From: Haloplanus rubicundus
GTDB lineage: Archaea; Halobacteriota; Halobacteria; Halobacteriales; Haloferacaceae
Length of the DNA: 64,000 nt
Direction: 5' to 3'
Assembly (NCBI RefSeq): GCF_003342675.1
Contig: NZ_CP031148.1
Location: 3,100,001 to 3,164,000, forward strand
The notes under the pieces are model-generated. The model was not told the origin of the DNA, ran no database searches, and saw nothing but the letters and a program-made list of their open reading frames with translations. A program made the translations under genes and the position numbers. Positions 1 through 64,000 of this stretch are shown piece after piece (positions within the stretch are counted from its first letter, which is position 1; each line of letters opens with the position of its first letter).

Positions 1-30
1 CGCGAGCGAAGCGAGCGCGCGCAGCGAGGC

Positions 31-52
31 CCCCGACCCCAGCGAGTCGGGG
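31..52. terminator. possible hairpin, upstream-gene terminator
   Basis: A 7-bp perfect stem (CCCCGAC / GTCGGGG, 8-nt loop) sits in a GC-rich stretch at the left edge of the window, before an AT-richer promoter region. It may be the transcription end of a gene lying outside the window. No T-rich tail follows, so the call is weak. Confidence 0.25.
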
Positions 53-145
53 CTTTCGAGGTGTCCTCAATCTAATTGCGCTAATCTAAACAGTGCCACT
101 CGAAGGGCCCCAACATATAAGACATTACTCTGACAACTTAGGCCC

Positions 146-382
146 GTGACCGACATCGAATCGAAAAAAGAGTTCACGGGAGAGACGATCTGGCTCGTCG
201 TCGGCGTCCTGTTTTGCTTCCCGTTTGCGATCTACTACTACTTCGCAAACAAGGAGCAGGTGTGGGTGTGTCCGGAATGTCGGGAGTCGATCACGGTTGG
301 TGCCGGGACGTGCAAACACTGCGGGACCGACCTTTCGGAGTACACTGGGGACGATGAGGAATCCGCTTCGGTGGACGATTGA
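146..382 (+). CDS. small membrane zinc-ribbon protein
   Basis: This 78-aa protein has one hydrophobic segment (about residues 14-34) followed by a double-CxxC zinc ribbon (CPEC and CKHC, about residues 42-60) and an acidic tail. The GTG start is supported by a TATA-like ACATATAAG about 30 bases upstream, the usual spacing for a leaderless haloarchaeal transcript. The next gene overlaps its end by 29 bases, which suggests co-transcription. A zinc ribbon tethered to the membrane is common among haloarchaeal proteins of unknown function, and no specific role can be assigned. Confidence 0.7.
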   Translation: MTDIESKKEFTGETIWLVVGVLFCFPFAIYYYFANKEQVWVCPECRESITVGAGTCKHCGTDLSEYTGDDEESASVDD

Positions 383-884
383 ACGCGTCGATCGATCGAA
401 CCCGTTTCTCCTCTCACATCACCCGAGCTGTCGGTACTACGACCACCACACGTTCGAACTGTACGGCGCCGACCTGTGTCTGGGCTGTTTCGTCGTCTAC
501 CCAGTCGGGGCGCTCGCGCTCGCGACGCTGATCGTCGCTCGACTGGTCACACCGGGTGCGTTCGGCGTCGAAACGCTCGGTCTCTACGGCCTCGGCGCCG
601 CACTCGTCGCCCCGATGGTGCTGCTGAAACTCGTCGGTGGCAGACGGTCGATGCGGACTCGCATCCTCGCCAAGGCGGGCTTGGCGTGTGGGCTGGCCGT
701 CCTCGCCTTCCCACTCGTGTTTCGGCCGGACGACCGGCTCCTCACGTTCGGCCTGCTCGCGGGCTTCCTAGCCGTCTACGTCGGCTACAAGGGAGCCACG
801 GCGCTGGACGACTGCGAGGGATGTCCGGAGTGGGAGCAGGGGGAGTTCCCGGACTGTACGGGGATGGACCTCGACCGGGAGTGA
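354..884 (+). CDS. DUF2085-like membrane protein
   Basis: The 176-aa product has an N-terminal Cys/His-rich patch (HHPSCRYYDHHT, then LCLGC) followed by several hydrophobic segments and a cysteine pair near the C-terminus (CEGCPEW). The HPSC...H...CLGC layout resembles the DUF2085 family of membrane proteins with conserved Cys/His, so metal binding is plausible. The ATG at 354 was chosen because the frame upstream only mirrors the preceding gene. The overlap with that gene points to an operon. Function is unknown. Confidence 0.65.
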   Translation: MRNPLRWTIERVDRSNPFLLSHHPSCRYYDHHTFELYGADLCLGCFVVYPVGALALATLIVARLVTPGAFGVETLGLYGLGAALVAPMVLLKLVGGRRSMRTRILAKAGLACGLAVLAFPLVFRPDDRLLTFGLLAGFLAVYVGYKGATALDDCEGCPEWEQGEFPDCTGMDLDRE

Positions 885-934
885 CGCCCGGGCAATACCG
901 CTCTTTTTTACGCTCAGGCGCGGACGTGACGCCC

Positions 935-1855
935 ATGCAGACCCACATCGTGCCGGTCGGCTTCGACTACGACCGGCTCATCGCGCCGCTGATCCGCGAC
1001 CAGTTCGACGTGGATCGGGTGATCCTCCTGGAGGGGGCCGTGGGGAGCGAGGCCAACGTGGAGTATTCGCGGAACATCTCGGCCAAGCTCGAACAGGACT
1101 TCCGGAACCTGCTGGGCGCGGAGACGAGCCGGGTCGTCATCGAGGACGTCTACGACTACGACGCCGCCTTCGAGCACGCCTACGACCTCATCAACGACGA
1201 ACTCGACGCCGGCGCCCCGGACGGCGAGGTGTGGGTCAACGTGAGTTCGATGCCCCGGCCCGTGAGCTTCGCCTTCGCCACCGCCGCCCACTCCATCACG
1301 CTCGAACGGCAGGCGGACCGCGACCGCATTCACACCTACTACACCGCCCCGGAGAAGTATCTGGAGACGGAACTGGCGGAGGAGCTACGGGCGAATCGGG
1401 AGCTCCTGACCGACCTGCTGGACGACGGCGACGTGACGGACGAGCGCATCCGCGACCGACTCGACGGCACGACCGCACTGCTCGACGAGTTCGACGAACG
1501 CGGCACCACCATCGGCGCCAAGCGCATCGGCGACAACCACATCGTCGAACTCCCGGTCGCCTCCTTCTCGAACGTCAAACCGTTCGAGGAGGTGATCCTC
1601 TTCGAACTCGGCGACCACGGCGAGTTCGAGTCGGTGTCGGAACTCGCGGAGGCGCTCGCGGCGGAACTCGGCGAGGAGTACACCGACAGCTTCCGGTCGA
1701 AGGTCATCTACAACGTCGACCGACTCGGCCCCGGTGGGAAGGGGTACATCGAACAGGAAGAACACGGGAAGTCCTACCGGACGCGACTCTCGCGGATCGG
1801 CGAACTCTGGGTGCGTGCCCACGCCGACCGGGAGGACGTGCCAGTGCGCGACTAG
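935..1855 (+). CDS. HFX_2341/DUF6293-type CARF-like wHTH protein
   Basis: This 306-aa protein begins MQTHIVPVGFDYDRL, the signature of a haloarchaeal family annotated as HFX_2341-type transcriptional regulators (DUF6293). The N-terminal ~150 residues look like a Rossmann-type nucleotide-sensing (CARF-like) domain, with the conserved VWVNVSSMPRP patch near residue 105. The C-terminal ~90 residues resemble a winged helix (KPFEEVILFEL...SDSFRSKVIYNV pattern). I infer ligand-responsive DNA binding. The ATG at 935 was preferred over a long upstream extension of arginine-rich non-homologous sequence. Its 3' end overlaps the convergent next gene by 4 bases. Confidence 0.75.
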   Translation: MQTHIVPVGFDYDRLIAPLIRDQFDVDRVILLEGAVGSEANVEYSRNISAKLEQDFRNLLGAETSRVVIEDVYDYDAAFEHAYDLINDELDAGAPDGEVWVNVSSMPRPVSFAFATAAHSITLERQADRDRIHTYYTAPEKYLETELAEELRANRELLTDLLDDGDVTDERIRDRLDGTTALLDEFDERGTTIGAKRIGDNHIVELPVASFSNVKPFEEVILFELGDHGEFESVSELAEALAAELGEEYTDSFRSKVIYNVDRLGPGGKGYIEQEEHGKSYRTRLSRIGELWVRAHADREDVPVRD

Positions 1856-2898
1856 AAGTCCAGCCCGGTCGCGTCGTCGCTCGGGGCGAGCGGACTCCCC
1901 GGCAGGTCGGCGGGCAGGTCGGGCAGGTTGTAGCCGCCGGGGGCCACGTCGTTCGGCGCGTCGGGGTAGAACGTCGCCGCGAGCGTCTGGATGTGCGCCC
2001 GTCCCACGTCGAGTTCGAACTGGCCGCCGCCGTACAGCGCCACGTCGCGCTCGCGGGCGTACTCGATGGTCTCCAGAACGGACTCGACGGTGCCGAACCG
2101 CGAGGGCTTGATATTGAGCCACCGCGGCTCGAAGGGCAGGTCGCGGACGCTCTCGACGCCGGTGATGGGGGCGTCCCACGAGATACGCTCCTGCACGGGT
2201 TCGATCAAGCCCCTCGTCTCGTCGGTGAGTGCCGGGTCCTCGATCACCGCGTCCGGGAACCCCTCGATTACCCGCTCGTAGAGGTCGGGGTCGGGCGGCT
2301 GATCGACGGTCGTCCCGACGTAGTGGCCCTTGAGGTCGAGGAGGCGAACGGCATCGGTGTCGGCGAGAGCGGCGACGAGTTCGTCGTCCCAGTCGCTCGT
2401 CGGGTCGAGTTTCAGGCCGAGGTCGGGGTGACGGTCGAGGATGGTCTCGACCCGGTCGGTCGTCGGCGGGTCGCCGAGGCGGGTGCTGACGACGAACTGC
2501 AGGGGGTCCCGGTCCCGGTCCAGCGCGGACGCGAAGTCGGTTCCGGCCTGCCGCAAGGCCAGATCGAGGGCTGCGCTCTCGATTCCCCAGCGGCGGTAGT
2601 GGTGGCCGGAGGGCTGTTCCGGCTCCTTGCTGGGAAAGAGGTCGACGTCGTCGAGCGCGATCGAGAACTCGTCGAACGTGAACTCGCCGGTCGGGACGAG
2701 CGCGTCGGTTTCGGCGAGAGCGTCGTGGTCCTCGGTGTCGTAGGTCACGTCCTCGCCGCGGCCAACCGCTTCGTCGCCGTGGAGTTCGAAGACGGTCGTC
2801 GCGCGGGTGAATCCGCTCGAAGTGTCGCGTTCGTGTCGCGTGCGCGTCTCGTCGTCGATACGAAGCGGGAGGTCAGCGAGGCGATCGAACAGGGCCAT
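1852..2898 (-). CDS. enolase-superfamily-like protein
   Basis: The 348-aa acidic protein has the outline of an enolase-superfamily barrel: a capping region over the first ~110 residues, then repeated beta-strand ends such as FVVSTR, GLKLDPT, VRLLDLKG, AVIEDP, WLNIKPSR and VALYGGGQFE. A classical KxK pair and the full set of Asp/Glu metal ligands are not obvious. It is therefore best described as an enolase-like protein of unknown substrate, widespread in haloarchaea. It stands alone, convergent with the regulator gene on its left. Confidence 0.65.
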   Translation of the reverse strand: MALFDRLADLPLRIDDETRTRHERDTSSGFTRATTVFELHGDEAVGRGEDVTYDTEDHDALAETDALVPTGEFTFDEFSIALDDVDLFPSKEPEQPSGHHYRRWGIESAALDLALRQAGTDFASALDRDRDPLQFVVSTRLGDPPTTDRVETILDRHPDLGLKLDPTSDWDDELVAALADTDAVRLLDLKGHYVGTTVDQPPDPDLYERVIEGFPDAVIEDPALTDETRGLIEPVQERISWDAPITGVESVRDLPFEPRWLNIKPSRFGTVESVLETIEYARERDVALYGGGQFELDVGRAHIQTLAATFYPDAPNDVAPGGYNLPDLPADLPGSPLAPSDDATGLDF

Positions 2899-3020
2899 AG
2901 GGGGAAGAGGGGCGCCAGCCGAATAACGGTACGCCAGCGTCGGTGCCGTCGAGCACCAACGGTTATGATTCCTGACAGCGTAGTAAGATATCTTGCGCCC
3001 GGCGCGAGTGATGAGATTCC

Positions 3021-3704
3021 ATGTTTCCAGATCCGGCCGTCCCGTCGACGCTCCTTCAGCAGGTACCGCTCCCGTTTCCGTTGCCGGTCGATCCGGAACT
3101 GGCCCTCCGAACGTGGGAGCCGCTGGCGCTCAGAGCCGTCGTCATCGTCATTTACCTGGTGTTCATCTTCGAGTTCTACCGCTTCGTCGCCCGACGCGAC
3201 ATCTTCAAACTCCGATTTCGGCGCTACGCCCGCGGCGTCGTCGGGCGAAGCGTCGAGAGCGTCGGCAACGTCGTTCGCATCGTCCTCTACGTCGTCGAGT
3301 ATCTCGTCGTCTATCCACTGCTCACCATCGTCTGGTACGTCTTCTACCTCTTCCTCGTCGTCCTCCTCGCGCCGGGCGTCGACATCCAGGTCCTCCTCGT
3401 GACGGCCATGGCCATCGTGACCGCCATCCGGGTGACGGCGTACTACAGTCAGAACCTCTCGCAGGACCTGGCGAAGATGCTGCCGCTCGGTATCCTCGGG
3501 GCCTTGATCCTGGAGGACTCGCCGGCGCTTCCCGCCGAGATTCCCGTCGACGTCGTCGTCGCGGTGGCCGAACGATGGGAGACCATCCTCCTCTATCTGC
3601 TCTTTCTCGTCCTCCTCGAGTTCGTCCTCCGCATCGGACAGGTGCTGGCGACCCAGCGTCTCCAGACCGCCGGACCGGAAGACGACGTGGGAGACGAGGG
3701 GTGA
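3021..3704 (+). CDS. haloarchaeal integral membrane protein
   Basis: This is a 227-aa protein with about five hydrophobic segments (roughly residues 38-58, 88-110, 112-138, 155-165 and 185-208) and a short acidic C-terminus. Between the first two segments lies a basic loop (RRDIFKLRFRRYARG). I recognise no catalytic or transport motif, and it probably belongs to a conserved haloarchaeal membrane family of unknown role. A 10-bp perfect palindrome, AAGATATCTT, lies at 2985-2994, about 26 bases before the ATG where a TATA box would sit. Confidence 0.6.
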   Translation: MFPDPAVPSTLLQQVPLPFPLPVDPELALRTWEPLALRAVVIVIYLVFIFEFYRFVARRDIFKLRFRRYARGVVGRSVESVGNVVRIVLYVVEYLVVYPLLTIVWYVFYLFLVVLLAPGVDIQVLLVTAMAIVTAIRVTAYYSQNLSQDLAKMLPLGILGALILEDSPALPAEIPVDVVVAVAERWETILLYLLFLVLLEFVLRIGQVLATQRLQTAGPEDDVGDEG

Positions 3705-3880
3705 TGGCACGTGTCGCACTCGTCGACGGGACGGCCGAGGGACAGACCGGCGTCGTCGTCGGCACCGGCACCGCGTGGGACGACGAGTACACCGACTGGG
3801 ACGAGGTGGAGTCGTTCGCGGACGCGCTGGCTAGCGTCGTTGCAGCGTCTGCATCGTCGGGAGTGACCAGCCGTACGTGA
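3704..3880 (+). CDS. possible small acidic protein
   Basis: A 58-aa reading frame starts at an ATG that overlaps the stop codon of the preceding membrane protein gene (TGATG), a coupling seen in haloarchaeal operons. The first ~45 residues are acidic and plausible as halophilic protein (AWDDEYTDWDEVE). The tail runs about 50 bases antisense into the convergent TRIC gene. It may be a short real gene or a truncated remnant. I do not recognise a family. Confidence 0.3.
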   Translation: MARVALVDGTAEGQTGVVVGTGTAWDDEYTDWDEVESFADALASVVAASASSGVTSRT

Positions 3881-4481
3881 CCGCCGCCAACCGCGTCCCG
3901 ACGGTCACCAGCGCGCACGCGGTGGCCGCGGTGCCCCCGGCGGCGTCCACGCTCACCGCCCCCCAGTACGCACTCCCGCCCAGTACCGCACAGCTCGCAT
4001 AGAAGTCGTCGAAGAGGATGAACGGCGAGCGGTCGAGGAGGATGTCCGCGAGCGCACCGCCCCCCACCGCGTTGATCGTGGCGATGGCGACGACGCCGAA
4101 CCCCGAAACGCCCGCCTCGGTCGCGACGATGGCGCCGGTCGTCGCGAAAGCGGCGAGTCCGATGGCGTCGGAGACGAGCGTGATCGGGTGCGTGTCCGGT
4201 GTCGGGAGGACGGCACTCAACGCGACCGCGAGGCCGACGCCGAACAGACCCAGGCCGATCTCGGTCGACGACTGCAGCGCGAGCGGGATTCGATTCACGA
4301 GGAGATCCCGTGTCATCCCCCCGGCGAACGCCATCGACAGACCGACGACGGTGATGCCGAACAGGTCGAACTCCTCGCGGATCGCCTTCGCCGCGCCGAC
4401 GAGCGCGAACGCGATCAAACCGATCGTGTTCACGATCGAGAACGGATCGCCGAGCAGAGCGGTGACGAGAGCACGAATCAC
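3831..4481 (-). CDS. TRIC/UPF0126 family cation channel protein
   Basis: The product (216 aa) has about seven transmembrane helices arranged as a repeated 3-helix unit with small-residue-rich turns: AFAGGMTRDLL in the first half and AVGGGALADILL in the second. These are the hallmarks of the UPF0126/YadS group, related to trimeric intracellular cation channels. Such proteins conduct K+ or, in some bacteria, have been tied to glycine transport, so the substrate here is open. The GTG at 4481 begins directly before the first helix. The frame continues upstream into arginine-rich sequence that does not look like protein. Confidence 0.75.
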   Translation of the reverse strand: MIRALVTALLGDPFSIVNTIGLIAFALVGAAKAIREEFDLFGITVVGLSMAFAGGMTRDLLVNRIPLALQSSTEIGLGLFGVGLAVALSAVLPTPDTHPITLVSDAIGLAAFATTGAIVATEAGVSGFGVVAIATINAVGGGALADILLDRSPFILFDDFYASCAVLGGSAYWGAVSVDAAGGTAATACALVTVGTRLAAVTYGWSLPTMQTLQRR

Positions 4482-4526
4482 TGGCCGCCCGTTCGTGATC
4501 GAGTAGCTTGAGCACTGCGCCTGCCG

Positions 4527-4698
4527 ATGGCGACGGCGAAAGCGGTCGGCACGGCAAACACCGATCGCATCGGCCGGATCGAGGAGTGCGGTCGGACCTG
4601 TCGGAACGTGACGAGCACGCTGACCAACGACGGCACGGCCGCGAGCGACGTGACCGTCTACACGCACGCCGGCAACGGCGTCGACGGCGACGGATGGC
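4527..4698 (+). pseudogene. fragment of a haloarchaeal surface protein
   Basis: In frame from about 4527 the translation reads IEECGRTCRNVTSTLTNDG and then SDVTVYTHAGNGVDGDGW. This matches the conserved core of a haloarchaeal extracytoplasmic family in which a CGRTCRDVTATLTN segment precedes a beta-sandwich. The N-terminal signal/transmembrane helix and the remaining C-terminal domain are absent, and the frame runs straight into the convergent neighbouring gene. It therefore looks like a decayed remnant squeezed between two membrane-protein genes. The family match is from memory of its consensus. Confidence 0.5.
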
Positions 4699-5424
4699 CT
4701 AGGCCTCCAGTTTCTTCACCCGCGTCGCCAACGTCAGGAACGTCGCGGTGAGCGTCAGGACGACGGCGAAGCCGGCGGCGAGTTCGTGGGTCGGCGAGAG
4801 GTGGGTGATCGTTCCGTCGACGATGCGCTGGCCCGGCAACAGGGTGTGGTGGGGCGTGCCGAGGATGGGGACGAAGTAGTCCACCAGGTCGTTGAGACCG
4901 TACCACGCGACGGCGACGGCGACGGCGCCGACGGGGAAGTCGCTGTAGCGGTGGATCACGAACGCCTGGACGACCATCATGAGGTGGCTCCCGAGGAGGA
5001 AGGCGTACATGGGCAGGGACGTGGTGGCGAGGAAGCCGTCCGCGAAGGCGACGAGGACGAAGGGCGTCCAGAGTCCGAGTTTCCAGCAGCCGAAGAAGGC
5101 GAGGGCGTTCACCACCTCGCTGGATCGGCCGAGTTTCCAGAGGGCGAGCGAGGCGGCGATGAAGAAGGTAGCGACGGGGCTGTCGGGCACGAGCGGCCAG
5201 ATCGCGAGGGGTTCGGCCGCGAACTGGAAGCGGTAGTACCAGAAGCCGAAGGCGGTGCCGACGAGGTTGACACCGACGACGAGCCACGCGAGCGAGAGGC
5301 CGAGGTTCTCGACGGCGCGGGGGAGGGGGGCGAGCCACCGCGGGAGCGGGTCGGGAGCGGGGAGGCCGGCGCCGCCGAAGAGCGCGGCGACGCGACCGAG
5401 GACCGACTCCGACCCGGAGCTCAT
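4699..5424 (-). CDS. DUF1405 family membrane protein
   Basis: This 241-aa protein has six or seven hydrophobic segments and the pattern typical of DUF1405: an N-terminal helix ending GTAFGFWYY, then LVPDSPVATFF, then KLGLWTPFV. A conserved YGLNDLVDYF patch lies near the C-terminus. The family is found in Bacillus and haloarchaea and has no established function. The ATG at 5424 is followed by a short polar leader before the first membrane helix at about residue 40. Confidence 0.75.
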   Translation of the reverse strand: MSSGSESVLGRVAALFGGAGLPAPDPLPRWLAPLPRAVENLGLSLAWLVVGVNLVGTAFGFWYYRFQFAAEPLAIWPLVPDSPVATFFIAASLALWKLGRSSEVVNALAFFGCWKLGLWTPFVLVAFADGFLATTSLPMYAFLLGSHLMMVVQAFVIHRYSDFPVGAVAVAVAWYGLNDLVDYFVPILGTPHHTLLPGQRIVDGTITHLSPTHELAAGFAVVLTLTATFLTLATRVKKLEA

Positions 5425-5528
5425 TGTCGGGTGGACGGAACGGGCGGGTAAATCGGTGACGATGGGCGGGGCGACGGCAACATCTACCGAAAGGCGGCGC
5501 TTAAGTCGGTCCCACCGTAACGGGATAT

Positions 5529-6428
5529 ATGACCGACCTCGAAGAGCTTCGACGCGGGACGGAGCTGGTGAAACGCGGGTTCGCTCGGATGCAGAAAGGG
5601 GGCGTGATCATGGACGTGGTCAACGCCGAACAGGCCCGCATCGCGGAGGACTGCGGCGCGGTGGCGGTGATGAGCCTCGAGGCCGTCCCGGCCGACATCC
5701 GCAAGCGCGGCGGCGTCGCCCGGATGGCCGACCCCGCCGCACTGACCGAGATTCTGGACGAAGTGTCGATTCCCGTGATGGGGAAGGCACGCATCGGCCA
5801 CCGGAAGGAAGCGGAGATCCTGCAGGCCAAGGGTGCCGACATGATCGACGAGAGCGAGGTGCTCACGCCCGCCGACGACGACTACCACATCGACAAGCGG
5901 GAGTTCACGGCCCCGTTCGTCTGTGGCGCGCGGAACCTCGGCGAGGCGCTCCGCCGTATCGACGAGGGCGCGGCGATGATCCGCACCAAAGGCGAGGCGG
6001 GCACCGGCGACGTGAATCAGGCGGTGACCCACCAGCGAGCCATCAAGGGCGCGATCCGGCAGTTGGAGGGCATGGCCTACGAGGAGCGCGAGCGGTGGGC
6101 GCGGGAACACGGCGCGCCCCGCGACCTGGTCCACGAGACGGCGGAGATGGGGCGCCTCCCGGTCGTCAACTTCGCCGCCGGCGGCATCGCGACGCCCGCG
6201 GACGCGGCGCTCATGATGCACCACGGCTGTGACGGCATCTTCGTCGGCTCCGGCATCTTCGGCGCCGAGAACCCCGAGGCGATGGGAACGGCCATCGTCG
6301 AGGCCGTCAACAACTGGGACGACCCCGACCGCCTCGCCGACATCGCGACGAACGTCGGCAAGGGGATGAAAGGCCAGTCGAACGCCGACATGGCAGAGGA
6401 GGAGAAGCTGCAGGGTCGCGGCGTCTGA
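5529..6428 (+). CDS. pdxS: pyridoxal 5'-phosphate synthase subunit PdxS
   Basis: PdxS makes PLP from ribose 5-phosphate, glyceraldehyde 3-phosphate and ammonia. The ammonia comes from the glutaminase partner PdxT, which is not encoded in this window. The 299-aa length matches the family. The catalytic residues are visible: Asp29 (VIMDVVN), Lys86 (MGKARIGH), which forms the sugar Schiff base, and Lys154 ([10 protein letters not shown]). The phosphate-binding [13 protein letters not shown] and FVGSGIF loops follow. A TTAAG element 28 bases before the ATG suggests a leaderless transcript. The gene appears monocistronic. Confidence 0.97.
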
Positions 6429-6445
6429 CCGCCGCCGTCACGTTC

Positions 6446-7975
6446 TCACGCGGACTCGTCGTCGTTCGACTGCCACCGTGAAGCCGGGAAAACGATGGAG
6501 ACGACGGCTCCGCTCGGGTCGTTGTCCTCGATTTCTATCGAGCCACCGATGGGCGTCACGAGCCACTTCACGATCCACAGACCCAAGCCGCTACCGTGTT
6601 TGAGGGGCCGTTCCTCCCCGTCGGCGATCACCTCCCGTTCCATCTCGGGGATACCGTCGCCCCGGTCGGCGACGGTGAGTCGGAGTGTCCCGTCCGCCTC
6701 CGCGACGCCGAGGGTCACGACCGGCCGGTCGTCGGTTGCGTGTTCGAGGGCGTTGTCGACGAGTTCGTCGACGGCGACGTGAACCGCGTGAGGATTGGCG
6801 AGAACGACGACGTCCGGGCCCTCGACACGCACCGTCGCCGTCGGGCACGCGTCGCGATACTCCGCGGCGACGCGCTCCAAGAGCGGCCGAACCTCGACAG
6901 GCTTGACGTCGCGGATCTGTTCGTAGATGCGGTCGAACGTGCGCGCTCGCTCCGACGTTTCGAGCAGGTCCTCGGCGGCCGAGACGATGTGGCGGGCGTC
7001 CGATCCGACTCGGTCGAGCACCGCCGCGTCCTCCGTGTCCTCGACGCTCACCCCGTCGAGTGCCCGTTCGATCTCCTCCGCACGACCGATCATCACGTTG
7101 AGACTGTTGCGCAGGTTGTGACGGAGGACTCGATTGAACACCATCAACTGTTGACGGCGTGCCTTCCGTTCGGTGATGTCCTGAATCGTCCCCCTGAGGA
7201 CGGGCGTGTCGTCGCCGGCGATGGGTTGTCCCGTCGTCCGGACGAGGCGGGTCGTACCGTCGGTGGTGACGAGGCGTGCCTCCACGTCGTAGGGGAGATT
7301 CCACTCGAGAGCCCGTTCGACGAACGTCCGGATCTTGTCGCGGTCGTCGGGGTGGTAGAACGACAACGCCTCCTCGATGGTCGGCTCGTAGTCGGGGCCG
7401 ACCCCGTGGATCCGGCGGGTGCCAGCGGTCCAGCGGAGTTGCTCCGCCTCGAAGTCGAGTTCCCACCCGCCGATGTCGGCCGTCTCTTCGGTTCGGGCCG
7501 ACAGATCCTGACTGCGTTCGAGGGCCATCTCGTGGTGCTTCCGCTCGGTGATGTCCGTCTGGATCGCGACGAAGTGTGTGATGGAATCGTCCTCGGTGCT
7601 CCTGATGGGGGCGATAGTCTGGTTGGCGATGTAGACATTTCCGTCGGCCCGCCGGTTCACGATCTCCTCCTGCCAGACCTCGCCGGCGAGGATGGTTCGC
7701 CAGAGTCGACCGAAGTAGTCGGCGTCGTGGTGGCCGGAGTTGAAGAGGTCCGGCGTGTGTCCGAGAGCGTCGGCCGCGTCGTAGCCGGTCACCGCCTCGA
7801 AGGCCGGGTTCACGTAGATGATCCGTCCGTCGAAATCGGTGATGAAAATGGCGTGTCCCGCCGCCTCAACGGCGCGTTCGAACCACGTCGGATCGAGTCC
7901 ACGATCCGACACGTACCCGTGGCCCCGGGCGGGGTGTGCCGAGCCAGCGGATGAGTCTCTATAGCCGTCGCTCAT
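6446..7975 (-). CDS. PAS-domain sensor histidine kinase
   Basis: This 509-aa protein lacks evident transmembrane helices and is probably cytoplasmic. Domains in order are PAS 1 (about residues 30-145, ending in the PAC motif DITERK), PAS 2 (about 165-270, again ending DITERKA), and a HisKA-type dimerisation helix with phospho-acceptor His286 (LRHNLRNSLNV). The HATPase domain follows, with N-box Asn408 (DELVDNALEHA), G1 DRGDGIP and G2 GSGLGLWIVK. This PAS-PAS-kinase layout is typical of haloarchaeal light/redox/nutrient sensors. No response regulator is adjacent; the nearest is a HalOD1-type regulator 8 kb away. The signal is unknown. Confidence 0.9.
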   Translation of the reverse strand: MSDGYRDSSAGSAHPARGHGYVSDRGLDPTWFERAVEAAGHAIFITDFDGRIIYVNPAFEAVTGYDAADALGHTPDLFNSGHHDADYFGRLWRTILAGEVWQEEIVNRRADGNVYIANQTIAPIRSTEDDSITHFVAIQTDITERKHHEMALERSQDLSARTEETADIGGWELDFEAEQLRWTAGTRRIHGVGPDYEPTIEEALSFYHPDDRDKIRTFVERALEWNLPYDVEARLVTTDGTTRLVRTTGQPIAGDDTPVLRGTIQDITERKARRQQLMVFNRVLRHNLRNSLNVMIGRAEEIERALDGVSVEDTEDAAVLDRVGSDARHIVSAAEDLLETSERARTFDRIYEQIRDVKPVEVRPLLERVAAEYRDACPTATVRVEGPDVVVLANPHAVHVAVDELVDNALEHATDDRPVVTLGVAEADGTLRLTVADRGDGIPEMEREVIADGEERPLKHGSGLGLWIVKWLVTPIGGSIEIEDNDPSGAVVSIVFPASRWQSNDDESA

Positions 7976-8073
7976 CTATAGGGTCGTCGACCCCCGACGA
8001 GTATAGCTCGCTCGGACGTCATCACTGAGTGGGAATCGTCCGTCTCGGGGGCGATGACGACGATTCCGAGCGT

Positions 8074-8955
8074 TCAGTCCCGGTACAGCGTCGCGCCGCG
8101 ACCGATCTTCGTCTGGTAGGCCCGGGCGTCGACGCCCGCGTCCTCGAAGCCGTTGACCATCGCGGCGGCGATGTCCTGCCGATCCTCCGGATAACAGGCG
8201 GCGATGACGCCCGGCCCGGCGCCGCTGACGGTGACGCCCGTCGCGCCCGCCGCGAGTGCCGCCTCGCGCACCCCGTCGTAGCCCGCGATGAGGTCGGCAC
8301 GGGCGGGCGTGACGAGGCGGTCGTGCATCCCCTTGCCTACCAGGCGCGGGTCGTCGCGACACATCCCGGTCGTCAGCGTGGCCGCGCGGCCGACGGTGTA
8401 GATCAGTTGCTCCATCGTCGCCCCGGCGGGCACCACGTCGCGGGCGTCGCGGGTCGAAACGGCGATTTCCGGCAGGCAGGCCACGAGCGGAATGTCGGCG
8501 TCGACGACGGTCACGTCCCGGTCGGTGGCGACGGTGAACCCGCCCAGCAACGCGGGCGCGACGTTGTCGAGGTGTACCTCGCCGGAGACGGTGGCCTCAC
8601 CCTTGCCGGCGATGGGGACGAGTTCCCGCCGCGAGAGGCCGCGGTCGTAGAGTTCGTTGAGCGCGAGGGCGGCGGCGGCGGCGCTGGCGCCGGAGGAGCC
8701 GAGCCCCGAGGAGGGGCGGATGCCCTTGTCGATGCGAATGTGTGCCGGGGCGTCGAGCGCCTCGGCGACGGCGCCGACGGTGTTTCTGTCGGGGTCTTCG
8801 GGGATGAACTCGGCACCGTACCCCGTGACCTCGATGGTCGTCCGCTCGGCCTTCTCGACGCGGACGACATCCGCCGGCCGGTCGAGGGCCGCGCCGAACA
8901 CGTCGAACCCGCTGCCGAGGTTCGCACTCGTGGCCGGAGCCCTGACCGTAACCAT
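8074..8955 (-). CDS. thrB: homoserine kinase
   Basis: ThrB phosphorylates L-homoserine to O-phospho-L-homoserine for threonine synthesis. The 293-aa product is a GHMP kinase. It begins MVTVRAPATSANLGSGFDVF, the family N-terminus, and carries the ATP-binding GLGSSGASAAAAA loop near residues 85-98 and the C-terminal GVTVSGAGPGVIA motif. The ATG at 8955 was chosen because it gives this canonical N-terminus; an in-frame ATG nine codons upstream is less likely. The gene is divergent from the MFS transporter. Confidence 0.95.
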   Translation of the reverse strand: MVTVRAPATSANLGSGFDVFGAALDRPADVVRVEKAERTTIEVTGYGAEFIPEDPDRNTVGAVAEALDAPAHIRIDKGIRPSSGLGSSGASAAAAALALNELYDRGLSRRELVPIAGKGEATVSGEVHLDNVAPALLGGFTVATDRDVTVVDADIPLVACLPEIAVSTRDARDVVPAGATMEQLIYTVGRAATLTTGMCRDDPRLVGKGMHDRLVTPARADLIAGYDGVREAALAAGATGVTVSGAGPGVIAACYPEDRQDIAAAMVNGFEDAGVDARAYQTKIGRGATLYRD

Positions 8956-9060
8956 GCCCCGGAGTTGCGCGAGTCGGGTCAAAAACCTGCCGAAGGTTCG
9001 AGGGCGTATCGATCAACCTGTCGACACAAGGGTTAGGCCCCTGGCCCCGTCCGTGAGGGT

Positions 9061-10401
9061 ATGGCCACCCCCGCCGGCGCGACGGCGACGGTCGAGCGCC
9101 CGCGCCGCGCCGTCGCGACGGTCGTGTTCGTCGTCTTCCTCGACCTCGTCGGCTTCGGCATCGTCATCCCCATCCTCCCGTACTACGTCCGGAGCTTCGG
9201 CGTCGGCGACGTGTTCATCGGCCTGCTGGCGGCGACGTACTCGCTGACGCAGTTTCTCGCCGCGCCGACCCTCGGGCGCGCCTCGGATCGGTGGGGGCGT
9301 CGGCCGGTCCTCGTCCTCTCGCTCGCCGGAAGCGCCGTCGCGTGGACGATATTCGGCCTCGGCGACCTGGTGGGCGACGCGTCGGGCGCGGCCGCCGGCG
9401 TCGCCGTCCTCTTTCTCGCCCGCGCGCTCGCCGGGGCGATGGGTGGGAACATCGCCGCCGCGCAGGCGTACGTCGCGGACGTGACGACGCCGGACGAACG
9501 GGCCGGCGCCCTCGGCCTCGTCGGCGCCTCGTTCAGTCTCGGGTTCATCTTCGGCCCCGCTCTCGGCGGTGCGCTGGCGAGCGAGACAGCCGTACGCGCC
9601 GCGTCGGGGCTTCCGATCCCGCTCCCCGCGACGCCCTTCTCGCTCCCCGCGTTCGGCGCGGCGGCGATGAGCCTCGTGGCCCTCGGCGTCGCCCTCGCCG
9701 TCCTCGAAGAACCCCCACGCCACCGGGCGACGGGCGCGCGGTCGACGCTCGTCGCGGAGTTCCGGGCCGCGCTCGGCGAACCCGCGCTCCGCGGCCTCGT
9801 GTTCGCCTTCTTCCTCGTCTCCGTCGCCTTCGCGGGCGTCCAGGTCATGTTCATCCCCTTCGTCGCCGACGCGAGCGCGTACCGCTTCGACGCCTCGGCG
9901 GCCGCTCTCCTGCTCACGTACGTCGGCGTCCTCGGGGCAGTGAATCAGGGACTGCTCGTCGGGCGACTGGCCGAGCGGTTCGGCTCCGGCCGTCTCGCCG
10001 TCGTCGGCGCGTCGATCCTGTGTGTCGCGCTCGCGGCGCTGCCGTTCGCGCCGGCACTGGGCGGGGCGGTGCCCGCGTTCGGCGGGCCGACGTGGCTCAC
10101 CCGCGAACTGGTCGCGTTGCTCGCCGTTCTCGGCCTCCTCTCGTTCGGCAACGGCCTCCTGAACCCGTCGCTGGCGGCGCTGGTGTCGGCGAGTTCGGGC
10201 GCCGACCGACAGGGAACCGCCTTCGGCGTCACGCAGGGCGCGGGGAGCCTCGGTCGGACCGTCGGCCCACCGGCCGCCGCGGCGCTGTACGCGGCCGTCT
10301 ACTGGTCGCCGTTCGTCGCCGGGGCGCTGGTCGTCCTGCCGGTGGTCGCGCTGCTGGTTGGGGTGGCGCGCGGGGGAGAACCGGGTGGGGAGCGCGGTTA
10401 G
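9061..10401 (+). CDS. MFS transporter, TetA-like (DHA1 type)
   Basis: This 446-aa protein has about 12 transmembrane helices. The N-terminal helix FLDLVGFGIVIPILPYY and the cytoplasmic motif A-like loop GRASDRWGRRPVL are typical of the drug:H+ antiporter-1 group that includes TetA and Bmr. A second loop (GLLVGRLAERFGSGRLA) repeats motif A in the C-terminal half. Export of a small molecule is inferred from the family and the substrate cannot be read. Its stop overlaps that of the convergent carA gene by 4 bases. Confidence 0.88.
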   Translation: MATPAGATATVERPRRAVATVVFVVFLDLVGFGIVIPILPYYVRSFGVGDVFIGLLAATYSLTQFLAAPTLGRASDRWGRRPVLVLSLAGSAVAWTIFGLGDLVGDASGAAAGVAVLFLARALAGAMGGNIAAAQAYVADVTTPDERAGALGLVGASFSLGFIFGPALGGALASETAVRAASGLPIPLPATPFSLPAFGAAAMSLVALGVALAVLEEPPRHRATGARSTLVAEFRAALGEPALRGLVFAFFLVSVAFAGVQVMFIPFVADASAYRFDASAAALLLTYVGVLGAVNQGLLVGRLAERFGSGRLAVVGASILCVALAALPFAPALGGAVPAFGGPTWLTRELVALLAVLGLLSFGNGLLNPSLAALVSASSGADRQGTAFGVTQGAGSLGRTVGPPAAAALYAAVYWSPFVAGALVVLPVVALLVGVARGGEPGGERG

Positions 10402-11465
10402 TCCGACGTGGCGACGGCGGTGTCGGTCGACACCAGGTCGAGCACGTCGTCGAAGAAGTCCAGCGAGTCGTGCGGGCCGGGGTTGGCCTCGGGGTGATAC
10501 TGGCGGGTGAGGACGCCGAGGTCCTCGTTTTCGAGGCCCTCCGCGGTGCCGTCGTTGACGTTCACCTGCGTCACGTTCAGCCGGTCGCCGGGTTCGCCGA
10601 CGGTGTAGCCGTGGTTCTGGGTCGTCATGACGACGCGCCCGGACTCCAGGTCGCGGACGGGCTGGTTGACGCCACGATGGCCGAAGGCCATCTTCTCCGT
10701 GCTGCCGCCGAGGGCGTTGGCGACGACTTGCTGCCCGAGGCAGATGCCGGCGACGGGCAGATCGCCGACGTACGCGTCGACCAGCGCCTCCGCGGCCTCG
10801 AAGTTCTCGGGGTCGCCGGGACCGTTCGAGATGAAGAGTACGTCGGGGTCGACGGCCGCCACGTCCTCGGGCGTCGCGTCGTACGGCAGGACGTGCACCG
10901 TCGCGTCACGCTCCAGCAGCGACTCGACGATGGAGCCTTTGGCGCCGCAGTCGATCAGGGCAATCGTCGCGGCCGACCCGCCCTCGTACACCTCGGGGGC
11001 GTCGACGCTCACCTGCGCGCCGATGTCCGTATGCTCGCTCATGCCCTTGCACTCCGCGAGTTCCGCCTTCGCGTCCTCGGGGGTGGCGTCGGGGCCGACG
11101 GCGATGCCACATTTCATCGCCCCCTCCTCGCGGATGGAGGTGACGAGGTCACGCGTATCGAGGTGGTCGATGGCGGGAATCCCCTCGTCGGCCAGCCACT
11201 CGACGACGTCTTCCGTGAACTCGCGGGCGATGGCCGCGCGGGGGTGGACCCGATCCGACTCGAACCGCTCCTCTCGGACGCCGTAGTTGCCGATGAGCGG
11301 GTAGGAGAAGGTGAGCACCTGTTCCTCGTAGGAGGGGTCGGTCAGACTCTCTTCGTATCCGGTGTAGGCGGTCGTAAAGACCAGTTCGCCGCGTGTCCGA
11401 CCCGGAACACGGCCACGCGCCTCGACGACGCGGCCGTCCTCCAGGGCAAGGTAGGCGTCCGACAT
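10398..11465 (-). CDS. carA: carbamoyl-phosphate synthase small subunit
   Basis: CarA is the glutaminase subunit that hydrolyses glutamine and passes ammonia to CarB for carbamoyl phosphate, feeding arginine and pyrimidine synthesis. The 355-aa product has the CPSase small-chain N-domain (ALEDGRVVEARG...FTTAYTGYEESLTDPSY) and a class I amidotransferase domain. That domain carries the nucleophile Cys242 (GICLGQQ) and the catalytic His/Glu in YHPEANPGP. carB is not adjacent. The ATG at 11465 has a CTTAA-type TATA element about 28 bases upstream. The gene is divergent from an Lrp-type regulator across a palindrome. Confidence 0.96.
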   Translation of the reverse strand: MSDAYLALEDGRVVEARGRVPGRTRGELVFTTAYTGYEESLTDPSYEEQVLTFSYPLIGNYGVREERFESDRVHPRAAIAREFTEDVVEWLADEGIPAIDHLDTRDLVTSIREEGAMKCGIAVGPDATPEDAKAELAECKGMSEHTDIGAQVSVDAPEVYEGGSAATIALIDCGAKGSIVESLLERDATVHVLPYDATPEDVAAVDPDVLFISNGPGDPENFEAAEALVDAYVGDLPVAGICLGQQVVANALGGSTEKMAFGHRGVNQPVRDLESGRVVMTTQNHGYTVGEPGDRLNVTQVNVNDGTAEGLENEDLGVLTRQYHPEANPGPHDSLDFFDDVLDLVSTDTAVATSD

Positions 11466-11516
11466 TACGAGAAACACAGTTAGCCGCGGTCATTAAGCCT
11501 TTCTTTCGAAGTGAGG

Positions 11517-11531
11517 TTACGAATTTCGTAA
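11517..11531. promoter_or_regulatory. TTACGAA-T-TTCGTAA palindrome between carA and lrp
   Basis: A perfect inverted repeat with 7-bp arms and a 1-base centre lies in the 97-bp region between the divergent carA and Lrp-type genes. It is about 32 bases before the regulator's ATG, where its TATA/BRE would be, and about 20 bases beyond the carA TATA element. Lrp/AsnC proteins usually bind short AT-rich palindromes near their own promoters. I infer autoregulation and possibly control of carA. Confidence 0.55.
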
Positions 11532-11562
11532 TGGGTAAGTCGCTGCCGCTGGTACGCAGGGT

Positions 11563-11976
11563 ATGGACGACCTGGACCGGCGGATTCTGGGCATCCTCCG
11601 ACGGGATTCGCGCACGCCGTACACCGAAATCGCGGATCGGGTCGGCACGTCCGAGGGGACGGTCCGCAACCGCGTGGAGCGCCTGGTCGACGAGGGGATC
11701 ATCGAGCGCTTTACCGTGGCCACGCGCACCGGGAACGTGAAGGCGATGATCGAAGTCTCCGTCGCCGTCGACGTCGACACCACCGACGTCTCCGCCCGCA
11801 TGGCCGAGTGGAGCGAGGTGGACTTCGTCTGGCAGGTGTCCGGCGAGGCGGACATCGTCATGGTCGTCGACGCCGCCGACACCGGCGCCGTGAACGACCT
11901 CATCACGAAAGCGCGGGACTTAGACGAGGTCCAGAACACGAAGACGCGGCTGATTCTGGACGAACGGCTGGGGTGA
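11563..11976 (+). CDS. Lrp/AsnC family transcriptional regulator
   Basis: The 137-aa protein has an N-terminal winged helix (MDDLDRRILGILRRD...TSEGTVRNRVERLVDEGII, residues 1-48). It is followed by a RAM/AsnC ligand-binding domain (about residues 60-135, with VSGEADIVMVVDA). Such regulators sense amino acids or related metabolites as oligomers. Its position divergent from carA suggests a role in arginine, glutamine or pyrimidine supply. The palindrome just upstream is the likely operator. Confidence 0.9.
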   Translation: MDDLDRRILGILRRDSRTPYTEIADRVGTSEGTVRNRVERLVDEGIIERFTVATRTGNVKAMIEVSVAVDVDTTDVSARMAEWSEVDFVWQVSGEADIVMVVDAADTGAVNDLITKARDLDEVQNTKTRLILDERLG

Positions 11977-11984
11977 GCGGCGGG

Positions 11985-12401
11985 TCACGTCCCGGCCAGC
12001 AGGTGCCTGATGGCCGTCGCCGCGTCCTCGAAGGCGGCGACGTCCATGTCGTCGGTGGTGAAGAGGACACCGGCGTCACCCTGGATGACCCGGACGACGA
12101 ATCCGTCGCCGTGGACGCGGACGGTGAACTCGTAAGCGCCGATGTCCGACCCGCCCGCTGCGCTGGCGAGGGCCGTCCGGACCGGCCCCTCGGCGAACCC
12201 GGTGCGCTCGAACTCGACCAGTTGCGACTTGGCCCCGGCCGTACGCTCCGCGGAGTCGTACAGGTCCCGGCGCGTGTAGAGGACGTCGAACGCCGACGGG
12301 GTGAAGTGGACCACGCTCCGGAGCGTGTCCCCGAGGCTGGTTCGGGCGGCACTCACGATGCTGTCGGCCATCTCTTCGCCGATGTTCGTCTCGGAGGACA
12401 T
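11985..12401 (-). CDS. haloarchaeal conserved hypothetical protein
   Basis: This 138-aa soluble acidic protein combines an N-terminal helical region (AARTSLGDTLRSVVHFTPSAFDVLYTRRDL, residues ~18-48) with a C-terminal mixed alpha/beta part (VRVHGDGFVVRVIQGDAGVLFTT). The layout recalls small haloarchaeal proteins of the DUF7522 type found near regulators, but the match is from memory. It is convergent with the Lrp-type gene with 8 bases between the stops. Function is unknown. Confidence 0.6.
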   Translation of the reverse strand: MSSETNIGEEMADSIVSAARTSLGDTLRSVVHFTPSAFDVLYTRRDLYDSAERTAGAKSQLVEFERTGFAEGPVRTALASAAGGSDIGAYEFTVRVHGDGFVVRVIQGDAGVLFTTDDMDVAAFEDAATAIRHLLAGT

Positions 12402-12499
12402 ATTGTTCCGTTCACACGTTGGCCGTCCGACGGCTCAACGGTTTCGGTGAGACGGGCAAAACCGTCATTCGTAAACCGACGCTCCACCCACGGAGAGGT

Positions 12500-12931
12500 A
12501 TGAGCGACTCCGACGTACTCGACGCCGACCTCTACCGACGGACGAAGGCGCTGCTCGAACCCGGCGACATCGACCTCGCGGGCGCCATCGTCCACACCGA
12601 CCTCTCGGGACAGGAGGACCTGGAGATGCACGAACTGACGGTCGAGTTGAACGAGGTGATCGCCGCCCACGCCGGAAAGGGCGAGGCGTACATCCACGCC
12701 GGCAACGACGACCCGAACTTCTCCTCGAACCAGTTCCAGGGGCGCACCGTCGAGGACGACGACTTCGTCTGGGAGTGCCAGCAACTCCTCCGGAACGGGA
12801 CGTTCGACATCGTGTTCTACTACGAGGCAGACCTGGATCAGGCGGCGCTGGTCGAGGCGATTCGGGAGCGCGGATACGAGGTGACGAGCGTCGTCCTCGA
12901 CGAGGACGACCGGATGGAAGTCGAGGGGTAG
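12500..12931 (+). CDS. DUF5778 family protein
   Basis: The 143-aa acidic protein matches a haloarchaeal family (DUF5778) with the sequence DLYRRTKALLEPGDI near the N-terminus, then GNDDPNFSSNQFQG and FVWECQQLL, ending in FDIVFYYEAD. The fold and role are not known. The ATG at 12500 was chosen over an in-frame ATG 27 codons upstream because family members start at this MSDSD-type N-terminus and the upstream part is basic, non-halophilic sequence. Confidence 0.75.
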   Translation: MSDSDVLDADLYRRTKALLEPGDIDLAGAIVHTDLSGQEDLEMHELTVELNEVIAAHAGKGEAYIHAGNDDPNFSSNQFQGRTVEDDDFVWECQQLLRNGTFDIVFYYEADLDQAALVEAIRERGYEVTSVVLDEDDRMEVEG

Positions 12932-13027
12932 CGGAGTCGATCGTCGTCCGCACCGCCCGAGTCGGGCGGTTTTCAGCCGCCGAGAGACGACGAGACGTTT
13001 AAGCCCCCGGGACCGAGAGGGGAGAGT

Positions 13028-13174
13028 ATGTACGGGACCTGCGGGCGCCGCGGGCCGTCCACCCTCGTGGCGGCGGCGCGGCCCCATCCGCCGGGGTCGG
13101 GGGCGACGCCGCGGCGACATTGGAAGAGTTTAGGTACGACGGGGACGAAACGCGGCACGAAACGGAGCGCATGA
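13028..13174 (+). CDS. doubtful 48-aa basic ORF upstream of hemA
   Basis: A short frame (ATG to TGA) lies in the 268-bp gap before hemA. A GTTTAAG element 28 bases upstream sits at leaderless-promoter distance. The encoded peptide is rich in Arg, Gly and Pro, unlike the acidic proteins around it, so translation is doubtful. The transcript start it suggests may simply be the hemA promoter with a 170-base leader. Confidence 0.15.
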   Translation: MYGTCGRRGPSTLVAAARPHPPGSGATPRRHWKSLGTTGTKRGTKRSA

Positions 13175-13199
13175 CCGGCGTGTCTCGGAGTGATCGACG

Positions 13200-14543
13200 G
13201 TGACGACAGGTGTAATTCAGGGCGTGACGGTCGCTCACGGGCGGGCGACCGTCGACGAAATCGAGTCGGCCGCCGCAGCGGACGAGGAGACGGCCGTCCG
13301 CGACCTGTTGATACGCGACGGCGTCGAGGAGGCGTTCGCCCTCCAGACCTGTAACCGCGCGGAGGCGTACGTCGTCACGGAGTCGGCCGCCGACGGCCGG
13401 GCCGCACTCGCGGATTTCGCCCCCGACGTTCGGGACGGCGCGGTTCGCGAGATGGACCACGAGACCAGCCTCCGGCACCTGATGCGTGTCGCCGCGGGTC
13501 TCGAATCGCTCGTCCTCGGCGAGGACCAGATCATCGGCCAGCTCCGCCGGGCGTTCGAAACGGCGCGGGGCGTCGGCGGCATCGGTCCCGTCCTCGATCC
13601 CGCGCTCACGAAGGCGATCCACGTCGGGGAACGCGCGCGAACGGAGACGGAGATCAACGAGGGCGTGGTGTCGCTGGGGAGCGCCGCGGTCGAACTCGCC
13701 GACCGAGAGTGCGACCTCGACGGCGCGACGGCACTCGTCGTCGGCGCGGGCGAGATGGGCCGCATCGCCGCCCAGGCGTTCGACGACACCGGCGTCTCGA
13801 CCATCGTCGTCGCCAACCGGACCGTCCCCCACGCCGCCCACCTCGCCGACGAGGTGGCGACGACGGCCCGTGCCGTCCCGCTCGACGTGACCTCCGACGC
13901 CGCCGCGCGGGCGGACGTGCTCGTCACGGCCACCGACAGCCCCGACCCCATCCTCGACCGGTCGGCGCTCGCGGACGCCGGGCGGACGCTCGTCATCGAC
14001 CTCGCCCAGCCGCGGGACGTGGATCCAGCGGCCGGAGACCTCGACGGGGTCGACACCTACGACATCGACTCGCTCGAGACCATCACCGACCGGACACGGG
14101 CCCAGCGGCGCGAGGCCGCCGCGGCGGTCGAACGGATGATCGACGAGGAGTTCGACCGCCTGCTCGACTCGTTCAAGCGCCGGCAGGCCGACGCGGCCAT
14201 CGGGGCGATGTACGAGAGCGCCGAGATGGTCAAGGAGCGAGAGCTCCGGACGGCCGTCTCGCGGCTGGAGTCCCAGGGCGAGTTGACCGACGAACAGCGG
14301 GAGACGGTGGCATCGCTGGCCGACGCGCTCGTCGGCCAGTTGCTCGCCGCGCCGACCAAGAGCCTGCGTGACGCCGCCGCCGAAGACGACTGGACGACGA
14401 TTCAGACTGCCCTCAGCCTCTTCGACCCCGAGTTCGGCGGCGAGGAGGCGAGGCCCCCGACGACCGAGCGCCCGCGGGAGGCCCCCGACGCGGACGCCGA
14501 CGGCATCCCACAGCACGTTCTCGACCGACTCGGCGAGGAGTGA
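13200..14543 (+). CDS. hemA: glutamyl-tRNA reductase
   Basis: HemA reduces glutamyl-tRNA to glutamate-1-semialdehyde, the first committed step of heme/siroheme synthesis by the C5 route. The 447-aa protein has the nucleophile Cys51 in LQTCNRAE, the substrate-domain GLESLVLGEDQIIGQ stretch, an NADPH Rossmann motif (VVGAGEMG, ~residue 180) and the C-terminal helical dimerisation domain, plus a ~40-residue acidic tail. The GTG start gives the expected N-terminus. In many haloarchaea a precorrin-2 dehydrogenase gene directly precedes hemA; here only a gap with a doubtful small ORF is present. Confidence 0.95.
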   Translation: MTTGVIQGVTVAHGRATVDEIESAAAADEETAVRDLLIRDGVEEAFALQTCNRAEAYVVTESAADGRAALADFAPDVRDGAVREMDHETSLRHLMRVAAGLESLVLGEDQIIGQLRRAFETARGVGGIGPVLDPALTKAIHVGERARTETEINEGVVSLGSAAVELADRECDLDGATALVVGAGEMGRIAAQAFDDTGVSTIVVANRTVPHAAHLADEVATTARAVPLDVTSDAAARADVLVTATDSPDPILDRSALADAGRTLVIDLAQPRDVDPAAGDLDGVDTYDIDSLETITDRTRAQRREAAAAVERMIDEEFDRLLDSFKRRQADAAIGAMYESAEMVKERELRTAVSRLESQGELTDEQRETVASLADALVGQLLAAPTKSLRDAAAEDDWTTIQTALSLFDPEFGGEEARPPTTERPREAPDADADGIPQHVLDRLGEE

Positions 14544-14590
14544 CCGAGCCGGCCCCAACCGTTATTCGCCGCGCGGCCGACCCTTCTCCC

Positions 14591-14869
14591 ATGCCCGAGC
14601 GCCTCGACGACGACGAAATCGACCGACAGCTCCCCGACGGCTGGAAGCGCGACGGTGACGAAATCGTCCGCGTCTACCCGTTCGACGACTACCTCGACGG
14701 CGTCACCTTCGCCACCCGCGTCGGCGAAGTCGCGGACGAGGAGTTCCACCACCCCGAGATCCGGATTCGGTACGACGAGGTGGAGGTGCGGCTGACGAGC
14801 CACGAGGCGGGCGGCGTCACCGGCACGGACATCCGCCTCGCGAACCTGTTCGACGACGAACGTCGATGA
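14591..14869 (+). CDS. 4a-hydroxytetrahydrobiopterin dehydratase (PCD/DCoH-like)
   Basis: The 92-aa product covers the whole pterin-4a-carbinolamine dehydratase fold. The key HHPEIRI motif is followed by VEVRLTSHEAGGVTGTD, which carries the catalytic His residues of the family. Such enzymes recycle the 4a-hydroxy-pterin released by aromatic amino acid hydroxylases; haloarchaeal copies may act on related pterins. The ATG at 14591 gives the usual length. Its stop overlaps the start of lwrS (ATGA), so the two are translationally coupled. Confidence 0.88.
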   Translation: MPERLDDDEIDRQLPDGWKRDGDEIVRVYPFDDYLDGVTFATRVGEVADEEFHHPEIRIRYDEVEVRLTSHEAGGVTGTDIRLANLFDDERR

Positions 14870-15222
14870 CCGCCGCGTACGTCTTCCGGGTGACGTTCGG
14901 CCTCGACACGGCGGGCGTCGAGGCCGACCCCGCACGTTTCGAGACGGTGGTGACGAAGCCCGCCGCCGAACCGGGGACCGAGGGGTGGCTGTTCTTCCGG
15001 GACGAACTGTGGCGCGGCGAGGTGAACGACGAGCGACACCTGCGGTCGCTGGCGACGGACTGGCTCGGCGTTCCGGTCGAGTCGGTGACGTTCAGCGAAC
15101 TGCGAACCGACGAGGCGACCCTCGACGCGCTCCGGGAGGCGATTGCGGCGTCGCCCGAGTTCGACGACCCGCCGCGAGCGGTCCTGCACGCGCATCTCGG
15201 GAGTTCGATCCGCGTGACATGA
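14866..15222 (+). CDS. lwrS: LWR-salt protein
   Basis: This 118-aa acidic haloarchaeal protein is named for its LWR motif, seen here as ELWRGEVND (Leu48-Trp49-Arg50). The N-terminal AAYVFRVTFGL strand and PGTEGWLFFRDELW context match the family. It is nearly universal in halophilic archaea but biochemically uncharacterised. The ATGA overlap with the pterin dehydratase gene makes a two-gene operon likely. Confidence 0.85.
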   Translation: MTAAYVFRVTFGLDTAGVEADPARFETVVTKPAAEPGTEGWLFFRDELWRGEVNDERHLRSLATDWLGVPVESVTFSELRTDEATLDALREAIAASPEFDDPPRAVLHAHLGSSIRVT

Positions 15223-15275
15223 GCTGACGTGACTGTCGGAACACACTTGATCCGTCCGCACGTACAGTCGGCCGA

Positions 15276-15929
15276 ATGGTCGCACACGCCTACGACTTCT
15301 GGCTGTTCGACCTCGACGGGACGCTCGTGGACGTGGACCCCGACTACGCCGACGCGGTGTTCGACCGCGTCGGCGACCGGCTCGGTCGGTCGTTCTCGGA
15401 TCGGGAGGTCGAGGTCCTCTGGCACGGGCTGTCGGGGGAGCGAACCCCCCAGCTTCGGGAGTGGGGCATCGACCCCGAGACGTTCTGGGCGGCCCTCCAC
15501 GAGGCCGAGGACCCCGAGGCCCGCGCGGAGGCGACCTTCCTCCACGACGACGCGGACTTCGTGGCCGAACTCGACCGCCCGGTCGGGCTGGTCACCCACT
15601 GTCAGGAGTATCTGATGGAGCCGGTGCTCGACCGGTTGGACATCCGTGACTGGTTCGACACGGTGGTCTCCTGTACTCACGACGTGGGCTGGAAGCCCGA
15701 TCCGGCACCGGTGTACCTGGCGATGTCGGATCTCGGCGTCGATTCGGACGCCGGGGGCGTCCTCGCCGGCGACGGCCCGAACGACATCGGCGCGGCGTGG
15801 AACGCCGGCCTCGACGGGATACACGTCGAACGCCACGATCCGAGCCGTCGAGGGCGCTGTGTGCTCGGCGACTACCGCGTGCGGTCGTTCGACAAACTCC
15901 GGGCCGCTCGACCGGCGGCGAGCGACTAG
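15276..15929 (+). CDS. HAD-superfamily hydrolase
   Basis: The 217-aa protein has the four HAD motifs: I, FDLDGTLVDVD (nucleophile Asp near residue 12); II, the Thr in LVTHCQ; III, the Lys in GWKPDPAP; and IV, GDGPNDIGAA. The helical cap between motifs I and II points to a phosphoglycolate-phosphatase-like (subfamily IA) small-molecule phosphatase. The substrate is unknown. It lies 53 bases downstream of lwrS. Confidence 0.9.
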   Translation: MVAHAYDFWLFDLDGTLVDVDPDYADAVFDRVGDRLGRSFSDREVEVLWHGLSGERTPQLREWGIDPETFWAALHEAEDPEARAEATFLHDDADFVAELDRPVGLVTHCQEYLMEPVLDRLDIRDWFDTVVSCTHDVGWKPDPAPVYLAMSDLGVDSDAGGVLAGDGPNDIGAAWNAGLDGIHVERHDPSRRGRCVLGDYRVRSFDKLRAARPAASD

Positions 15930-15933
15930 GCCG

Positions 15934-16644
15934 CTACTCCGAGCGGACGAGAACGAGGCCGTCGCCGGTCACGGCGAGTTCCTGATCGACGTAGACGAAC
16001 CGTACCTGAACGTGGTCGCGTCGCTTACCGTTCTCCCGATGGAGGAGCGCCGCGAGCGCCTCGGCGTCGACGGCGTCGTACAGCGGGGGGAACTCGTCGG
16101 CGTCGCGGCCGGTGTAGGCCTCGATAGCGGAGACGATGGTCGTCGCCAAGTTGTCACCCTCGGCCGGGCGGTAGCGGCCAATCGGAACCCACTGCTCGGT
16201 CGACCCGGAGCCGTCGCCGGCGGCGCGGGTAGCCGCCCGAGGCGACGGGTCGGTCGTCGATGGGGACGGGCCGGTGCCGTCGGTGACGGCCAGTACGTGT
16301 TCGAACAGGGAGTCGAACGCGTCGTCGGACGCTTTCTTCACGTACTCGGCGCCCGAATCGCGGACCGCAGGGTCGAGCGCGTCGCGGTCCATCGACGTAA
16401 AGAGGACGACCGGTAGGTCGGGGAAGGTGGTCTTGGCGTGCGTAACGAAGGGGTCACCGTCGGTAGCCCGGAACGTATCGCTGACGAGGCAGTCGACGTC
16501 GTGAGTCGACAGAGCCTCCAGTCCGGTGCCCGGATCGGACGCGGTCAGCCAGTTGATCTCGTCGCGGACGTCGGCCCAGTCGCGCGACAGGTCGAGCACG
16601 GCCGGGTCGTCGTCCACGTGTAGAACGGTACACTGGGAAGACAC
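15934..16644 (-). CDS. response regulator with HalOD1 output domain
   Basis: This 236-aa protein has an N-terminal receiver domain (residues 1-115) with acidic pocket HVDDDP and phospho-acceptor Asp56 (CLVSDTF). The switch Thr lies in LFTSMD, and the conserved Lys in EYVKKA is at about 103. A disordered Ser/Thr/Pro-rich linker (~118-150) leads to a HalOD1 domain (~155-236, with LATTIVSAIEAYTGRD and PPLYDAVDAEALAALL). HalOD1 is a haloarchaea-specific output module of unknown activity. The usual Asp-Tyr-Asp-Met-Pro after the phosphorylation site is altered to DTFRAT. Confidence 0.88.
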   Translation of the reverse strand: MSSQCTVLHVDDDPAVLDLSRDWADVRDEINWLTASDPGTGLEALSTHDVDCLVSDTFRATDGDPFVTHAKTTFPDLPVVLFTSMDRDALDPAVRDSGAEYVKKASDDAFDSLFEHVLAVTDGTGPSPSTTDPSPRAATRAAGDGSGSTEQWVPIGRYRPAEGDNLATTIVSAIEAYTGRDADEFPPLYDAVDAEALAALLHRENGKRRDHVQVRFVYVDQELAVTGDGLVLVRSE

Positions 16645-16712
16645 AGCCGATACGTGGGTGCGCGGTCACATATAATCACTGCCTCGTGGCGACCAACGGC
16701 CGCGACGGGCGC

Positions 16713-18617
16713 TCAGCCGTCGACGCCGGGGAGCGACGCCGCCACCGCATCGAGTTCGGCGTCGAGGACGGCTCGCAGCGCCTCGACGCCCGGCTTGTCG
16801 GTCCGGTCGGGATTGGCGAGGACGCGGACCGACTCGACCCCGAGCGGGACGAACCCGCAGTCGAGAGTCTCGGCCGTCGTTCGGAGGCCGAGGCCCGCGG
16901 CCGCTCCCCCCGAGAGCACCTTCCGTGCCGGGCTCTCGAACCCCTTGACCGTCAGATCGTAGCCGTCGATGGCGTCGGTCAGATCGCGGCTGTCGGCACC
17001 ACGTTCGTCGGCCAGTTCGCCGACTGCGGCGTCGAGGCTCGCACGCAGGCCGGAGTCGCGGGCGCGGTTGACGAATCGCAGGTCGCGGTCGACCAGGTCG
17101 GCCAGCCCCTCGATCCCCTCGGGGTTGCCAGCCGGGACGACCAGCCCCCACTCGCGGGTCCAGCCGCCGAGTTCGACGGCCTCGACGTCGCGGTCCGACG
17201 GGCCGGAAACGACGGCCACGTCGGGCACGCCGTCGCGCAGGCGGCGCCGGCCCTCGCGGCTCCCCACGTCGAGGTAGCGCGGGTGCTCGACGGCGTCGAG
17301 GAGCCGCGAGAGCGCGGGGTCGTCCTCGCCGACGCCGAGGAGGGCGGGGGCGCGCACGTCCGGCGAGAACAGCTGTACCGTCACCGTCTCGTCCGCCGCG
17401 AGGTACTCGGTGTCGGCATCGACTTCGACGACGCCGTCGGCCTCGACGAGGCTCGTGGTCGCGCCGCTGCCCTTGTCGACGGGGTAGACGAGGGTATCGC
17501 CGGCGCCGTCCTCGACCAACCCGACGGGCATGAGTCGGGTCCGACCCTCGCTGTACCGCTCCTGGACGGCCATCCGCCCCTCGACCGTCGCGGTTCGTGG
17601 CTCGGGCAGGCCGGCCGCCGACCTGATGGCCGGCGCGACGAAGGTGCGGAAGATGGTGAGCGCGGAGACGGGGTAACCGGGGAGCCCGACGTACGCGGAG
17701 CGCGAGGCGCTACGGGCCTCGCCGAGGCGGCCGATCAGCATGGGCTTGCCCGGCTTGACCGAGACCCCGTGCAGCAGGAGTTCCCCCTCGTCCTCGATGA
17801 CCCGATAGATCACGTCGACGGCGCTGGCGGACGTAGAGCCGGAGGAGAGCACCAGATCACACTCGTCGGCCGCCTCGACGAGGAGCCGTTCCATCTCGTC
17901 GTAGTCGTCGCCGGCGTGGGGGTAGAGCACCGCCTCGCCGCCGGCCTCCTCGACGCCCGCGGCGATGGTGTAGGAGTTCACGTCGTAGATCTGTCCCGCG
18001 GCGCTGTTCAGGTCGTCGCCGGGGCGGACGAGTTCGTCGCCGGTGGAGACGATGCCGACCGTCGGTTTGCCGCGGACGGGCACCGCGTCGACGCCGAGCG
18101 CCGAGAGCAGACCGATCTCCCGGGGCGTGAGCAGGGTGCCGGGACCGAGGGCGCGGGAGCCGGCGGCCACGTCCGCGCCCGCGACCATCACGCGGTCGCC
18201 GGGCGCGACGGCGGTTCGGATGGCGATGCCATCGTCCTGCTCGTCGGTCCGCTCGACCATCACCACGGCGTCGGCGCCGTCGGGCATCACGGCGCCGGTC
18301 GAGATCTCGGCGCAGGTGCCCTGGTCGACGAACACGTCCGGTTCGGCGCCGGCGTGAACGGTGCCGATCTGGTCGAGGACGACGGGGTCGGCCTCGTCGG
18401 CGCCGAAGGTGTCGCGGGCGCGGACGGCGTAGCCGTCGACGCTCGCGCGGTCGAAGCCGGGCACGTCGAGTTGGGCGTCGATCCGCTCGGCGAGGACGCG
18501 CCCCCGCGCCTCGTCGAGGGGGACCGTCTCCGGGTCAGGTTCGAGGTCGAGGCTCGCGATGGCCTCGCGGGCCTCCGCGGGCGGGCGGAGGTCGCGGAAC
18601 TGTTTTCTATCGCTCAC
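16713..18617 (-). CDS. moeA: MoeA-type molybdopterin transferase fused to a PBP-type domain
   Basis: The 634-aa product has a complete MoeA module over about residues 1-400 (SVDGYAVRARDTFG, MPDGADAVVMVE, SGSTSASAVD, LPGYPVSALTIFR). A C-terminal ~220-residue type-2 periplasmic-binding/LysR-effector-like domain follows (RYLDVGSREGRRRLRDG, ELGGWTREWGLVVPAGNPEG). In bacteria and archaea this fusion is thought to link molybdate sensing to molybdopterin metal insertion. The GTG at 18617 overlaps the stop of the upstream moeA (GTGA), so the two form one translational unit. No LysR helix-turn-helix is present. In SGSTSASAVD the usual GGSS/GD of the loop is replaced by SGSTSA. Confidence 0.9.
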   Translation of the reverse strand: MSDRKQFRDLRPPAEAREAIASLDLEPDPETVPLDEARGRVLAERIDAQLDVPGFDRASVDGYAVRARDTFGADEADPVVLDQIGTVHAGAEPDVFVDQGTCAEISTGAVMPDGADAVVMVERTDEQDDGIAIRTAVAPGDRVMVAGADVAAGSRALGPGTLLTPREIGLLSALGVDAVPVRGKPTVGIVSTGDELVRPGDDLNSAAGQIYDVNSYTIAAGVEEAGGEAVLYPHAGDDYDEMERLLVEAADECDLVLSSGSTSASAVDVIYRVIEDEGELLLHGVSVKPGKPMLIGRLGEARSASRSAYVGLPGYPVSALTIFRTFVAPAIRSAAGLPEPRTATVEGRMAVQERYSEGRTRLMPVGLVEDGAGDTLVYPVDKGSGATTSLVEADGVVEVDADTEYLAADETVTVQLFSPDVRAPALLGVGEDDPALSRLLDAVEHPRYLDVGSREGRRRLRDGVPDVAVVSGPSDRDVEAVELGGWTREWGLVVPAGNPEGIEGLADLVDRDLRFVNRARDSGLRASLDAAVGELADERGADSRDLTDAIDGYDLTVKGFESPARKVLSGGAAAGLGLRTTAETLDCGFVPLGVESVRVLANPDRTDKPGVEALRAVLDAELDAVAASLPGVDG

Positions 18618-19840
18618 GCCGACCACTCCCAGTCCTCGACGGGGACGATATCGCCGGCGTCGTACCCCTCCCGCTCCTCGGGGACGACGACCCAGCCGTC
18701 CGCGAGGGCGACGCTGGAGAGGACGCCCGATCCGCTGGCGCGGGTGGGTTCGGCGACGCGCTCTCCATCTTCCTCGGAGAGCCGCACCCGGGCGAACGTC
18801 CGCGTGCCGGGATCGCTCGAAATCTTCCGGTCCAGTCGCGCCTCGACGGTCGGATGCTCCGGCACGGGCATGTTGCCGACGGCCTTCAGGATCGGTCGCA
18901 GGAACTGGACGGCGTTGACGATGCAGGCGACGGGGTAGCCGGGGAGCATGATCACGGGCGTCTCCTCGACGATCCCGAGCGCGACGGGGTGGCCCGGCTT
19001 GAGGGCGACGCCGTGGACGAGCACCTCGCCCAACTCGTCGACCACCTCGGGCGTGTAGTCGCGTTCGCCGACGGAGGAGCCGCCGGTGGTGACGACCACG
19101 TCCTTGGCGAGGTCGCGCTGGATGGCGGCGCGGATGGCGTTGGGGTCGTCGTCGACGACGTTTCGGTAGGTGGGGACGGCGCCCCAGCGGTCGGCGAGAC
19201 GGGAGACCGTGAGCCCGTTGGTTTCGATGACTTCGCCCGGACTCGGATCGTGCTGAACGAGTTCCTCGCCCGTCGGGATGACGCCGACCGTCGGGGCGTC
19301 GTACACCTCGACCTGATCGACGCCGACCGACTTCAGGAGACCGAGGTCGGAGGGGCGGACCCGGTGGCCCGGCCGGTAGAGTTCCTCGCCCTCGGCCACG
19401 TCCTCGCCCACGTCGCCGACGTTCTCGCCTTCCGCGACGGCGTCGAACACCTCGACTTCCGATCCCACTTCCTCGGTCTCCTCGATCATGACGACGGCGT
19501 CGGCGCCGTCGGGCAGGTCGCTCCCGGTGTGGACGCGGACGGCCTCGCCGGGGGCGACGACGCCGTCGCCGTCGTCCTCGCGGAGGATAGCGGGCGAGCG
19601 ACCGGAGGCGCCGAAGGTGTCCTCGGCGCGGACGGCGTAGCCGTCCATGGCGGCGCGGTCGTACCCCGGGACTGGGGTGGGGGCGGTCACCGTCTCGGCG
19701 AGGACGCGGCCGTCGGCGCGGCCGAGCGCCACCCGCTCGGTTCGGTCGTGGCCGGTAACGGCGTCGCGGACGGTCGCCAAAGCCTCGGCGACGCGGGTAC
19801 GGTCCTTGAACCCCGCGCGTTCGAGATCGTCGTGACTCAT
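18614..19840 (-). CDS. moeA: molybdopterin molybdenumtransferase MoeA
   Basis: MoeA inserts molybdenum (or tungsten) into adenylylated molybdopterin. The 408-aa protein covers the normal four-domain length, with PVPGYDRAAMDGYAVRAEDT, LPDGADAVVMIEE, VGVIPTGEELV, VVTTGGSSVGERDYT, ALKPGHPVALG and LPGYPVACIVN. It is first in a tight two-gene operon with the PBP-fused paralogue. Halobacteria commonly carry two moeA copies, perhaps for Mo and W enzymes or different partners; that division is inference. Confidence 0.95.
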   Translation of the reverse strand: MSHDDLERAGFKDRTRVAEALATVRDAVTGHDRTERVALGRADGRVLAETVTAPTPVPGYDRAAMDGYAVRAEDTFGASGRSPAILREDDGDGVVAPGEAVRVHTGSDLPDGADAVVMIEETEEVGSEVEVFDAVAEGENVGDVGEDVAEGEELYRPGHRVRPSDLGLLKSVGVDQVEVYDAPTVGVIPTGEELVQHDPSPGEVIETNGLTVSRLADRWGAVPTYRNVVDDDPNAIRAAIQRDLAKDVVVTTGGSSVGERDYTPEVVDELGEVLVHGVALKPGHPVALGIVEETPVIMLPGYPVACIVNAVQFLRPILKAVGNMPVPEHPTVEARLDRKISSDPGTRTFARVRLSEEDGERVAEPTRASGSGVLSSVALADGWVVVPEEREGYDAGDIVPVEDWEWSA

Positions 19841-19924
19841 ATCCGTCCTTGCGTTCGGGGATACAAAAACCCGTCCGGGGGAGACACCGCGGCCTTTTTC
19901 GATCCCCGTGCCTTACTCGGAGGC

Positions 19925-20281
19925 ATGTCCGCACTGCGGGACGCGCTTCGGGACCTCCCCGAGGCGGTGTTCGCCGATCTGCTCGAGAGCGACGACGCGT
20001 ATCTGCTGGTCATCGACCTGCCCGGCGCGACTTCCGAGACGGTCGACGTTCGGGTGGAGAAAGGGCGGCTCCTCATCGAGGCGCGCCGCGAGAAGGCGCT
20101 TCCGGGATCGTTCGAGTACGTGCGCGAGGATCGGCCGCTCTTTCTCGACGCCGAACTTCCCCTCCCGCCGGACGCGACGGGCGCCGGCGCGGAGGGGTCG
20201 ATGGAGCGGGGCGTCCTCGAACTCCACCTCCCGAAGTACGAGGCCGCGCCGGAGCAATCCGTCCCGATCGAGGACGCGTAG
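19925..20281 (+). CDS. Hsp20/alpha-crystallin-like protein
   Basis: The 118-aa product has the beta-sandwich pattern of small heat-shock proteins: DDAYLLVIDLPGA, then VDVRVEKGRLLIEARRE, and a final RGVLELHLPKYE strand. The terminal extension with the usual I-x-I motif is reduced to SVPIEDA. It lies 6 bases upstream of the UbiB-like kinase gene, so the two are probably co-transcribed. A chaperone role is inferred from the fold only. Confidence 0.8.
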   Translation: MSALRDALRDLPEAVFADLLESDDAYLLVIDLPGATSETVDVRVEKGRLLIEARREKALPGSFEYVREDRPLFLDAELPLPPDATGAGAEGSMERGVLELHLPKYEAAPEQSVPIEDA

Positions 20282-20287
20282 GCCCGG

Positions 20288-21964
20288 GTGGTCACGCTGG
20301 TCAATCTCCGTGCCTACTGGCGGTTCGTCCGCGTCATCCACCAGTTCCTGCCCCTCATCGTCACCTACGCTCGTGACCGGCGGCGGTTCCTCCTGTTCGG
20401 TGGAGGACGGAGCGTCTCCCCCGAGCGACAGCGGAAGCGAGCGGACCGCCTGCTCACCTCCCTGCTCACCCTCGGGCCGACGTTCATCAAACTCGGACAG
20501 CTGTTGTCGACCCGGCCGGACGTCCTCCCGCCCGCGTACATCGAAGTGTTGAGCAGCCTCCAGGACGACGTCCCCCCGGCGCCGTGGGAGGAGACCAAGC
20601 CGGTCCTCGAAGCCGAAGTCGGACCGGTCGACGAAGTGTTCGACGAGTTCGACCGCGAGGCCATCAGCGGCGCCAGCCTCGGGCAGGTGTACCGCGCTAC
20701 CTACGAGGGCGAGGAGGTGGCGGTCAAGGTCCGCCGGCCGGGCGTCGAGGCCCTCGTCGAGGCGGACCTCCGGGCGCTCAAGTGGCTCCTGCCCATCCTC
20801 CTGCGGTTCGTCGACGAAGCCCGACGCTTCTCGGTCGAGAACGTCGCCGAGGAGTTCGACACGACCATCCGACAGGAGATGGACTACGCGCGAGAACGGC
20901 GGATGCTCGGCGAGATCAGGGAAAACTTCGCCGACAACGAACGCATCCGTATCCCCGAGTCGGTCGAGGAACTCTCCGACTCGCGGGTGTTGACGATGGA
21001 GTATCTCAGCGGCGTGAAGATCAACGACGTGGACGCCCTCGACGAACGGGGTATCGACCGGAGCGAACTGGCCGAGAGCCTCCAGCGCATCTACCTCCAG
21101 ATGATCATCGAGGACGGCGTCTTCCACGCCGACCCCCACCCCGGCAACCTCTCGGTCATGGACGACGGATCGATCATCTTCTACGACTTCGGCATGAGCG
21201 GTCGCGTGGACGCCTTCTTCCAAGACAAGATCGTCGAGTTCTACATCGCGGTGGCGAATCAGGACATCGACGGCATCCTCGACGCGATGGTCGAGATGGG
21301 GACGCTCAGCCCCACCGCCGACCGCGAGGTGATGGGCAACGTGATGGAACTCGCCATCGCGGACGTGCGTGGCGAGGACCTCGAACAGTACCGCGTCCAG
21401 CAGGTCCTCCAGCAGGTCGAGGACACCATCTACGAGTTCCCCCTGCGGCTGCCGCGGAACTTCGCGCTCATCATGCGGGTGGCGACGGTGGTCGAGGGGG
21501 TGTGTGTCACGCTCGATCCCGACTTCGACTTCATCAGCGTCGCCACGGACTACCTCACCGAACAGGGCTACCGCGAGCAGGGGATCAAGCAGGCCGCCGA
21601 GGCGGCGGGCGATCAGCTCGAACGGACGGCGCGGTCGCTGGTGACGGTCCCCCCGAAACTCGACGACGTGCTGGATCGGGTCAAGCGCGACGACCTGACC
21701 GTCGAGGTGAAACTCGGCGACCAACACGACGTGCTGGATCAGTTGGCGAAACGCATCGCCTACAGCATCCTCCTCGCCGTCGGGTTGCTCTCGACGGCCA
21801 TCCTCTACTCGTTCAACGAGGCGCCGGAGGCGGCGGCCGTCGCCGGCGCGGTGACGCTCCCCGTCGGAATCCTGCTCTATCGGTCGCTGCGGGAGAAGAA
21901 GGGGGTCCGGGCGCGTCCGCAGTTCACCAGACAGGAGATGCGGCGGCGCCGCGGCGAGGAATAG
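20288..21964 (+). CDS. ABC1/UbiB-family atypical kinase
   Basis: This 558-aa protein carries the UbiB signatures: the KxGQ motif in TFIKLGQLLSTRPDVLP, the Ala-rich loop SGASLGQVYRA in place of a Gly-rich loop, VAVKVRRPG, catalytic ADPHPGNL and the metal-binding FYDFGMSGR. Two C-terminal transmembrane helices (about residues 490-535) anchor it to the membrane. Family members support isoprenoid quinone synthesis and lipid homeostasis through ATPase activity; in haloarchaea the relevant lipid is probably menaquinone. The GTG start directly follows the Hsp20-like gene. Confidence 0.92.
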   Translation: MVTLVNLRAYWRFVRVIHQFLPLIVTYARDRRRFLLFGGGRSVSPERQRKRADRLLTSLLTLGPTFIKLGQLLSTRPDVLPPAYIEVLSSLQDDVPPAPWEETKPVLEAEVGPVDEVFDEFDREAISGASLGQVYRATYEGEEVAVKVRRPGVEALVEADLRALKWLLPILLRFVDEARRFSVENVAEEFDTTIRQEMDYARERRMLGEIRENFADNERIRIPESVEELSDSRVLTMEYLSGVKINDVDALDERGIDRSELAESLQRIYLQMIIEDGVFHADPHPGNLSVMDDGSIIFYDFGMSGRVDAFFQDKIVEFYIAVANQDIDGILDAMVEMGTLSPTADREVMGNVMELAIADVRGEDLEQYRVQQVLQQVEDTIYEFPLRLPRNFALIMRVATVVEGVCVTLDPDFDFISVATDYLTEQGYREQGIKQAAEAAGDQLERTARSLVTVPPKLDDVLDRVKRDDLTVEVKLGDQHDVLDQLAKRIAYSILLAVGLLSTAILYSFNEAPEAAAVAGAVTLPVGILLYRSLREKKGVRARPQFTRQEMRRRRGEE

Positions 21965-22018
21965 CCGGTCGAGCGGCGTTCCAAACCGTTTATACCCCAC
22001 CTTCCGTTATCGATCCGT

Positions 22019-22396
22019 ATGGCGCGAGAGCAAAAGCAGGTGCGGGAACTGCAGGAGGGGAGCTACGTCATGATGGACGACTCCCCCTGCAAGATCAACG
22101 CGTACAGCACGGCCAAACCCGGCAAACACGGCAGTGCGAAGGCGCGCATCGAAGGCAAGGGCGTCTTCGACGCCAAGAAGCGGTCGCTCAGCCAGCCGGT
22201 CGACGCGAAGGTGTGGGTGCCCATCGTCGAGCGCAAGGGCGGACAGGTCGTCTCCGTCTCCGGCGACGACGCCCAGATCATGGACCTCGACACCTACGAG
22301 ACGTTCACCATGCGCATCCCCGAAGGGGAGTCGCTGTCGCCCGACGACGAAATCGAGTATCTGGAGTACGAGGGCCAGCGAAAGATCGTCGGGTGA
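22019..22396 (+). CDS. eif5A: translation initiation factor 5A (aIF5A)
   Basis: aIF5A helps the ribosome through poorly reactive peptide bonds and requires modification of one lysine. The 125-aa protein has the KOW-like N-domain and C-terminal OB fold. The modification loop [12 protein letters not shown] places the target lysine at Lys36. A TTTATA box 25-30 bases before the ATG indicates leaderless transcription. The agmatinase-like and deoxyhypusine synthase genes needed for Lys36 modification lie within the next 5.5 kb on the same strand. Confidence 0.97.
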
Positions 22397-22469
22397 TGGC
22401 CACCCCGCGTCACCGCCGACGACGCGCCGGCGCGGCGAAGCGTCCCGTCGGAACGCCCGACCAGTTCGC

Positions 22470-23312
22470 ATGACGTTCCCGGGTGCGTCCGCGGACCGCG
22501 CCGACGCCGACTACGTCGTCGTCGGCGCGCCGCTCGATATCTCCACTACGTTTCAACCCGGCGCTCGATTCGGTCCCGACCGCATTCGGCGGTTCGCCGG
22601 GTCGTTCGAGGATTACGACCGCCGGACCGGCCGCCACTTCTCCGAACTCGCCGTCCACGACGCCGGCGACGTCCACGCCTGGACCGACGCCGCCGAGTAC
22701 GTCGACTACCTCGTGGGCACCCTCCGTGACGCCGTCGACGACGACGCCGTCCCCCTCCTACTGGGCGGCGAACACACCGTCTCGGTCGCGGGCGTCCGCG
22801 CCGTCGACGCCGACCTGTTCGTCTGTCTCGACGCTCACCTCGACCTCAGAACGGCGTTCGACGGCGACACGTGGAGCCACGCCTGCGTGACGAATCGGGC
22901 GCTCGACGCCGCCGATGCGGCCGTAGTCGTCGGCGCCCGCGCCGGGAGCGAGGCCGAGTGGGAGCGGGCGGGCGAGGCGGACGTGACCGTCGTCGATCCC
23001 GAGACGGTGGCCGACCGCGGCGCGGCCGCCGTCGTCGACGCCGCCGAGACGGCGGTCGGCGACCTCGCGGCCGCGACGACGTATCTGAGCGTCGACGTCG
23101 ACGCCGCCGACCCGGGCGTCGCGCCGGGCACGGGGACGATGGAGCCGGGCGGCCTGTCGGCCCGCGAGATGGAGGCCGTGGTTCGAGCGGTGGCGCCACA
23201 CGCCGACGGCTTCGACGCCGTCGAGGTGAACGACCGCGACGACGGGCAGGCGGCGACGCTCGCGGGTCACCTCCTGCGGGCGTTCGTGTTCGCCCACGCG
23301 GGTCGAGCGTAG
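22470..23312 (+). CDS. speB: agmatinase-like ureohydrolase, likely aIF5A-modifying
   Basis: The 280-aa ureohydrolase has the binuclear Mn site: His102 (LGGEHTVS), Asp121/His123/Asp125 (LDAHLDLR) and Asp209/Asp211 (SVDVDAADP). In Haloferax volcanii, aIF5A is modified by transfer of an agmatine-derived group, and the eif5A-linked agmatinase homologue then removes urea to leave deoxyhypusine (established there). This gene sits 73 bases after eif5A, so the same role is likely here. The ATG at 22470 matches the family N-terminus; the longer upstream frame is antisense-like Arg/Ser-rich sequence. Confidence 0.88.
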   Translation: MTFPGASADRADADYVVVGAPLDISTTFQPGARFGPDRIRRFAGSFEDYDRRTGRHFSELAVHDAGDVHAWTDAAEYVDYLVGTLRDAVDDDAVPLLLGGEHTVSVAGVRAVDADLFVCLDAHLDLRTAFDGDTWSHACVTNRALDAADAAVVVGARAGSEAEWERAGEADVTVVDPETVADRGAAAVVDAAETAVGDLAAATTYLSVDVDAADPGVAPGTGTMEPGGLSAREMEAVVRAVAPHADGFDAVEVNDRDDGQAATLAGHLLRAFVFAHAGRA

Positions 23313-23343
23313 GTTATACCCCACCGCCGGCCGAGTGGCCGGT

Positions 23344-24102
23344 ATGCGCCGACAGACGTTCGTCTCCCGACTCGACGACCGGCTTCGCACCGACGACTAC
23401 GCGGACGTGGACGCGAGCGCCAACGGCCTGCAGGTGGGCCGCGCCGAGGGCACCGTCGAACGCGTCGCCCTCGCCGTCGACGCCGCGGAAGCGACGATAG
23501 CGGAAGCAATCGAGCGCGACGCGGACTGCCTCCTCGTCCACCACGGCCTCGCGTGGGGTGGCTTCGACCGCCTCACCGGCCTCCACTACGACCGGATCGA
23601 ACCCCTCGTCGAACACGACGTGGCGCTCTACGTCTCACACCTCCCACTCGACGGCCACCAGGAACTCGGCAACGCCGCCGGCCTCGCGGACGTGTTGGGG
23701 CTGGGGAGCCGGGAGCCGTTCGGGGAGTACGGTCCCGAGTACGTCGGCACGCGAGGGACGGCGGAAGACACGTACGACGCGGACGACGTCGCGACCCTGT
23801 TGGACAAGGAACTCGACACCGAGACGCAGGTGCTCGATTTCGGTCCGAACGAAATCGAGGACGTGGGAATAATCACGGGGAGCGGCGTCGACTGGGTCGA
23901 AGCGGCGGCCGACGCGGGACTCGACGCCCTCGTGACGGGCGAGGGGAAACAGAAGGCCTACCACGAGGCCCGCGACCGGGGGATGAACGTCTTCCTCGCC
24001 GGTCACTACGCCACGGAGACGTTCGGCGTCCGGGCGCTTGGACGCCTCGCCGAGGAGTGGGGCATCGAGACGACATATATCGATCATCCAACAGGTATCT
24101 GA
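23344..24102 (+). CDS. Nif3-like dinuclear metal protein
   Basis: This 252-aa Nif3/DUF34 protein has the usual metal ligands: the HH pair in LLVHHGLAWGG, an Asp/His in HLPLDGH, and the C-terminal FLAGHYATET with His and Glu. These bind two metals in a toroidal hexamer. Proposed roles include GTP cyclohydrolase I-like activity and metal insertion, none settled. A GTTATA-type element about 27 bases before the ATG indicates its own promoter. Confidence 0.9.
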   Translation: MRRQTFVSRLDDRLRTDDYADVDASANGLQVGRAEGTVERVALAVDAAEATIAEAIERDADCLLVHHGLAWGGFDRLTGLHYDRIEPLVEHDVALYVSHLPLDGHQELGNAAGLADVLGLGSREPFGEYGPEYVGTRGTAEDTYDADDVATLLDKELDTETQVLDFGPNEIEDVGIITGSGVDWVEAAADAGLDALVTGEGKQKAYHEARDRGMNVFLAGHYATETFGVRALGRLAEEWGIETTYIDHPTGI

Positions 24103-24187
24103 ACGGATCTATCGGGTGACGGAGACGGTAGCCGACGGGGGACTCGACCGGGGAAACAGTTATGCTCGATCCAACCATCGAAGTTAC

Positions 24188-25837
24188 ATGTCGACGCGAA
24201 CACCACGGGTCGCCGTGCTCGGCGGGGGGGTCGGCGGCCTGAGTGCCGCCCACGAACTCGCCGAGCGTGGCGTGGAGGTCACCGTCTACGAGGCACGGGA
24301 GCGACTGGGCGGGAAGGCCCGAAGCTTCCCCATCTCGACCCACGACGGCGGCACGGTTCAGGCCGAACACGGCTTCCGTTTTTTCCCCGGTTTCTACCGC
24401 AACCTGCGCGAGACGATGGATCGAATTCCGCGGCCCGAGGGCGGGACGGTGGCAGACAGCCTCGTCCACACGGACGAGACGCTGATCACGAGCACGAACG
24501 GCCCGGAGACGGTGTCGGAGACGCGGACCCCCCGGACGGTGGCGGAGTGGGCCGAGGCGTTCAAACCGACCATCGGCGGCGGCGAGCTGACTCCCTCGGA
24601 AACGAACTACTTCTTACGGCGTCTGTTGGTGTTGCTCACCAGCTGTCGGGCGCGTCGCGAACGCGAGCTCGACCGGGTGTCGTGGTGGGAGTTCGTCGAC
24701 GCCGAAGCGCAGTCGCCGGCCTACCGCAAACACCTCGCGGAGAGCACACAGGCGCTGGTGGCGCTCCAGCCACAACGCGGTAGTGCCCGGACCATCGGCC
24801 AGATATACGTCCAGTTGATGCTGGATCAGATCGATCCCACCCGTCCCACCGAGGCGGTGCTCAACGGACCGACGAGCGACGTGTGGATCGACCCCTGGGT
24901 GGCGCATCTGGAGTCGCTGGGCGTCGACTTCCACACCGACACGCCGGTCACGAGCGTCGATTGCGACGGCGACGTCGTGACCGGCGTCGAACTCGCGGGG
25001 GACGAGCGCGCGACGGCCGACCACTACGTCGCCGCGCTCCCCGTGGAGGTGATGGCGTCGCTGGTGACGCCCGCACTCCGACAGGCGGCGCCGTCGCTCG
25101 CACACGTCGAGCGCCTCGACACCGCGTGGATGAACGGCATCCAGTTCTACCTCACCGAGGACGTGCCCCTCGCGCGCGGCCACCAAGCCTACACCGACTC
25201 GCCGTGGGCGCTGACCGCCATCTCCCAGCGGCAGTTCTGGGACGAGGGACCCTTCGACGTGGGCGCCGACAACGACGACGCCGTCCAGGGCGTGCTCTCC
25301 GTCATCGTCTCCGACTGGGAGACGCCGGGCGTCGTCTACGACAAACCCGCCCGCGAGTGCAGTCGCGAGGAGATCAAAACGGAGGTGTGGCACCAGCTCG
25401 CGGCGCACCTGAACCGCGACGCCGAACGCCTCTCCGAGGACGCCCTCTACGACTGGGTGCTCGACCCGGCGATCGTCGAGGACGGGGGCCGGATGGCGAA
25501 CGCCGAACCCCTCCTGATCAACACGGTCGATTCCCTGCGCTACCGACCCCGGGCGGTGACCGAGGCGCCGAACCTCGTCCTCGCCGCCGACTACGTGCGC
25601 ACCGAGACTGATCTCGCGACGATGGAGAGCGCGAACGAGGCGGCCCGCCGAGCGGTCCGGGGTATCATCGACCGGACGGGCGTCGACGCCGATCCACCCA
25701 CCGTGTGGGACCTCGACGAACCCCGGCTGTTCGACCCGGCGAAACGACAGGACGAGGTGGCGTTCAAGCTCGGCCTGCCGCATCCGGGCGAGGCCGAGCG
25801 CGGCCTGCGGAAGGCGGTGCGGGGGCTGTGGGGGTGA
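24188..25837 (+). CDS. FAD-dependent hydroxysqualene dehydroxylase/phytoene-desaturase-like protein
   Basis: The 549-aa flavoprotein starts with a dinucleotide-binding fold (VAVLGGGVGGLSAAHEL, then YEARERLGGKARS) and continues with HGFRFFPGFYRNL, a motif shared by HpnE-type dehydroxylases and carotenoid desaturases. The C-terminal FAD segment reads LVLAADYVRTETDLATMESANEA. In haloarchaea it could act on squalene, carotenoid or another isoprenoid; the substrate is inferred only from the family. The gene overlaps the next one (GTGA), indicating an operon. The ATG at 24188 gives the canonical N-terminus. Confidence 0.85.
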   Translation: MSTRTPRVAVLGGGVGGLSAAHELAERGVEVTVYEARERLGGKARSFPISTHDGGTVQAEHGFRFFPGFYRNLRETMDRIPRPEGGTVADSLVHTDETLITSTNGPETVSETRTPRTVAEWAEAFKPTIGGGELTPSETNYFLRRLLVLLTSCRARRERELDRVSWWEFVDAEAQSPAYRKHLAESTQALVALQPQRGSARTIGQIYVQLMLDQIDPTRPTEAVLNGPTSDVWIDPWVAHLESLGVDFHTDTPVTSVDCDGDVVTGVELAGDERATADHYVAALPVEVMASLVTPALRQAAPSLAHVERLDTAWMNGIQFYLTEDVPLARGHQAYTDSPWALTAISQRQFWDEGPFDVGADNDDAVQGVLSVIVSDWETPGVVYDKPARECSREEIKTEVWHQLAAHLNRDAERLSEDALYDWVLDPAIVEDGGRMANAEPLLINTVDSLRYRPRAVTEAPNLVLAADYVRTETDLATMESANEAARRAVRGIIDRTGVDADPPTVWDLDEPRLFDPAKRQDEVAFKLGLPHPGEAERGLRKAVRGLWG

Positions 25838-26724
25838 CCGACGCGGCCGTCAGCGACGCGGTGTACGGCTCGCTGACCGCCGAGTTCGCGACGGCGAAGG
25901 GTGATCGGCCGATGACGGTGCCGCTGACGCCGTTCTACGATCCGACACGCGAGGTGGTCGTCGCGACGGCCGCACCCGCGTTCGCGGGCAAGGCCGAGCG
26001 CGCGGCGGCGAACCCGCGCGTGTCGCTCCTGTTGCACGGTGACGACGGACGGCTCCACCTCACCGGCCGAGCGGCGGTCCGAGACGGCGACCCCGAGGCG
26101 AACGCCGCCGTCGTCGAGCGACTCCTGCGGGACGAGCCGCCGTCGCCGAAGCGGGCGGCGATGACCGCCGCCGCCGACTTCCTCGACACTCGGCTCGGTC
26201 TCCTGACCCTCGACTGGTACGGACTGCGGATCCTGATCGAGATCGAGCCGACGGGGGTCGAGCGGTGCCCGGTCGACGACGTCGGGGCGACGGTGCCGGC
26301 GTGGCCCGCGGGCGACGTGGACGCGGGCGAGGCGGCGACGTACGACCGCGCGGTGGCGACGCTGGTCCAGGACGGCTGGCCCCGGAGTTGGCCGCTGGCG
26401 ACCCCGACCGTCCGGGACGGTCGGCTCCGACTCTCGCCACCGCCGGGCGTCTCGCCCGCGGACGGACAGCCGGCCTGTGTCCTCCTCCACTGGCACGACG
26501 ACGACCTCTCCAGCCTCGAACAGCGGGTCGTTCGGGGCCGGTGCCGGATCGAGGGCGGCGACGCCTGGTTCGACCCCGCGAGTTCCGTCCACCTCCGGAA
26601 TCGGAGCGTTCGGGACCGACTCCGGTTCGTCGTCGACGGGAAGCGCCGGACGCGGACGTACTTCGCCGAGCGAGGGGAGCGCTACAGCCCGTGGCCCGGC
26701 CTGCGAACGCTCGTGGAGTGGTGA
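25834..26724 (+). CDS. pyridoxamine-phosphate-oxidase-like split-barrel protein
   Basis: The 296-aa protein begins, after a short lead, with a flavin-reductase/PNPOx-like split barrel (TVPLTPFYDPTREVVVATAAPAF, then NPRVSLLLHGDDGRLHLTGRA) over the first ~130 residues. The second half appears to be a related or degenerate barrel. FMN or F420 binding is possible but not demonstrable from motifs. The GTG start overlaps the stop of the upstream FAD protein, so a redox partnership with it is an attractive but unproven idea. Confidence 0.65.
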   Translation: MTDAAVSDAVYGSLTAEFATAKGDRPMTVPLTPFYDPTREVVVATAAPAFAGKAERAAANPRVSLLLHGDDGRLHLTGRAAVRDGDPEANAAVVERLLRDEPPSPKRAAMTAAADFLDTRLGLLTLDWYGLRILIEIEPTGVERCPVDDVGATVPAWPAGDVDAGEAATYDRAVATLVQDGWPRSWPLATPTVRDGRLRLSPPPGVSPADGQPACVLLHWHDDDLSSLEQRVVRGRCRIEGGDAWFDPASSVHLRNRSVRDRLRFVVDGKRRTRTYFAERGERYSPWPGLRTLVEW

Positions 26725-26784
26725 TCGGCACGCGTCACGGAACGAATCGCGTCGTTGAAATCGCTGGGACGCCCAGGGCCGCCA

Positions 26785-27807
26785 ATGACCGACGACGACG
26801 CGGACGGAACCGATCACCGGGAGGAGTTCCACGAGGATCCGCTCGGCCACGCCGACGTGTGGGCGGGCATGAGCGTCGGTGACCTCGCCGACGAGTACGC
26901 CAAGGCGGGAATCGGCGCGGCGAAGATGGGCCGCGCCGTCGACGTGTACGCCGAGATGCTGGCCCGCGAGGACGTGACCAACTTCTTCGGCCTCGCCGGC
27001 GCGATGGTGCCCGGCGGGATGCGCTCGGTGGTGACGGAGCTGATCCGCGACGGCCACATCGACGCCCTCGTGACGACGGGCGCGAACCTCACCCACGACG
27101 CCATCGAGGCGGTCGGCGGCAAACACCACCACGGCCGGACGGCCGAGGCGGGCCACGAACGCGACCACGACGAACGACTCCGCGACGAAGGGGTGGATCG
27201 CATCTACAACGTCTACCTCCCGCAGGAACATTTCACGCTGTTCGAGGGGCACCTCCGTGACCGGGTGTTCCCCGAGTTCGACGGCGTCGTCGCCACCAGC
27301 GAGTTCACAGGGGTGCTGGGACGGGCCAATCTGGAGGCCAACGAGGCAAACGGCGTCGACGAGGACGCCGGCATCGCCGCCGCCGCGTACGAGAACGACG
27401 TGCCCGTCTTCGTCCCCGCGATTCAGGACTCCGTGCTCGGCATCCAGGCGTGGATGCACTCGCAGGTGTCGTCGTTCACGCTCGACGCGCTCGCGGACCT
27501 GACGAACATCACCGACGTCGCCTTCGACGCCGAGAAGGCCGGCGCCACCGTCGTCGGCGGCGGCGTCCCCAAGAACTTCGTCCTCCAGACGATGCTCACG
27601 GTGCCGGAGGCGTACGACTACGGTGTCCAGCTCACGACGGACCCCGCCTCGACCGGCGGCCTCTCGGGGGCGACCCTCGACGAGGCGCGGTCGTGGGGGA
27701 AGCTGGAGAAGTCGGCGAAAAACGTCACCGTCCTCGGGGACGCGACGATCACCCTCCCGCTTCTCGTCGCCGCCGCGCGCGACCGGATCGACGATAGTAG
27801 CGATTGA
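26785..27807 (+). CDS. dys: deoxyhypusine synthase
   Basis: This enzyme transfers an aminobutyl-type group from a polyamine (agmatine in haloarchaea) to Lys36 of aIF5A. The 340-aa protein contains the NAD-site segments GLAGAMVPGGMR and TTGANLTHD, the VGGGVPKNF loop, and active-site Lys306 in SWGKLEK. It ends with the usual DATITLPLLVAA strand. The final residues SSD and the stop codon are contributed by a repeat element (27795-27873). The gene lies downstream of eif5A and the agmatinase-like gene on the same strand. Confidence 0.95.
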   Translation: MTDDDADGTDHREEFHEDPLGHADVWAGMSVGDLADEYAKAGIGAAKMGRAVDVYAEMLAREDVTNFFGLAGAMVPGGMRSVVTELIRDGHIDALVTTGANLTHDAIEAVGGKHHHGRTAEAGHERDHDERLRDEGVDRIYNVYLPQEHFTLFEGHLRDRVFPEFDGVVATSEFTGVLGRANLEANEANGVDEDAGIAAAAYENDVPVFVPAIQDSVLGIQAWMHSQVSSFTLDALADLTNITDVAFDAEKAGATVVGGGVPKNFVLQTMLTVPEAYDYGVQLTTDPASTGGLSGATLDEARSWGKLEKSAKNVTVLGDATITLPLLVAAARDRIDDSSD

Positions 27808-27873
27808 AAGTCAGTGCACAGTCGATCGCAGCGCGGCGGACGATCGGCCGTCAAACAGTTTCAATCGCTACTA
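27795..27873. repeat. inverted-repeat (MITE-like) element, copy 1
   Basis: The 79-bp element is bounded by perfect 15-bp inverted termini (TAGTAGCGATTGAAA at left, its complement at right). The inner part begins GTCAGTGCACAG and ends CAAACAG, itself partly self-complementary, so RNA would form a long hairpin. It supplies the stop codons of both flanking convergent genes (TGA of deoxyhypusine synthase, TAG of the ArsA-like ATPase). A second copy in opposite orientation lies at 59596-59679. No clear target duplication is visible. Confidence 0.75.
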
Positions 27874-28809
27874 CAGCGCGTCCGCGACCCGCTCCAGCGC
27901 GGCCAGTCCCTGTGACTCGCCGGGGAGTTCGGGTACGCACCGCACGGGGAGGTCGAACGTCTCGTCCACGGCCGCGAGGCGGTCGGCGTGGCGCGCCGCG
28001 TCGCGCCGACACCGATCGCAGTCGCAGTCGTCCGGGTTCGTGAACACCCGGTTCACGACGACCGAGTCGACCGGCACCCCGGCCTCGCGCAGGCGCGCGA
28101 CGAGGCGTTCGCTCTCCGCGATGGCCATGCGTTCGGGCGTACAGACGACCCGAAACCCGGTCCGCTCGGGGTCGCGCAGGATCGCCCCGACCGCCTCGAT
28201 GCGGTCGTGAAGCGCCGCCACGGCGTCGCCGTCGTCGCCGCCGCCCCAGTAGGCCGCGGGACCGAGCACCATGCTCCGGGCGGCGCGGGCAGTCCGTCGC
28301 ACCCGTCGTTGCACGTCGCCGGCGACGCCCAGCGTCTCGGCGAGCACGTCCGGTAGATCGAGCAGTCGCAGGGTGTGCCCCGTCGGCGCCGTGTCGAAGA
28401 CGACGGCGTCGTAGTCCGCGTCGGCGTAGCGGGCGACGTACTCCAGCGCCGCCACCTCGTCGCCGCCGGGGATCAGTCCGGCTTCGAACAGCCGTTCCAG
28501 GTCGGCGTCGTCGAGGCGAATCCCCGCCGACCGGAACTCGGCGACCAGCGCCTCGACGACGCCGCGATACGCCTCTTGGCCCGTCTCGGGGTCGACTTCC
28601 ACCGCCGCGAGCGAGTCGCGGATTTCGGTGGGATCGGGGCCCAACTCGCGTTCGAACGCGTCCCCCAGCGAGTGGGCGGGGTCCGTGGAGACGACGAGCG
28701 TCCGCGCGCCGGACCGGGAGCGGGCGAGCGCGTGGGCCGCCGCACAGGTCGTCTTCCCGACGCCGCCTTTCCCCCCGTAGAGGACGATGCTGGTGTCCGT
28801 CTCGGTCAT
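27871..28809 (-). CDS. ArsA/Get3 (TRC40) family ATPase
   Basis: The 312-aa P-loop protein has the deviant Walker A GGKGGVGKTT, switch I STDPAHSLGD and switch II DTAPTGHTLRLL of the ArsA/Get3 group. A Cys cluster, CDCDRC, near residue 260 could bind zinc as in Get3. Get3-type proteins target tail-anchored membrane proteins; ArsA types drive metalloid export. Without an arsB or arsR neighbour, a Get3-like role is more likely. The stop codon lies within the repeat element at its 3' end. Confidence 0.88.
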   Translation of the reverse strand: MTETDTSIVLYGGKGGVGKTTCAAAHALARSRSGARTLVVSTDPAHSLGDAFERELGPDPTEIRDSLAAVEVDPETGQEAYRGVVEALVAEFRSAGIRLDDADLERLFEAGLIPGGDEVAALEYVARYADADYDAVVFDTAPTGHTLRLLDLPDVLAETLGVAGDVQRRVRRTARAARSMVLGPAAYWGGGDDGDAVAALHDRIEAVGAILRDPERTGFRVVCTPERMAIAESERLVARLREAGVPVDSVVVNRVFTNPDDCDCDRCRRDAARHADRLAAVDETFDLPVRCVPELPGESQGLAALERVADAL

Positions 28810-28891
28810 CGACGCCTGCTACGCGTCGGAGCGACACAAAGCCGCGGGTCGGGGGACATTTGAGCCTGCGGGGCGGAGCGTCGAACGGCCG

Positions 28892-29218
28892 ATGACGAGC
28901 GCACCGCTCCGAGTCGGGGTGGCACCCGACGGTGACGAGCCCTATGAGTGCCGAGGCCCGTTCCACGGCGACCGAACCCGTCTTGTCGCGCGCGACGTAT
29001 CGGACGGTGTGAATCGAACGTGTCCGAACTGCGGGACGGACCTCGTCGCCTTCGGTGCCCTGCCCGACGACGTCAGGGAACGGCTCGAAGCCGACCCGAA
29101 GCGACAGCGACAGTCCGTCGCGCACCGCCGCGAGCGCCACACCGCCTGTCCCGACTGCAAGTTGGAGATTCACGGCTGTGGACAGCCGTACGCGGTGCCC
29201 GAGCGCGCGACGGAGTAG
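28892..29218 (+). CDS. zinc-ribbon protein of unknown function
   Basis: This 108-aa protein has two CxxC knuckles (TCPNCGTD and ACPDCKLE) about 50 residues apart, plus other Cys/His (YECRGPFHG, HGCGQPY), suggesting one or two zinc sites. The ATG at 28892 was chosen because sequence upstream is non-acidic and includes the divergent gene's promoter. It is divergent from the ArsA/Get3-like gene. No family is recognised with confidence. Confidence 0.5.
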   Translation: MTSAPLRVGVAPDGDEPYECRGPFHGDRTRLVARDVSDGVNRTCPNCGTDLVAFGALPDDVRERLEADPKRQRQSVAHRRERHTACPDCKLEIHGCGQPYAVPERATE

Positions 29219-29231
29219 ACGGGGCGCCCCC

Positions 29232-29963
29232 CTACGGCGGCGTCGTCCCCTCGACGGCCCGCTCCAGCCGATCCAGAAACGCCGGATCGTACCCCTCGTC
29301 GACGTGGGCGACGTTCCACAGGCCCGACGCCCGAATCTTCCGGCTCCGGCTGTGCCGGCCCAGCCAGTCGTCGGCGCGGGGGTCGACCGTCGACCGCTCG
29401 AAATTGCTCAGGAGCGCGATGGCGTTTCGCTCGACGAACGCCCGGTCGCTGTCGGGGCCCGGTTCGTCGTCGAGGTCGATCCAGAGGAAGGGCTGCTCGC
29501 GGACGTAGGTGCTCACGCGCCGTTCGAGGGGGTACTCCTCGTCGCGGACGGCGCCGCGGTCGCCGTCGACCCCCGACCACCGCGTCCCCCAGTCGGGGTA
29601 GTCGTCGTGGAGGGCGTGTCGCTCGATGATCGCCTCGCCGACGCGCTCGCGGTAGACGGAGCCGCGGTGGTTGCCGCCGTGAGGGTGGGCCGAACTCCCC
29701 GCTCCGGTTCCGTAGTGTCCCTTCAGCCGATCCCAGAGCGACGTGCCGCTGCCGGCGGAGACGGCGTGGGTGCCGACGCGGGTGACACGGTGCTGGTCGG
29801 GCGAGCGCGTCTCGCCCGGCGCGAAGAAGACGTAGACGCCGCGGTCGGGCCAGTCCATGTAGCCGGTACAGTCCTTGAGCTTCCGCGCGCCGCCGACGCG
29901 GTCGGCGAGGTCGGCGAGCAGGGCGTAGAGACGGTCGAGGTCGGCGCGGCGTCGGCGGACCAT
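29232..29963 (-). CDS. GIY-YIG-like nuclease-family protein
   Basis: The 243-aa protein contains a GIY-YIG-like opening strand (GVYVFFAPGE), then RVTRVGTHAV and SLWDRLKGHYG, and a conserved GNHRGSVYRERVGEAII helix. A C-terminal region with WIDLDDEPG, ERNAIALLSN and SGLWNVAHVD follows. This layout occurs in a scattered bacterial/archaeal family with a probable GIY-YIG fold and unknown targets. DNA cleavage is inferred, not shown. It is convergent with the zinc-ribbon gene. Confidence 0.5.
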   Translation of the reverse strand: MVRRRRADLDRLYALLADLADRVGGARKLKDCTGYMDWPDRGVYVFFAPGETRSPDQHRVTRVGTHAVSAGSGTSLWDRLKGHYGTGAGSSAHPHGGNHRGSVYRERVGEAIIERHALHDDYPDWGTRWSGVDGDRGAVRDEEYPLERRVSTYVREQPFLWIDLDDEPGPDSDRAFVERNAIALLSNFERSTVDPRADDWLGRHSRSRKIRASGLWNVAHVDEGYDPAFLDRLERAVEGTTPP

Positions 29964-30044
29964 CGTCCGGGGTGTCGGGAGCGTGGCCAAAGGTCCTGAC
30001 GCTCGATCCGAGGGTCTACGTAGGTCGGCGACGGACGCTATCGC

Positions 30045-30884
30045 ATGACGGCCGCGTCGACCGGCGGTGACCGTAGCGCTCGCGACGTGGTGCGCTTTTA
30101 CCTGCTGGACCACCGGACGCCCCTCGGGAAAGTGATCGACGTGGGGCTGCTGGCGCTGAACCTGGTGTTCGTCGGGGTGTTCGTCGCGGAGACGTACGCG
30201 CTGTCGCCGGCGACCGACGCCCTGCTCTGGGAACTGGAAGTCGCCATCGCCCTCGTGTTCCTCGTCGAGTACGTCCTCCGGCTGTACGGCGCGCGGAGCC
30301 GCGTGGCGGAGTTTTTCAACGGCTACACGATGGTCGATCTGCTGGCGATCCTGCCGACGCTCGCGGTGCTCGTCCTGCCGCTCTCGGCGGTCGGGGTGAA
30401 CATCAGCTTCCTGCGGGTGGTTCGGGTGGTGCGTGTCCTGCGGTTCTACCGCTTCACCCGCGACGCGGAGTTTTTCTTCGGCACCGTCACCGACAACACC
30501 CTCCGGGCGGTCAAACTCCTCCTCACGGTGCTGGTCATCTTCTTCGTCTCCGCCGGGCTCTTCTACAGCGCCGAAAACGCGGCGAACCCGGGCGTGAACA
30601 CCTTCGGCGACGCGTTCTACTACACTGTCGTCACCCTCTCGACGGTCGGCTTCGGCGACATCCTCCCCGTCACGACGGCGGGTCGGTGGGTGACCGTGGC
30701 GACCATCCTCGCCGGCATCATCATCATTCCGTGGCAGGCGAGCAAGATCGTCAAGGAGTGGGGACACAAGGGGAAGGTGAACGTCACCTGCCCGGAGTGT
30801 GGGCTCGCGTACCACGACGTCGACGCCTCCCACTGCAAGGCCTGCGGGCACGTCATCTACCAGGAGCTCGACTCGCGGGAGTGA
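30045..30884 (+). CDS. voltage-gated-type potassium channel with C-terminal zinc ribbon
   Basis: This 279-aa channel has six transmembrane helices. S4 carries regularly spaced arginines (SFLRVVRVVRVLRFYRFTR), and the selectivity filter is TVGFGD at about residues 200-205. The cytoplasmic tail is a zinc ribbon (CPEC...CKAC, about residues 243-266) in place of the more usual TrkA/RCK domain. It probably conducts K+, the main haloarchaeal osmolyte, with gating by voltage and possibly metal or redox state. It has its own transcript start. Confidence 0.88.
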   Translation: MTAASTGGDRSARDVVRFYLLDHRTPLGKVIDVGLLALNLVFVGVFVAETYALSPATDALLWELEVAIALVFLVEYVLRLYGARSRVAEFFNGYTMVDLLAILPTLAVLVLPLSAVGVNISFLRVVRVVRVLRFYRFTRDAEFFFGTVTDNTLRAVKLLLTVLVIFFVSAGLFYSAENAANPGVNTFGDAFYYTVVTLSTVGFGDILPVTTAGRWVTVATILAGIIIIPWQASKIVKEWGHKGKVNVTCPECGLAYHDVDASHCKACGHVIYQELDSRE

Positions 30885-30971
30885 ACGGGAGAACTCGCCG
30901 GGGCTGACGGCCGTTGGTGTGGAAGTGGGCACTCAGCGCGCGGAAAACCGACCGTTCTGGATAAACAAATA

Positions 30972-30988
30972 GTGAGACAGCCTCTCAC
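30972..30988. promoter_or_regulatory. GTGAGA-N5-TCTCAC inverted repeat upstream of cspA
   Basis: A perfect 6-bp inverted repeat with a 5-base spacer lies 88 bases after the potassium-channel stop and about 80 bases before cspA. A second dyad (GTATTC/GAATAC, 30998-31003 and 31025-31030) follows, just ahead of the probable cspA TATA element CTTAACC at 31035-31041. These could be a terminator for the channel gene and operators for cspA. Confidence 0.35.
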
Positions 30989-31069
30989 GAAACGTTCGTA
31001 TTCTCGAAACCGCATCTAGAAAACGAATACACAACGCTTAACCGTCGAGTGGCCCTCGTTCCAACTGCA

Positions 31070-31264
31070 ATGGCAAACGGTAAGGTTGATTTCTTCAACG
31101 ACACTGGCGGCTACGGTTTCATCGAGACTGAGGATGCTGACGACGACGTTTTCTTCCACATGGAGGACGTTGGCGGTGAGGATCTGACGGAAGGGACCGA
31201 GATCGAATTCGACATCGAACAGGCCCCCAAGGGCCCGCGCGCGACGAACGTCGTTCGCGTCTAA
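31070..31264 (+). CDS. cspA: cold-shock domain protein CspA
   Basis: The 64-aa product is a single cold-shock OB fold. The RNA-binding motifs are RNP1 GGYGFIE and RNP2 DVFFHMED, followed by the PKGPRATNV C-terminus. It is highly acidic, as in other haloarchaea. Cold-shock proteins act as RNA chaperones. The ATG at 31070 gives the canonical MANGKVDFFND start; the TATA-like element about 31 bases upstream fits leaderless expression. Codon use is less GC-biased than in neighbouring genes, consistent with strong expression. Confidence 0.95.
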   Translation: MANGKVDFFNDTGGYGFIETEDADDDVFFHMEDVGGEDLTEGTEIEFDIEQAPKGPRATNVVRV

Positions 31265-31384
31265 TTAGGCGGATCGTCGCCGGAAGGCGACTTTCGCGTT
31301 TTTCGTGAAGCTACGTACCGGCGAGCGACCGGTGTCGGTCGGCCGTACTAACAGCTTATGTCGGCCGCGGGTGAAACGGGTCGT

Positions 31385-32515
31385 ATGCAGGTAACCGACG
31401 TAGAAGCGATACCGATGGAGAGCCCCGTCGAGTCGGTGCAGATGAAGCTGGGAGAGACCGAACAGACGGTCGGCGTCGCGCCGGTCGTGGTCAAGGTCCA
31501 CACCGACTCGGGTATCACCGGCCTCGGCGAGACGTTGACGTACGATCCCGCCGGTCGGGATGCGGTGGTCGTAGCGGAGGGCGTACGTTCGCTCACGCGA
31601 CACCTCGTGGGTGAGAACCCGCTCGACGTGAGCCAGCGCTGGAGCGAACTCTACCAGCACGCCAAGCGCTCGGGCGTGTTCAAGCCCCTCTCGGCCATCG
31701 ACGAGGCGCTCTGGGACATCGCCGCGAAGGACGCGGGGAAGCCGCTGTACGAACTGCTCGGGGGCGCGGCGGGCGACGTGGCCGCCTACGCCACCTTCCC
31801 ACACCGCAAGCCGACGGAGGAACTGGTCGAGGACGGCGCGTGGCTCGCCGACGCCGGCTTCGACTCCATGAAGATCACCGTCGGCGCGGGCGTCGAACAC
31901 GACCGGGAGCGCATCACGACCATCGCCGAGGCGCTCCCCGATGGCTTCCGGCTCTCGATGGACGCCAACACCTCCTACAGCTTCCCGGAGGCGCTTCGCC
32001 TCGGCCGGACGGCCGACGAGCTGGAGATGGAGTGGTTCGAGGAGCCCATCTCGCATACGGACATCGAGGGACAGGCGGAACTCAACGGGAAGCTGGACAC
32101 GCCGATCGCCGCCTACCAGTCACACTACCCCCACTATCCGGCGGTCGACCACCTCCGCGCGAACGCGCTCGACGTCTACCAGCCGTCGCTGTACGTCTGT
32201 GGCGGCGTGACGGCCGCGACCCGCGTCGCGACGCTCGTCGAGGCGTTCGACGAACGGTTCGTCCCGCACGCGTTCGGCCCGCTCGTCAACTACGCGGCGA
32301 GCCTCCACGTCGCCGTCGCGAGCCCCGCCTGCGACCTCATCGAGTTCGCCGTCTACGACGACGACGCCGACGACCCCGGCCAGTACGTCGCCAGCCCCTA
32401 CGTCGCGAACCAGGACGAGTTCGGGCTCGAAGACGGCGTCATGGCGCCGCCGGACCGCCCGGGCATCGGCGTCGAACTCGACGAGGACGTGGTCGACGAC
32501 CTGCGGATCGAGTGA
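31385..32515 (+). CDS. mandelate racemase/muconate cycloisomerase-like protein
   Basis: This 376-aa enolase-superfamily protein has the capping domain (residues 1-120), then the barrel with MKITVGAG, metal-ligand strands SMDANTS and MEWFEEPIS, and the late His in VPHAFG plus Glu in DLIEFAV. Two usual residues are missing. The second Lys of the KxK motif is Thr (MKIT). The third metal-ligand Glu is not seen where AAYQSHYPHYP replaces the common GE strand. A changed reaction or lost activity is possible. The ATG at 31385 fits the family N-terminus. Confidence 0.8.
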   Translation: MQVTDVEAIPMESPVESVQMKLGETEQTVGVAPVVVKVHTDSGITGLGETLTYDPAGRDAVVVAEGVRSLTRHLVGENPLDVSQRWSELYQHAKRSGVFKPLSAIDEALWDIAAKDAGKPLYELLGGAAGDVAAYATFPHRKPTEELVEDGAWLADAGFDSMKITVGAGVEHDRERITTIAEALPDGFRLSMDANTSYSFPEALRLGRTADELEMEWFEEPISHTDIEGQAELNGKLDTPIAAYQSHYPHYPAVDHLRANALDVYQPSLYVCGGVTAATRVATLVEAFDERFVPHAFGPLVNYAASLHVAVASPACDLIEFAVYDDDADDPGQYVASPYVANQDEFGLEDGVMAPPDRPGIGVELDEDVVDDLRIE

Positions 32516-34135
32516 TCACGGGCGCCGCCGGACCGGGGCGGCGAGCGCCGAGGTCTCGGCGGGGCGCGCGGCTCGGGCTGCCGTTTCCGACCCGTTCACG
32601 TCGGTCCGCTGGATCACGTACCGCTGGCCGACCATCGGATCGAGGAGGGCGTCGACGGGCGCCCGGTCGTCGCGCAGGACGGGCACGTCGTCGGTCCGCG
32701 GCGGCGGGCGATACATCTCGATTTCGTCGGCGAGGTCGATGCCGACGTTCCGCGCCTCGTTTCGCGCCTTCAGTTCCGCGACGGTGAACCGCTCGTCGCG
32801 TTTGGTGGCGACGACTTCGACGTTCTGGACGACGCTCCCCCGAGCGGTCGGGAAGGTGTAGACCTGCGGGAAGACCCGCGCCATCGTCTTGTGTTCGGCG
32901 CGGTAGAACTTCGAGGCCGGGCCGCTCGGCGCGGAGATGAGGTTAGCGAAGAGGACGCCGTCGTCGTCCAGTCGCGACTCGGCGAGGCGCATGAACTCGA
33001 CGGTCGTCAACTGGAAGGGCACCTTGTCTTTCTTGTAGGCGTCGAGGACGATCAGGTCGTAGGTGCGGTTCGTCTCCTGGAGGAACTGCCGGCCGCCGGT
33101 GTTGTAGACGTGCAGGTTCTCGGACTCCTCCAGCCGGAAGTAGCGTTTCGCGGTCCCGATCACCTCGGGGTCGAGTTCCGCCACGTCGACGGTCGCGTTG
33201 TACTCGGACGCGAAGTGTTTGGGGCCGGTGAAGCCGCCGCCACCGACGAAGAGCACCCGGTCGACGTCCTCGGTCATGAGCAGGGGGAGATGGAAGTAGC
33301 GCGTGTACTCGAAGACGTGGCGGTCGGGGTCGGAGACGTCCATCGCGCTGTGGGGCTGGCCGTCGAGATAGAGGGTCCGCACGTCGCCGACCTGGGTGAC
33401 TTCGAGTTCCTGATAGGGGGTCTGGGTCTGATACAGGACGGGACCGCCGGGCGAGACGCCGATGGCGCCGCTGAAGCCCGCGCCGACGACGAGGACGGCG
33501 ACGGCGACGCTCGCGAGCGCCGGGTCGCGGCCGCCGGCCGCCCACGCGAGCCACAGCGCCGTCCCGACCGAGAGGAGACCGAAGCCGACGCCGATGGCCT
33601 CGACGCTGAGTGCGGGGATCAGGAAGAACGTGGTGGCGAAGGCGCCGACGATGCTGCCGACGGTGCCGACGGCGTAGACGTGGCCGGAGGCGGCGCCGAC
33701 GGCCTCCGCCTCCGTCAGTTCGGCGGCGTAGGGACTGATGAATCCGAGGAGGTAGGTCGGCGGGCCGAACAGGAGGGTGACGGCCGGGAGCGAGGCGAAC
33801 CGACCGGGAAGGGGGATAGCGCCGGCCGCGGCCAGCAGGAGGTCGGACGCGAAGACGACGAGGGCGACGTACGCGGCGGTGCCGAGGAGGAGCCACGCGA
33901 GTCGGTCGTGGGTCGCCCGACGCGCCGCGCGCTTGCCGCCGAGGTGGTAGCCGAGGCTCAGCGCGGCGAGGAAGACGGCGATGATGCTCCCCCACGTGTA
34001 GATGCTGCTCCCGAACTGCGGGGCGACGATGCGGCCGGCGAGAATCTCCAGTCCCATGCTGACGACGCCGGAGACGAACACCGCGAGGCCGGGCGGGGAG
34101 GGGCGCCAGTCGGCGCGGTCGGAGAGGGAGGCCAT
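32516..34135 (-). CDS. membrane-fused spermidine-synthase-like protein
   Basis: The 539-aa protein has 6-8 transmembrane helices in the first ~220 residues (beginning AVFVSGVVSMGLEILAGRIV). These are followed by a soluble spermidine-synthase-like Rossmann domain (YLDGQPHSAMDVSD, VLFVGGGGFTGPKHF, VAELDPEVI, DLIVLDAYK). In related fusions the SAM-type motif is GGGDGG; here it is GGGGFTG. Polyamine transfer is therefore uncertain. The ATG at 34135 has a CTTATCC element about 27 bases upstream; an in-frame ATG four codons earlier is an alternative. It abuts the convergent racemase-like gene. Confidence 0.8.
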   Translation of the reverse strand: MASLSDRADWRPSPPGLAVFVSGVVSMGLEILAGRIVAPQFGSSIYTWGSIIAVFLAALSLGYHLGGKRAARRATHDRLAWLLLGTAAYVALVVFASDLLLAAAGAIPLPGRFASLPAVTLLFGPPTYLLGFISPYAAELTEAEAVGAASGHVYAVGTVGSIVGAFATTFFLIPALSVEAIGVGFGLLSVGTALWLAWAAGGRDPALASVAVAVLVVGAGFSGAIGVSPGGPVLYQTQTPYQELEVTQVGDVRTLYLDGQPHSAMDVSDPDRHVFEYTRYFHLPLLMTEDVDRVLFVGGGGFTGPKHFASEYNATVDVAELDPEVIGTAKRYFRLEESENLHVYNTGGRQFLQETNRTYDLIVLDAYKKDKVPFQLTTVEFMRLAESRLDDDGVLFANLISAPSGPASKFYRAEHKTMARVFPQVYTFPTARGSVVQNVEVVATKRDERFTVAELKARNEARNVGIDLADEIEMYRPPPRTDDVPVLRDDRAPVDALLDPMVGQRYVIQRTDVNGSETAARAARPAETSALAAPVRRRP

Positions 34136-34217
34136 TCGCCCGACCATTGGCGACGGCGCGGATAAGCCTTGCTCGGGGCGGGATTTATGCGCCGGACCCG
34201 CGTAGCGTCGACGACCG

Positions 34218-34817
34218 ATGGCCGACGGCTGCAAGGTCGAACGCGTCTGCGAGCGCCGGGGGCTCCCGACGCTCCCGGAGCGACTGGTCGAGCGCCGGAC
34301 CGAAACCGGGGCGAGCCTCCGTGCCCTCGAACGCTTCTTCAACCGCGAGGTGCTGGCGGCGGCGATGCGGGCCGCGGGGATGGAGTTGCTCGACGGCGAG
34401 GCGGCGAACGTCCACCGGCTGCTCACGGCCGAGGACGTGAGCCACGCCGCACGCACCGAAGCGCGGGACCGCCTCGCCCGTGCCGGCGTCGACGTCGACG
34501 GCGTCACGGACGATTTCGTCACCTACGGGACGATCCGCACCCACCTTCGGGAGTGCGTGGGGATCGAAACGGGACGGGAGACGGGGGTCGACGCCGACGC
34601 AGTCCGGGAAACCGTGTACACGCTCGTCGGCCGGACGGAGGCGGTGACCGAGCGGGAACTGTCGCGGCTGGCCGAGACGGACGCGTTCGACGCCGGCGAC
34701 CTGACCGTCTCGCTGACCGCACGCGTCGCCTGCGAGGCCTGCGGCGAGGAGTACGGCCTGCGGCGCCTGCTCGAACGCGGCGGCTGTGGCTGTCGTGGGG
34801 CGGAGTCACAAACGTAA
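34218..34817 (+). CDS. rdfA: rod-determining factor RdfA
   Basis: RdfA is a haloarchaeal protein needed for rod-shaped cells in Haloferax volcanii. The 199-aa product shows the family pattern: CKVERVCERRGL near the N-terminus, LVERRTE, FNREVLAAAMRAAG, LDGEAANVHRLLT, EDVSHAARTEARDRL, GVDVDGVTDDFVTY, and a C-terminal zinc-like cluster CEACG followed by CGC. It is followed 64 bases later by an SMC-related gene, the arrangement seen in other haloarchaea. The molecular function is not known; the zinc cluster suggests nucleic-acid or protein binding. Confidence 0.85.
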   Translation: MADGCKVERVCERRGLPTLPERLVERRTETGASLRALERFFNREVLAAAMRAAGMELLDGEAANVHRLLTAEDVSHAARTEARDRLARAGVDVDGVTDDFVTYGTIRTHLRECVGIETGRETGVDADAVRETVYTLVGRTEAVTERELSRLAETDAFDAGDLTVSLTARVACEACGEEYGLRRLLERGGCGCRGAESQT

Positions 34818-34881
34818 TAGTCCCGTCCGGACGTATCGTAGACACGTTCGCCCGACCGACGTCGGCCGGGCAGTTCCGACG

Positions 34882-36816
34882 ATGACCGAGGACGAGACGA
34901 CCGCCGCAGACGGACGGAACGGGGCCGACCAGTGGCGACTCGACGTTCGGAACGTCGGCGGCATCGAAGACGCGTCCGTGACGCTCGCGCCGGGCGTCAC
35001 GGTCGTCGCGGGCGAGAACGCCTCGAACAAGTCGTCGCTGCTGGGGAGCCTCGGCGGCGTCCTCGGCGGCCCGCACCCGCCGGTCCGTGGGGGGTGTGAC
35101 GCCGGCTCCGTCGCGCTCGACACCGGCGACGAGCGGTACGCACTCGACCTGCGCCGGCGGGACGGGGAGACGGTCGTCGCGGACGCGACGCCGTACGCCG
35201 CGGCGTCGACCCTCGTCGACCTCTTCGTCGTCCTCGGCGAGGAGAATCCGATCCGCCGGGCCGTCGTCGACGACGGCGACCTCCACGAGCTACTGATGCG
35301 GCCGGTCGACACCGCCGAAATCGACGCCGAAATCGAGCGCCTGCAGGGTCGACGCGACGACATCGACGAGCGCGTCGCCGCCCTCGACGACCGGGTCGAC
35401 GACCTGCCCGAACTGGAGGTTCGGGTGCGGCAGTTGGCCGACGAACGCGACGACGTGGCGGGGAGACTCGAGGAGAGACGGGCGGCACTCGACGAGGCGG
35501 AGTACCGGGAGACCACCGAGGCGACGCGGGCGATCCTCGACGACCTGAAGGCGGCCCGGGAGGAGCGTGAGCGACTCCGCGAGCGGCGGGATACGAAACG
35601 TCGTGCCGTCGAATCGCTCCGTGACGACCTCGAATCGGTCGCGGATCGACTGGCCGCGTCGGCGCCGGAGGGTGTCGAGAGCGTCGAGACGCGGTTGGAG
35701 ACGGTCGAGGACGAACTGCGCCGGCTCCGCGACCGGAAGGGGCGGCTCGACGAGACGATCAACGCGCTGAGCCCCATCGTCGAGTTGAACCGGGACTTCT
35801 TGGCCGAAACGCGACTGCCAGAGACGTTCGACGCGGCCGACGCCCTCGAGGACCTGCAGCCGGAGACGGGGACCGTCACCTGCTGGACCTGCGGGCAGCC
35901 CGTCGAGCGCGCGGAAATCGAAGCACAGGTCGAGGCCGTCGAGGCGATCCTCCGCGAGAAGCGGGCGGAGCGAGCGACCGTCGCGGACCGGATCGAAGAG
36001 CTTCAAGAAGAGCGGGCGGACCTCGACGCCCGCCGAGACGAACGCGCCGATCTCGTCGAGCGCCGGCGGCGCCTCGAACGCGACATCGAGGAACGCGAGC
36101 GCACGCTCACCGACCTCGAGAGCCGCCTCGACGACGTGCGCGACCGGATCGCGGCGCTGGAGGCGGATCTCGATGCGACAGACGCCGCCGCCGATATCGT
36201 CGAGCGCCACCGCGAGGTGAGCGACCTGGAGTACGAGCGCGGCCGCCTCGAACGCGAACTCGCCGAGGTGGAGGGACGGATCGAGGCCGCCGAGGAGGCG
36301 AAAGCGGAGCGCGAGTCGCTTCGGGCGGAGCGAGCGGAGGTGACCGACCGGCTGGCGGCGTGTCGGGAGCGCGTCGAGCGGATCGAACGCGAGACGGTCG
36401 AGACGGTCAACGAGTGTCTGGACCGCGTGCTGGATCGGCTCTCGTACGGGGGGCTGGAGCGCGTCTGGATCGAGCGCCGTGAGGGCGAGGCGGGGACGAG
36501 CTTCGATCTGCAGGTCGTCCGGACGACCGACGACGGGGGCGTCTACCGCGCGCCGGTCGCCACCCTCAGCAAGAGCGAACGCGAGGTCGTGGGGCTGGTG
36601 ATCGCGCTCGCGGGCTATCTCGTCTACGACGTGGCCGAGACGGTGCCCGCCGTCGTCGTGGACGCCATCGAGATGCTGGACGCGGAGCGCATCCACGGCC
36701 TGCTCGACTTCTTCGCCGATCACGCCCGCTACGTCGTGGCCGCGGTCCTGCCGGAGGAGGCCGACCGGTTACGGAAGCGATTCGAGACGGTCGCGCTGGC
36801 GACGGAGGTCGCGTGA
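34882..36816 (+). CDS. sph: archaea-specific SMC-related protein (Sph type)
   Basis: The 644-aa protein is an SMC/Rad50-like ATPase. The N-terminal P-loop is the atypical GENASNKSS (about residues 44-52). Two long coiled-coil arms (about 165-330 and 345-540) flank a Rad50-like zinc hook, CWTC (Cys334/Cys337). The C-terminal half-site has the signature STLSKSERE-like segment and Walker B VVVDAIEM. Sph proteins form a haloarchaeal branch distinct from SMC and Rad50. The one paired with rdfA is linked to cell shape in Haloferax. It probably dimerises through the hook and acts on DNA or at the envelope. Confidence 0.85.
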   Translation: MTEDETTAADGRNGADQWRLDVRNVGGIEDASVTLAPGVTVVAGENASNKSSLLGSLGGVLGGPHPPVRGGCDAGSVALDTGDERYALDLRRRDGETVVADATPYAAASTLVDLFVVLGEENPIRRAVVDDGDLHELLMRPVDTAEIDAEIERLQGRRDDIDERVAALDDRVDDLPELEVRVRQLADERDDVAGRLEERRAALDEAEYRETTEATRAILDDLKAAREERERLRERRDTKRRAVESLRDDLESVADRLAASAPEGVESVETRLETVEDELRRLRDRKGRLDETINALSPIVELNRDFLAETRLPETFDAADALEDLQPETGTVTCWTCGQPVERAEIEAQVEAVEAILREKRAERATVADRIEELQEERADLDARRDERADLVERRRRLERDIEERERTLTDLESRLDDVRDRIAALEADLDATDAAADIVERHREVSDLEYERGRLERELAEVEGRIEAAEEAKAERESLRAERAEVTDRLAACRERVERIERETVETVNECLDRVLDRLSYGGLERVWIERREGEAGTSFDLQVVRTTDDGGVYRAPVATLSKSEREVVGLVIALAGYLVYDVAETVPAVVVDAIEMLDAERIHGLLDFFADHARYVVAAVLPEEADRLRKRFETVALATEVA

Positions 36817-36859
36817 AATCCGGCGACTTATCCCGTCGAGCGGCCTACGTCGAGCATCG

Positions 36860-37108
36860 ATGACGACTCTGAAACGAACGCCGGGTCCGGCCGCGCGGAG
36901 CGCCTTCCGACTCGGTATACTGGCCGCCGGCATCGTCGGCCTCGCGGCCCTCGGCGCCGGCTATCTGGGGGGCGTCCTCACGACGACGACGGCGCTGTAC
37001 GTCCTGTTCGCGCTCTTTCCGATCTACCTCGTGTTGGTCGCGTCCGTCCTCAGCGTCTGGCTCGGCTACGACAAGGACGCGACGGACCTCCGCCCGGTGT
37101 ATCGTTAG
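36860..37108 (+). CDS. small two-helix membrane protein
   Basis: This 82-aa protein has two hydrophobic segments (about residues 16-40 and 43-68) with a basic N-terminus and a short charged tail (GYDKDATDLRPVYR). It lies 43 bases after the SMC-related gene with a TATA-like CTTATCC between them, so it may be independently transcribed. Its stop overlaps that of the convergent BCCT gene by 4 bases. No family is recognised. Confidence 0.55.
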   Translation: MTTLKRTPGPAARSAFRLGILAAGIVGLAALGAGYLGGVLTTTTALYVLFALFPIYLVLVASVLSVWLGYDKDATDLRPVYR

Positions 37109-38952
37109 TCGTCGCCCGGCGGGCCGCCGACGCGCCCGATTGCGGCCCGGACACGGCCGACGAGCGTCGAGCGGTCGCGTTCGTGTCGGCGGAACGCGAG
37201 GGTCAGGCCGACCAGCGCGACCACCGAGAGGACGGCGAAGGGGCCGCCGGTTAGGACGGCCGCGACCTGCAGCGATTCGCCGCCACCGACGAGCAACACG
37301 GCGCCGGCGACGAGACCCTGGAGGACGCCCCAGAAGACGACGCTCCCGGTGGTCGGCGCGACGCCCTGCCGGGTCGCCAGTATCGACACCACGAGCGTCG
37401 ACGTATCCGCGGACGTGACGATGAAGACGACGATGAGCGCGAGGAAGACGAAGAGGAGCAGTCGGGAGAGCGGGAGGGCGGCGAGGACCGGAAAGCCGGC
37501 AACGGCTTCGGAGCCGCCGGCGGCCTCGACGGCGGCGAGCACGTCGGCCCGGCCGGATCGCTGGAGGGCGAGGGTGGTGCCGCCGAACAGCAGGTGCCAG
37601 CAGACGGAAGCGGCCGACGTGGCGACGACGCCGGTGAAGACGACGGTCCGCACCCGGCGACCCTTCGAGAGCGCCGCGAGAAAGAGCCCGGCGAAGGGCG
37701 CCCACGAGAACCACCACGACCAGTTCCAGACCGTCCAGTTCGCGGCCCACGGTCCCGAGGTGACGAAGCTCATCGACACGAAGTCCGTCGCGTAGCGGCC
37801 GAGGGCGGCGGCGCCGGCGTCGAGGACGAACCCGCGGGGGCCAACGACGAGAAGCAGGAGGGCAAAGAGGACAAAGAGGACGAGGTTGACGCCGGCGATG
37901 CGGCGGATGCCCCGCTGGACGCCGCTCTCCGCGGAGACGCTGTAGATGACGACGAGACCGGCGACGAAGAGGAGGGCGCCGGAGCCGCCGACGGCGACGC
38001 CCCACTGGAAGGTGATGCCGGCGAGGAACTGCTGGCCGACGAACGCGACGGAGGTGGCGATGCCGCCGATGGTGGCGAAGATGGCCAGCACGTCGACGAA
38101 TTTCGCGAGCGGACCGTCCAACCGGTCGACGCCGAGGAAGGGCGTGAGAATCGTCGAGACGCGGAGCGGCGCGCCGTGCTGGTGGGTGTAGTAGGCGATG
38201 GGGAGACCGACGACGAGGTAGGCACACCACGCCGACACCCCCCAGTGAAAGCTCGCGTAGGTGAGCGCGACGACGGCGGCGGCGGCGGAGCGGGGGGCAG
38301 CGCCCGAGCCGGGCGGGGGCGCTCCGTAGTGAAAGAGCGACTCGGCCGGCCCCCAGAAGACGATGCCGGCGGCGATGCCGGCGGTGAAGACCATCGCGAA
38401 GTACGTCGGGTAGGTGTAGTCCGGTTCGGCGTCGGGACCGCCGAGCGTGATCGACCCCCACGGGCCGACCAGGAGGAAGAGAGCGTAGACGACGGCGAGA
38501 AACATGGCGCCGAGGAAGAGCCAGTCGAACTGCCGGAAGAGGACGCGCTGGGCCGCCGTGACGGCCGCGCCAGTTCGGGCGGGGGCGAGGAGGCGGGCGG
38601 CGAAGAAGCCGCCGAGGACGGCGACGGGCACGCCGAAGGTGACGGGGTCCTGTCGGGCGAGGAAGCCACCGACCCAGTTTCGCCACGAGAGGTGCCGGAC
38701 CCGGAGGAGATACGGCGCCCCTGGCTGTGAGTCGTCGGCGTCGGGTCGCTTCACGGGGAGGAGCGCGAGGTAGGCGAGCCCAGTGCCGAAAAAGAGAAGC
38801 GAGAGGACGAGCCATCCACGGCCGGAGACGACGGAGCCGACGATGGCGGGGAAAAAGAAGCCGGAGACGACGACGACGCCGGAGAGCACACACACGGGGA
38901 GGAGCGCGGAACGAGCGAGCCGCTCCAGCACGGCCGTGGCGTGTGAGGCCAT
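37105..38952 (-). CDS. BCCT-family transporter, atypical
   Basis: This 615-aa carrier of the betaine/carnitine/choline family has 12 transmembrane helices and the Trp-rich segment WSWWFSWAPFAGLFLAALSKGR split across helix 8. The helix-3 substrate/Na+ loop reads AGIAAGIVFW rather than the GMGIG typical of glycine-betaine carriers, so the substrate probably differs (choline, carnitine or another quaternary amine). The ATG at 38952 begins MASHATAV; an in-frame ATG at 38979 is an alternative. It is divergent from a potassium-channel gene. Confidence 0.85.
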   Translation of the reverse strand: MASHATAVLERLARSALLPVCVLSGVVVVSGFFFPAIVGSVVSGRGWLVLSLLFFGTGLAYLALLPVKRPDADDSQPGAPYLLRVRHLSWRNWVGGFLARQDPVTFGVPVAVLGGFFAARLLAPARTGAAVTAAQRVLFRQFDWLFLGAMFLAVVYALFLLVGPWGSITLGGPDAEPDYTYPTYFAMVFTAGIAAGIVFWGPAESLFHYGAPPPGSGAAPRSAAAAVVALTYASFHWGVSAWCAYLVVGLPIAYYTHQHGAPLRVSTILTPFLGVDRLDGPLAKFVDVLAIFATIGGIATSVAFVGQQFLAGITFQWGVAVGGSGALLFVAGLVVIYSVSAESGVQRGIRRIAGVNLVLFVLFALLLLVVGPRGFVLDAGAAALGRYATDFVSMSFVTSGPWAANWTVWNWSWWFSWAPFAGLFLAALSKGRRVRTVVFTGVVATSAASVCWHLLFGGTTLALQRSGRADVLAAVEAAGGSEAVAGFPVLAALPLSRLLLFVFLALIVVFIVTSADTSTLVVSILATRQGVAPTTGSVVFWGVLQGLVAGAVLLVGGGESLQVAAVLTGGPFAVLSVVALVGLTLAFRRHERDRSTLVGRVRAAIGRVGGPPGDD

Positions 38953-39030
38953 GGCATACGTGTCGGTGGGCGGAAACATAGGTGTGTCGTCGGGGGCTTC
39001 TTTTTGTCGCTGCCGCGCGAACTGGTCGCC

Positions 39031-40260
39031 GTGGCGACCGATCCCCCCGAGACGCCGGGAGATACGGCGCTCGACGAGCTGTTCCACCAGCCCGAGCAGG
39101 TACCGCTGGTCTACTGGCGGACGTTCTCCGGACCGAAGACGGCCGTCCTGCTGACGGGAGCGACGGCCGTCTTCGCCTTCGTCGCCGGGCTCTCCCACCT
39201 GAGCCAGGGCGGCGTCACGCCGACCGGGCCGTTCGCGGGCGCGCTCCCGCCCGGCGCGTCGGACGCGATACCGCTCGCGAGCATCGTCGTCGGCTTCCTG
39301 CTCGCGGGGGTCGCGGTCGGGTTACGGAGTCGCTACCGACTCGCCTGGTACGGCGTGTTGGGCGGTGTGGCGGTCCTGCTCGGCATCCCGCTGGTGACGG
39401 GGGCGGCGAGCGACGCGGTGCCCGCGCTGGTCGGGGTGGCGGGGGCGACGCTGGCGGTGGCGAAGCGGTCGGGCTTCGACCGTCGAGTCGAGTTGACCGC
39501 GTTCCAGACGACGGCGCTGCTCGCGTTCGTCGGGGTCCAGGTGTACGGCACCGTCGGCACCTACGCCATGCGCGAGCACTTCGTCGGCGTCGACACGGTG
39601 ACCGACGCGTTCTACTACATCGTCGTGACGGGAACGACGGTCGGCTACGGCGACGCGACGCCGACGACGCAGGTGACGAAACTGTTCACGCTCTCGATAA
39701 TCGTCCTCGGGACGGGGGCCTTCACCGTCGCCACGGGCTCTTTGATCGTGCCCGTCCTCGAATCCCGCATCTCCAGCGCCTTCGGAACCATGACAGCCTC
39801 GGAACTCACACTGCTCGACGATCACGTACTGGTCCTCGGGAGCGGCGAACTGACCGAACCGCTCCTCGACGAACTCGAAGCGACGACGGACGTGGTGGTC
39901 GTGACGCCTGACGCCGACGCGGCGTCGGCACTCGACGAACGCGACGTGAACGTGTTGACCGCCGATCCGACCGACGAGGGACCGCTGCTCGACGCCCGTA
40001 TCGACGCCGCACGGGGGGTCGTCGTGGCGACGGACGACGACGCGCGGGACGCCCTCGCCGTGGTCGCCGCCCGGCAGGCCAACCCCGACGTGCGTATCGT
40101 CGCCGCGGCGACCGACCAGAAACACGCCGACAAACTGGAGGCCGTCGGCGCCGACGCGGTCATCAGCCCGGCGGTCATCGGCGGGCGACTCCTCGGCCGG
40201 TCGGTCCTCGGTGAGGCGGACGCGCTCGGCGGACTGGGCGACGACGGGGACGACGCCTGA
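39031..40260 (+). CDS. two-TM potassium channel with TrkA-N domain
   Basis: The 409-aa protein has four to five N-terminal hydrophobic segments (about residues 36-135), then a pore unit with filter TTVGYGDATP (near residue 205). A TrkA-N/RCK-like Rossmann domain follows from about residue 260 (HVLVLGSGELTEPLLDEL, VVVVTPDADAASAL, GVVVATDDD). The dinucleotide loop is GSGELT, not the strict GxGxxG. K+ flux gated by a nucleotide or Ca2+ is inferred. The GTG at 39031 was preferred; an in-frame TTG nine codons upstream is possible. Confidence 0.85.
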   Translation: MATDPPETPGDTALDELFHQPEQVPLVYWRTFSGPKTAVLLTGATAVFAFVAGLSHLSQGGVTPTGPFAGALPPGASDAIPLASIVVGFLLAGVAVGLRSRYRLAWYGVLGGVAVLLGIPLVTGAASDAVPALVGVAGATLAVAKRSGFDRRVELTAFQTTALLAFVGVQVYGTVGTYAMREHFVGVDTVTDAFYYIVVTGTTVGYGDATPTTQVTKLFTLSIIVLGTGAFTVATGSLIVPVLESRISSAFGTMTASELTLLDDHVLVLGSGELTEPLLDELEATTDVVVVTPDADAASALDERDVNVLTADPTDEGPLLDARIDAARGVVVATDDDARDALAVVAARQANPDVRIVAAATDQKHADKLEAVGADAVISPAVIGGRLLGRSVLGEADALGGLGDDGDDA

Positions 40261-40316
40261 CCGCCCCCAAGTTATTTGCTCCAGTCAGGAGAACGACCGG
40301 TAAGGGACGGAGAGCC

Positions 40317-40757
40317 ATGTACGATACGATTCTAATCCCGTTCGACGGTAGCGACGAGGCGATGAAAGGAGCCAAGCACGGTATCGAGCTCGCGGCGACG
40401 TGTGATGCGACGGTACACGCGCTCTACGTCGTCGACCTCCCGGGTGCACCACGAACGGTGTATCTCAGGGACGACGAGGACGAGATGCGCGAGCGGTACC
40501 GCGAGTACGGCGAGGAAGTGACGGACGACGTCTGCGAGATGGCGGCCGAGGAGGGGGTCGAGTGTGTCACCGCGCTCCGGAGCGGGTCGCCGGGCGAGGA
40601 GATCGTCGACTACGCCAAAGACGAGGGGATGGACGCCATCGTCCTCGGGAGCGCGTATCGGGGGAAGTGGGGCGCACTCCTCGGGAGCACGGCGGAGAAG
40701 GTGGTCCGAACCGCCGAGTCCCCGGTCGTCACGGTGCGGGAGAAGATGAACGACTGA
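40317..40757 (+). CDS. universal stress protein (UspA family)
   Basis: This 146-aa single-domain Usp has the N-terminal DTILIPFDGSDEA strand-loop and the C-terminal nucleotide-binding pattern (VLGSAYRGKWGALLGSTAEK, then SPVVTV). The Gly-x2-Gly-x8-9-Gly-Ser spacing resembles ATP-binding members. It is a cytoplasmic stress or metabolic regulator of unspecified target. It lies 56 bases after the potassium-channel gene and may be partly co-transcribed with it. Confidence 0.92.
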   Translation: MYDTILIPFDGSDEAMKGAKHGIELAATCDATVHALYVVDLPGAPRTVYLRDDEDEMRERYREYGEEVTDDVCEMAAEEGVECVTALRSGSPGEEIVDYAKDEGMDAIVLGSAYRGKWGALLGSTAEKVVRTAESPVVTVREKMND

Positions 40758-40771
40758 CGACGGTCGGCACG

Positions 40772-40942
40772 TCACGGTGCGGTATCCCGCCGGAGCCACC
40801 GCTCGCGCAGGTAGATGAGGATGCTGGCGCTCAGAAAGGTGAGGCCGGCGAGGCTGAGCCGACCGGCTGCCATCAACCACAGCGCGACGGCGAACGCCGC
40901 GACTATCGACAGCGCCAGAATCGTCGGAACCGCATCGGGCAT
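40772..40942 (-). CDS. small two-helix membrane protein
   Basis: This 56-aa protein has hydrophobic segments at about residues 7-25 and 29-45 and a basic C-terminus (YLRERWLRRDTAP), so the tail is probably cytoplasmic. It sits between a Usp gene and a zinc-ribbon gene. The zinc-ribbon gene lies upstream on the same strand with a 53-base gap, so the two may form an operon. No function is recognised. Confidence 0.5.
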   Translation of the reverse strand: MPDAVPTILALSIVAAFAVALWLMAAGRLSLAGLTFLSASILIYLRERWLRRDTAP

Positions 40943-40995
40943 GGACGTGTTCACACGCCGGAGCGTGAAAAGTTCCACCGGGCGACGCGCCCGAG

Positions 40996-41466
40996 TCAGT
41001 AGAAGTGTTTGAACTCCCAGTGATACTGGCAGTTCGGGCAGTTCGCCCACTCGGGCACGTCGAACGCCTCCGGGTGACGCTGGCCGTGTTGCATCGGCGT
41101 CCGGCAGACCGGGCAGGTGAGACCGAGCAGGTCGAGGTCGCCGAACCGCTCGGCCGGGAGGTCGACCGAACACGTCGGACAGTCGATGGACGCCCGCGAG
41201 TCCGCCTGGAGGATCTCGCTCCCGCAGTCCGGACACCGGAGCATCGCAGGCGGACGGTACGCCCACCCGGTGTCGCCGTCGATGGTAGTGGTGTGGGTCT
41301 CGACGCTCGAGAGGCGGAACTTGTTCGGGCCATCGCCGGTCCGCAACGGATCGATCACCCGCTCGGCGAGCCGTCGGAGTGTCGCGGCGAGCCACCGGAG
41401 CGCCGCAGTCGTCCGACTACCGGCCGCAGTGAGTCTCTTCCCGAGACCGTGGGCGTCGTCGGCCAC
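40996..41466 (-). CDS. zinc-ribbon protein with three CxxC pairs
   Basis: The 156-aa protein has an N-terminal basic/hydrophobic helix region (about residues 10-40) and then paired knuckles: CPDCGSE, CPTCSVD, CPVCRTP and CPNCQYH, together enough for two zinc ribbons. The C-terminal ANCPNCQYHWEFKHF recalls small nucleic-acid-associated zinc proteins. It is not tied to a named family. It is divergent from the membrane protein gene on its right. Confidence 0.6.
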   Translation of the reverse strand: MADDAHGLGKRLTAAGSRTTAALRWLAATLRRLAERVIDPLRTGDGPNKFRLSSVETHTTTIDGDTGWAYRPPAMLRCPDCGSEILQADSRASIDCPTCSVDLPAERFGDLDLLGLTCPVCRTPMQHGQRHPEAFDVPEWANCPNCQYHWEFKHFY

Positions 41467-41544
41467 TGTCCACCGTTAGGCAAGGAATAGCATAAAGGAC
41501 TCGTCGGGGACAGCCTTTCCCCGACGCCCACACAATCGGACCGC

Positions 41545-42132
41545 GTGTCACGTTCGCGCCGAGAGGACGGGGAGCGGCGGACCACGACTGGCGTCGTCGC
41601 CCTCGCGTCGCTCCAGTGGAGTATCGAGCCGACGGCCGTCGTCGCCAGTGATCCCGGTCGAGCGGCCGCATCGTTCCTGCTCGTCCTGACCGTCGCCGCG
41701 GCGGTTCGGTACTGGCGCGCGGGGCTGCTCAACTGGGCGGTCGACGCGACGCTCGAACGGCCGCTCACCGCGCCGCTGTACGGCGTGGCGGCGTCCGCCC
41801 TCGGGTGGCTCGTGATCGCCTACGCGTTCGGGCAGGCGCTCCGCCTCGGCGGCGCGGTCGGACAGGCCGGCGTGGTACTCGGCGTCGGCGTCGCGCTCTG
41901 TGTCGGCGGCTTCGGGTTCGTCGTCGTCGGCGCCGCCCTGACGACCGTCGTCGGCGACCGTCGACCGTGGGCCGGCCCGCTCGTCGGGGCAGGACTCGGT
42001 GCGGTCGTGCTGGTGGCGCTTCCGCGTCCGGTTGGTCTCGTCGTCTGGGTGTTCGTGGCGGCGACGGGGCTGGGCGGAGTGGCACGTCGGTGGATCCACG
42101 CCTCGGCGTCGGTAGAACGACAGGCGAAGTGA
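41545..42132 (+). CDS. integral membrane protein of unknown function
   Basis: This 195-aa protein has about five hydrophobic segments rich in Gly, Ala and Val (starting near residues 40, 75, 105, 140 and 160) and basic ends. The GTG start is the only reasonable one downstream of the divergent gene. I see no motif. A perfect hairpin terminator follows the stop codon. Confidence 0.5.
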   Translation: MSRSRREDGERRTTTGVVALASLQWSIEPTAVVASDPGRAAASFLLVLTVAAAVRYWRAGLLNWAVDATLERPLTAPLYGVAASALGWLVIAYAFGQALRLGGAVGQAGVVLGVGVALCVGGFGFVVVGAALTTVVGDRRPWAGPLVGAGLGAVVLVALPRPVGLVVWVFVAATGLGGVARRWIHASASVERQAK

Positions 42133-42152
42133 TAGGAAGTATCGTAACTGTC

Positions 42153-42190
42153 CAGAGATTCTCGCCGGACCATCCCGGCGAGAATCTCTG
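42153..42190. terminator. 16-bp perfect hairpin between convergent genes
   Basis: Arms of 16 bp (CAGAGATTCTCGCCGG and its exact complement) flank a 6-base loop. It lies 20 bases after the membrane-protein stop and 52 bases before the BCCT gene's stop. Being symmetrical, it would fold in transcripts from either strand and could end or stabilise both. No T-run follows, so the mechanism is not the bacterial intrinsic type. Confidence 0.6.
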
Positions 42191-42242
42191 CTGACTTCCG
42201 AGACTCCCTATGAGAACTCGAAAGAGCGGTCGAGGGGATCCG

Positions 42243-43994
42243 TCAGTCGCTGCTGGCCGCGTCGTCGCCTTCCCTGACGTCGGTCACCATCTCGTTGCCC
42301 GCCGTCACCACGTCGACGTTCTCGCGGTCCGAGAGCTCCTGAATGGTTTCGGCGAACTCCTCGGATTCGAGGATTTCGTACTCGTTGCTGAGTCCGAGAT
42401 AGACGGTGTAACACATCAGACAGAGGATGACGGCGAAGGGGAGACCGGTCGTGATCGCTGCCGTCTGCAGGGCGGTGAGGCCACCACCGTAGAGCAGGAT
42501 GGCGGCGACGGCGCCCTCGGTGACCGCCCAGAAGATACGCTGGGCACGCGGCACGTCGTGTTTGCCGCCGGAGGTCAGGTGGTCGATGACGAGCGACCCG
42601 GAGTCGGAGGACGTGACGAAGAAAGTGATCACCAGGAGCGTCGCGAGGATGCCCGAAATCGCCCCGAGCGGGAACTGTTCGAGCATGGCGAACATGGCGA
42701 CCGTCTGTCCGAGTTCGTTGTAAGTCGCGAGCGCCGCGCCGTTACCCTGCAGCGAGTTGAACAGGGCGCTGCCGCCGAAGGCGGACAGCCAGATGGTGGA
42801 GAACATCGCCGGAAGGACCAGAACGCCCATGACGAACTGGCGGATGGTCCGGCCCTTCGAGATGCGGGCGATGAACATCCCGACGAACGGTGACCACGCG
42901 ATCCACCAGCCCCAGTAGAAGACGGTCCAGGCGGTGACCGTCGATCCACCATCGGCGAGCGTCCCGCGGAAGAAGCCGAGCGCGAGGATGTTGTTGAAGT
43001 AGACGCCGAGCCCTTCGACCCACGTACCCAGGATGAACACCGTCGGCCCCACGATCATGAGGAAACCGAGCAGTGCGAACATCAGGTAGAGGTTGATGGT
43101 ACTCAGGCGCTTGACCCCACCGTCGAGGCCGGCCGCGACCGAGAGCGTGGCGATGCCGGTGATGCCCGCGATGAGCAGTGTCTGCACGAGGGGGTTCGTC
43201 GGAACGGAGACCAAGCCGAGGAGGTCGCCGCCGACGTAGGAGAGCCCCTGATTCACCTGTGACACGCCGAGACCGAGCGAGGTGGCGAGCCCGAACAGCG
43301 TGGCGAACACCGTCACGAGGTCGATGACGTGCCCCGGCCAGCCGTAGATGCGGTCGCCGAGCAGGGGCCAGAAGATCGACCGGAAGGTGAGCGGCAGGCC
43401 ACGGTTGAACGAGAAAAAGGCGAGGCCGAGGCCGACGAGGCCGTAGACGGCCCACGGGTGGAAGCCCCAGTGGAAGAACGTCTGGGCCATGGCCGCCGAC
43501 GCCGCTGCCCCGGTTTCGGCCTCGGCGCCGAAGAAGCCGGGGACGTTCTGGAAGTAGTACAGCGGTTCGGAGACGCTGAAGAACATGAGGCCGATCCCCA
43601 TGCCGGCGCTGAACAGCATCGCCATCCAGGAGAAGTCGCTGAACTCCTTTTCGGCCTCCACGCCGCCGATCTTGATCTTGCCGTACTTGCTGAACGCGAA
43701 AAAGAGGAGGACGACGATGAAGATGTTCACCGACAGCAGGTAGAACCAGCCGAAGTTCTCGCCGATGAAGTTGAATAGGAACGTGTACGCCGCGGCTGCC
43801 TGGTCACCGAGCAGGATCGTGACGGCGATGAACAGGCCGATGAGAACCAGGGCCACGGGGAAGACGACCGGATGGATGTCGAAGCCGAGTGCTTGGATGT
43901 TGGTGTCGCCGGGTTCGCGGTCTGACTCGGGGTGGAACAGTTCTACCTGCAGCCCCTCGGACATCTCTCCAGTCGTGTCGTCTGATTTAGCCAT
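42243..43994 (-). CDS. BCCT-family glycine betaine transporter
   Basis: This 583-aa carrier has 12 transmembrane helices and the full betaine signature: AGMGIGLMFFSVSEP in helix 3 and the Trp box (WGWWIAWSPFVGMFIARISKGR) in helix 8. The GMGIG loop is the feature of Na+-coupled glycine-betaine carriers such as BetP and OpuD. An acidic C-terminal tail (~60 residues) could sense osmotic state. It is third in line after the two dimethylglycine-dehydrogenase-type genes on the minus strand, which ties uptake to catabolism. The 222-base gap upstream may hold its own promoter. Confidence 0.92.
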   Translation of the reverse strand: MAKSDDTTGEMSEGLQVELFHPESDREPGDTNIQALGFDIHPVVFPVALVLIGLFIAVTILLGDQAAAAYTFLFNFIGENFGWFYLLSVNIFIVVLLFFAFSKYGKIKIGGVEAEKEFSDFSWMAMLFSAGMGIGLMFFSVSEPLYYFQNVPGFFGAEAETGAAASAAMAQTFFHWGFHPWAVYGLVGLGLAFFSFNRGLPLTFRSIFWPLLGDRIYGWPGHVIDLVTVFATLFGLATSLGLGVSQVNQGLSYVGGDLLGLVSVPTNPLVQTLLIAGITGIATLSVAAGLDGGVKRLSTINLYLMFALLGFLMIVGPTVFILGTWVEGLGVYFNNILALGFFRGTLADGGSTVTAWTVFYWGWWIAWSPFVGMFIARISKGRTIRQFVMGVLVLPAMFSTIWLSAFGGSALFNSLQGNGAALATYNELGQTVAMFAMLEQFPLGAISGILATLLVITFFVTSSDSGSLVIDHLTSGGKHDVPRAQRIFWAVTEGAVAAILLYGGGLTALQTAAITTGLPFAVILCLMCYTVYLGLSNEYEILESEEFAETIQELSDRENVDVVTAGNEMVTDVREGDDAASSD

Positions 43995-44216
43995 ATCGCT
44001 CCTCCGTCCGGTGCGTGCCGGTCGTGTGTTGTCGGTGGATCATGTGCGTGTCTTCGGATGTCGGTCGTCGGTCTGTGCGTCGCCCGTGCGCCGGCCCTCC
44101 GGCGAGCGCCGAACTACCATGGTCATGGATAGCCGCACCCATGGCAGAGAGCCACATAGAAACTACTCGTTGTGTCAGATAAAGTTTGGCGTTTTTCTCG
44201 AAGAAATTCGGGCCGA

Positions 44217-46757
44217 TTACCGAAGGATCTTCGAGCGGCCAGGGTCGAACAGTGGTTCGTCGCGGACGGTAGCGTCGTAGGTCGTTCCCTCACACAGCAC
44301 CTGGACCGAGGTGCCCGCGTCCGCGTACTCGCTGGGGAGGTACGCGTAGGCGATGGACTCGCCGAGGCTGTAGCCGTAGTCGCCGGCGACGACGTAGCCG
44401 AGCGCCTCGTCCCCGTCCAGGACGGGCCGCCCGCCGAAGATCACGTCCGTCGAGTCGTCGAGCGTGATCGGGGTGAGCCGGCTGTCCGGCTGTCTCTCGG
44501 CCAGCGCCTCCCGGCCGACGAAGTCGGTGTCCATGTCGACGGCGAAGCCGAGCCCGGCCGAGAAGGGGTCGGCGTCGGTGTCGATGTCGGTCCCCCAGAG
44601 CCGGTAGCCCTTCTCCAGGCGCATCGACTCCAGCGCGCCGCCGCCCATCGGCCGCACGTCGAGGTCCTGACCCGCCTCCCACAGCGTCTCCCAGAGACGC
44701 GAGCCGTACTCCGTCGGCGCCCACAGTTCCCAGCCGAGTTCGCCGACGTAGGAGACACGCAGAGCGAGGACGGGCACCTCGCCTACGTAGATTCGCTTCG
44801 CGCTGAAGTAGGGGAAGTCCTCGGCGGAGACGTCCGCGTCGGTGACCCGCTGGAGCAGGAGCCGGGACTTCGGCCCCCACAGCCCGACCGTGGATCGGGC
44901 GCCCTCCTCGACGGTGACCGACACCGTCTCCGGGGCGTGAGACTGGAGCCAGCCGCCGTGGATGCCCGGCGAGTTGCCGCCGCCGGTCGTCACGACGAAC
45001 TCCTCGGGACCGAGGCGGACGACGGTCACGTCCGCCAGCACGTTCCCGCCCTCGTTACAGAGCAGGGAGTACCGGACCCGCCCCTCGTCGATATCCACGT
45101 CGTTGGTGCACACCCGCTGGAGGAAGTCCGCGGCGCCCGCACCGGAGACGACGATGGAACTGAACGAGGTCATGTCGAACATCGACACGTGCTCGCGGGT
45201 GTGGAGGTGTTCGGCGCCCTCGATGGGCGAGCGGTTGACCCCCTGCCACCCCTCCTGCTCGGGAATCTCGTCGGCGTAGCGCTCCACGAGGTCGGCGTTC
45301 GACTCGTACCACTGCGGCGCCTCCCAGCCGCCGGACTGGTAGAACTCGGCGCCGAGTTCCGCCTGCTGGGCGTAGAACGGGCTCCGTCGGAGGCCGCGGT
45401 GGTCGTCGGGCTGCCAGCGCGGTTCGACGATGCTGTACACCTGCCGGTACTGCGTTGCCCCCCGGTCGACGAAGTAGCCTTTCTCGCCGGCGTGGGGTTC
45501 GAACCGGTTCACGTGGATGCCGCCGGTTTCGACGGGGCCGGACGGGAGCTTTGGGACACCCGTCTCCATCCACTCCGCGAGGATCTTGCCGTAGCCGCCG
45601 GAGTGCGTCCACCAGATGGCGAGGGCGGTCCACAGGTCGTCGACCGCCGCCGTCTCGCCGAGGACCGGCATCCCGTCGGGCGTGAACACGAAGATGCCGT
45701 TCTCGGTGGCCTCGAACTCCGTGCCCTCGGAGACGGGGAGGAGTTCCTCGAACGCCCGCTTGGGCGATTTGTCGCGGTCGGGGTGGGTCGCGCGCTCCCA
45801 GTGCTCGTCGGTGAACTCGCGGACCGACGCCTGCCGGCGCTCCGTGTTCGCCCCCATCGCGTCGGGGTCGACCGTCAGCGACTCGTGGTTGTACGAGCCG
45901 AGGCCGATGGCGTCGCCGTGGGTGCGGAAGTAGAGGGAGTTGTCCTGGTCGCGGCCGACCGGCCGGGTCGGGCCGCGGCTCATGGCGTCGGCGATGCGGT
46001 GGTCGCCGGGCACCTCGAAGTCGCCCGTGTCGACGCGGGCCGTCGGCTCCGCGCCGGCCAGTTCGTCCAGTGGCTCCGTGACGGCGTACTGGTGTTCGAC
46101 GGGCGCGATGGGCAGGTCGAGACCGGCGAGTTTGCCCGTCTTGTACCCCCAGTTGTTCGTCGCGAGGACACAGCGGTCGCAGTCGATGCGGCCGCGGTCC
46201 GTCTCGACTGCGGTGATCGAACCGCCGCTCACGTCGAAGTCGGTGACCGACGTGTGGCCGTAGAAGTCCGCGTCCGACTGCTGGATGTACCACTGGAGGG
46301 CGGCGATGCCGTCGACCCGGCCGTCGGTCGGCGAGTAGTAGCCGCCCAGAATCTCGTCTTCGTTCACCAGCGGCAGGTAGTCGGTAACCTCCGCGGGCGA
46401 GAGGAGTTGCGGGTCGGGCAACCCGTAGGCGGTGGCGTGTTCGACCCGCCGTTGCAGGAAGTCCATCCGCTCCTCGCTACGGGCCACCTCGATGCCGCCC
46501 ACCTCGTCGTAGACGCCGGCGTCGGAGAGGAGGCGGCTGGTGTAGTGGGCCGTCTTCGTCATGAGCTTCGACGGCGACGTCTGGAACATGATGCCCGGCG
46601 CGTGCGTCGACGATCCACCGGTCACGGGAAGGGGTCCCTGGTCGACGACGACGACGTCCTCGGCGCCGAGTTCCGAGAGGTGGTAGGCGACGCTACAGCC
46701 GACGGCGCCGGCGCCGACGATGACCGTCTCGGCCGTGTCGGGAAGCGTTCCACTCAT
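44217..46757 (-). CDS. dimethylglycine/sarcosine dehydrogenase-type FAD-GcvT fusion, paralogue 2
   Basis: This 846-aa protein has an N-terminal DAO-type FAD domain (VIVGAGAVGCSVAYHL, residues ~10-420) and C-terminal GcvT folate-binding domains (~430-846). His52 (SSTHAPG) aligns with the His that links FAD covalently in dimethylglycine dehydrogenase. The folate half shows TSFSSIVVSGAGAADFLQRV and GYRLWGTDID. Such enzymes oxidatively demethylate dimethylglycine or sarcosine and capture the methyl as methylene-THF. Start and stop abut the upstream paralogue (TAGATG). The exact substrate, dimethylglycine or sarcosine, cannot be read. Confidence 0.88.
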   Translation of the reverse strand: MSGTLPDTAETVIVGAGAVGCSVAYHLSELGAEDVVVVDQGPLPVTGGSSTHAPGIMFQTSPSKLMTKTAHYTSRLLSDAGVYDEVGGIEVARSEERMDFLQRRVEHATAYGLPDPQLLSPAEVTDYLPLVNEDEILGGYYSPTDGRVDGIAALQWYIQQSDADFYGHTSVTDFDVSGGSITAVETDRGRIDCDRCVLATNNWGYKTGKLAGLDLPIAPVEHQYAVTEPLDELAGAEPTARVDTGDFEVPGDHRIADAMSRGPTRPVGRDQDNSLYFRTHGDAIGLGSYNHESLTVDPDAMGANTERRQASVREFTDEHWERATHPDRDKSPKRAFEELLPVSEGTEFEATENGIFVFTPDGMPVLGETAAVDDLWTALAIWWTHSGGYGKILAEWMETGVPKLPSGPVETGGIHVNRFEPHAGEKGYFVDRGATQYRQVYSIVEPRWQPDDHRGLRRSPFYAQQAELGAEFYQSGGWEAPQWYESNADLVERYADEIPEQEGWQGVNRSPIEGAEHLHTREHVSMFDMTSFSSIVVSGAGAADFLQRVCTNDVDIDEGRVRYSLLCNEGGNVLADVTVVRLGPEEFVVTTGGGNSPGIHGGWLQSHAPETVSVTVEEGARSTVGLWGPKSRLLLQRVTDADVSAEDFPYFSAKRIYVGEVPVLALRVSYVGELGWELWAPTEYGSRLWETLWEAGQDLDVRPMGGGALESMRLEKGYRLWGTDIDTDADPFSAGLGFAVDMDTDFVGREALAERQPDSRLTPITLDDSTDVIFGGRPVLDGDEALGYVVAGDYGYSLGESIAYAYLPSEYADAGTSVQVLCEGTTYDATVRDEPLFDPGRSKILR

Positions 46758-49337
46758 CTAGATCAGTGGCTCCTCTTCGACGGTCGCGGCGTACTTCTCG
46801 CCCTCGTACAGAATCTCCACGTCGGTGCCCGGCTCCGCGAACTCCGGTGGGAGGTAGGTGTACGCGACGCAGGCGCCGACCGAGTAGCCGTACTCGGCGG
46901 AGTGGACGTAGCCGATGGCCTCGTCGGTTTCGGGGTCCAACACCGGCCGGTCGGCGAGAATCGCCGCCTCGGGGTCGTCGAGCGTGAGGCAGGCGACTTC
47001 GTGGCGGACGTTGTCGCCGGCGGCGGCCGCCGCGACGGCCTCTTTCCCGACGAAGTCGGTGTCGAGGTCGACGGCGAAGCCGAGACCGGCCTCGTAGGGG
47101 TTGTGCTCGGTGTGGAGGTCCTCACCCCACAGCCGGAACCCCTTCTCGATGCGCAGGGAGTCGAGCGCGCCGTTGCCGTAGGGGCGGATGTCGTACTCCG
47201 CGCCCGCCTCCATGACGTGCTCCCAGAGCGTCTCGCCGTACTCGGAGGGGGTGTAGAGTTCCCAGCCGAGTTCGCCCGCGTAGGACACCCGCAGGGCGGT
47301 CACCGGGACGTTCTTCACGTAGAACTGCTGGCTCGTGAAGTACGGGAACGCGTCGTCCGAGAGGTCGGCGTCGGCGACTTTCGAGAGCACCTTCCGCGCG
47401 TCCGGGCCGGTACAGACCATCGCCGCCAGGGAGGAGGTCACGTCGTTGACGACGACGCCCTCCGGCGCCTGTTCGCGCACCCACGCGACGTGGTTGTTTC
47501 CGACTTCGCGGCCCGTCGTGAGCAGGAGGTAACGGTCGTCGTCGGTCCGCGTCACCGTGATGTCGGCGCGGACGCCGCCCGCCTCGTTACACATCAGGGT
47601 GTACCGGACCTGCCCGACGTCGAGATCCATGTCGTTCGTACAGAGCCGCTGGACGAACGCGTCGGCGTCGGGGCCGACCACCTCCATCTTGTTGAACGCG
47701 GTCATGTCGTGGAGGCCGACGTGTTCGCGGACGTGGAGATGTTCGGCCGCCTCGATTGGCGACCAGTACTTCGCCTCCCAGCCGTCTCGATCGGGGATTC
47801 GATCCTCGTATCGCTCCACGAGGTCGGCGTTGGACTCGAACCACTGGGGCTCCTCCCAGCCGGCGGAGGCCCAGAGTTCGGCGTCACGACGCTCGTGGGC
47901 GTGGTACATCGGCGTACGCCGGATGTCGCGCTGTTTGCCCTCCCAGACCCACTTCGGATGCACGATGTTGTAGACGATGCGGTACTCCTCGCCGCCGATG
48001 TCGCGGGTGAAGTCCCACGACCCCTCGTGGGCGTCGAAGCGGTTCACGTCGCAGTGCGCGAGGTCGATGGGACCGTCGGGCAGTTTCGGCATCCCCGTCT
48101 CCATCCACTCCGCGAGCGCCTTGGCCGCGCCGCCGGCGTGGGTGATCCAGATGGCCGAGGCGACCCACAGGCCAGCCGTCCCCTGCACCGGCCCCATGAT
48201 CGGGAGGCCGTTCGGCGACTCGGCGAACATCCCGTTGTACTTGAACTCCAGCTCCTTGTCCTTCGTCGCGGGAATGAGTTCGTCGCTCGCGGTTCGCGGG
48301 GCCTTGTCCGGGCGGTCCGGATGCGTCGCCTCGTTCATGAACCGCTCGGAGAAGTCGTGGACCGACGCCTGGTTGCCGTCTGGGTCGTTCCCGCCCAAGT
48401 CGTCCGGGGCCGGGACGACCGGCTCGTGGTTGTACGAGCCGATGCCGTAGGAGTCGCCGTGGGTCCGGTAGTACATCGCGTTGTCCTGGTCGCGCAGGAT
48501 GGGACGGTCCGGGTTGGCGAGTAGCCGTTTCGCCTTCTCGCCGGAGACGTTCTCGTAGCCCTCGAAGAGGGGGTGGTCGGTCACGTCCTGTGCGTTGTCG
48601 GCGAGTTCGTCGAGCGACTCGGTCATCGTGTACTGGTGCTCGACGGGGGCGACCGGCAGGTGGACGTCGAGTTTCTCGCCCAACTGCCGCGCCCAGATGT
48701 TCGTCGCGACGACCACCTCGTCACAGGCGACGGTGCCGTTCTCGGTGACGACGGCCTGCACGTCGCCGTTCTCGTCGAGTTCGATGTCCTCGGTCCGGGT
48801 GTGCGGGACGAACTCGGCGCCGCCGTCCATCGCCCGCCGGGCCAGGGCGTCACAGGCGACGACGCCCGACGCCTGTCCGTCGGTCGGGGAGTAGTACCCC
48901 CCGAGGATGCGGTCCGAATCGACGAGCGGCAGGTGGTCGGTCACCTCCTCCGGGGTGAGCAGTTGTGGGTCCTCGAGTCCCCACGCGGTCGCGTGTTCGA
49001 CCCGTCGCTGGAGGAAGTCCATGCGCTCCTCGGTCCGGGCCACCTCGATGCCGCCGACTTCCTTGTACGCCTGCTGGCCGTCCCGGCCTTCGAGCTCGGA
49101 GTAGAGCTGTCGGCTGTAGTTCGCGAACTTCGAGAGGACCTTCGGCTCGGCCGTCTGGAACATGATGCCGGGCGCGTGCGTGGAGGACCCGCCGGTCGTC
49201 GGCATCGGTCCCTGATCGACGACCACTACGTCGTCCCGTCCCAACTCGGTGAGCTGATACGCGAGGTTGCACCCGACGATACCGGCCCCGACGATGACGG
49301 TGCCGGCGTCGCTCGGAAGTGTGTTCCTATCACTCAT
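46758..49337 (-). CDS. dimethylglycine/sarcosine dehydrogenase-type FAD-GcvT fusion, paralogue 1
   Basis: The 859-aa product has the same layout as its neighbour: FAD domain with VIVGAGIVGCNLAYQL and probable flavin-linking His54 (SSTHAPG), then the GcvT-type folate domains (TAFNKMEVVGPDADAFVQRL, GFRLWGEDLH). It is the promoter-proximal gene of the minus-strand operon. GATTATAAGG lies 24-33 bases before the ATG, fitting a leaderless transcript. The two paralogues probably act in sequence on dimethylglycine and sarcosine. The ATG at 49337 gives the clean FAD N-terminus; an in-frame start 17 codons upstream overlaps promoter sequence. Confidence 0.88.
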   Translation of the reverse strand: MSDRNTLPSDAGTVIVGAGIVGCNLAYQLTELGRDDVVVVDQGPMPTTGGSSTHAPGIMFQTAEPKVLSKFANYSRQLYSELEGRDGQQAYKEVGGIEVARTEERMDFLQRRVEHATAWGLEDPQLLTPEEVTDHLPLVDSDRILGGYYSPTDGQASGVVACDALARRAMDGGAEFVPHTRTEDIELDENGDVQAVVTENGTVACDEVVVATNIWARQLGEKLDVHLPVAPVEHQYTMTESLDELADNAQDVTDHPLFEGYENVSGEKAKRLLANPDRPILRDQDNAMYYRTHGDSYGIGSYNHEPVVPAPDDLGGNDPDGNQASVHDFSERFMNEATHPDRPDKAPRTASDELIPATKDKELEFKYNGMFAESPNGLPIMGPVQGTAGLWVASAIWITHAGGAAKALAEWMETGMPKLPDGPIDLAHCDVNRFDAHEGSWDFTRDIGGEEYRIVYNIVHPKWVWEGKQRDIRRTPMYHAHERRDAELWASAGWEEPQWFESNADLVERYEDRIPDRDGWEAKYWSPIEAAEHLHVREHVGLHDMTAFNKMEVVGPDADAFVQRLCTNDMDLDVGQVRYTLMCNEAGGVRADITVTRTDDDRYLLLTTGREVGNNHVAWVREQAPEGVVVNDVTSSLAAMVCTGPDARKVLSKVADADLSDDAFPYFTSQQFYVKNVPVTALRVSYAGELGWELYTPSEYGETLWEHVMEAGAEYDIRPYGNGALDSLRIEKGFRLWGEDLHTEHNPYEAGLGFAVDLDTDFVGKEAVAAAAAGDNVRHEVACLTLDDPEAAILADRPVLDPETDEAIGYVHSAEYGYSVGACVAYTYLPPEFAEPGTDVEILYEGEKYAATVEEEPLI

Positions 49338-49382
49338 ACTGAAAGGGTTCGACCCCGGCGCCTTATAATCACACCTCAGCGA

Positions 49383-49412
49383 CGACACCCATTTATATAC
49401 CGGAGGGTGTCG
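49383..49412. promoter_or_regulatory. 30-bp palindrome 1 enclosing TATA-like core
   Basis: Arms CGACACCC and GGGTGTCG are perfect complements separated by 14 bases containing TTTATATA. It lies between the divergent dehydrogenase operon and the DmdA-like gene, about 45 bases upstream of the dehydrogenase start. A regulator dimer bound here would cover the central TATA-like core. Its centre is 40 bp from that of palindrome 2. Confidence 0.6.
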
Positions 49413-49422
49413 GGTCGGTCAC

Positions 49423-49452
49423 GCTCTTAACAGCGATATACGTGTTAAGAGC
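49423..49452. promoter_or_regulatory. 30-bp palindrome 2, GCTCTTAACA-N10-TGTTAAGAGC
   Basis: Perfect 10-bp arms flank a 10-base AT-rich centre (GCGATATACG). It is the same overall length as palindrome 1 and lies 40 bp from it centre to centre, about four helical turns, so both would face the same side of the DNA. The likely TATA box of the plus-strand genes (TTTATA, 49488-49493) is downstream, so this site could act on both divergent operons. Confidence 0.6.
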
Positions 49453-49548
49453 TGCCGGTCGGCATCCGGCACCGTCGCCGGCGCCCCTTTATACGTCCGA
49501 GATAGCTGTGGTTCACCCTTATGCAGAGGGGGACCGTTGTCGTGATCG

Positions 49549-50934
49549 ATGACGAACAACGAATCCCAGACGCTCGACGCACATCCGAACCACCCGGAGG
49601 TCGATCAGTCGGATCGCGTACTGCCGCGGAACCTGCGCCAGACCGGCGATCCGGGCATCGAGATGCTCGTCTCGACGCGTGTCCGAAAGTCACCGTTCTT
49701 CGACAAGTCGTTCAACGAGGAAGGCGCGTGGCGCTGCACCGTCTACAACCGCGTCTACCACCCGCGCGGCCTCGTCGAACCCGAGGACGGCGGTGCGATG
49801 AAGGAGTACGAAGCGCTGACCGAGAGCGTGACGCTGTGGGACGTGGCCGTGGAGCGCCAGATTCGCGTGAAAGGCCCGGACGCGGAGGCGCTTACGGACT
49901 ATCTGATCACGCGTGACGCGACGAGCATCGAGACGATGAAAGGCAAGTACGTCATCCTCTGTAACGAGGACGGCGGCATCCTCAACGACCCGGTCCTCCT
50001 GCGCGTCGCGGAAGACGAGTTCTGGTTCTCCATCTCGGACTCGACGCTGATGCAGTGGATCCAGGGCGTCAACGTCGGCATGGACTTCGACGTGGAGGTC
50101 GACGAAATCGACGTGGCCCCGATGCAGATTCAGGGGCCGCTCTCGGAGGACGTGATGGTCGAAGTCGTCGGCGAGGAAGTGTCCGAAATCCCGTACTACG
50201 GCCTCATGGACACGCAGATCAACGGCTGTGACGTGTTGGTGAGTCAGACCGGCTTCTCCGGCGAGAAGGGCTTCGAAGTCTACGTCAAGGACGCGAGCGA
50301 GAACGCCGAACGCGTCTGGGACCCGGTGATGGAGGAGGTCAAGGCCCACGGCGGCCGACAGATCGCCCCCGGTCACCACCGTCGCATCGCGGCCGGCATC
50401 CTCTCGTGGGGCCAGGACATGGACCACGAAACCTCGCCGTTCCAGGTCAACCTCGGCTACCAGGTGCCCGACGACAAGGAGGGCGACTACATCGGCAAGG
50501 ATGAACTGGAGCGCCAGAAGGAACTGATCGAGAACGGCGAGTATCCGTTCAACCTCAAACTCGTGGGCCTGAAGATCGCGGGCGAGCCGATCCGCGACTA
50601 CGCGCCCGACTTCTGGATCATCTCCGATCCCGAGACGGGCAAGGAGTGTGGCTACATGACCTCGCCGTGGTGGAACCCGGAGCTGGAGACGAACATCGGT
50701 CTCGGATTCGTGCCCGCCGAGAAGCTGGAGGCCGAGACGGACGCCCTGCTCAACGACGAAATCTACGAGCACGACCTCGATCTCGAGTTCGAGGTCCACC
50801 TCCCCGAGGAGTACGCGGAGGGTGACGGCGAACCGGCGTTCGCGACGGTAGCCGAGGTGCCCTTCAAGGAGTCGGTGAATCCGAGCGCTCGCGAGCAGGC
50901 GAAGCTGAACGCCCGGAAGGAGAGCGAGGAGTAA
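49549..50934 (+). CDS. DmdA/GcvT-like tetrahydrofolate methyltransferase
   Basis: This 461-aa GcvT-fold protein resembles DMSP demethylase DmdA more than glycine-cleavage GcvT. Shared patches include CTVYNRVYHPRGL, TLWDVAVERQIRVKGPDA, EDGGILNDPVLLRV, VAPMQIQGP, SGEKGFEVYVKD and IAAGILSWGQDM. DmdA moves a methyl from a sulfonium betaine to THF, giving 5-methyl-THF. In this locus the substrate may be glycine betaine, its structural analogue, yielding dimethylglycine for the divergent dehydrogenases. The metF gene 52 bases downstream would re-oxidise methyl-THF. Substrate assignment is inference; DMSP is the alternative. Confidence 0.75.
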   Translation: MTNNESQTLDAHPNHPEVDQSDRVLPRNLRQTGDPGIEMLVSTRVRKSPFFDKSFNEEGAWRCTVYNRVYHPRGLVEPEDGGAMKEYEALTESVTLWDVAVERQIRVKGPDAEALTDYLITRDATSIETMKGKYVILCNEDGGILNDPVLLRVAEDEFWFSISDSTLMQWIQGVNVGMDFDVEVDEIDVAPMQIQGPLSEDVMVEVVGEEVSEIPYYGLMDTQINGCDVLVSQTGFSGEKGFEVYVKDASENAERVWDPVMEEVKAHGGRQIAPGHHRRIAAGILSWGQDMDHETSPFQVNLGYQVPDDKEGDYIGKDELERQKELIENGEYPFNLKLVGLKIAGEPIRDYAPDFWIISDPETGKECGYMTSPWWNPELETNIGLGFVPAEKLEAETDALLNDEIYEHDLDLEFEVHLPEEYAEGDGEPAFATVAEVPFKESVNPSAREQAKLNARKESEE

Positions 50935-50986
50935 CTCCGGGAAGCGTTATCCGCCGCCAGTCCGTAGGACAACCGTCACCCCCCTC

Positions 50987-51841
50987 ATGTCACTCTCGAA
51001 ATCGAAATCCACCGACGGCGCACCGAGTCTGCTCGCGGAACCACGCTTCGAGCTGATGCCGTTCGACAGCTTCGAAGGGCAGATGGAACAGCTACCCGAG
51101 GGTGCCGAAATCGCCATTACGGCGTCGCCACAGCTCGGGCTCGACGCAACCGTCGAGTGGAGCGAGAAGTCGGCCGCGCGCGGCTACACCCCGATCCCCC
51201 ACGTCGCGGCCCGGTACGTCCGCGACAGGGAGCATCTCGACGAAATCGCGACCCGACTCACCGAGGCGGGTGTCACCGACATTTTCGTCCCCGGTGGCGA
51301 CCGTGAGGACCCAGTCGGCGAGTTCGAGTCCGCGTACGACCTCCTCGTCGCGCTCGACGACCTGGGTCACGAGTTCGACGAGGTGGGCATCACCGGCTAC
51401 CCCGAGGGCCACGACTTCCTCGACGACCGCACGCTCGCCGAGGCGATGGAGCGGAAGGCGCCGTACGCGACGTACATCACGACCCAACTCTGTTACGATC
51501 CCGAGGCCGTCCTCGAGTGGATCGAGACGATCCGCGACCGCGGGGTCGACCTCCCCATCGAAGTGGGGATTCCGGGCGTGATGAAGTATCAGCGCCTGCT
51601 CTCCATCTCCCAGAAGGTCGGCGTCGGCGACTCGATCAACTTCCTGCGGAAGACCAGCGGCATCGTCGGGTTCGTGCGCCAACTCGTCGGCTCGCGCGGG
51701 AAGTACACCCCCGACGCTCTCGTCGACGGCCTCGCGCCGTACGTCGACGATCCCGACTACGGCATCCGCGGCATCCACATCTACACCTTCAACCAGACGG
51801 CCGACACCGAGGCGTGGCGGCGCGAGCGGCTAGACGGCTAG
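50987..51841 (+). CDS. metF: methylenetetrahydrofolate reductase-like protein
   Basis: The 284-aa protein has the TIM-barrel pattern of MetF-type enzymes: ELMPFDSF (Glu in the early strand), TASPQLGLDATVEWSEK, TPIPHVAARYVRD, FVPGGDRED, GITGYPEGHDF, YITTQLCYD, VEVGIPG-type strand and GIHIYTFNQ at the end. MetF interconverts methylene- and methyl-THF using FAD. Next to the DmdA-like gene it most likely runs in the oxidative direction during methyl-group catabolism, as proposed for DMSP users. The promoter lies before the DmdA-like gene. Confidence 0.88.
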   Translation: MSLSKSKSTDGAPSLLAEPRFELMPFDSFEGQMEQLPEGAEIAITASPQLGLDATVEWSEKSAARGYTPIPHVAARYVRDREHLDEIATRLTEAGVTDIFVPGGDREDPVGEFESAYDLLVALDDLGHEFDEVGITGYPEGHDFLDDRTLAEAMERKAPYATYITTQLCYDPEAVLEWIETIRDRGVDLPIEVGIPGVMKYQRLLSISQKVGVGDSINFLRKTSGIVGFVRQLVGSRGKYTPDALVDGLAPYVDDPDYGIRGIHIYTFNQTADTEAWRRERLDG

Positions 51842-52029
51842 CCGTCTTACCAGAATCATTTGATTGTCAATTTTGTGGAACTATCGCCGAGAACGTTCGA
51901 TACGGCCAGTCGGAAGCGACGAATAGACATCACCAACGCCCAGTTTTTCCCGGGATAATTATTTTCGAAGTAATGGAAGCGGCCGACGTGTCGGCGGAGC
52001 GTATTACGGACGCATAGATAACAGATCGA

Positions 52030-52320
52030 TCACTCGGCGGCCGTCGCCTCGCGGAGTAACACGGCGCCGGTGCTGCGGACGACGACGACGTATCCGCCGT
52101 AGGTGAACGTGAGACAGCCGGCGGCGGACCGGTCGGGGGCCTCGGTGTTCCAGAGGGCGTCGAGGGCGTCGACGTTGATGCGCGTTTCGAGCGGCGGGAG
52201 GTCGGCCGGCGCGGTGTCGGTGAGGTCGGCGACGGCGTCCCGGAGAGTGTCGCTCAGCCGGCCGTCGCCGTCGTGATAGACGTGGTGGGTCTCACCCCGA
52301 GGCGTGGTAGCGGCACACAT
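52030..52320 (-). CDS. stand-alone HalOD1 domain protein
   Basis: This 96-aa protein is almost entirely a HalOD1 output domain (LSDTLRDAVADLTDTAP, LPPLETRINVDALDALW, GCLTFTYGGYVVVVRS). Many haloarchaeal genomes carry such single-domain versions, perhaps as partners of receiver-HalOD1 proteins like the one at 16 kb. The ATG at 52320 begins MCAATTPRGETHHVYHD. It is convergent with metF across a 188-base AT-rich spacer in which I see no gene. Its own upstream region is an insertion-element remnant. Confidence 0.8.
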   Translation of the reverse strand: MCAATTPRGETHHVYHDGDGRLSDTLRDAVADLTDTAPADLPPLETRINVDALDALWNTEAPDRSAAGCLTFTYGGYVVVVRSTGAVLLREATAAE

Positions 52321-52369
52321 GGGTGACGGTTGGAAGGAAGCGGATTGGTTCCACGGGTGTCTCACCTGT

Positions 52370-52888
52370 GGCGTTTATACGCTGAACAGGCGCAATACCA
52401 CGACCTTCAGGCCGTGGATACGCGCCGTCACTCAGTGCCACATTCCCTCGACGAATTGCATAGTTGAGTTTCCACTCCGTACTTTCAAGCGTCAAGAACC
52501 GCTATGCGATGGTACGGTCAGGTCGGAACGGAGCGGATTCCGAACGACCTTCGGAGGCGGCCTGCCCGCCCTCGTAACGAGGCAGTATCCAAAAGACAGG
52601 CGGTGAACGCCGTATTCCAGAAGAGTACGGTCGTGTGTCGCCTGTTTCAGCACGCCCACGATACCTCCAAGTCTCGTGACGCCGACTCGGCGTTCGCCGG
52701 GCAAAAACAACCACGAACGCCGACGACGCCGAGGATAGGAGTAACAGCCGCTTGGCACGGCTAGACAGCCACCGACCACGATGACTGGGTTAGATGCGGA
52801 CTCCCGTAAAGTGGCGGCGTCCATGGTTGCAGACCTGAAACTCCCACCGCTCGGGATTCCTCCGCCTTCAGGCGGAGGAGGATGTCAA
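52370..52888. mobile_element. deleted IS200/IS605-type element
   Basis: This ~520-bp stretch has no convincing gene. Its left end holds a subterminal hairpin, CCACGACC-TTCA-GGCCGTGG (52398-52417), and its right end CCTCCGCC-TTCA-GGCGGAGG (52859-52878) followed by AGGATGTCAA. Unequal hairpins with TTCA loops and a GGATGTCAA right edge recall haloarchaeal IS200/IS605 and IS1341 elements. The tnpA and tnpB genes are absent, so only a non-autonomous remnant remains. The right edge overlaps the stop codon of the Bat-type regulator gene. The IS match is from memory of end structure. Confidence 0.55.
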
Positions 52889-53532
52889 GACTCGTCGATC
52901 AGCGTCCGCTCGATGAGCCGGGAGGTTCCCCTGCGGATGCGGCCGCCGACGGCAGTCGGGGAGATGCCGAGGTCCTCGGCGAGCGCCTGGAGCGAGGTAC
53001 CGCGGGGTTCCTCGAAGTACCCGGCCTCGTAGGCGGTCACGAGGGCGTCGCGCTGGGCGTCGGTGAGGCCGATGCGGTCGTCGACGGAGAACTGATCGAG
53101 CGAGTAGATGTGGCCGAGTTCGAACTCGATGTCCTCACGGTCGCAGTGCTCCCAGAGTGTGCCGAGCGTCTCGCGGTCGGGGAGTTGCATCCGCACGGAC
53201 CAGCCGCGGGTCGTACTCTCGGCTTCGAGCATGAGCCCGCCGATTTCCGTCGTCGTCGGCGAGATGAGCTTCGTCCCCTCCGTGTGTCGGAGCCGGTAGA
53301 TGCGCGTCGTCGACGCCTCGGCGACGAGCAACGACTCCGCGACGGTGTGGTCGCGTTCGAGGGCGGCCTCGAACGCCGGAAACGAGTCGGTTTCGACGAG
53401 AAAGAAGAACATCCCCGTCTCCGGATCGGTCGCGGTGTGAGAGACCACCTGCACGTCTGCATCGGTCGACTCGATGGTCGGCGTCAGGGCGAGGTCGGGG
53501 TGTGCGAGCTCGACGACGGCGATGAGGCTCAT
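52885..53532 (-). CDS. Bat-type HTH transcriptional regulator
   Basis: The 215-aa protein has an N-terminal GAF/Bat-like sensor half (residues ~1-150) and a C-terminal HTH_10 domain (LTDAQRDALVTAYEAGYFEEP, then TSLQALAEDLGISPTAVGGRI). This is the haloarchaeal bacterio-opsin-activator layout. The target is unknown; it lies next to the betaine-degradation island and could control it, or the divergent SDR gene. Its stop codon falls in the right edge of the IS remnant, so the last codons may have been altered by the insertion. Confidence 0.88.
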   Translation of the reverse strand: MSLIAVVELAHPDLALTPTIESTDADVQVVSHTATDPETGMFFFLVETDSFPAFEAALERDHTVAESLLVAEASTTRIYRLRHTEGTKLISPTTTEIGGLMLEAESTTRGWSVRMQLPDRETLGTLWEHCDREDIEFELGHIYSLDQFSVDDRIGLTDAQRDALVTAYEAGYFEEPRGTSLQALAEDLGISPTAVGGRIRRGTSRLIERTLIDES

Positions 53533-53754
53533 GCGTCCCACCGGGCGCCGGCGGGGCTGACGGCTCGGGCCGCCCCGGGGACGGTGTGCCCGTTCATGTC
53601 CACCCTGCCGAGTCGAACTGACTTTATCGTTTGGGAGTCGGTCACGACCGATGCCGGCGTGCCGACCCGAGCGCGTCGGGCGTGGTACTCCGGCCGGCAC
53701 GAGCGGATTTCCGCCTCCGGTGACTCTTTGGGGAACGGGGTGACAGGTCGGGGC

Positions 53755-54543
53755 ATGGACCTCGGACTCGACGGCAACGCGGCACTGGTGTCGGCTTCCA
53801 GCAGCGGTCTCGGGAAGGCGTCCGCGGCGGCCCTCGCCGCCGAAGGCGCAAACGTCGTGATCAACGGCCGGGACCCGGACCGCCTCGACGACGCCCTCGC
53901 GGACATCCGCGAGGTGGCGACGGGTGACGTGGTGGCCGTACGGGGCGACCTGACCGACCCCGACGACGTGACTCGACTGGTCGAGCGAACCGTCGAGGAG
54001 TTCGGCGGTCTCGACCACCTCGTGACGAGCGCCGGTGGTCCCCCGAGCGGCCCCTTCCTCGACACCACCGACGAGGACTGGTACGAGGCCTACGACCTGT
54101 TGGTGATGAGCGTCGTTCGCCTCGTGCGCGAGGCGGCGCCACACCTGCAGGAGGGCGGCGGCACCATCGTCAACGTCACCTCCGGGAGCGTCAAGGAGGC
54201 CATCGACGGCCTCGTGCTCTCGAACTCGGTGCGGATGAGCGTCGTCGGCCTGGAGAAGACGCTCTCACGGGAACTCGCCCCCGACGTGCGCGCGAACACG
54301 GTGTTGCCGGGCACCCACGAGACGCCGCGCATCGAGGAACTCGTCGAACAGGGCGTCGAGCGCGGCGACTACCCCGACTACGAGACGGGCGTGGCGGAGT
54401 GGAGCGCCGGCAACCCGGCCGAACGAATCGGCCAGCCGGAGGAGTTCGGCGACGTGGTTGCCTTCCTCTGCTCCGAACGGGCGAGCTACGTCAACGGCGC
54501 GGCCATCCCCGTCGACGGCGGGGACCACGCTTCGAACCTGTAG
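53755..54543 (+). CDS. SDR-family oxidoreductase without YxxxK
   Basis: This 262-aa short-chain dehydrogenase-like protein has the N-terminal NAD(P) fold (ALVSASSSGLGKASAAALA) and VTSAGGPPSGP. The catalytic Tyr-x3-Lys region reads VLSNSVRMSVVG, so both Tyr and Lys are missing. The C-terminal YVNGAAIPVDGGDH is normal. This variant (SSGLGKAS...LSN.VR) forms a known subgroup with unclear chemistry. The ATG at 53755 begins the Rossmann strand; sequence upstream is the divergent promoter. Confidence 0.82.
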   Translation: MDLGLDGNAALVSASSSGLGKASAAALAAEGANVVINGRDPDRLDDALADIREVATGDVVAVRGDLTDPDDVTRLVERTVEEFGGLDHLVTSAGGPPSGPFLDTTDEDWYEAYDLLVMSVVRLVREAAPHLQEGGGTIVNVTSGSVKEAIDGLVLSNSVRMSVVGLEKTLSRELAPDVRANTVLPGTHETPRIEELVEQGVERGDYPDYETGVAEWSAGNPAERIGQPEEFGDVVAFLCSERASYVNGAAIPVDGGDHASNL

Positions 54544-54603
54544 CGCCGTCGAAACGTGTCGTGGGGGTTTATGTCGAACCCTCCGTTTCTCCCTGCAACT
54601 CGT

Positions 54604-55662
54604 ATGGTACTCGGACTGTCGGGAGAGCTGGTTTCGGTCGTGCTGTTTCTGGTCGGCGTCGTCATCGTGGTCGTGAGCGTCGAGACGTTCATCGAGGCGG
54701 TGGCGGAGGGCGCCCTCGCGCTCGGCGTCTCGGGCTTTTTCCTGACCGTCGTCCTCGCGGGCACCGACCTGGAGAACGTCATCCTCGGCATCGCGGCGGC
54801 GTACGACCAGTTGCCCGACCTGGCTCTCGGCACCGTCTTCGGCGAGGCCCTCTTCATCCTCGGCGCCGCTGTCGGCCTCGCCGGCGTCCTCGTCCCCTTC
54901 GAGACGGACGTACCGCGGAACTACCTCGGCCTGATGTTGCTCGCCCCCTTCCTCTTTTTCGGCCTCGCGCTCGACGGCACGCTCTCGCAGTTCGACGGGG
55001 TCGTCCTCACCGCGACGTTCGTCCCCTACCTCGCGATCATCTACACGCTCGAACGCTACACGGACACCCGCTACCTGTCGGCCGAGGAGGTCGAGATCAT
55101 GGAGGAAGAGCGGGAGGAGGAAGCGGAGGCGGACGGCGAGGCGGACGACGAGTGGTTCGACTTCGACCTCGACCTCGACGTCGACGACTTCGTCGAGGAG
55201 CGCGTCCCCGAGCGATACGAGGGGCCGGCCTTCCTCGGTATCGCCGTCCTCGCCGCGCTCGGCATGACGGTCGGCTCGGAACTCGCCGTCGAGGGGGCAA
55301 AAGAGATCCTCACGATTCTCGGCGTGACCGGGCTGGCCTTCGGCGCGACGGTCATGAGCTTCATCGCGTCGCTGGAGGAACTGTTCCTGACCGTCGAACC
55401 CGTGCGTCGGGGGCGCCCCCACATCGGCGTCGGCAACGTCGTCGGGAGCATGCTCTTTTTCGTCAGCGCGAACGCGGGCCTGATCGCGATGGTCCACCCG
55501 CTGAACACGTCGGGAACGGTCGTGACCGTCCACTGGCCCTTCTTCCTCGGGACGATGCTCGTCGTCGCCGTCGCGTTCTACCGCGGGAAGGTGGGACGGC
55601 CGACCGGATTCCTCCTGCTCGGTGCGTACGCGGCGTACTGGGTGGCGAACTACGTCGTGTAG
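54604..55662 (+). CDS. CaCA-type cation exchanger 1
   Basis: This 352-aa protein of the sodium/calcium exchanger superfamily has two five-helix halves joined by a very acidic loop (about residues 165-205, EEEREEEAEADGEADDEW...DLDLDVDDF). The alpha repeats are degenerate: VVLAGTDLENVILG in the first half and FIASLEELFLTVEPVRRG in the second, in place of GTSxPE. Ion binding by the remaining Asp/Glu is probable, but the transported ions are uncertain. It is convergent with a paralogue with 1 base between the stops. Confidence 0.85.
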   Translation: MVLGLSGELVSVVLFLVGVVIVVVSVETFIEAVAEGALALGVSGFFLTVVLAGTDLENVILGIAAAYDQLPDLALGTVFGEALFILGAAVGLAGVLVPFETDVPRNYLGLMLLAPFLFFGLALDGTLSQFDGVVLTATFVPYLAIIYTLERYTDTRYLSAEEVEIMEEEREEEAEADGEADDEWFDFDLDLDVDDFVEERVPERYEGPAFLGIAVLAALGMTVGSELAVEGAKEILTILGVTGLAFGATVMSFIASLEELFLTVEPVRRGRPHIGVGNVVGSMLFFVSANAGLIAMVHPLNTSGTVVTVHWPFFLGTMLVVAVAFYRGKVGRPTGFLLLGAYAAYWVANYVV

Positions 55663-55663
55663 C

Positions 55664-56905
55664 TCACTCGCCGATCGGCACCCCACTGAACATAACGAGC
55701 GCGATGACCCAGTAGGCGACGTAGAGGCCGCCGAGCAGGTAGCCGTGCCAGCGCTTCATCTCGCCCTGGTAGAAGAAATAGGCCGCGAGCGCGGTCACGA
55801 CGATCATGGCCGGGAGGTGGAACGTGAGCACGGTCGAGGAGATGTTCACCTCGCTGAGGAACATGATGACGCCGATGTTGCCGGTCACCGAGAAGAGGAC
55901 GCTCCCGATGACGTTGCCGACGCCGATCTCCGGGAAGCCCCGGCGGACCGGTTCGATGGTGAGCATGATGTCCTCGAACGTCAGGAGGAGCGTGAGGAAG
56001 GTCGCCCCGAAGACCGTCTCGGAGATGCCGAACCCTTCGATGACGACCTCGGAGCCACCCTCCAGCAGCATCGCCGCGAAGACGATACCCGCGAGCGCGA
56101 GGATGGAGAGGCCGATCCAGACGAAACCGGAGTTCGCGAGGTCACCCAACACGCGCTCCTCGGGAATCTCCTCGAGCGCGTCCGACCGCGTCGCAGTCCC
56201 GCCGTCAGGGCGGAGCTGTTTCCCGAGTTCCGTGTTGCGGAACACCGGAATATCGCGCTGGCGCTCGCGGACGATGAAGTAGCCGAACGCGAAGACGAAA
56301 AAGGCCGTCAGGATGACGCCGTGGATGGCCGTCAGCGTCCCCATCAGGACGAACGGGACGAGGATGAGCGGTGCGAGGCCGAAGATGGCGATGTAGTCGT
56401 TCGGGAGGTCGACCGGGAACGGCCGGACGATGGCGGCGAGCGCGAGGGTCACGCCGATGATCGCCAGCCCCGTCCCGAGCGCCGTCCCGAGCGCCGCTTG
56501 CTCCAGTCCCCCACCCGACAGGACCAGCGCGAGGATGGTGTCGTCGAACTCGAACCCCGTGAAGATGATCGCGAGCGCGAACAGGGACATCTTCATGTTG
56601 ATCGACGCGCGGGCGAGGTAGCTGATCAGTTTCTCCGTACAGGCGGTCAGCAACAGGATGCCGCCGAGGAGGACGATCACCGCGCCGACGGTCCCCTGCG
56701 CTTCGATGAAGCCCTCGATGGCGCCCTCGATGCCGCCTTCCTCCTCTTCGCCCGCTTCGCCGGCTTCCTCGCCTTCCTCCTGTGCATTCACGAGGTCGAC
56801 CGGCCCGCTCGCACCGAGGTCGTCCGCGACCGTGGAGGCCGCGGGAGAAGCGACGAGTAGCGACAGTAACAACACGATACCGACAACCATCCGCTTGCGT
56901 GTCAT
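55664..56905 (-). CDS. CaCA-type cation exchanger 2 with signal sequence
   Basis: The 413-aa paralogue has an N-terminal signal-like helix (residues ~6-25), an acidic extracytoplasmic stretch (NAQEEGEEAGEAGEEEEGG) and two membrane halves. The alpha repeats read IIFTGFEFDDTILAL and LLLTFEDIMLTIEPVRRG, again without GTSxPE. The EPVRRGxPxIGVGNVxGS segment is shared with exchanger 1. The gene is 99 bases downstream of a winged-helix regulator gene on the same strand. Confidence 0.85.
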   Translation of the reverse strand: MTRKRMVVGIVLLLSLLVASPAASTVADDLGASGPVDLVNAQEEGEEAGEAGEEEEGGIEGAIEGFIEAQGTVGAVIVLLGGILLLTACTEKLISYLARASINMKMSLFALAIIFTGFEFDDTILALVLSGGGLEQAALGTALGTGLAIIGVTLALAAIVRPFPVDLPNDYIAIFGLAPLILVPFVLMGTLTAIHGVILTAFFVFAFGYFIVRERQRDIPVFRNTELGKQLRPDGGTATRSDALEEIPEERVLGDLANSGFVWIGLSILALAGIVFAAMLLEGGSEVVIEGFGISETVFGATFLTLLLTFEDIMLTIEPVRRGFPEIGVGNVIGSVLFSVTGNIGVIMFLSEVNISSTVLTFHLPAMIVVTALAAYFFYQGEMKRWHGYLLGGLYVAYWVIALVMFSGVPIGE

Positions 56906-57004
56906 GGACCGTCGAAAGGGGTGGTCCTACATGTATGTTAGTACGCGAGTAGTAACGTGCATTGAATTATTATACATACGGCCCGAGACGTGTCGAGGAG
57001 CCAA

Positions 57005-57295
57005 CTATCGGGTGCGCTCGGACTCGTCGACTTCGTCGGCGTGGAGGAGGAACATCGGGTCGGGACCGGGCGAGGCTCGAAGTTCGATCCGCTTGGTCAG
57101 GCGGTAGTACTTCCGCTGGCTGGTGCGGTAGCTCTCGACGATGCCCGCCTCCTCCAGCGTCGAGAGGTGGTGGACCGCCGTCTTGCCGTCCATGCCGACG
57201 CGGTCGGCGAGTTCGGAGACGTACCGGGGCTCGGTCGACAGTTCGCGGATGATCTTCAACCGCGCCTTGCTCCCGAGCACGTCGAACAGGGACAT
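57005..57295 (-). CDS. ArsR-like winged-helix regulator
   Basis: The 96-aa protein is a compact winged helix (FDVLGSKARLKIIRELSTEPRYVSELADRVGM, then KTAVHHLSTLEEAGIVES) with a basic wing (RTSQRKYYRLTKR) and a short acidic C-terminus. Closest relatives are haloarchaeal ArsR-like regulators, many without metal ligands, and none are visible here. It is upstream of the exchanger gene on the same strand and may control it or itself. Confidence 0.85.
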   Translation of the reverse strand: MSLFDVLGSKARLKIIRELSTEPRYVSELADRVGMDGKTAVHHLSTLEEAGIVESYRTSQRKYYRLTKRIELRASPGPDPMFLLHADEVDESERTR

Positions 57296-57351
57296 TCGTT
57301 ACCGTCCCTTGGGACGCACACTATTTTACCTCTCTCCTCTATAGCTACCCC

Positions 57352-57642
57352 ATGGCCGACCTGCCGGACGCGAACGACGGGCCACGGACCGTCACCGAGG
57401 GGTATTTCGAGCGGGAAGTGCGACTCTCCCGCGAATCGACCGCCGCCTTCCTCCGCGACCTCGCCGACCAGATCGAGTCCGAACCGCGACTCACCATCTC
57501 CACCGACGAGTGGAAGATTCCCTTCGAATTCGACGAACCCATCGAGGTGGAAGTCGAATTCGTCGGGGAGACCCACCGCCAACTGGAACTGGAGTTGGAG
57601 TTCGAGTGGTCGCCGCCCGAGGACGAACTAGGAGTTAGTTAA
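57352..57642 (+). CDS. amphi-Trp domain protein
   Basis: This 96-aa acidic protein matches the amphi-Trp family: FEREVRLSRESTAAFLRDLADQIE followed by strands RLTISTDEWKIPFEF, PIEVEVEFVGE and LELELEFEW. The domain is widespread in bacteria and archaea, often in short stand-alone proteins, with no known role. It is divergent from the winged-helix gene across 56 bases and precedes the ABC importer operon. Confidence 0.8.
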   Translation: MADLPDANDGPRTVTEGYFEREVRLSRESTAAFLRDLADQIESEPRLTISTDEWKIPFEFDEPIEVEVEFVGETHRQLELELEFEWSPPEDELGVS

Positions 57643-57660
57643 TAAACGATTCACCGGAAT

Positions 57661-57668
57661 TTTTATAC
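57661..57668 (+). promoter_or_regulatory. TATA box of the binding-protein gene
   Basis: TTTTATAC lies 24-31 bases before the ATG of the ABC binding-protein gene, the usual spacing for leaderless haloarchaeal transcripts. It favours the ATG at 57692 over an in-frame ATG three codons upstream. Confidence 0.6.
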
Positions 57669-57691
57669 TGATCGTATCCTGATTGCCGCGC

Positions 57692-58798
57692 ATGAGCGGA
57701 ACTTCGCGGCGAGCGTTTCTCGCGGCCACGGGCGTGGCCGCGAGTGGACTGGCCGGCTGTCTCGGCGGGACGGACGGGGCAGGCGCCGGGGGAAGCGGGG
57801 ACGAGGGCGGCACGGCGTCGCCGACGGGGACGACGACGGGGACGCCGATTCCGGGGGAGTCCTCGCTCCTGCTCAACTGGAAACCGAGCGGCCTGCACGT
57901 CCCCTACTTCGCCGCGAAGGCGAACGGCTTCTACGAGGAGGAGGGGCTGACGCTCGGGGAGATTCGGACGGGCGAGGGGTCGACGTTCTCCGCGAAGCAG
58001 ACCGGCCTCGGCAACGTCGACTTCGCGGTCACCAGTAGCGATCAGGTGTTGAACGTCAACAGCCGCGACCTCTCGCCGCTGTCGGTGGGCGTCGTGATGC
58101 AGAAGAGCCCGGCAGTGGTGTTCTCCACCCGAGAGGCCTTCGGCGGCGAACTGACGAGCCCCGACCAGCTAGCGGGCAAGACGGTCGGTACCGGTCCGGG
58201 GATGGTCCGGATGCTCACCAGCCTCCTGCTCGAAGACGCCGGCGTCCGCGAGGACGTGGAGATGGTCGATACGGGCTACGACACCGTCCAGCAGCTCCTC
58301 TCGGGCGAAATCGACGCCGCGGGCGGCGTCTTCGGCGACGCGATCAGCGCCGAGGCACAGGGGTACACCGTCGACAGCCTCGCGGTGGGCGATTCGATTC
58401 CGTCCTACGGGCACGTAATCGCCACGAACCGCGAGTGGGCGGGGGACAACTCGGAAGCCGTGCGCGCGTTCCTCCGTGGCACCGCCCGCGGGGCGGCGTG
58501 GGCCCACCAGCGCCCTGGCGAGGCGACGGACCTCCTCGTCGACGCGAACGGCGTCCTGGAGGAGTCTCGCGACCAACAGCAGCAAAAGTGGGAGCGAATG
58601 GCTGACGGGTTCATGACCGGCGACGCGGTGGCCGACCACGGCTGGGGCTGGAGCGAGAGCGAGCCGTGGCAGGTCGTCCACGACGCCCTCGCGGGCGCCG
58701 ACGCCCTCGGCGGTGAGGTCGACCCCGCGTCGGTCTGGACCAACGAGTATCTCGACACCGACTCCCGGTTCGTGGGGTCGTACACCGACGTGATCTGA
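57692..58798 (+). CDS. NMT1/THI5-type ABC substrate-binding lipoprotein
   Basis: This 368-aa protein carries a Tat signal with lipobox (SRRAFLAATGVAASGLAGC, lipid-modified Cys23), a Gly/Thr-rich linker, and an NMT1/THI5-like binding domain (LLNWKPSGLHVPYFAAK, FAVTSSDQVL, and the C-terminal HGWGWSESEPW). Family members bind thiamine precursors, riboflavin, nitrate, or aliphatic sulfonates; the substrate is not decided by sequence. Its stop overlaps the permease start (TGATG). Confidence 0.9.
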   Translation: MSGTSRRAFLAATGVAASGLAGCLGGTDGAGAGGSGDEGGTASPTGTTTGTPIPGESSLLLNWKPSGLHVPYFAAKANGFYEEEGLTLGEIRTGEGSTFSAKQTGLGNVDFAVTSSDQVLNVNSRDLSPLSVGVVMQKSPAVVFSTREAFGGELTSPDQLAGKTVGTGPGMVRMLTSLLLEDAGVREDVEMVDTGYDTVQQLLSGEIDAAGGVFGDAISAEAQGYTVDSLAVGDSIPSYGHVIATNREWAGDNSEAVRAFLRGTARGAAWAHQRPGEATDLLVDANGVLEESRDQQQQKWERMADGFMTGDAVADHGWGWSESEPWQVVHDALAGADALGGEVDPASVWTNEYLDTDSRFVGSYTDVI

Positions 58799-59610
58799 TG
58801 GCGACGACCGACCGGCACCCCCCGACCGTCGAGATGCCCGCGGTGAGCCGCGGGACCGTCCGGTCGGTCGTCGGTCGGGTGTGGCCGCCGGTCGCCGTCG
58901 CCGCCGTCGTCGTCGCCTGCTGGCAGTGGTTCGTGACGGCGACGGGCGTCCCACCGGTCATCCTGCCCGGCCCCGGCGACGTGGCCGCGGCGGGCCTCGC
59001 GGCGCGGGGCACCCTGCTCGCCGCCGCGGCGACGACGGCGCTGACCGCCGGCATCGGGCTGGTCGGCGGCGTCGTCGTCGGCCTCGCCCTCGCCTTCGCG
59101 ATGGTCGGCTCCCGGACCGCCGCCGCCGTCGCCCACCCCTACCTGATCGCGCTCCGCATCGCCCCTCTGATCGCCATCGCGCCGCTCGTCTTCCTCTGGA
59201 TCGGCGACGGCGTCCTCGCGCGGGCGACGCTCGTGACGACGATGACCGTCTTCCCCGTCGCTATCGCGTCGCTCGACGGCCTCCGGAGCGTGCCGGAGGA
59301 GTACACCGACCTCGCGCGCTCGGTTCGGGCGCCGCCGGCCCGCGTCTTCCTTCGTGTGCGCGTGCCCGCCGCGGCGCCGAGCGTCTTCGCAGGGATCAAA
59401 CTCGCGGCGGCCCTCGCCGTCGTCGGCACTGTCGTCGCGGAATTTCTCACCCTCCAGTCCGGGCTCGGCTACCAGCTGTTCGACTCCGCGGAGTATCTCC
59501 GGACGGCCACCACGTTCGCGGCGCTGTTCGTCCTCACCGCCCTCGGGCTCGGCTTCTATCTCGTGCCCGCGGCGGTACAGCGGCGACTGGACTGGTATAG
59601 TAGCGATTGA
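58798..59610 (+). CDS. ABC transporter permease
   Basis: The 270-aa permease (about six helices) has the cytoplasmic EAA-type loop ARSVRAPPARVFLRVRVPAAAP needed to contact the ATPase. It pairs with the binding protein upstream. The ATPase and another permease are on the opposite strand beyond the repeat element. The terminal residues SSD and stop codon come from the repeat (59596-59679), so the native C-terminus was probably different. Confidence 0.9.
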   Translation: MATTDRHPPTVEMPAVSRGTVRSVVGRVWPPVAVAAVVVACWQWFVTATGVPPVILPGPGDVAAAGLAARGTLLAAAATTALTAGIGLVGGVVVGLALAFAMVGSRTAAAVAHPYLIALRIAPLIAIAPLVFLWIGDGVLARATLVTTMTVFPVAIASLDGLRSVPEEYTDLARSVRAPPARVFLRVRVPAAAPSVFAGIKLAAALAVVGTVVAEFLTLQSGLGYQLFDSAEYLRTATTFAALFVLTALGLGFYLVPAAVQRRLDWYSSD

Positions 59611-59679
59611 AACTGTTTGCACAGCCGACCGTACGCAGTACTGTGATCGGCTGTGTACTGACTTTCAATCGCTGCTATA
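59596..59679. repeat. inverted-repeat (MITE-like) element, copy 2
   Basis: This 84-bp element is bounded by 17-bp inverted termini (TATAGTAGCGATTGAAA and its complement, one mismatch). Read in reverse complement, its core starts GTCAGT and ends CAAACAG, like copy 1 at 27795-27873, so the two are homologous but oppositely oriented. It separates two convergent ABC-permease genes and supplies the stop codon of the left one. The right gene's stop follows two bases past the edge. Confidence 0.75.
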
Positions 59680-59680
59680 G

Positions 59681-60436
59681 CTACTGCCACGCCACCGCCC
59701 GGTAGCACAGGATCACGCCGCCGTAGAGCACGAGGCCCATGCAGAGCAAGACGGCGAGGGCGGCAAGCATCACGTCCACCTGCACGTTCTCGGAGGCGAC
59801 GAGGATCAGCGAGCCGAGGCCGTCGTTCGAGAGGATCCACTCGGCGACGACGGCGCCGACGACGGCGAGCGTGACGGACTGTTTCACGCCCGCGAACACG
59901 TCCGGGAGGGCGTGGGGGAGGCGGACGGCGAGGAAGATCCGAACGGGGTCGGCGTCGACGGAGCGGAGCAAGTCGAGGTGGGACTCGGGGGTGCGATCCA
60001 GCCCTGCGGCCGTGCCGACGACGACGGGGAAGAAGACGATCAGGGCGACAAAGAGGATGGCCGTCTCGAAGCCGACGCCGAAGTAGATGAGGAAGATCGG
60101 CGCGACGGCGATTTTGGGGAGGACGCGGGCGGCGACGAGGTAGGGGTATATCGCCCGTTCGAGGACGGGCACCGCCCAGACGACGAGGGCGATGGCGAAG
60201 CCGGCCCCGATGCCGACGGCGCCGCCGAGCAGTATCTTGCGGAGCGTCGTGACGGCGTTCGTCAGATAGAGGTCGGGATTGCCGGCGAGGCGGGCGGCGA
60301 CGGCCGTAGGCGAGGGCAGGAGAAAGGGCGGGATGGCGAGGGCGACGGTGAGCGCCCACCAGCCGGCGACGGCGACGACGAGCGCCGAGACGGGGAGGAC
60401 GATGCCGGGGGCGGGGACCCGTTCCGCGACGCTCAT
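59681..60436 (-). CDS. ABC transporter permease
   Basis: This 251-aa permease with about six helices has an EAA loop (LRSVDADPVRIFLAVRLPHALP) like that of the permease on the opposite strand. It is last in the minus-strand operon after the ATPase and the HTH-binding-domain gene. Two distinct permease genes for one ATPase suggest a heterodimeric importer. Its stop lies directly beside the repeat element. Confidence 0.9.
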   Translation of the reverse strand: MSVAERVPAPGIVLPVSALVVAVAGWWALTVALAIPPFLLPSPTAVAARLAGNPDLYLTNAVTTLRKILLGGAVGIGAGFAIALVVWAVPVLERAIYPYLVAARVLPKIAVAPIFLIYFGVGFETAILFVALIVFFPVVVGTAAGLDRTPESHLDLLRSVDADPVRIFLAVRLPHALPDVFAGVKQSVTLAVVGAVVAEWILSNDGLGSLILVASENVQVDVMLAALAVLLCMGLVLYGGVILCYRAVAWQ

Positions 60437-60512
60437 GGGGGTCGCGTGCCGGCCCCGCCCGGTCGTCGCGGCGATTCAGTGGTCGGCCGACGACCCGGAC
60501 CGACTCCCCGCC

Positions 60513-61298
60513 TCATGCGTCGTCGTGGAGCGCGCCGCGGACCTCGGCGACCGCGCGGCCGAACGCCTCCGACCCGAACACCGACTCGTCACGGGGCCGC
60601 GGGAGGTCGATGTCGAACTCGGCGACGATCCGACCCGGCGCACCAGTGCCCGACGCGGGCGAGGTGGGACCGTCGACGGCGGGGGCGCCGGAGACGACGA
60701 GACAGCGGTCGCCGAGGAAGACGGCCTCGGGGACGCTGTGGGTGACGAACACGACGGTCTTGCGGTTCTCGCGCCAGAGGCGGAGGATCTCGACGCCCAT
60801 CTCGTCGCGAGTGATCTCGTCGAGTTCGCCGAACGGTTCGTCCATGAGCAACACGTCGGCGCCGAGGTGGATGGCGCGGGCGATGGCGACGCGCTGTTTC
60901 ATGCCGCCGGAGAGTTCGGCGGGGCGGGCGTCCTCGAAGCCGTCGAGACCGGTCGTCGCCAGCAGGTCGCGGGCACCCTCCGAGTCGGGCTCTTTCCCCG
61001 CCATCCGGCGGAGGAAGGTGACGTTCTCCAGTGCCGTCTTCCAGGGCAGGAGGGTGTGATCCTGGAAGACGAAGCCGATGCGGGCGTCGGACTGGGCGAC
61101 TTCGGGCGGGTCGCCGTCGACGCGTACGCGGCCGGTCGTCGGCGACTCCAGCCCGCCGATGGTGCGCAGGAGCGTGGTCTTCCCACAGCCGGAGGGGCCG
61201 ACGACGGTGACGAACTCGCCGTCGGCGATGTCGACGGAGACGTCGTCGAGGGCGCGAAGGTCACCGTAAGAGACCGAGAGGTTCCGAACGTCGATCAT
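60513..61298 (-). CDS. ABC transporter ATP-binding protein
   Basis: The 261-aa ATPase has Walker A VGPSGCGKTTLLR, Q-loop FVFQDHTLLPW, signature LSGGMKQRVAIARA, Walker B VLLMDEPFGELD and the H-loop His in VTHSV. This is the NitT/TauT/Thi group. It probably serves both permeases encoded nearby. The ATG overlaps the stop of the upstream HTH-binding-domain gene (ATGA), so regulator and ATPase are translationally coupled. Confidence 0.95.
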   Translation of the reverse strand: MIDVRNLSVSYGDLRALDDVSVDIADGEFVTVVGPSGCGKTTLLRTIGGLESPTTGRVRVDGDPPEVAQSDARIGFVFQDHTLLPWKTALENVTFLRRMAGKEPDSEGARDLLATTGLDGFEDARPAELSGGMKQRVAIARAIHLGADVLLMDEPFGELDEITRDEMGVEILRLWRENRKTVVFVTHSVPEAVFLGDRCLVVSGAPAVDGPTSPASGTGAPGRIVAEFDIDLPRPRDESVFGSEAFGRAVAEVRGALHDDA

Positions 61299-62593
61299 GG
61301 GCTCCCGAGGGCCGCGGCCTGTTCGAGGGCGACGCGGAGCCGTTCCCACGTCTCCGGCGAGTGCCACCCCCACCCGTTCTTCTCGACGGCGTCCCCGCCC
61401 GCGAAGCGCTCGAACGCCCCGTCGAGTTTGCGGCGCTCGTCCGCGGCGTCGGCGGCGTCGTCCGGGAGGGTGGCGACCGCCGCGGCGGGATCGGCCCGCG
61501 CCGCGGTCCAGCCGGCCATCGCGCCTTCGAGGAAGCCCCGAAGCGCGTCGGGACGCTCCCGGAGCGTCTCGGGGCGAACGACGAACGCGGGGCCGGGCAC
61601 GGGGAAGTGGTCGGCGAGCAACACCGAATCCACGTCGTGGCCGGTGGCCTCCAGTTCCAGCGGGTCGGTGAAGACGCCGGTCGCCACGTCGGCGTCGCCG
61701 TCGAGCAACGCCTCGCGCTCCTCGCCGTCCGCGCGGACGACGGTCACGTCGTCGACGACGCCGGCCTGCGCGAGAAAGAGGCGCCCGAGCGCGCCGGTTT
61801 CGGAGCCGGCGGGCATCGCGACGCGTCGCCCGCGGACGTCCTCGACGCTCCGGAGCGGCCCGCCGAAGGCGGAACGGGTCGTGTAGAGTGTGACCATCGC
61901 GCGCTGGTAGTACAGCGCCAGCGGGACGACGTCCCCGTTCGTGCACGCGCGGAGATACGTCGCGGCGCCGGTGAGCCCCACGTCGACGTCGCCGTCGGCG
62001 ACGGACGAGAGGGCGGCACGGGAGCCGCGACGACCGGTGAGGGTCACGTCGACGCCGTGATCGGCGTACGCACCGGCGAAGAGTGGCGCGTGGAGACCGT
62101 TTGGCTCCCAGTTCAGGCCGACCGCGACGTGGCCGGCGTCGCGGTCGGCAGGAGGCGGGGCCGTCGTATCGCCTGTGGGTCGGGGCCGGGCCGACGACTC
62201 GAAGTCGTCGTCGAGCGTCGAGGCGACCGTGGCCGCCTGATCGAGCAACGCATCGGCGTGGAGGGTTCGAACGCGGGCGAGGGTCCGGTCGTGACCGGCG
62301 TCGGCCCGCCAGCCCTTCGGCGGCCGACCGGGAGCCTCGCTGTCGACGGTGGTCTCGACGACGAGACCGAGGTCCGTGAGCGTTCCCAGTACGTCGGAGA
62401 CGCGGCCACGTCCCAGATCGACGCCGACGCGGACGGCGAGACGCGACGCCGCCTCGCCGGAGAAGCGGTCGGACTCCTCGCGGCCGACGAGATAGGCGAG
62501 GACCCGCGCCGCCTCGCGGTCGAGACCCGTGGCGAACGCCTCGACCGTCTGCGCGTCCTCGTCGCCGAGGATGGGAAACTCTCGAACTCGCAC
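61295..62593 (-). CDS. winged-helix regulator fused to NMT1/THI5-type binding domain
   Basis: The 432-aa protein has an N-terminal winged helix (residues ~1-95, LDREAARVLAYLVGRE...RGRVSDVLGTLTDLGLV), a short linker, and a C-terminal binding domain (~160-432). That domain shares NWEPNGLHAPLFAG and NGWGWHSPETWERL with the transporter's own binding protein. There is no signal peptide, so it is cytoplasmic and probably a ligand-sensing transcription factor for this importer. The GTG at 62593 was chosen because TTTATATATC ends about 22-31 bases upstream, fitting leaderless transcription. Overlap with the ATPase gene is 4 bases. Confidence 0.82.
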   Translation of the reverse strand: MRVREFPILGDEDAQTVEAFATGLDREAARVLAYLVGREESDRFSGEAASRLAVRVGVDLGRGRVSDVLGTLTDLGLVVETTVDSEAPGRPPKGWRADAGHDRTLARVRTLHADALLDQAATVASTLDDDFESSARPRPTGDTTAPPPADRDAGHVAVGLNWEPNGLHAPLFAGAYADHGVDVTLTGRRGSRAALSSVADGDVDVGLTGAATYLRACTNGDVVPLALYYQRAMVTLYTTRSAFGGPLRSVEDVRGRRVAMPAGSETGALGRLFLAQAGVVDDVTVVRADGEEREALLDGDADVATGVFTDPLELEATGHDVDSVLLADHFPVPGPAFVVRPETLRERPDALRGFLEGAMAGWTAARADPAAAVATLPDDAADAADERRKLDGAFERFAGGDAVEKNGWGWHSPETWERLRVALEQAAALGSP

Positions 62594-62737
62594 GTTTCCC
62601 CCTTGGCACCGCACGATATATAAACTGCGGGCGGAGCGGGACGATGAAGTTGAATATCGGACATGTGTGGGCGTATGCGTGGGAGTCCCTGACGCAAATT
62701 CACCAGCTTTAAGAGATCAAAACCAAAGTTCGTGGCG
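62594..62737. promoter_or_regulatory. divergent promoter region, regulator gene and halocyanin
   Basis: The region holds two TATA-type elements at leaderless spacing: GATATATAAA (62615-62624, read as TTTATATATC for the minus-strand regulator) and TTTAAG (62708-62713) 28 bases before the halocyanin ATG. No strong palindrome is seen between them. Confidence 0.55.
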
Positions 62738-63280
62738 ATGGTCTCAAAGCAGCCGAAGGAGTTCCTGTCGCGCCGGAAGTTCGCAGCCACGTTCAGCGGC
62801 GTCGCCCTCGCCGGACTCGCGGGATGTTCCGGGGGGAACGGTGGCGGGGACGGCGACGATGGCGGTAGTGAACCGACGGCAACGGAGACGGCCACGGCGA
62901 CCGACACGCCCGAACCGACGTCGACGCCGACGTCGACGCCGACGGAGGAAGCGGACGCCACGATTGCAGTGGGGCCGGGCGGCAGCCTCCAGTTCGAACC
63001 GGCGAATACGGCGATTTCGCAGGGCGATACGGTCGAGTTCGTCTTCGAGTCCGGCGGCCACAACGTGTCGGGGCATCCGGACGCACACTCGGACGTGTCG
63101 CTCCCCGAGGGCGCCGAACCGTTCGCGAGCTACGACATCTCCGGCGACGACATCAACCACCTCTCGCTCAACGAGGCCGGCACCACCTACCGACACACTT
63201 TCGAGACGACCGGTCAGTACACCTACGTCTGTGTCCCCCACGCCGCGTCAGGTATGATCGGTCAGCTGACTGTCCGATAA
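62738..63280 (+). CDS. halocyanin-type blue copper lipoprotein
   Basis: The 180-aa protein has a Tat signal and lipobox (SRRKFAATFSGVALAGLAGC, lipid-modified Cys30), a Thr/Pro/Asp-rich linker and a plastocyanin fold. The copper ligands are His108 (SGGHNVSG), Cys165, His168 and Met173 (CVPHAASGM). Halocyanins are membrane-attached electron carriers in haloarchaeal respiration. An in-frame GTG two codons upstream is an alternative start. It is divergent from the importer regulator. Confidence 0.93.
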   Translation: MVSKQPKEFLSRRKFAATFSGVALAGLAGCSGGNGGGDGDDGGSEPTATETATATDTPEPTSTPTSTPTEEADATIAVGPGGSLQFEPANTAISQGDTVEFVFESGGHNVSGHPDAHSDVSLPEGAEPFASYDISGDDINHLSLNEAGTTYRHTFETTGQYTYVCVPHAASGMIGQLTVR

Positions 63281-63381
63281 CCCGAACAAATTCGACAACG
63301 GCGGTTAGACGCCCCCATCCTCGCGCCTACGGCGGTCTTCTGATAAATCCTTATATAATCTTCTTTAATTTACCCCTTCAA

Positions 63382-63399
63382 TTGTGAAATATATCACAA
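63382..63399. promoter_or_regulatory. TTGTGA-N6-TCACAA palindrome
   Basis: A perfect 6-bp inverted repeat with a 6-base AT spacer lies in a strongly AT-rich stretch ahead of the last gene. It ends directly before the probable TATA element TTAAATATA (63402-63410), so a bound regulator would overlap the BRE/TATA. The resemblance to a bacterial CRP site is probably coincidental, as no CRP homologue is expected to act here. Confidence 0.5.
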
Positions 63400-63444
63400 A
63401 GTTAAATATAGACAATTCCTACGCTATTGTTGGAGTGGTATGGC

Positions 63445-64000
63445 ATGTCGCAATATGTAAACGACGGAATGCCCGAGATCGGCCAAGAGGATCGTCGACA
63501 GTTCCTCAAGGTCGTCGGGCTCACCGGCGCAGTGGCAGCAGGCAGCGAGTTCACCCTGAGCGATCTCAGGGGCGAAGTAGAAGGGGAGACGGCGGGGGAA
63601 CTCGCCGCGATGGGCGAATCGATCCGCTCGGACCTCGTCGGCACGCTCGACGCGGGTCTGCTCGGTAGCGAGCTCGCCTCCCTCGAAGGCCAGATCGAAC
63701 GCCTCCCCGAACTGCGGGCGATGGGCGTTCCGGCCGAGAACAGCACGGAGTATCAGGCGCTCGCCGAACCCGGCTGGGCGATCCACGAGCATCTCGTCGA
63801 AGTCGGCTTCTTCGAGAGCGTCGAGGAACACCTGCCGGAGTTCACGCCCGAGCATATCGGGGCGACGGCACGCGAGTTCATCAACACGGCGGCGCTCGCG
63901 TCCGCGCTCGCCGAACTCGGGTACAGCGAGGAAGAGCTGACGTCGACGGTCGTCAACGTCGTCAACAACAAGGAACGCCTGGCCATGTGGGTGCCGACGA
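63445..64000 (+). CDS. Tat-signal-like protein, truncated by window end
   Basis: The visible 185 codons encode a protein with a twin-Arg-type N-terminus (EDRRQFLKVVGLTGAVAAG, Arg17-Arg18) and then an acidic helical region (SELASLEGQIERLPEL, GWAIHEHLVEVGFFESVEEHL, TPEHIGATAREFINTAAL). Export by the Tat route is likely. The function is not recognised from this part, and the gene continues past 64000. Its promoter region contains the TGTGA-type palindrome. Confidence 0.6.
   Translation, partial: MSQYVNDGMPEIGQEDRRQFLKVVGLTGAVAAGSEFTLSDLRGEVEGETAGELAAMGESIRSDLVGTLDAGLLGSELASLEGQIERLPELRAMGVPAENSTEYQALAEPGWAIHEHLVEVGFFESVEEHLPEFTPEHIGATAREFINTAALASALAELGYSEEELTSTVVNVVNNKERLAMWVPT

Follow-up and report, generated by a model that had tools for sequence, protein, structure and literature searches.

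A DmdA-related protein beside MetF as a proposed glycine betaine:tetrahydrofolate methyltransferase in haloarchaea and marine bacteria

Few osmolytes of seawater and brines are as abundant as glycine betaine. Its known first demethylations are carried out by a Rieske monooxygenase, a betaine-homocysteine methyltransferase (BHMT) or corrinoid methyltransferases. Relatives of the DMSP demethylase DmdA have been described beside one-carbon genes. Sun et al. (2011) listed SAR11_1265 as an aminomethyltransferase of unassigned substrate, near DmdA and beside metF, speculated that it performs a DMSP step, and reported that SAR11 oxidizes the methyl groups of betaine (PMC3160333). Hernandez et al. (2020) described "non-DmdA" homologues, to which they assigned no activity and whose predicted structure resembles DMGDH (PMC7487153); a text search of that article found no mention of glycine betaine. 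Here we describe a haloarchaeal locus in which a relative of DmdA is associated with predicted genes for betaine uptake and demethylation.

The window analyzed is a 64-kb stretch (positions 3100001-3164000) of the chromosome of the haloarchaeon Haloplanus rubicundus, the whole genome of which is 99.95% complete. An ORF check confirmed all five ORFs of an island at 42243-51841 (Table 1), and the gene set given in a preliminary description stood in every respect: the ORFs, strands and families, the BCCT carrier with its GMGIG motif, the tandem fusions and the divergent DmdA-like/metF pair. The metF gene begins 52 bases past the DmdA-like gene on the same strand, and the BCCT gene and both dimethylglycine oxidase (DMGO)-type genes are divergent from them. 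The carrier scored 521.7 bits with the glycine betaine BCCT model NF047988, under the cut-off of 650, and is 75% identical to the BCCT protein of a Haladaptatus island. DMGO-A and DMGO-B each combine DAO, FAO_M, GCV_T and GCV_T_C domains in a single chain, which is the architecture of dimethylglycine/sarcosine oxidases and dehydrogenases; they are 51% identical to each other and share a GGSSTHAPG motif, and DMGO-B has 76% identity with the second of the DMGO proteins at L089. The true start of DMGO-A is probably at 49337, because the alignment with its homologues begins there.

Table 1. Features of the island and its flank, in positions of the window
Feature	Position	Strand	Basis or remark
BCCT-family betaine-type carrier	42243..43994	-	PF02028, 602 bits; GMGIG motif at residue 131
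DMGO-B, DAO-FAO_M-GcvT fusion of the dimethylglycine/sarcosine oxidase type	44217..46757	-	Domain and family profiles
DMGO-A, FAD-GcvT fusion of the dimethylglycine oxidase type	46758..49388	-	Domain profiles; best PDB match 1pj5, E=5.7e-171
Perfect inverted repeat GCTCTTAACA-N10-TGTTAAGAGC (10-10-10)	49423..49452	.	Divergent promoter region; candidate operator
DmdA-like GcvT-fold protein, proposed glycine betaine:THF methyltransferase	49549..50934	+	Profiles, tree, fold, co-occurrence
Short MetF/MTHFR	50987..51841	+	PF02219, 49.8 bits (gathering score 24)
Bat/HTH_10 helix-turn-helix regulator	52885..53532	-	PF04967 and PF15915

The inverted repeat between the divergent genes was the sole match within the window, where 0 were expected. 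Its TTAACA-N-TGTTAA form was found with at most one change in two genomes of the same genus and was degenerate in a third. The Bat/HTH_10 protein, 41% identical to the regulator that ends the Haladaptatus betaine island, is a possible regulator of the island. The island had also been called self-contained, which goes too far: formate-THF ligase, two FolD proteins and serine hydroxymethyltransferase (SHMT; L098) were located elsewhere on the same chromosome by a genome search, so the genome, though not the island, encodes every step of the one-carbon route by which methyl-THF would give formate and serine. In some other haloarchaea, the rest of the one-carbon pathway lies inside the same island.

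Analysis of the DmdA-like protein placed it in the GcvT superfamily (PF01571, 147 bits), with the catalytic aspartate (D147, equivalent to D96 of Thermotoga maritima GcvT) and the folate glutamate (E243) conserved. It is not the glycine cleavage T-protein itself: the score against the GcvT equivalog was 131.7 bits (cut-off, 235.85), linkage to gcvH and gcvP was lacking, and the genome has its own GcvT at L009:7859-8959 with an adjoining GcvH-like ORF. The best PDB match was DmdA (3tfh, E=1e-43), and identity to Roseobacter DmdA was approximately 33%. However, the score of 244.6 bits against the NCBIfam DMSP demethylase model fell under the equivalog cut-off of 410. In a maximum-likelihood tree of 45 rows, the 32 rows of its family formed a 100/100 clade on a long stem, outside the separate group of bona fide DmdA (100/99) and also apart from GcvT; the tree program warned that long branches leave deep joins unsure, and the tree was used for separateness alone. 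The protein thus belongs to a distinct family rather than to DmdA itself. An AF2 model of moderate confidence (pLDDT 81.5, pTM 0.81) had DmdA as its top match in a fold search (TM 0.92, normalized by target length), followed by T-protein, within a range of 0.90 to 0.92.

In the alignment, the DmdA hallmarks N67, W97, R122, N146-D147-P148, W159, S161, D164, E243 and Y245 were retained; the pocket residues were taken from PMC7487153 together with the alignment. W197 of Pelagibacter ubique DmdA, which we equated by our own renumbering with the DMSP-specific W171 of PMC7487153, corresponds to F236. Roseobacter DmdA has a tyrosine at this position, and the change was dropped as too weak to prove a non-DMSP substrate. 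Members of the family, at 52 to 68% identity, occur in haloarchaea, SAR11, SAR86, Actinomycetota and Gemmatimonadota, so the enzyme reaches well beyond this island; many of its bacterial carriers abound in the ocean and in soil. In the tree, haloarchaeal sequences branch within bacterial ones, which suggests that the haloarchaeal copies were acquired from bacteria by transfer. A search and the tree also revealed a paralogue clade in some of the same genomes.

We searched the whole genome with profiles for other enzymes of the first demethylation. No Rieske oxygenase alpha subunit (PF00848), no S-methyltransferase/BHMT (PF02574) and no MttB-family protein (PF06253) was found, so that the lack of GbcA and BHMT genes noted previously extends beyond the window to the genome as a whole. 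Because enzymes of these three types are absent, the DmdA-like protein is the only candidate found for the first demethylation of betaine. The adjacent MetF is the only MTHFR that a profile search detected in the genome. Its best PDB matches were the short MTHFR structures 7xg9 and 7xlf (E=3e-31), and the next MTHFR structure followed at 9e-12. We take 7xg9 to be the Sphingobium SYK-6 enzyme. According to a review that describes an oxidation-preferring MTHFR subfamily, the SYK-6 MTHFR prefers the oxidation of methyl-THF and has coevolved with a THF-dependent demethylase (PMC13001107). We propose that MetF of the island oxidizes 5-methyl-THF to 5,10-methylene-THF.

The distribution of these genes was then compared across 194 haloarchaeal genomes, with the DmdA-like protein counted as present above 800 bits. 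It was found in 40 genomes. An MTHFR occurred in 41, comprising all 40 with the DmdA-like protein and 1 of the 154 without it (p=7.8e-41; at genus level, p=2.5e-13), and a DMGO-type enzyme was present in 40/40 (p=8e-27) and in 20 others. The DmdA-like gene and MetF have been gained or lost jointly inside several genera. The association of DmdA-like protein, MetF and DMGO is far beyond chance. A GbcA-like Rieske protein was detected in 28 of the 194 genomes, at 132 to 142 bits to NF058607 and so under the cut-off of that model. Among the 60 genomes with DMGO, 32 had only the DmdA-like gene, 19 only the GbcA-like Rieske gene, 8 both and 1 neither (Fisher p=1.8e-8; at genus level, p=0.009). The co-occurrence tests and this one ignore the tree, but the pattern recurs over 23 genera. 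The split suggests that either of two first-step candidates can feed a shared downstream module. The single genome with a DMGO-type gene and neither candidate (G053) was counted against the betaine reading. Strict mutual exclusion with Rieske enzymes was rejected, since both occur in 8 of the 40 haloarchaea; where they coexist, either the first step would be duplicated or the DmdA-like protein would have another substrate.

Haloarchaeal neighborhoods place the DmdA-like gene among folate genes. The island of Haladaptatus salinisoli carries FolD, pabB, pabA, RidA, formate dehydrogenase, Fhs, folP, the DmdA-like gene, glyA, metF, two DMGO genes, a threonine/serine dehydratase and BCCT, and it lacks a Rieske gene. 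Similarly, in Salinigranum marinum the DmdA-like gene lies among MetF, FolD, Fhs, folP, pabAB, two DMGO genes and a serine/threonine dehydratase. The cluster of Haloarcula marismortui (DHFR, DmdA-like gene, metF, DMGO, Rieske gene, DMGO, ilvA) holds both first-step candidates, indicating that two routes can coexist. Haloarcula hispanica likewise carries the DmdA-like gene. Passages of Anderson et al. (2011) place haloarchaeal DMGO near BCCT and suggest the use of betaine, dimethylglycine or sarcosine, and the DmdA-like gene is unnamed in them (PMC3102087). The same article reports that betaine did not enhance growth of Haloquadratum walsbyi; this was counted against the proposal. A literature search on haloarchaeal growth on betaine gave nothing decisive. 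The strain name Natronococcus sp. A-GB1 (L111) offers no more than a hint.

A scan of bacterial and archaeal genomes returned more than 580 relatives of the DmdA-like protein. Among the best 80 of these are proteins, at 51 to 66% identity, from SAR86, Pelagibacteraceae (SAR11), Marinobacter, Halomonas, Enterovibrio, Arthrobacter, Brevibacterium and Gemmatimonadota. MetF directly adjoins the family gene in 42 of 68 bacterial loci, several of which are on short contigs. Marine alphaproteobacterial single-cell genomes carry, on one strand, the run soxB-soxD-soxA-(173 aa)-DMGO-metF-DmdA-like gene, in which soxB scored 671 bits, above its cut-off, and DMGO had 1pj5 as its best match (E=1e-220). A gammaproteobacterial MAG has the order DmdA-like gene-metF-DMGO-soxB-soxD-soxA. 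By their predicted functions, these runs bring the oxidation of sarcosine and of dimethylglycine together with the DmdA-like/MetF pair. In Oceanospirillaceae, Marinobacter and Geminicoccaceae, the series DmdA-like gene-metF-fhs adjoins a GbdR-type gene (508 bits in Oceanospirillaceae; cut-off, 480); GbdR is a regulator of betaine catabolism. The SAR86 locus reads BCCT-DMGDH-DmdA-like gene, and SAR11 loci read OpuAC-ProW-metF-DmdA-like gene. Canonical GbcA above its cut-off was found in only 4 of the 33 genomes checked via family loci; these 4 include Halomonas and Marinobacter, and in them the first step would be redundant unless the substrate differs. Rieske neighbors in SAR11 reached approximately 120 to 130 bits to GbcA (cut-off, 670), much like the haloarchaeal ones.

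From its arrangement and kinship, SAR11_1265 of HTCC1062 is probably a member of this family. Two points about SAR11 were counted against the proposal, namely that it also has BhmT (PMC3160333) and that OpuAC-type carriers import DMSP too (PMC5069961). In sulfur-limited SAR11, bhmT is upregulated, and the transcripts of metF and SAR11_1265 co-vary and drop in later samples (PMC5069961), a behavior that fits regulation of the pair apart from BhmT.

Taken together, the genes present, their families, the fold, the absences across the genome, the co-occurrence and the neighborhoods, all read from sequence, lead us to propose with considerable confidence that 49549-50934 encodes a glycine betaine:tetrahydrofolate N-methyltransferase that needs neither a corrinoid nor oxygen. 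We infer a route, including its substrate, direction, regulation and the order of the two DMGO enzymes, in which betaine would enter via the BCCT carrier and the DmdA-like enzyme would transfer one methyl of the quaternary ammonium group onto N5 of THF, yielding dimethylglycine and 5-methyl-THF. This transfer would proceed without O2, a corrinoid or free formaldehyde. The adjacent MetF, working in the oxidative direction, would convert methyl-THF to methylene-THF, and the two DMGO-type proteins would take dimethylglycine to sarcosine and then to glycine, each loading another methylene onto THF. SHMT, FolD and formate-THF ligase, from their loci elsewhere in the genome, would lead on to serine and formate. 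The preliminary description had put forward such a folate-only route, with the DmdA-like protein at step 1 and MetF recycling methyl-THF. It withstood each of our computational tests and is supported by them: there is no other known first-step enzyme in the genome, co-occurrence with MetF and DMGO is full, near-complementarity with the GbcA-like Rieske protein is seen, and in bacterial runs the gene pair stands with the full set of three demethylation steps, with GbdR or with a betaine ABC transporter. We consider it likely that the whole family, in haloarchaea, SAR11, SAR86, marine alpha- and gammaproteobacteria, Actinomycetota and Gemmatimonadota, consists of direct glycine betaine:THF methyltransferases that provide a first step free of O2 and cobalamin. 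The preliminary description knew of no glycine betaine:THF methyltransferase described in this family, and our search of the open-access literature found no paper assigning it that activity; preprints and closed or unpublished work lay beyond this search.

The protein could instead demethylate DMSP or take another part in its breakdown, with the DMGO neighbors acting independently on dimethylglycine and sarcosine. DmdA is the nearest characterized family by sequence and fold, DMSP can be imported by BCCT and OpuA carriers, Sun et al. (2011) speculated that SAR11_1265 demethylates in DMSP degradation (PMC3160333), and some Roseobacter relatives (37% identity) adjoin genes for acyl-CoA synthetase and enoyl-CoA hydratase. 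We nevertheless regard this as unlikely, given the low score on the DMSP demethylase model and the separate clade with its long stem. The genes that recur with it encode DMGO/DMGDH, Sox, GbdR and GlyA. We recognized no complete DmdB/C/D-type run beside the family gene in haloarchaeal or most bacterial neighborhoods; single weak DmdB- or DmdD-like matches occur in some SAR11 loci, and elsewhere DMGO, MetF and GlyA are found instead. A DMSP substrate would also leave the complementarity with the GbcA-like enzyme unexplained.

It is also quite improbable that the protein is a THF-dependent demethylase acting on a different quaternary ammonium compound, such as proline betaine, a carnitine-type compound or choline, whose product feeds the dimethylglycine/sarcosine pathway. 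The paralogue clade in some of the same genomes would suit such a substrate, as would the gamma-butyrobetaine-dioxygenase-like gene that adjoins the family gene in Gemmatimonadota and the Lichenihabitans relative found with MetF, purU and an amino-acid ABC transporter, but across distant hosts the recurrent genes are those of dimethylglycine and sarcosine oxidation, C1-folate metabolism, betaine carriers and GbdR. A reverse sense, in which MetF makes methyl-THF and the DmdA-like protein methylates an unknown acceptor or methionine synthesis is fed, was considered and judged very unlikely: MTHFR is classically biosynthetic and otherwise missing from haloarchaea, but 153 of the 194 haloarchaea do without it and so it is not generally needed there, the genes sit beside formate dehydrogenase and serine dehydratase in islands of catabolic appearance, and from general chemistry one would expect methyl transfer from methyl-THF to a tertiary amine to be unfavorable.

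If direct transfer from betaine to THF is correct, betaine would be demethylated without O2 or cobalamin and without release of formaldehyde, and the reducing power of the methyl group would be kept. It would explain possible betaine use by haloarchaea without Rieske enzymes and why haloarchaeal MTHFR occurs almost only together with the DmdA-like gene. The orphan SAR11 gene SAR11_1265 would gain a function, and the metF beside it would be oxidative.

Compared with DmdA (3TFH; P. ubique SAR11_0246), the protein has the same fold, folate residues and NDP and WxSxxD motifs, and methyl transfer to THF is the chemistry to be expected. It differs in its N- and C-terminal extensions (HPN..VDQSDR..LRQ), in the replacements of W197 by F and R194 by Q, in its low identity and separate clade, and in having betaine-linked rather than DMSP-linked neighbors. 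Among the "non-DmdA" homologues of Hernandez et al. (2020), one clade has F at W171, the same Trp-to-Phe change (PMC7487153). That clade is probably the clade of the DmdA-like protein. Several accessions among those homologues are presumably haloarchaeal and Halomonas proteins. SAR11_1265 is likewise a DmdA relative beside metF, and the SAR11 family members found here are arranged identically, although the earlier speculation concerned DMSP degradation (PMC3160333). The O-demethylases LigM/DesA of Sphingobium SYK-6 also pair a THF-dependent demethylase with an oxidatively running MTHFR, but they act on aromatic ethers and show just 34 to 51 bits of similarity to the DmdA-like protein. GbcAB Rieske betaine monooxygenase, BHMT and the MtgB/MttB corrinoid methyltransferase are alternative first steps of betaine demethylation that are non-homologous to it, and their families are absent from the genome. 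The dimethylglycine oxidase of Arthrobacter globiformis (1PJ5) has the same architecture as both FAD-GcvT fusions, which, in contrast to the DmdA-like protein, would serve steps 2 and 3 rather than step 1.

The source genome encodes a second DmdA-like paralogue, with 68% identity, which grouped with Natronococcus and Halalkalirubrum proteins in a separate clade (support of 100/100 in the maximum-likelihood tree). Neither MetF nor DMGO, the dimethylglycine-oxidase-type FAD-GcvT fusion, was found in its neighbourhood, and its substrate is perhaps a different methylated compound. Only one haloarchaeon, G057, carried MetF without a DmdA-like gene; at this locus (L101), MetF adjoins folP, pabB, pabA and FolD, a layout resembling a C1 island from which the methyltransferase has disappeared.

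Tandem GbcA-like Rieske genes adjoin haloarchaeal DMGO at loci L065, L066, L061, L068 and L072. In L065 and L066, one member of each pair seemingly lacks the Rieske cluster region, with ARDGE or ARDGA replacing CAHRG, and retains a nearly identical C-terminal catalytic domain. Corrinoid-type methyltransferases of the MttB family (PF06253) were detected in six haloarchaeal genomes (G001, G007, G017, G061, G063 and G098), all of which possess the DmdA-like gene; in some, the MttB-family genes lie close to the island.

The window also encodes another, divergent BCCT carrier, which adjoins genes for a TrkA-type potassium channel and a universal stress protein; this arrangement is conserved near the DmdA-like island in some related genomes. 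Within such islands, a haloarchaeal protein that is conserved but belongs to no known family, with the common motif VRRYMI, adjoins MetF or AstE and is a possible regulator.

Coordinates of features discussed
Feature	Locus	Position
Second DmdA-like paralogue	L007 (G000:C2:420473-421816)	8459-9856
Rieske pair	L065	1986-2996, 3664-4797
BCCT carrier, channel, stress protein	window	37105-40757
VRRYMI-motif protein (and equivalents)	L083	14676-15875
Lichenihabitans plasmid relative	L084	7016-8167
Roseobacter plasmid relative	L081	7971-9113
Roseobacter plasmid relative	L082	7974-9113

DmdA relatives also occur on bacterial plasmids. The Lichenihabitans one, more distant (36%) and clustered with MetF, PurU, FolD, FAD oxidoreductase and ABC transporter genes, is probably a further THF-dependent demethylase. 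The Roseobacter relative (37-38%) adjoins OsmC, enoyl-CoA hydratase and acyl-CoA synthetase genes; it possibly belongs to another sulfonium or betaine pathway and is distinct from bona fide DmdA.
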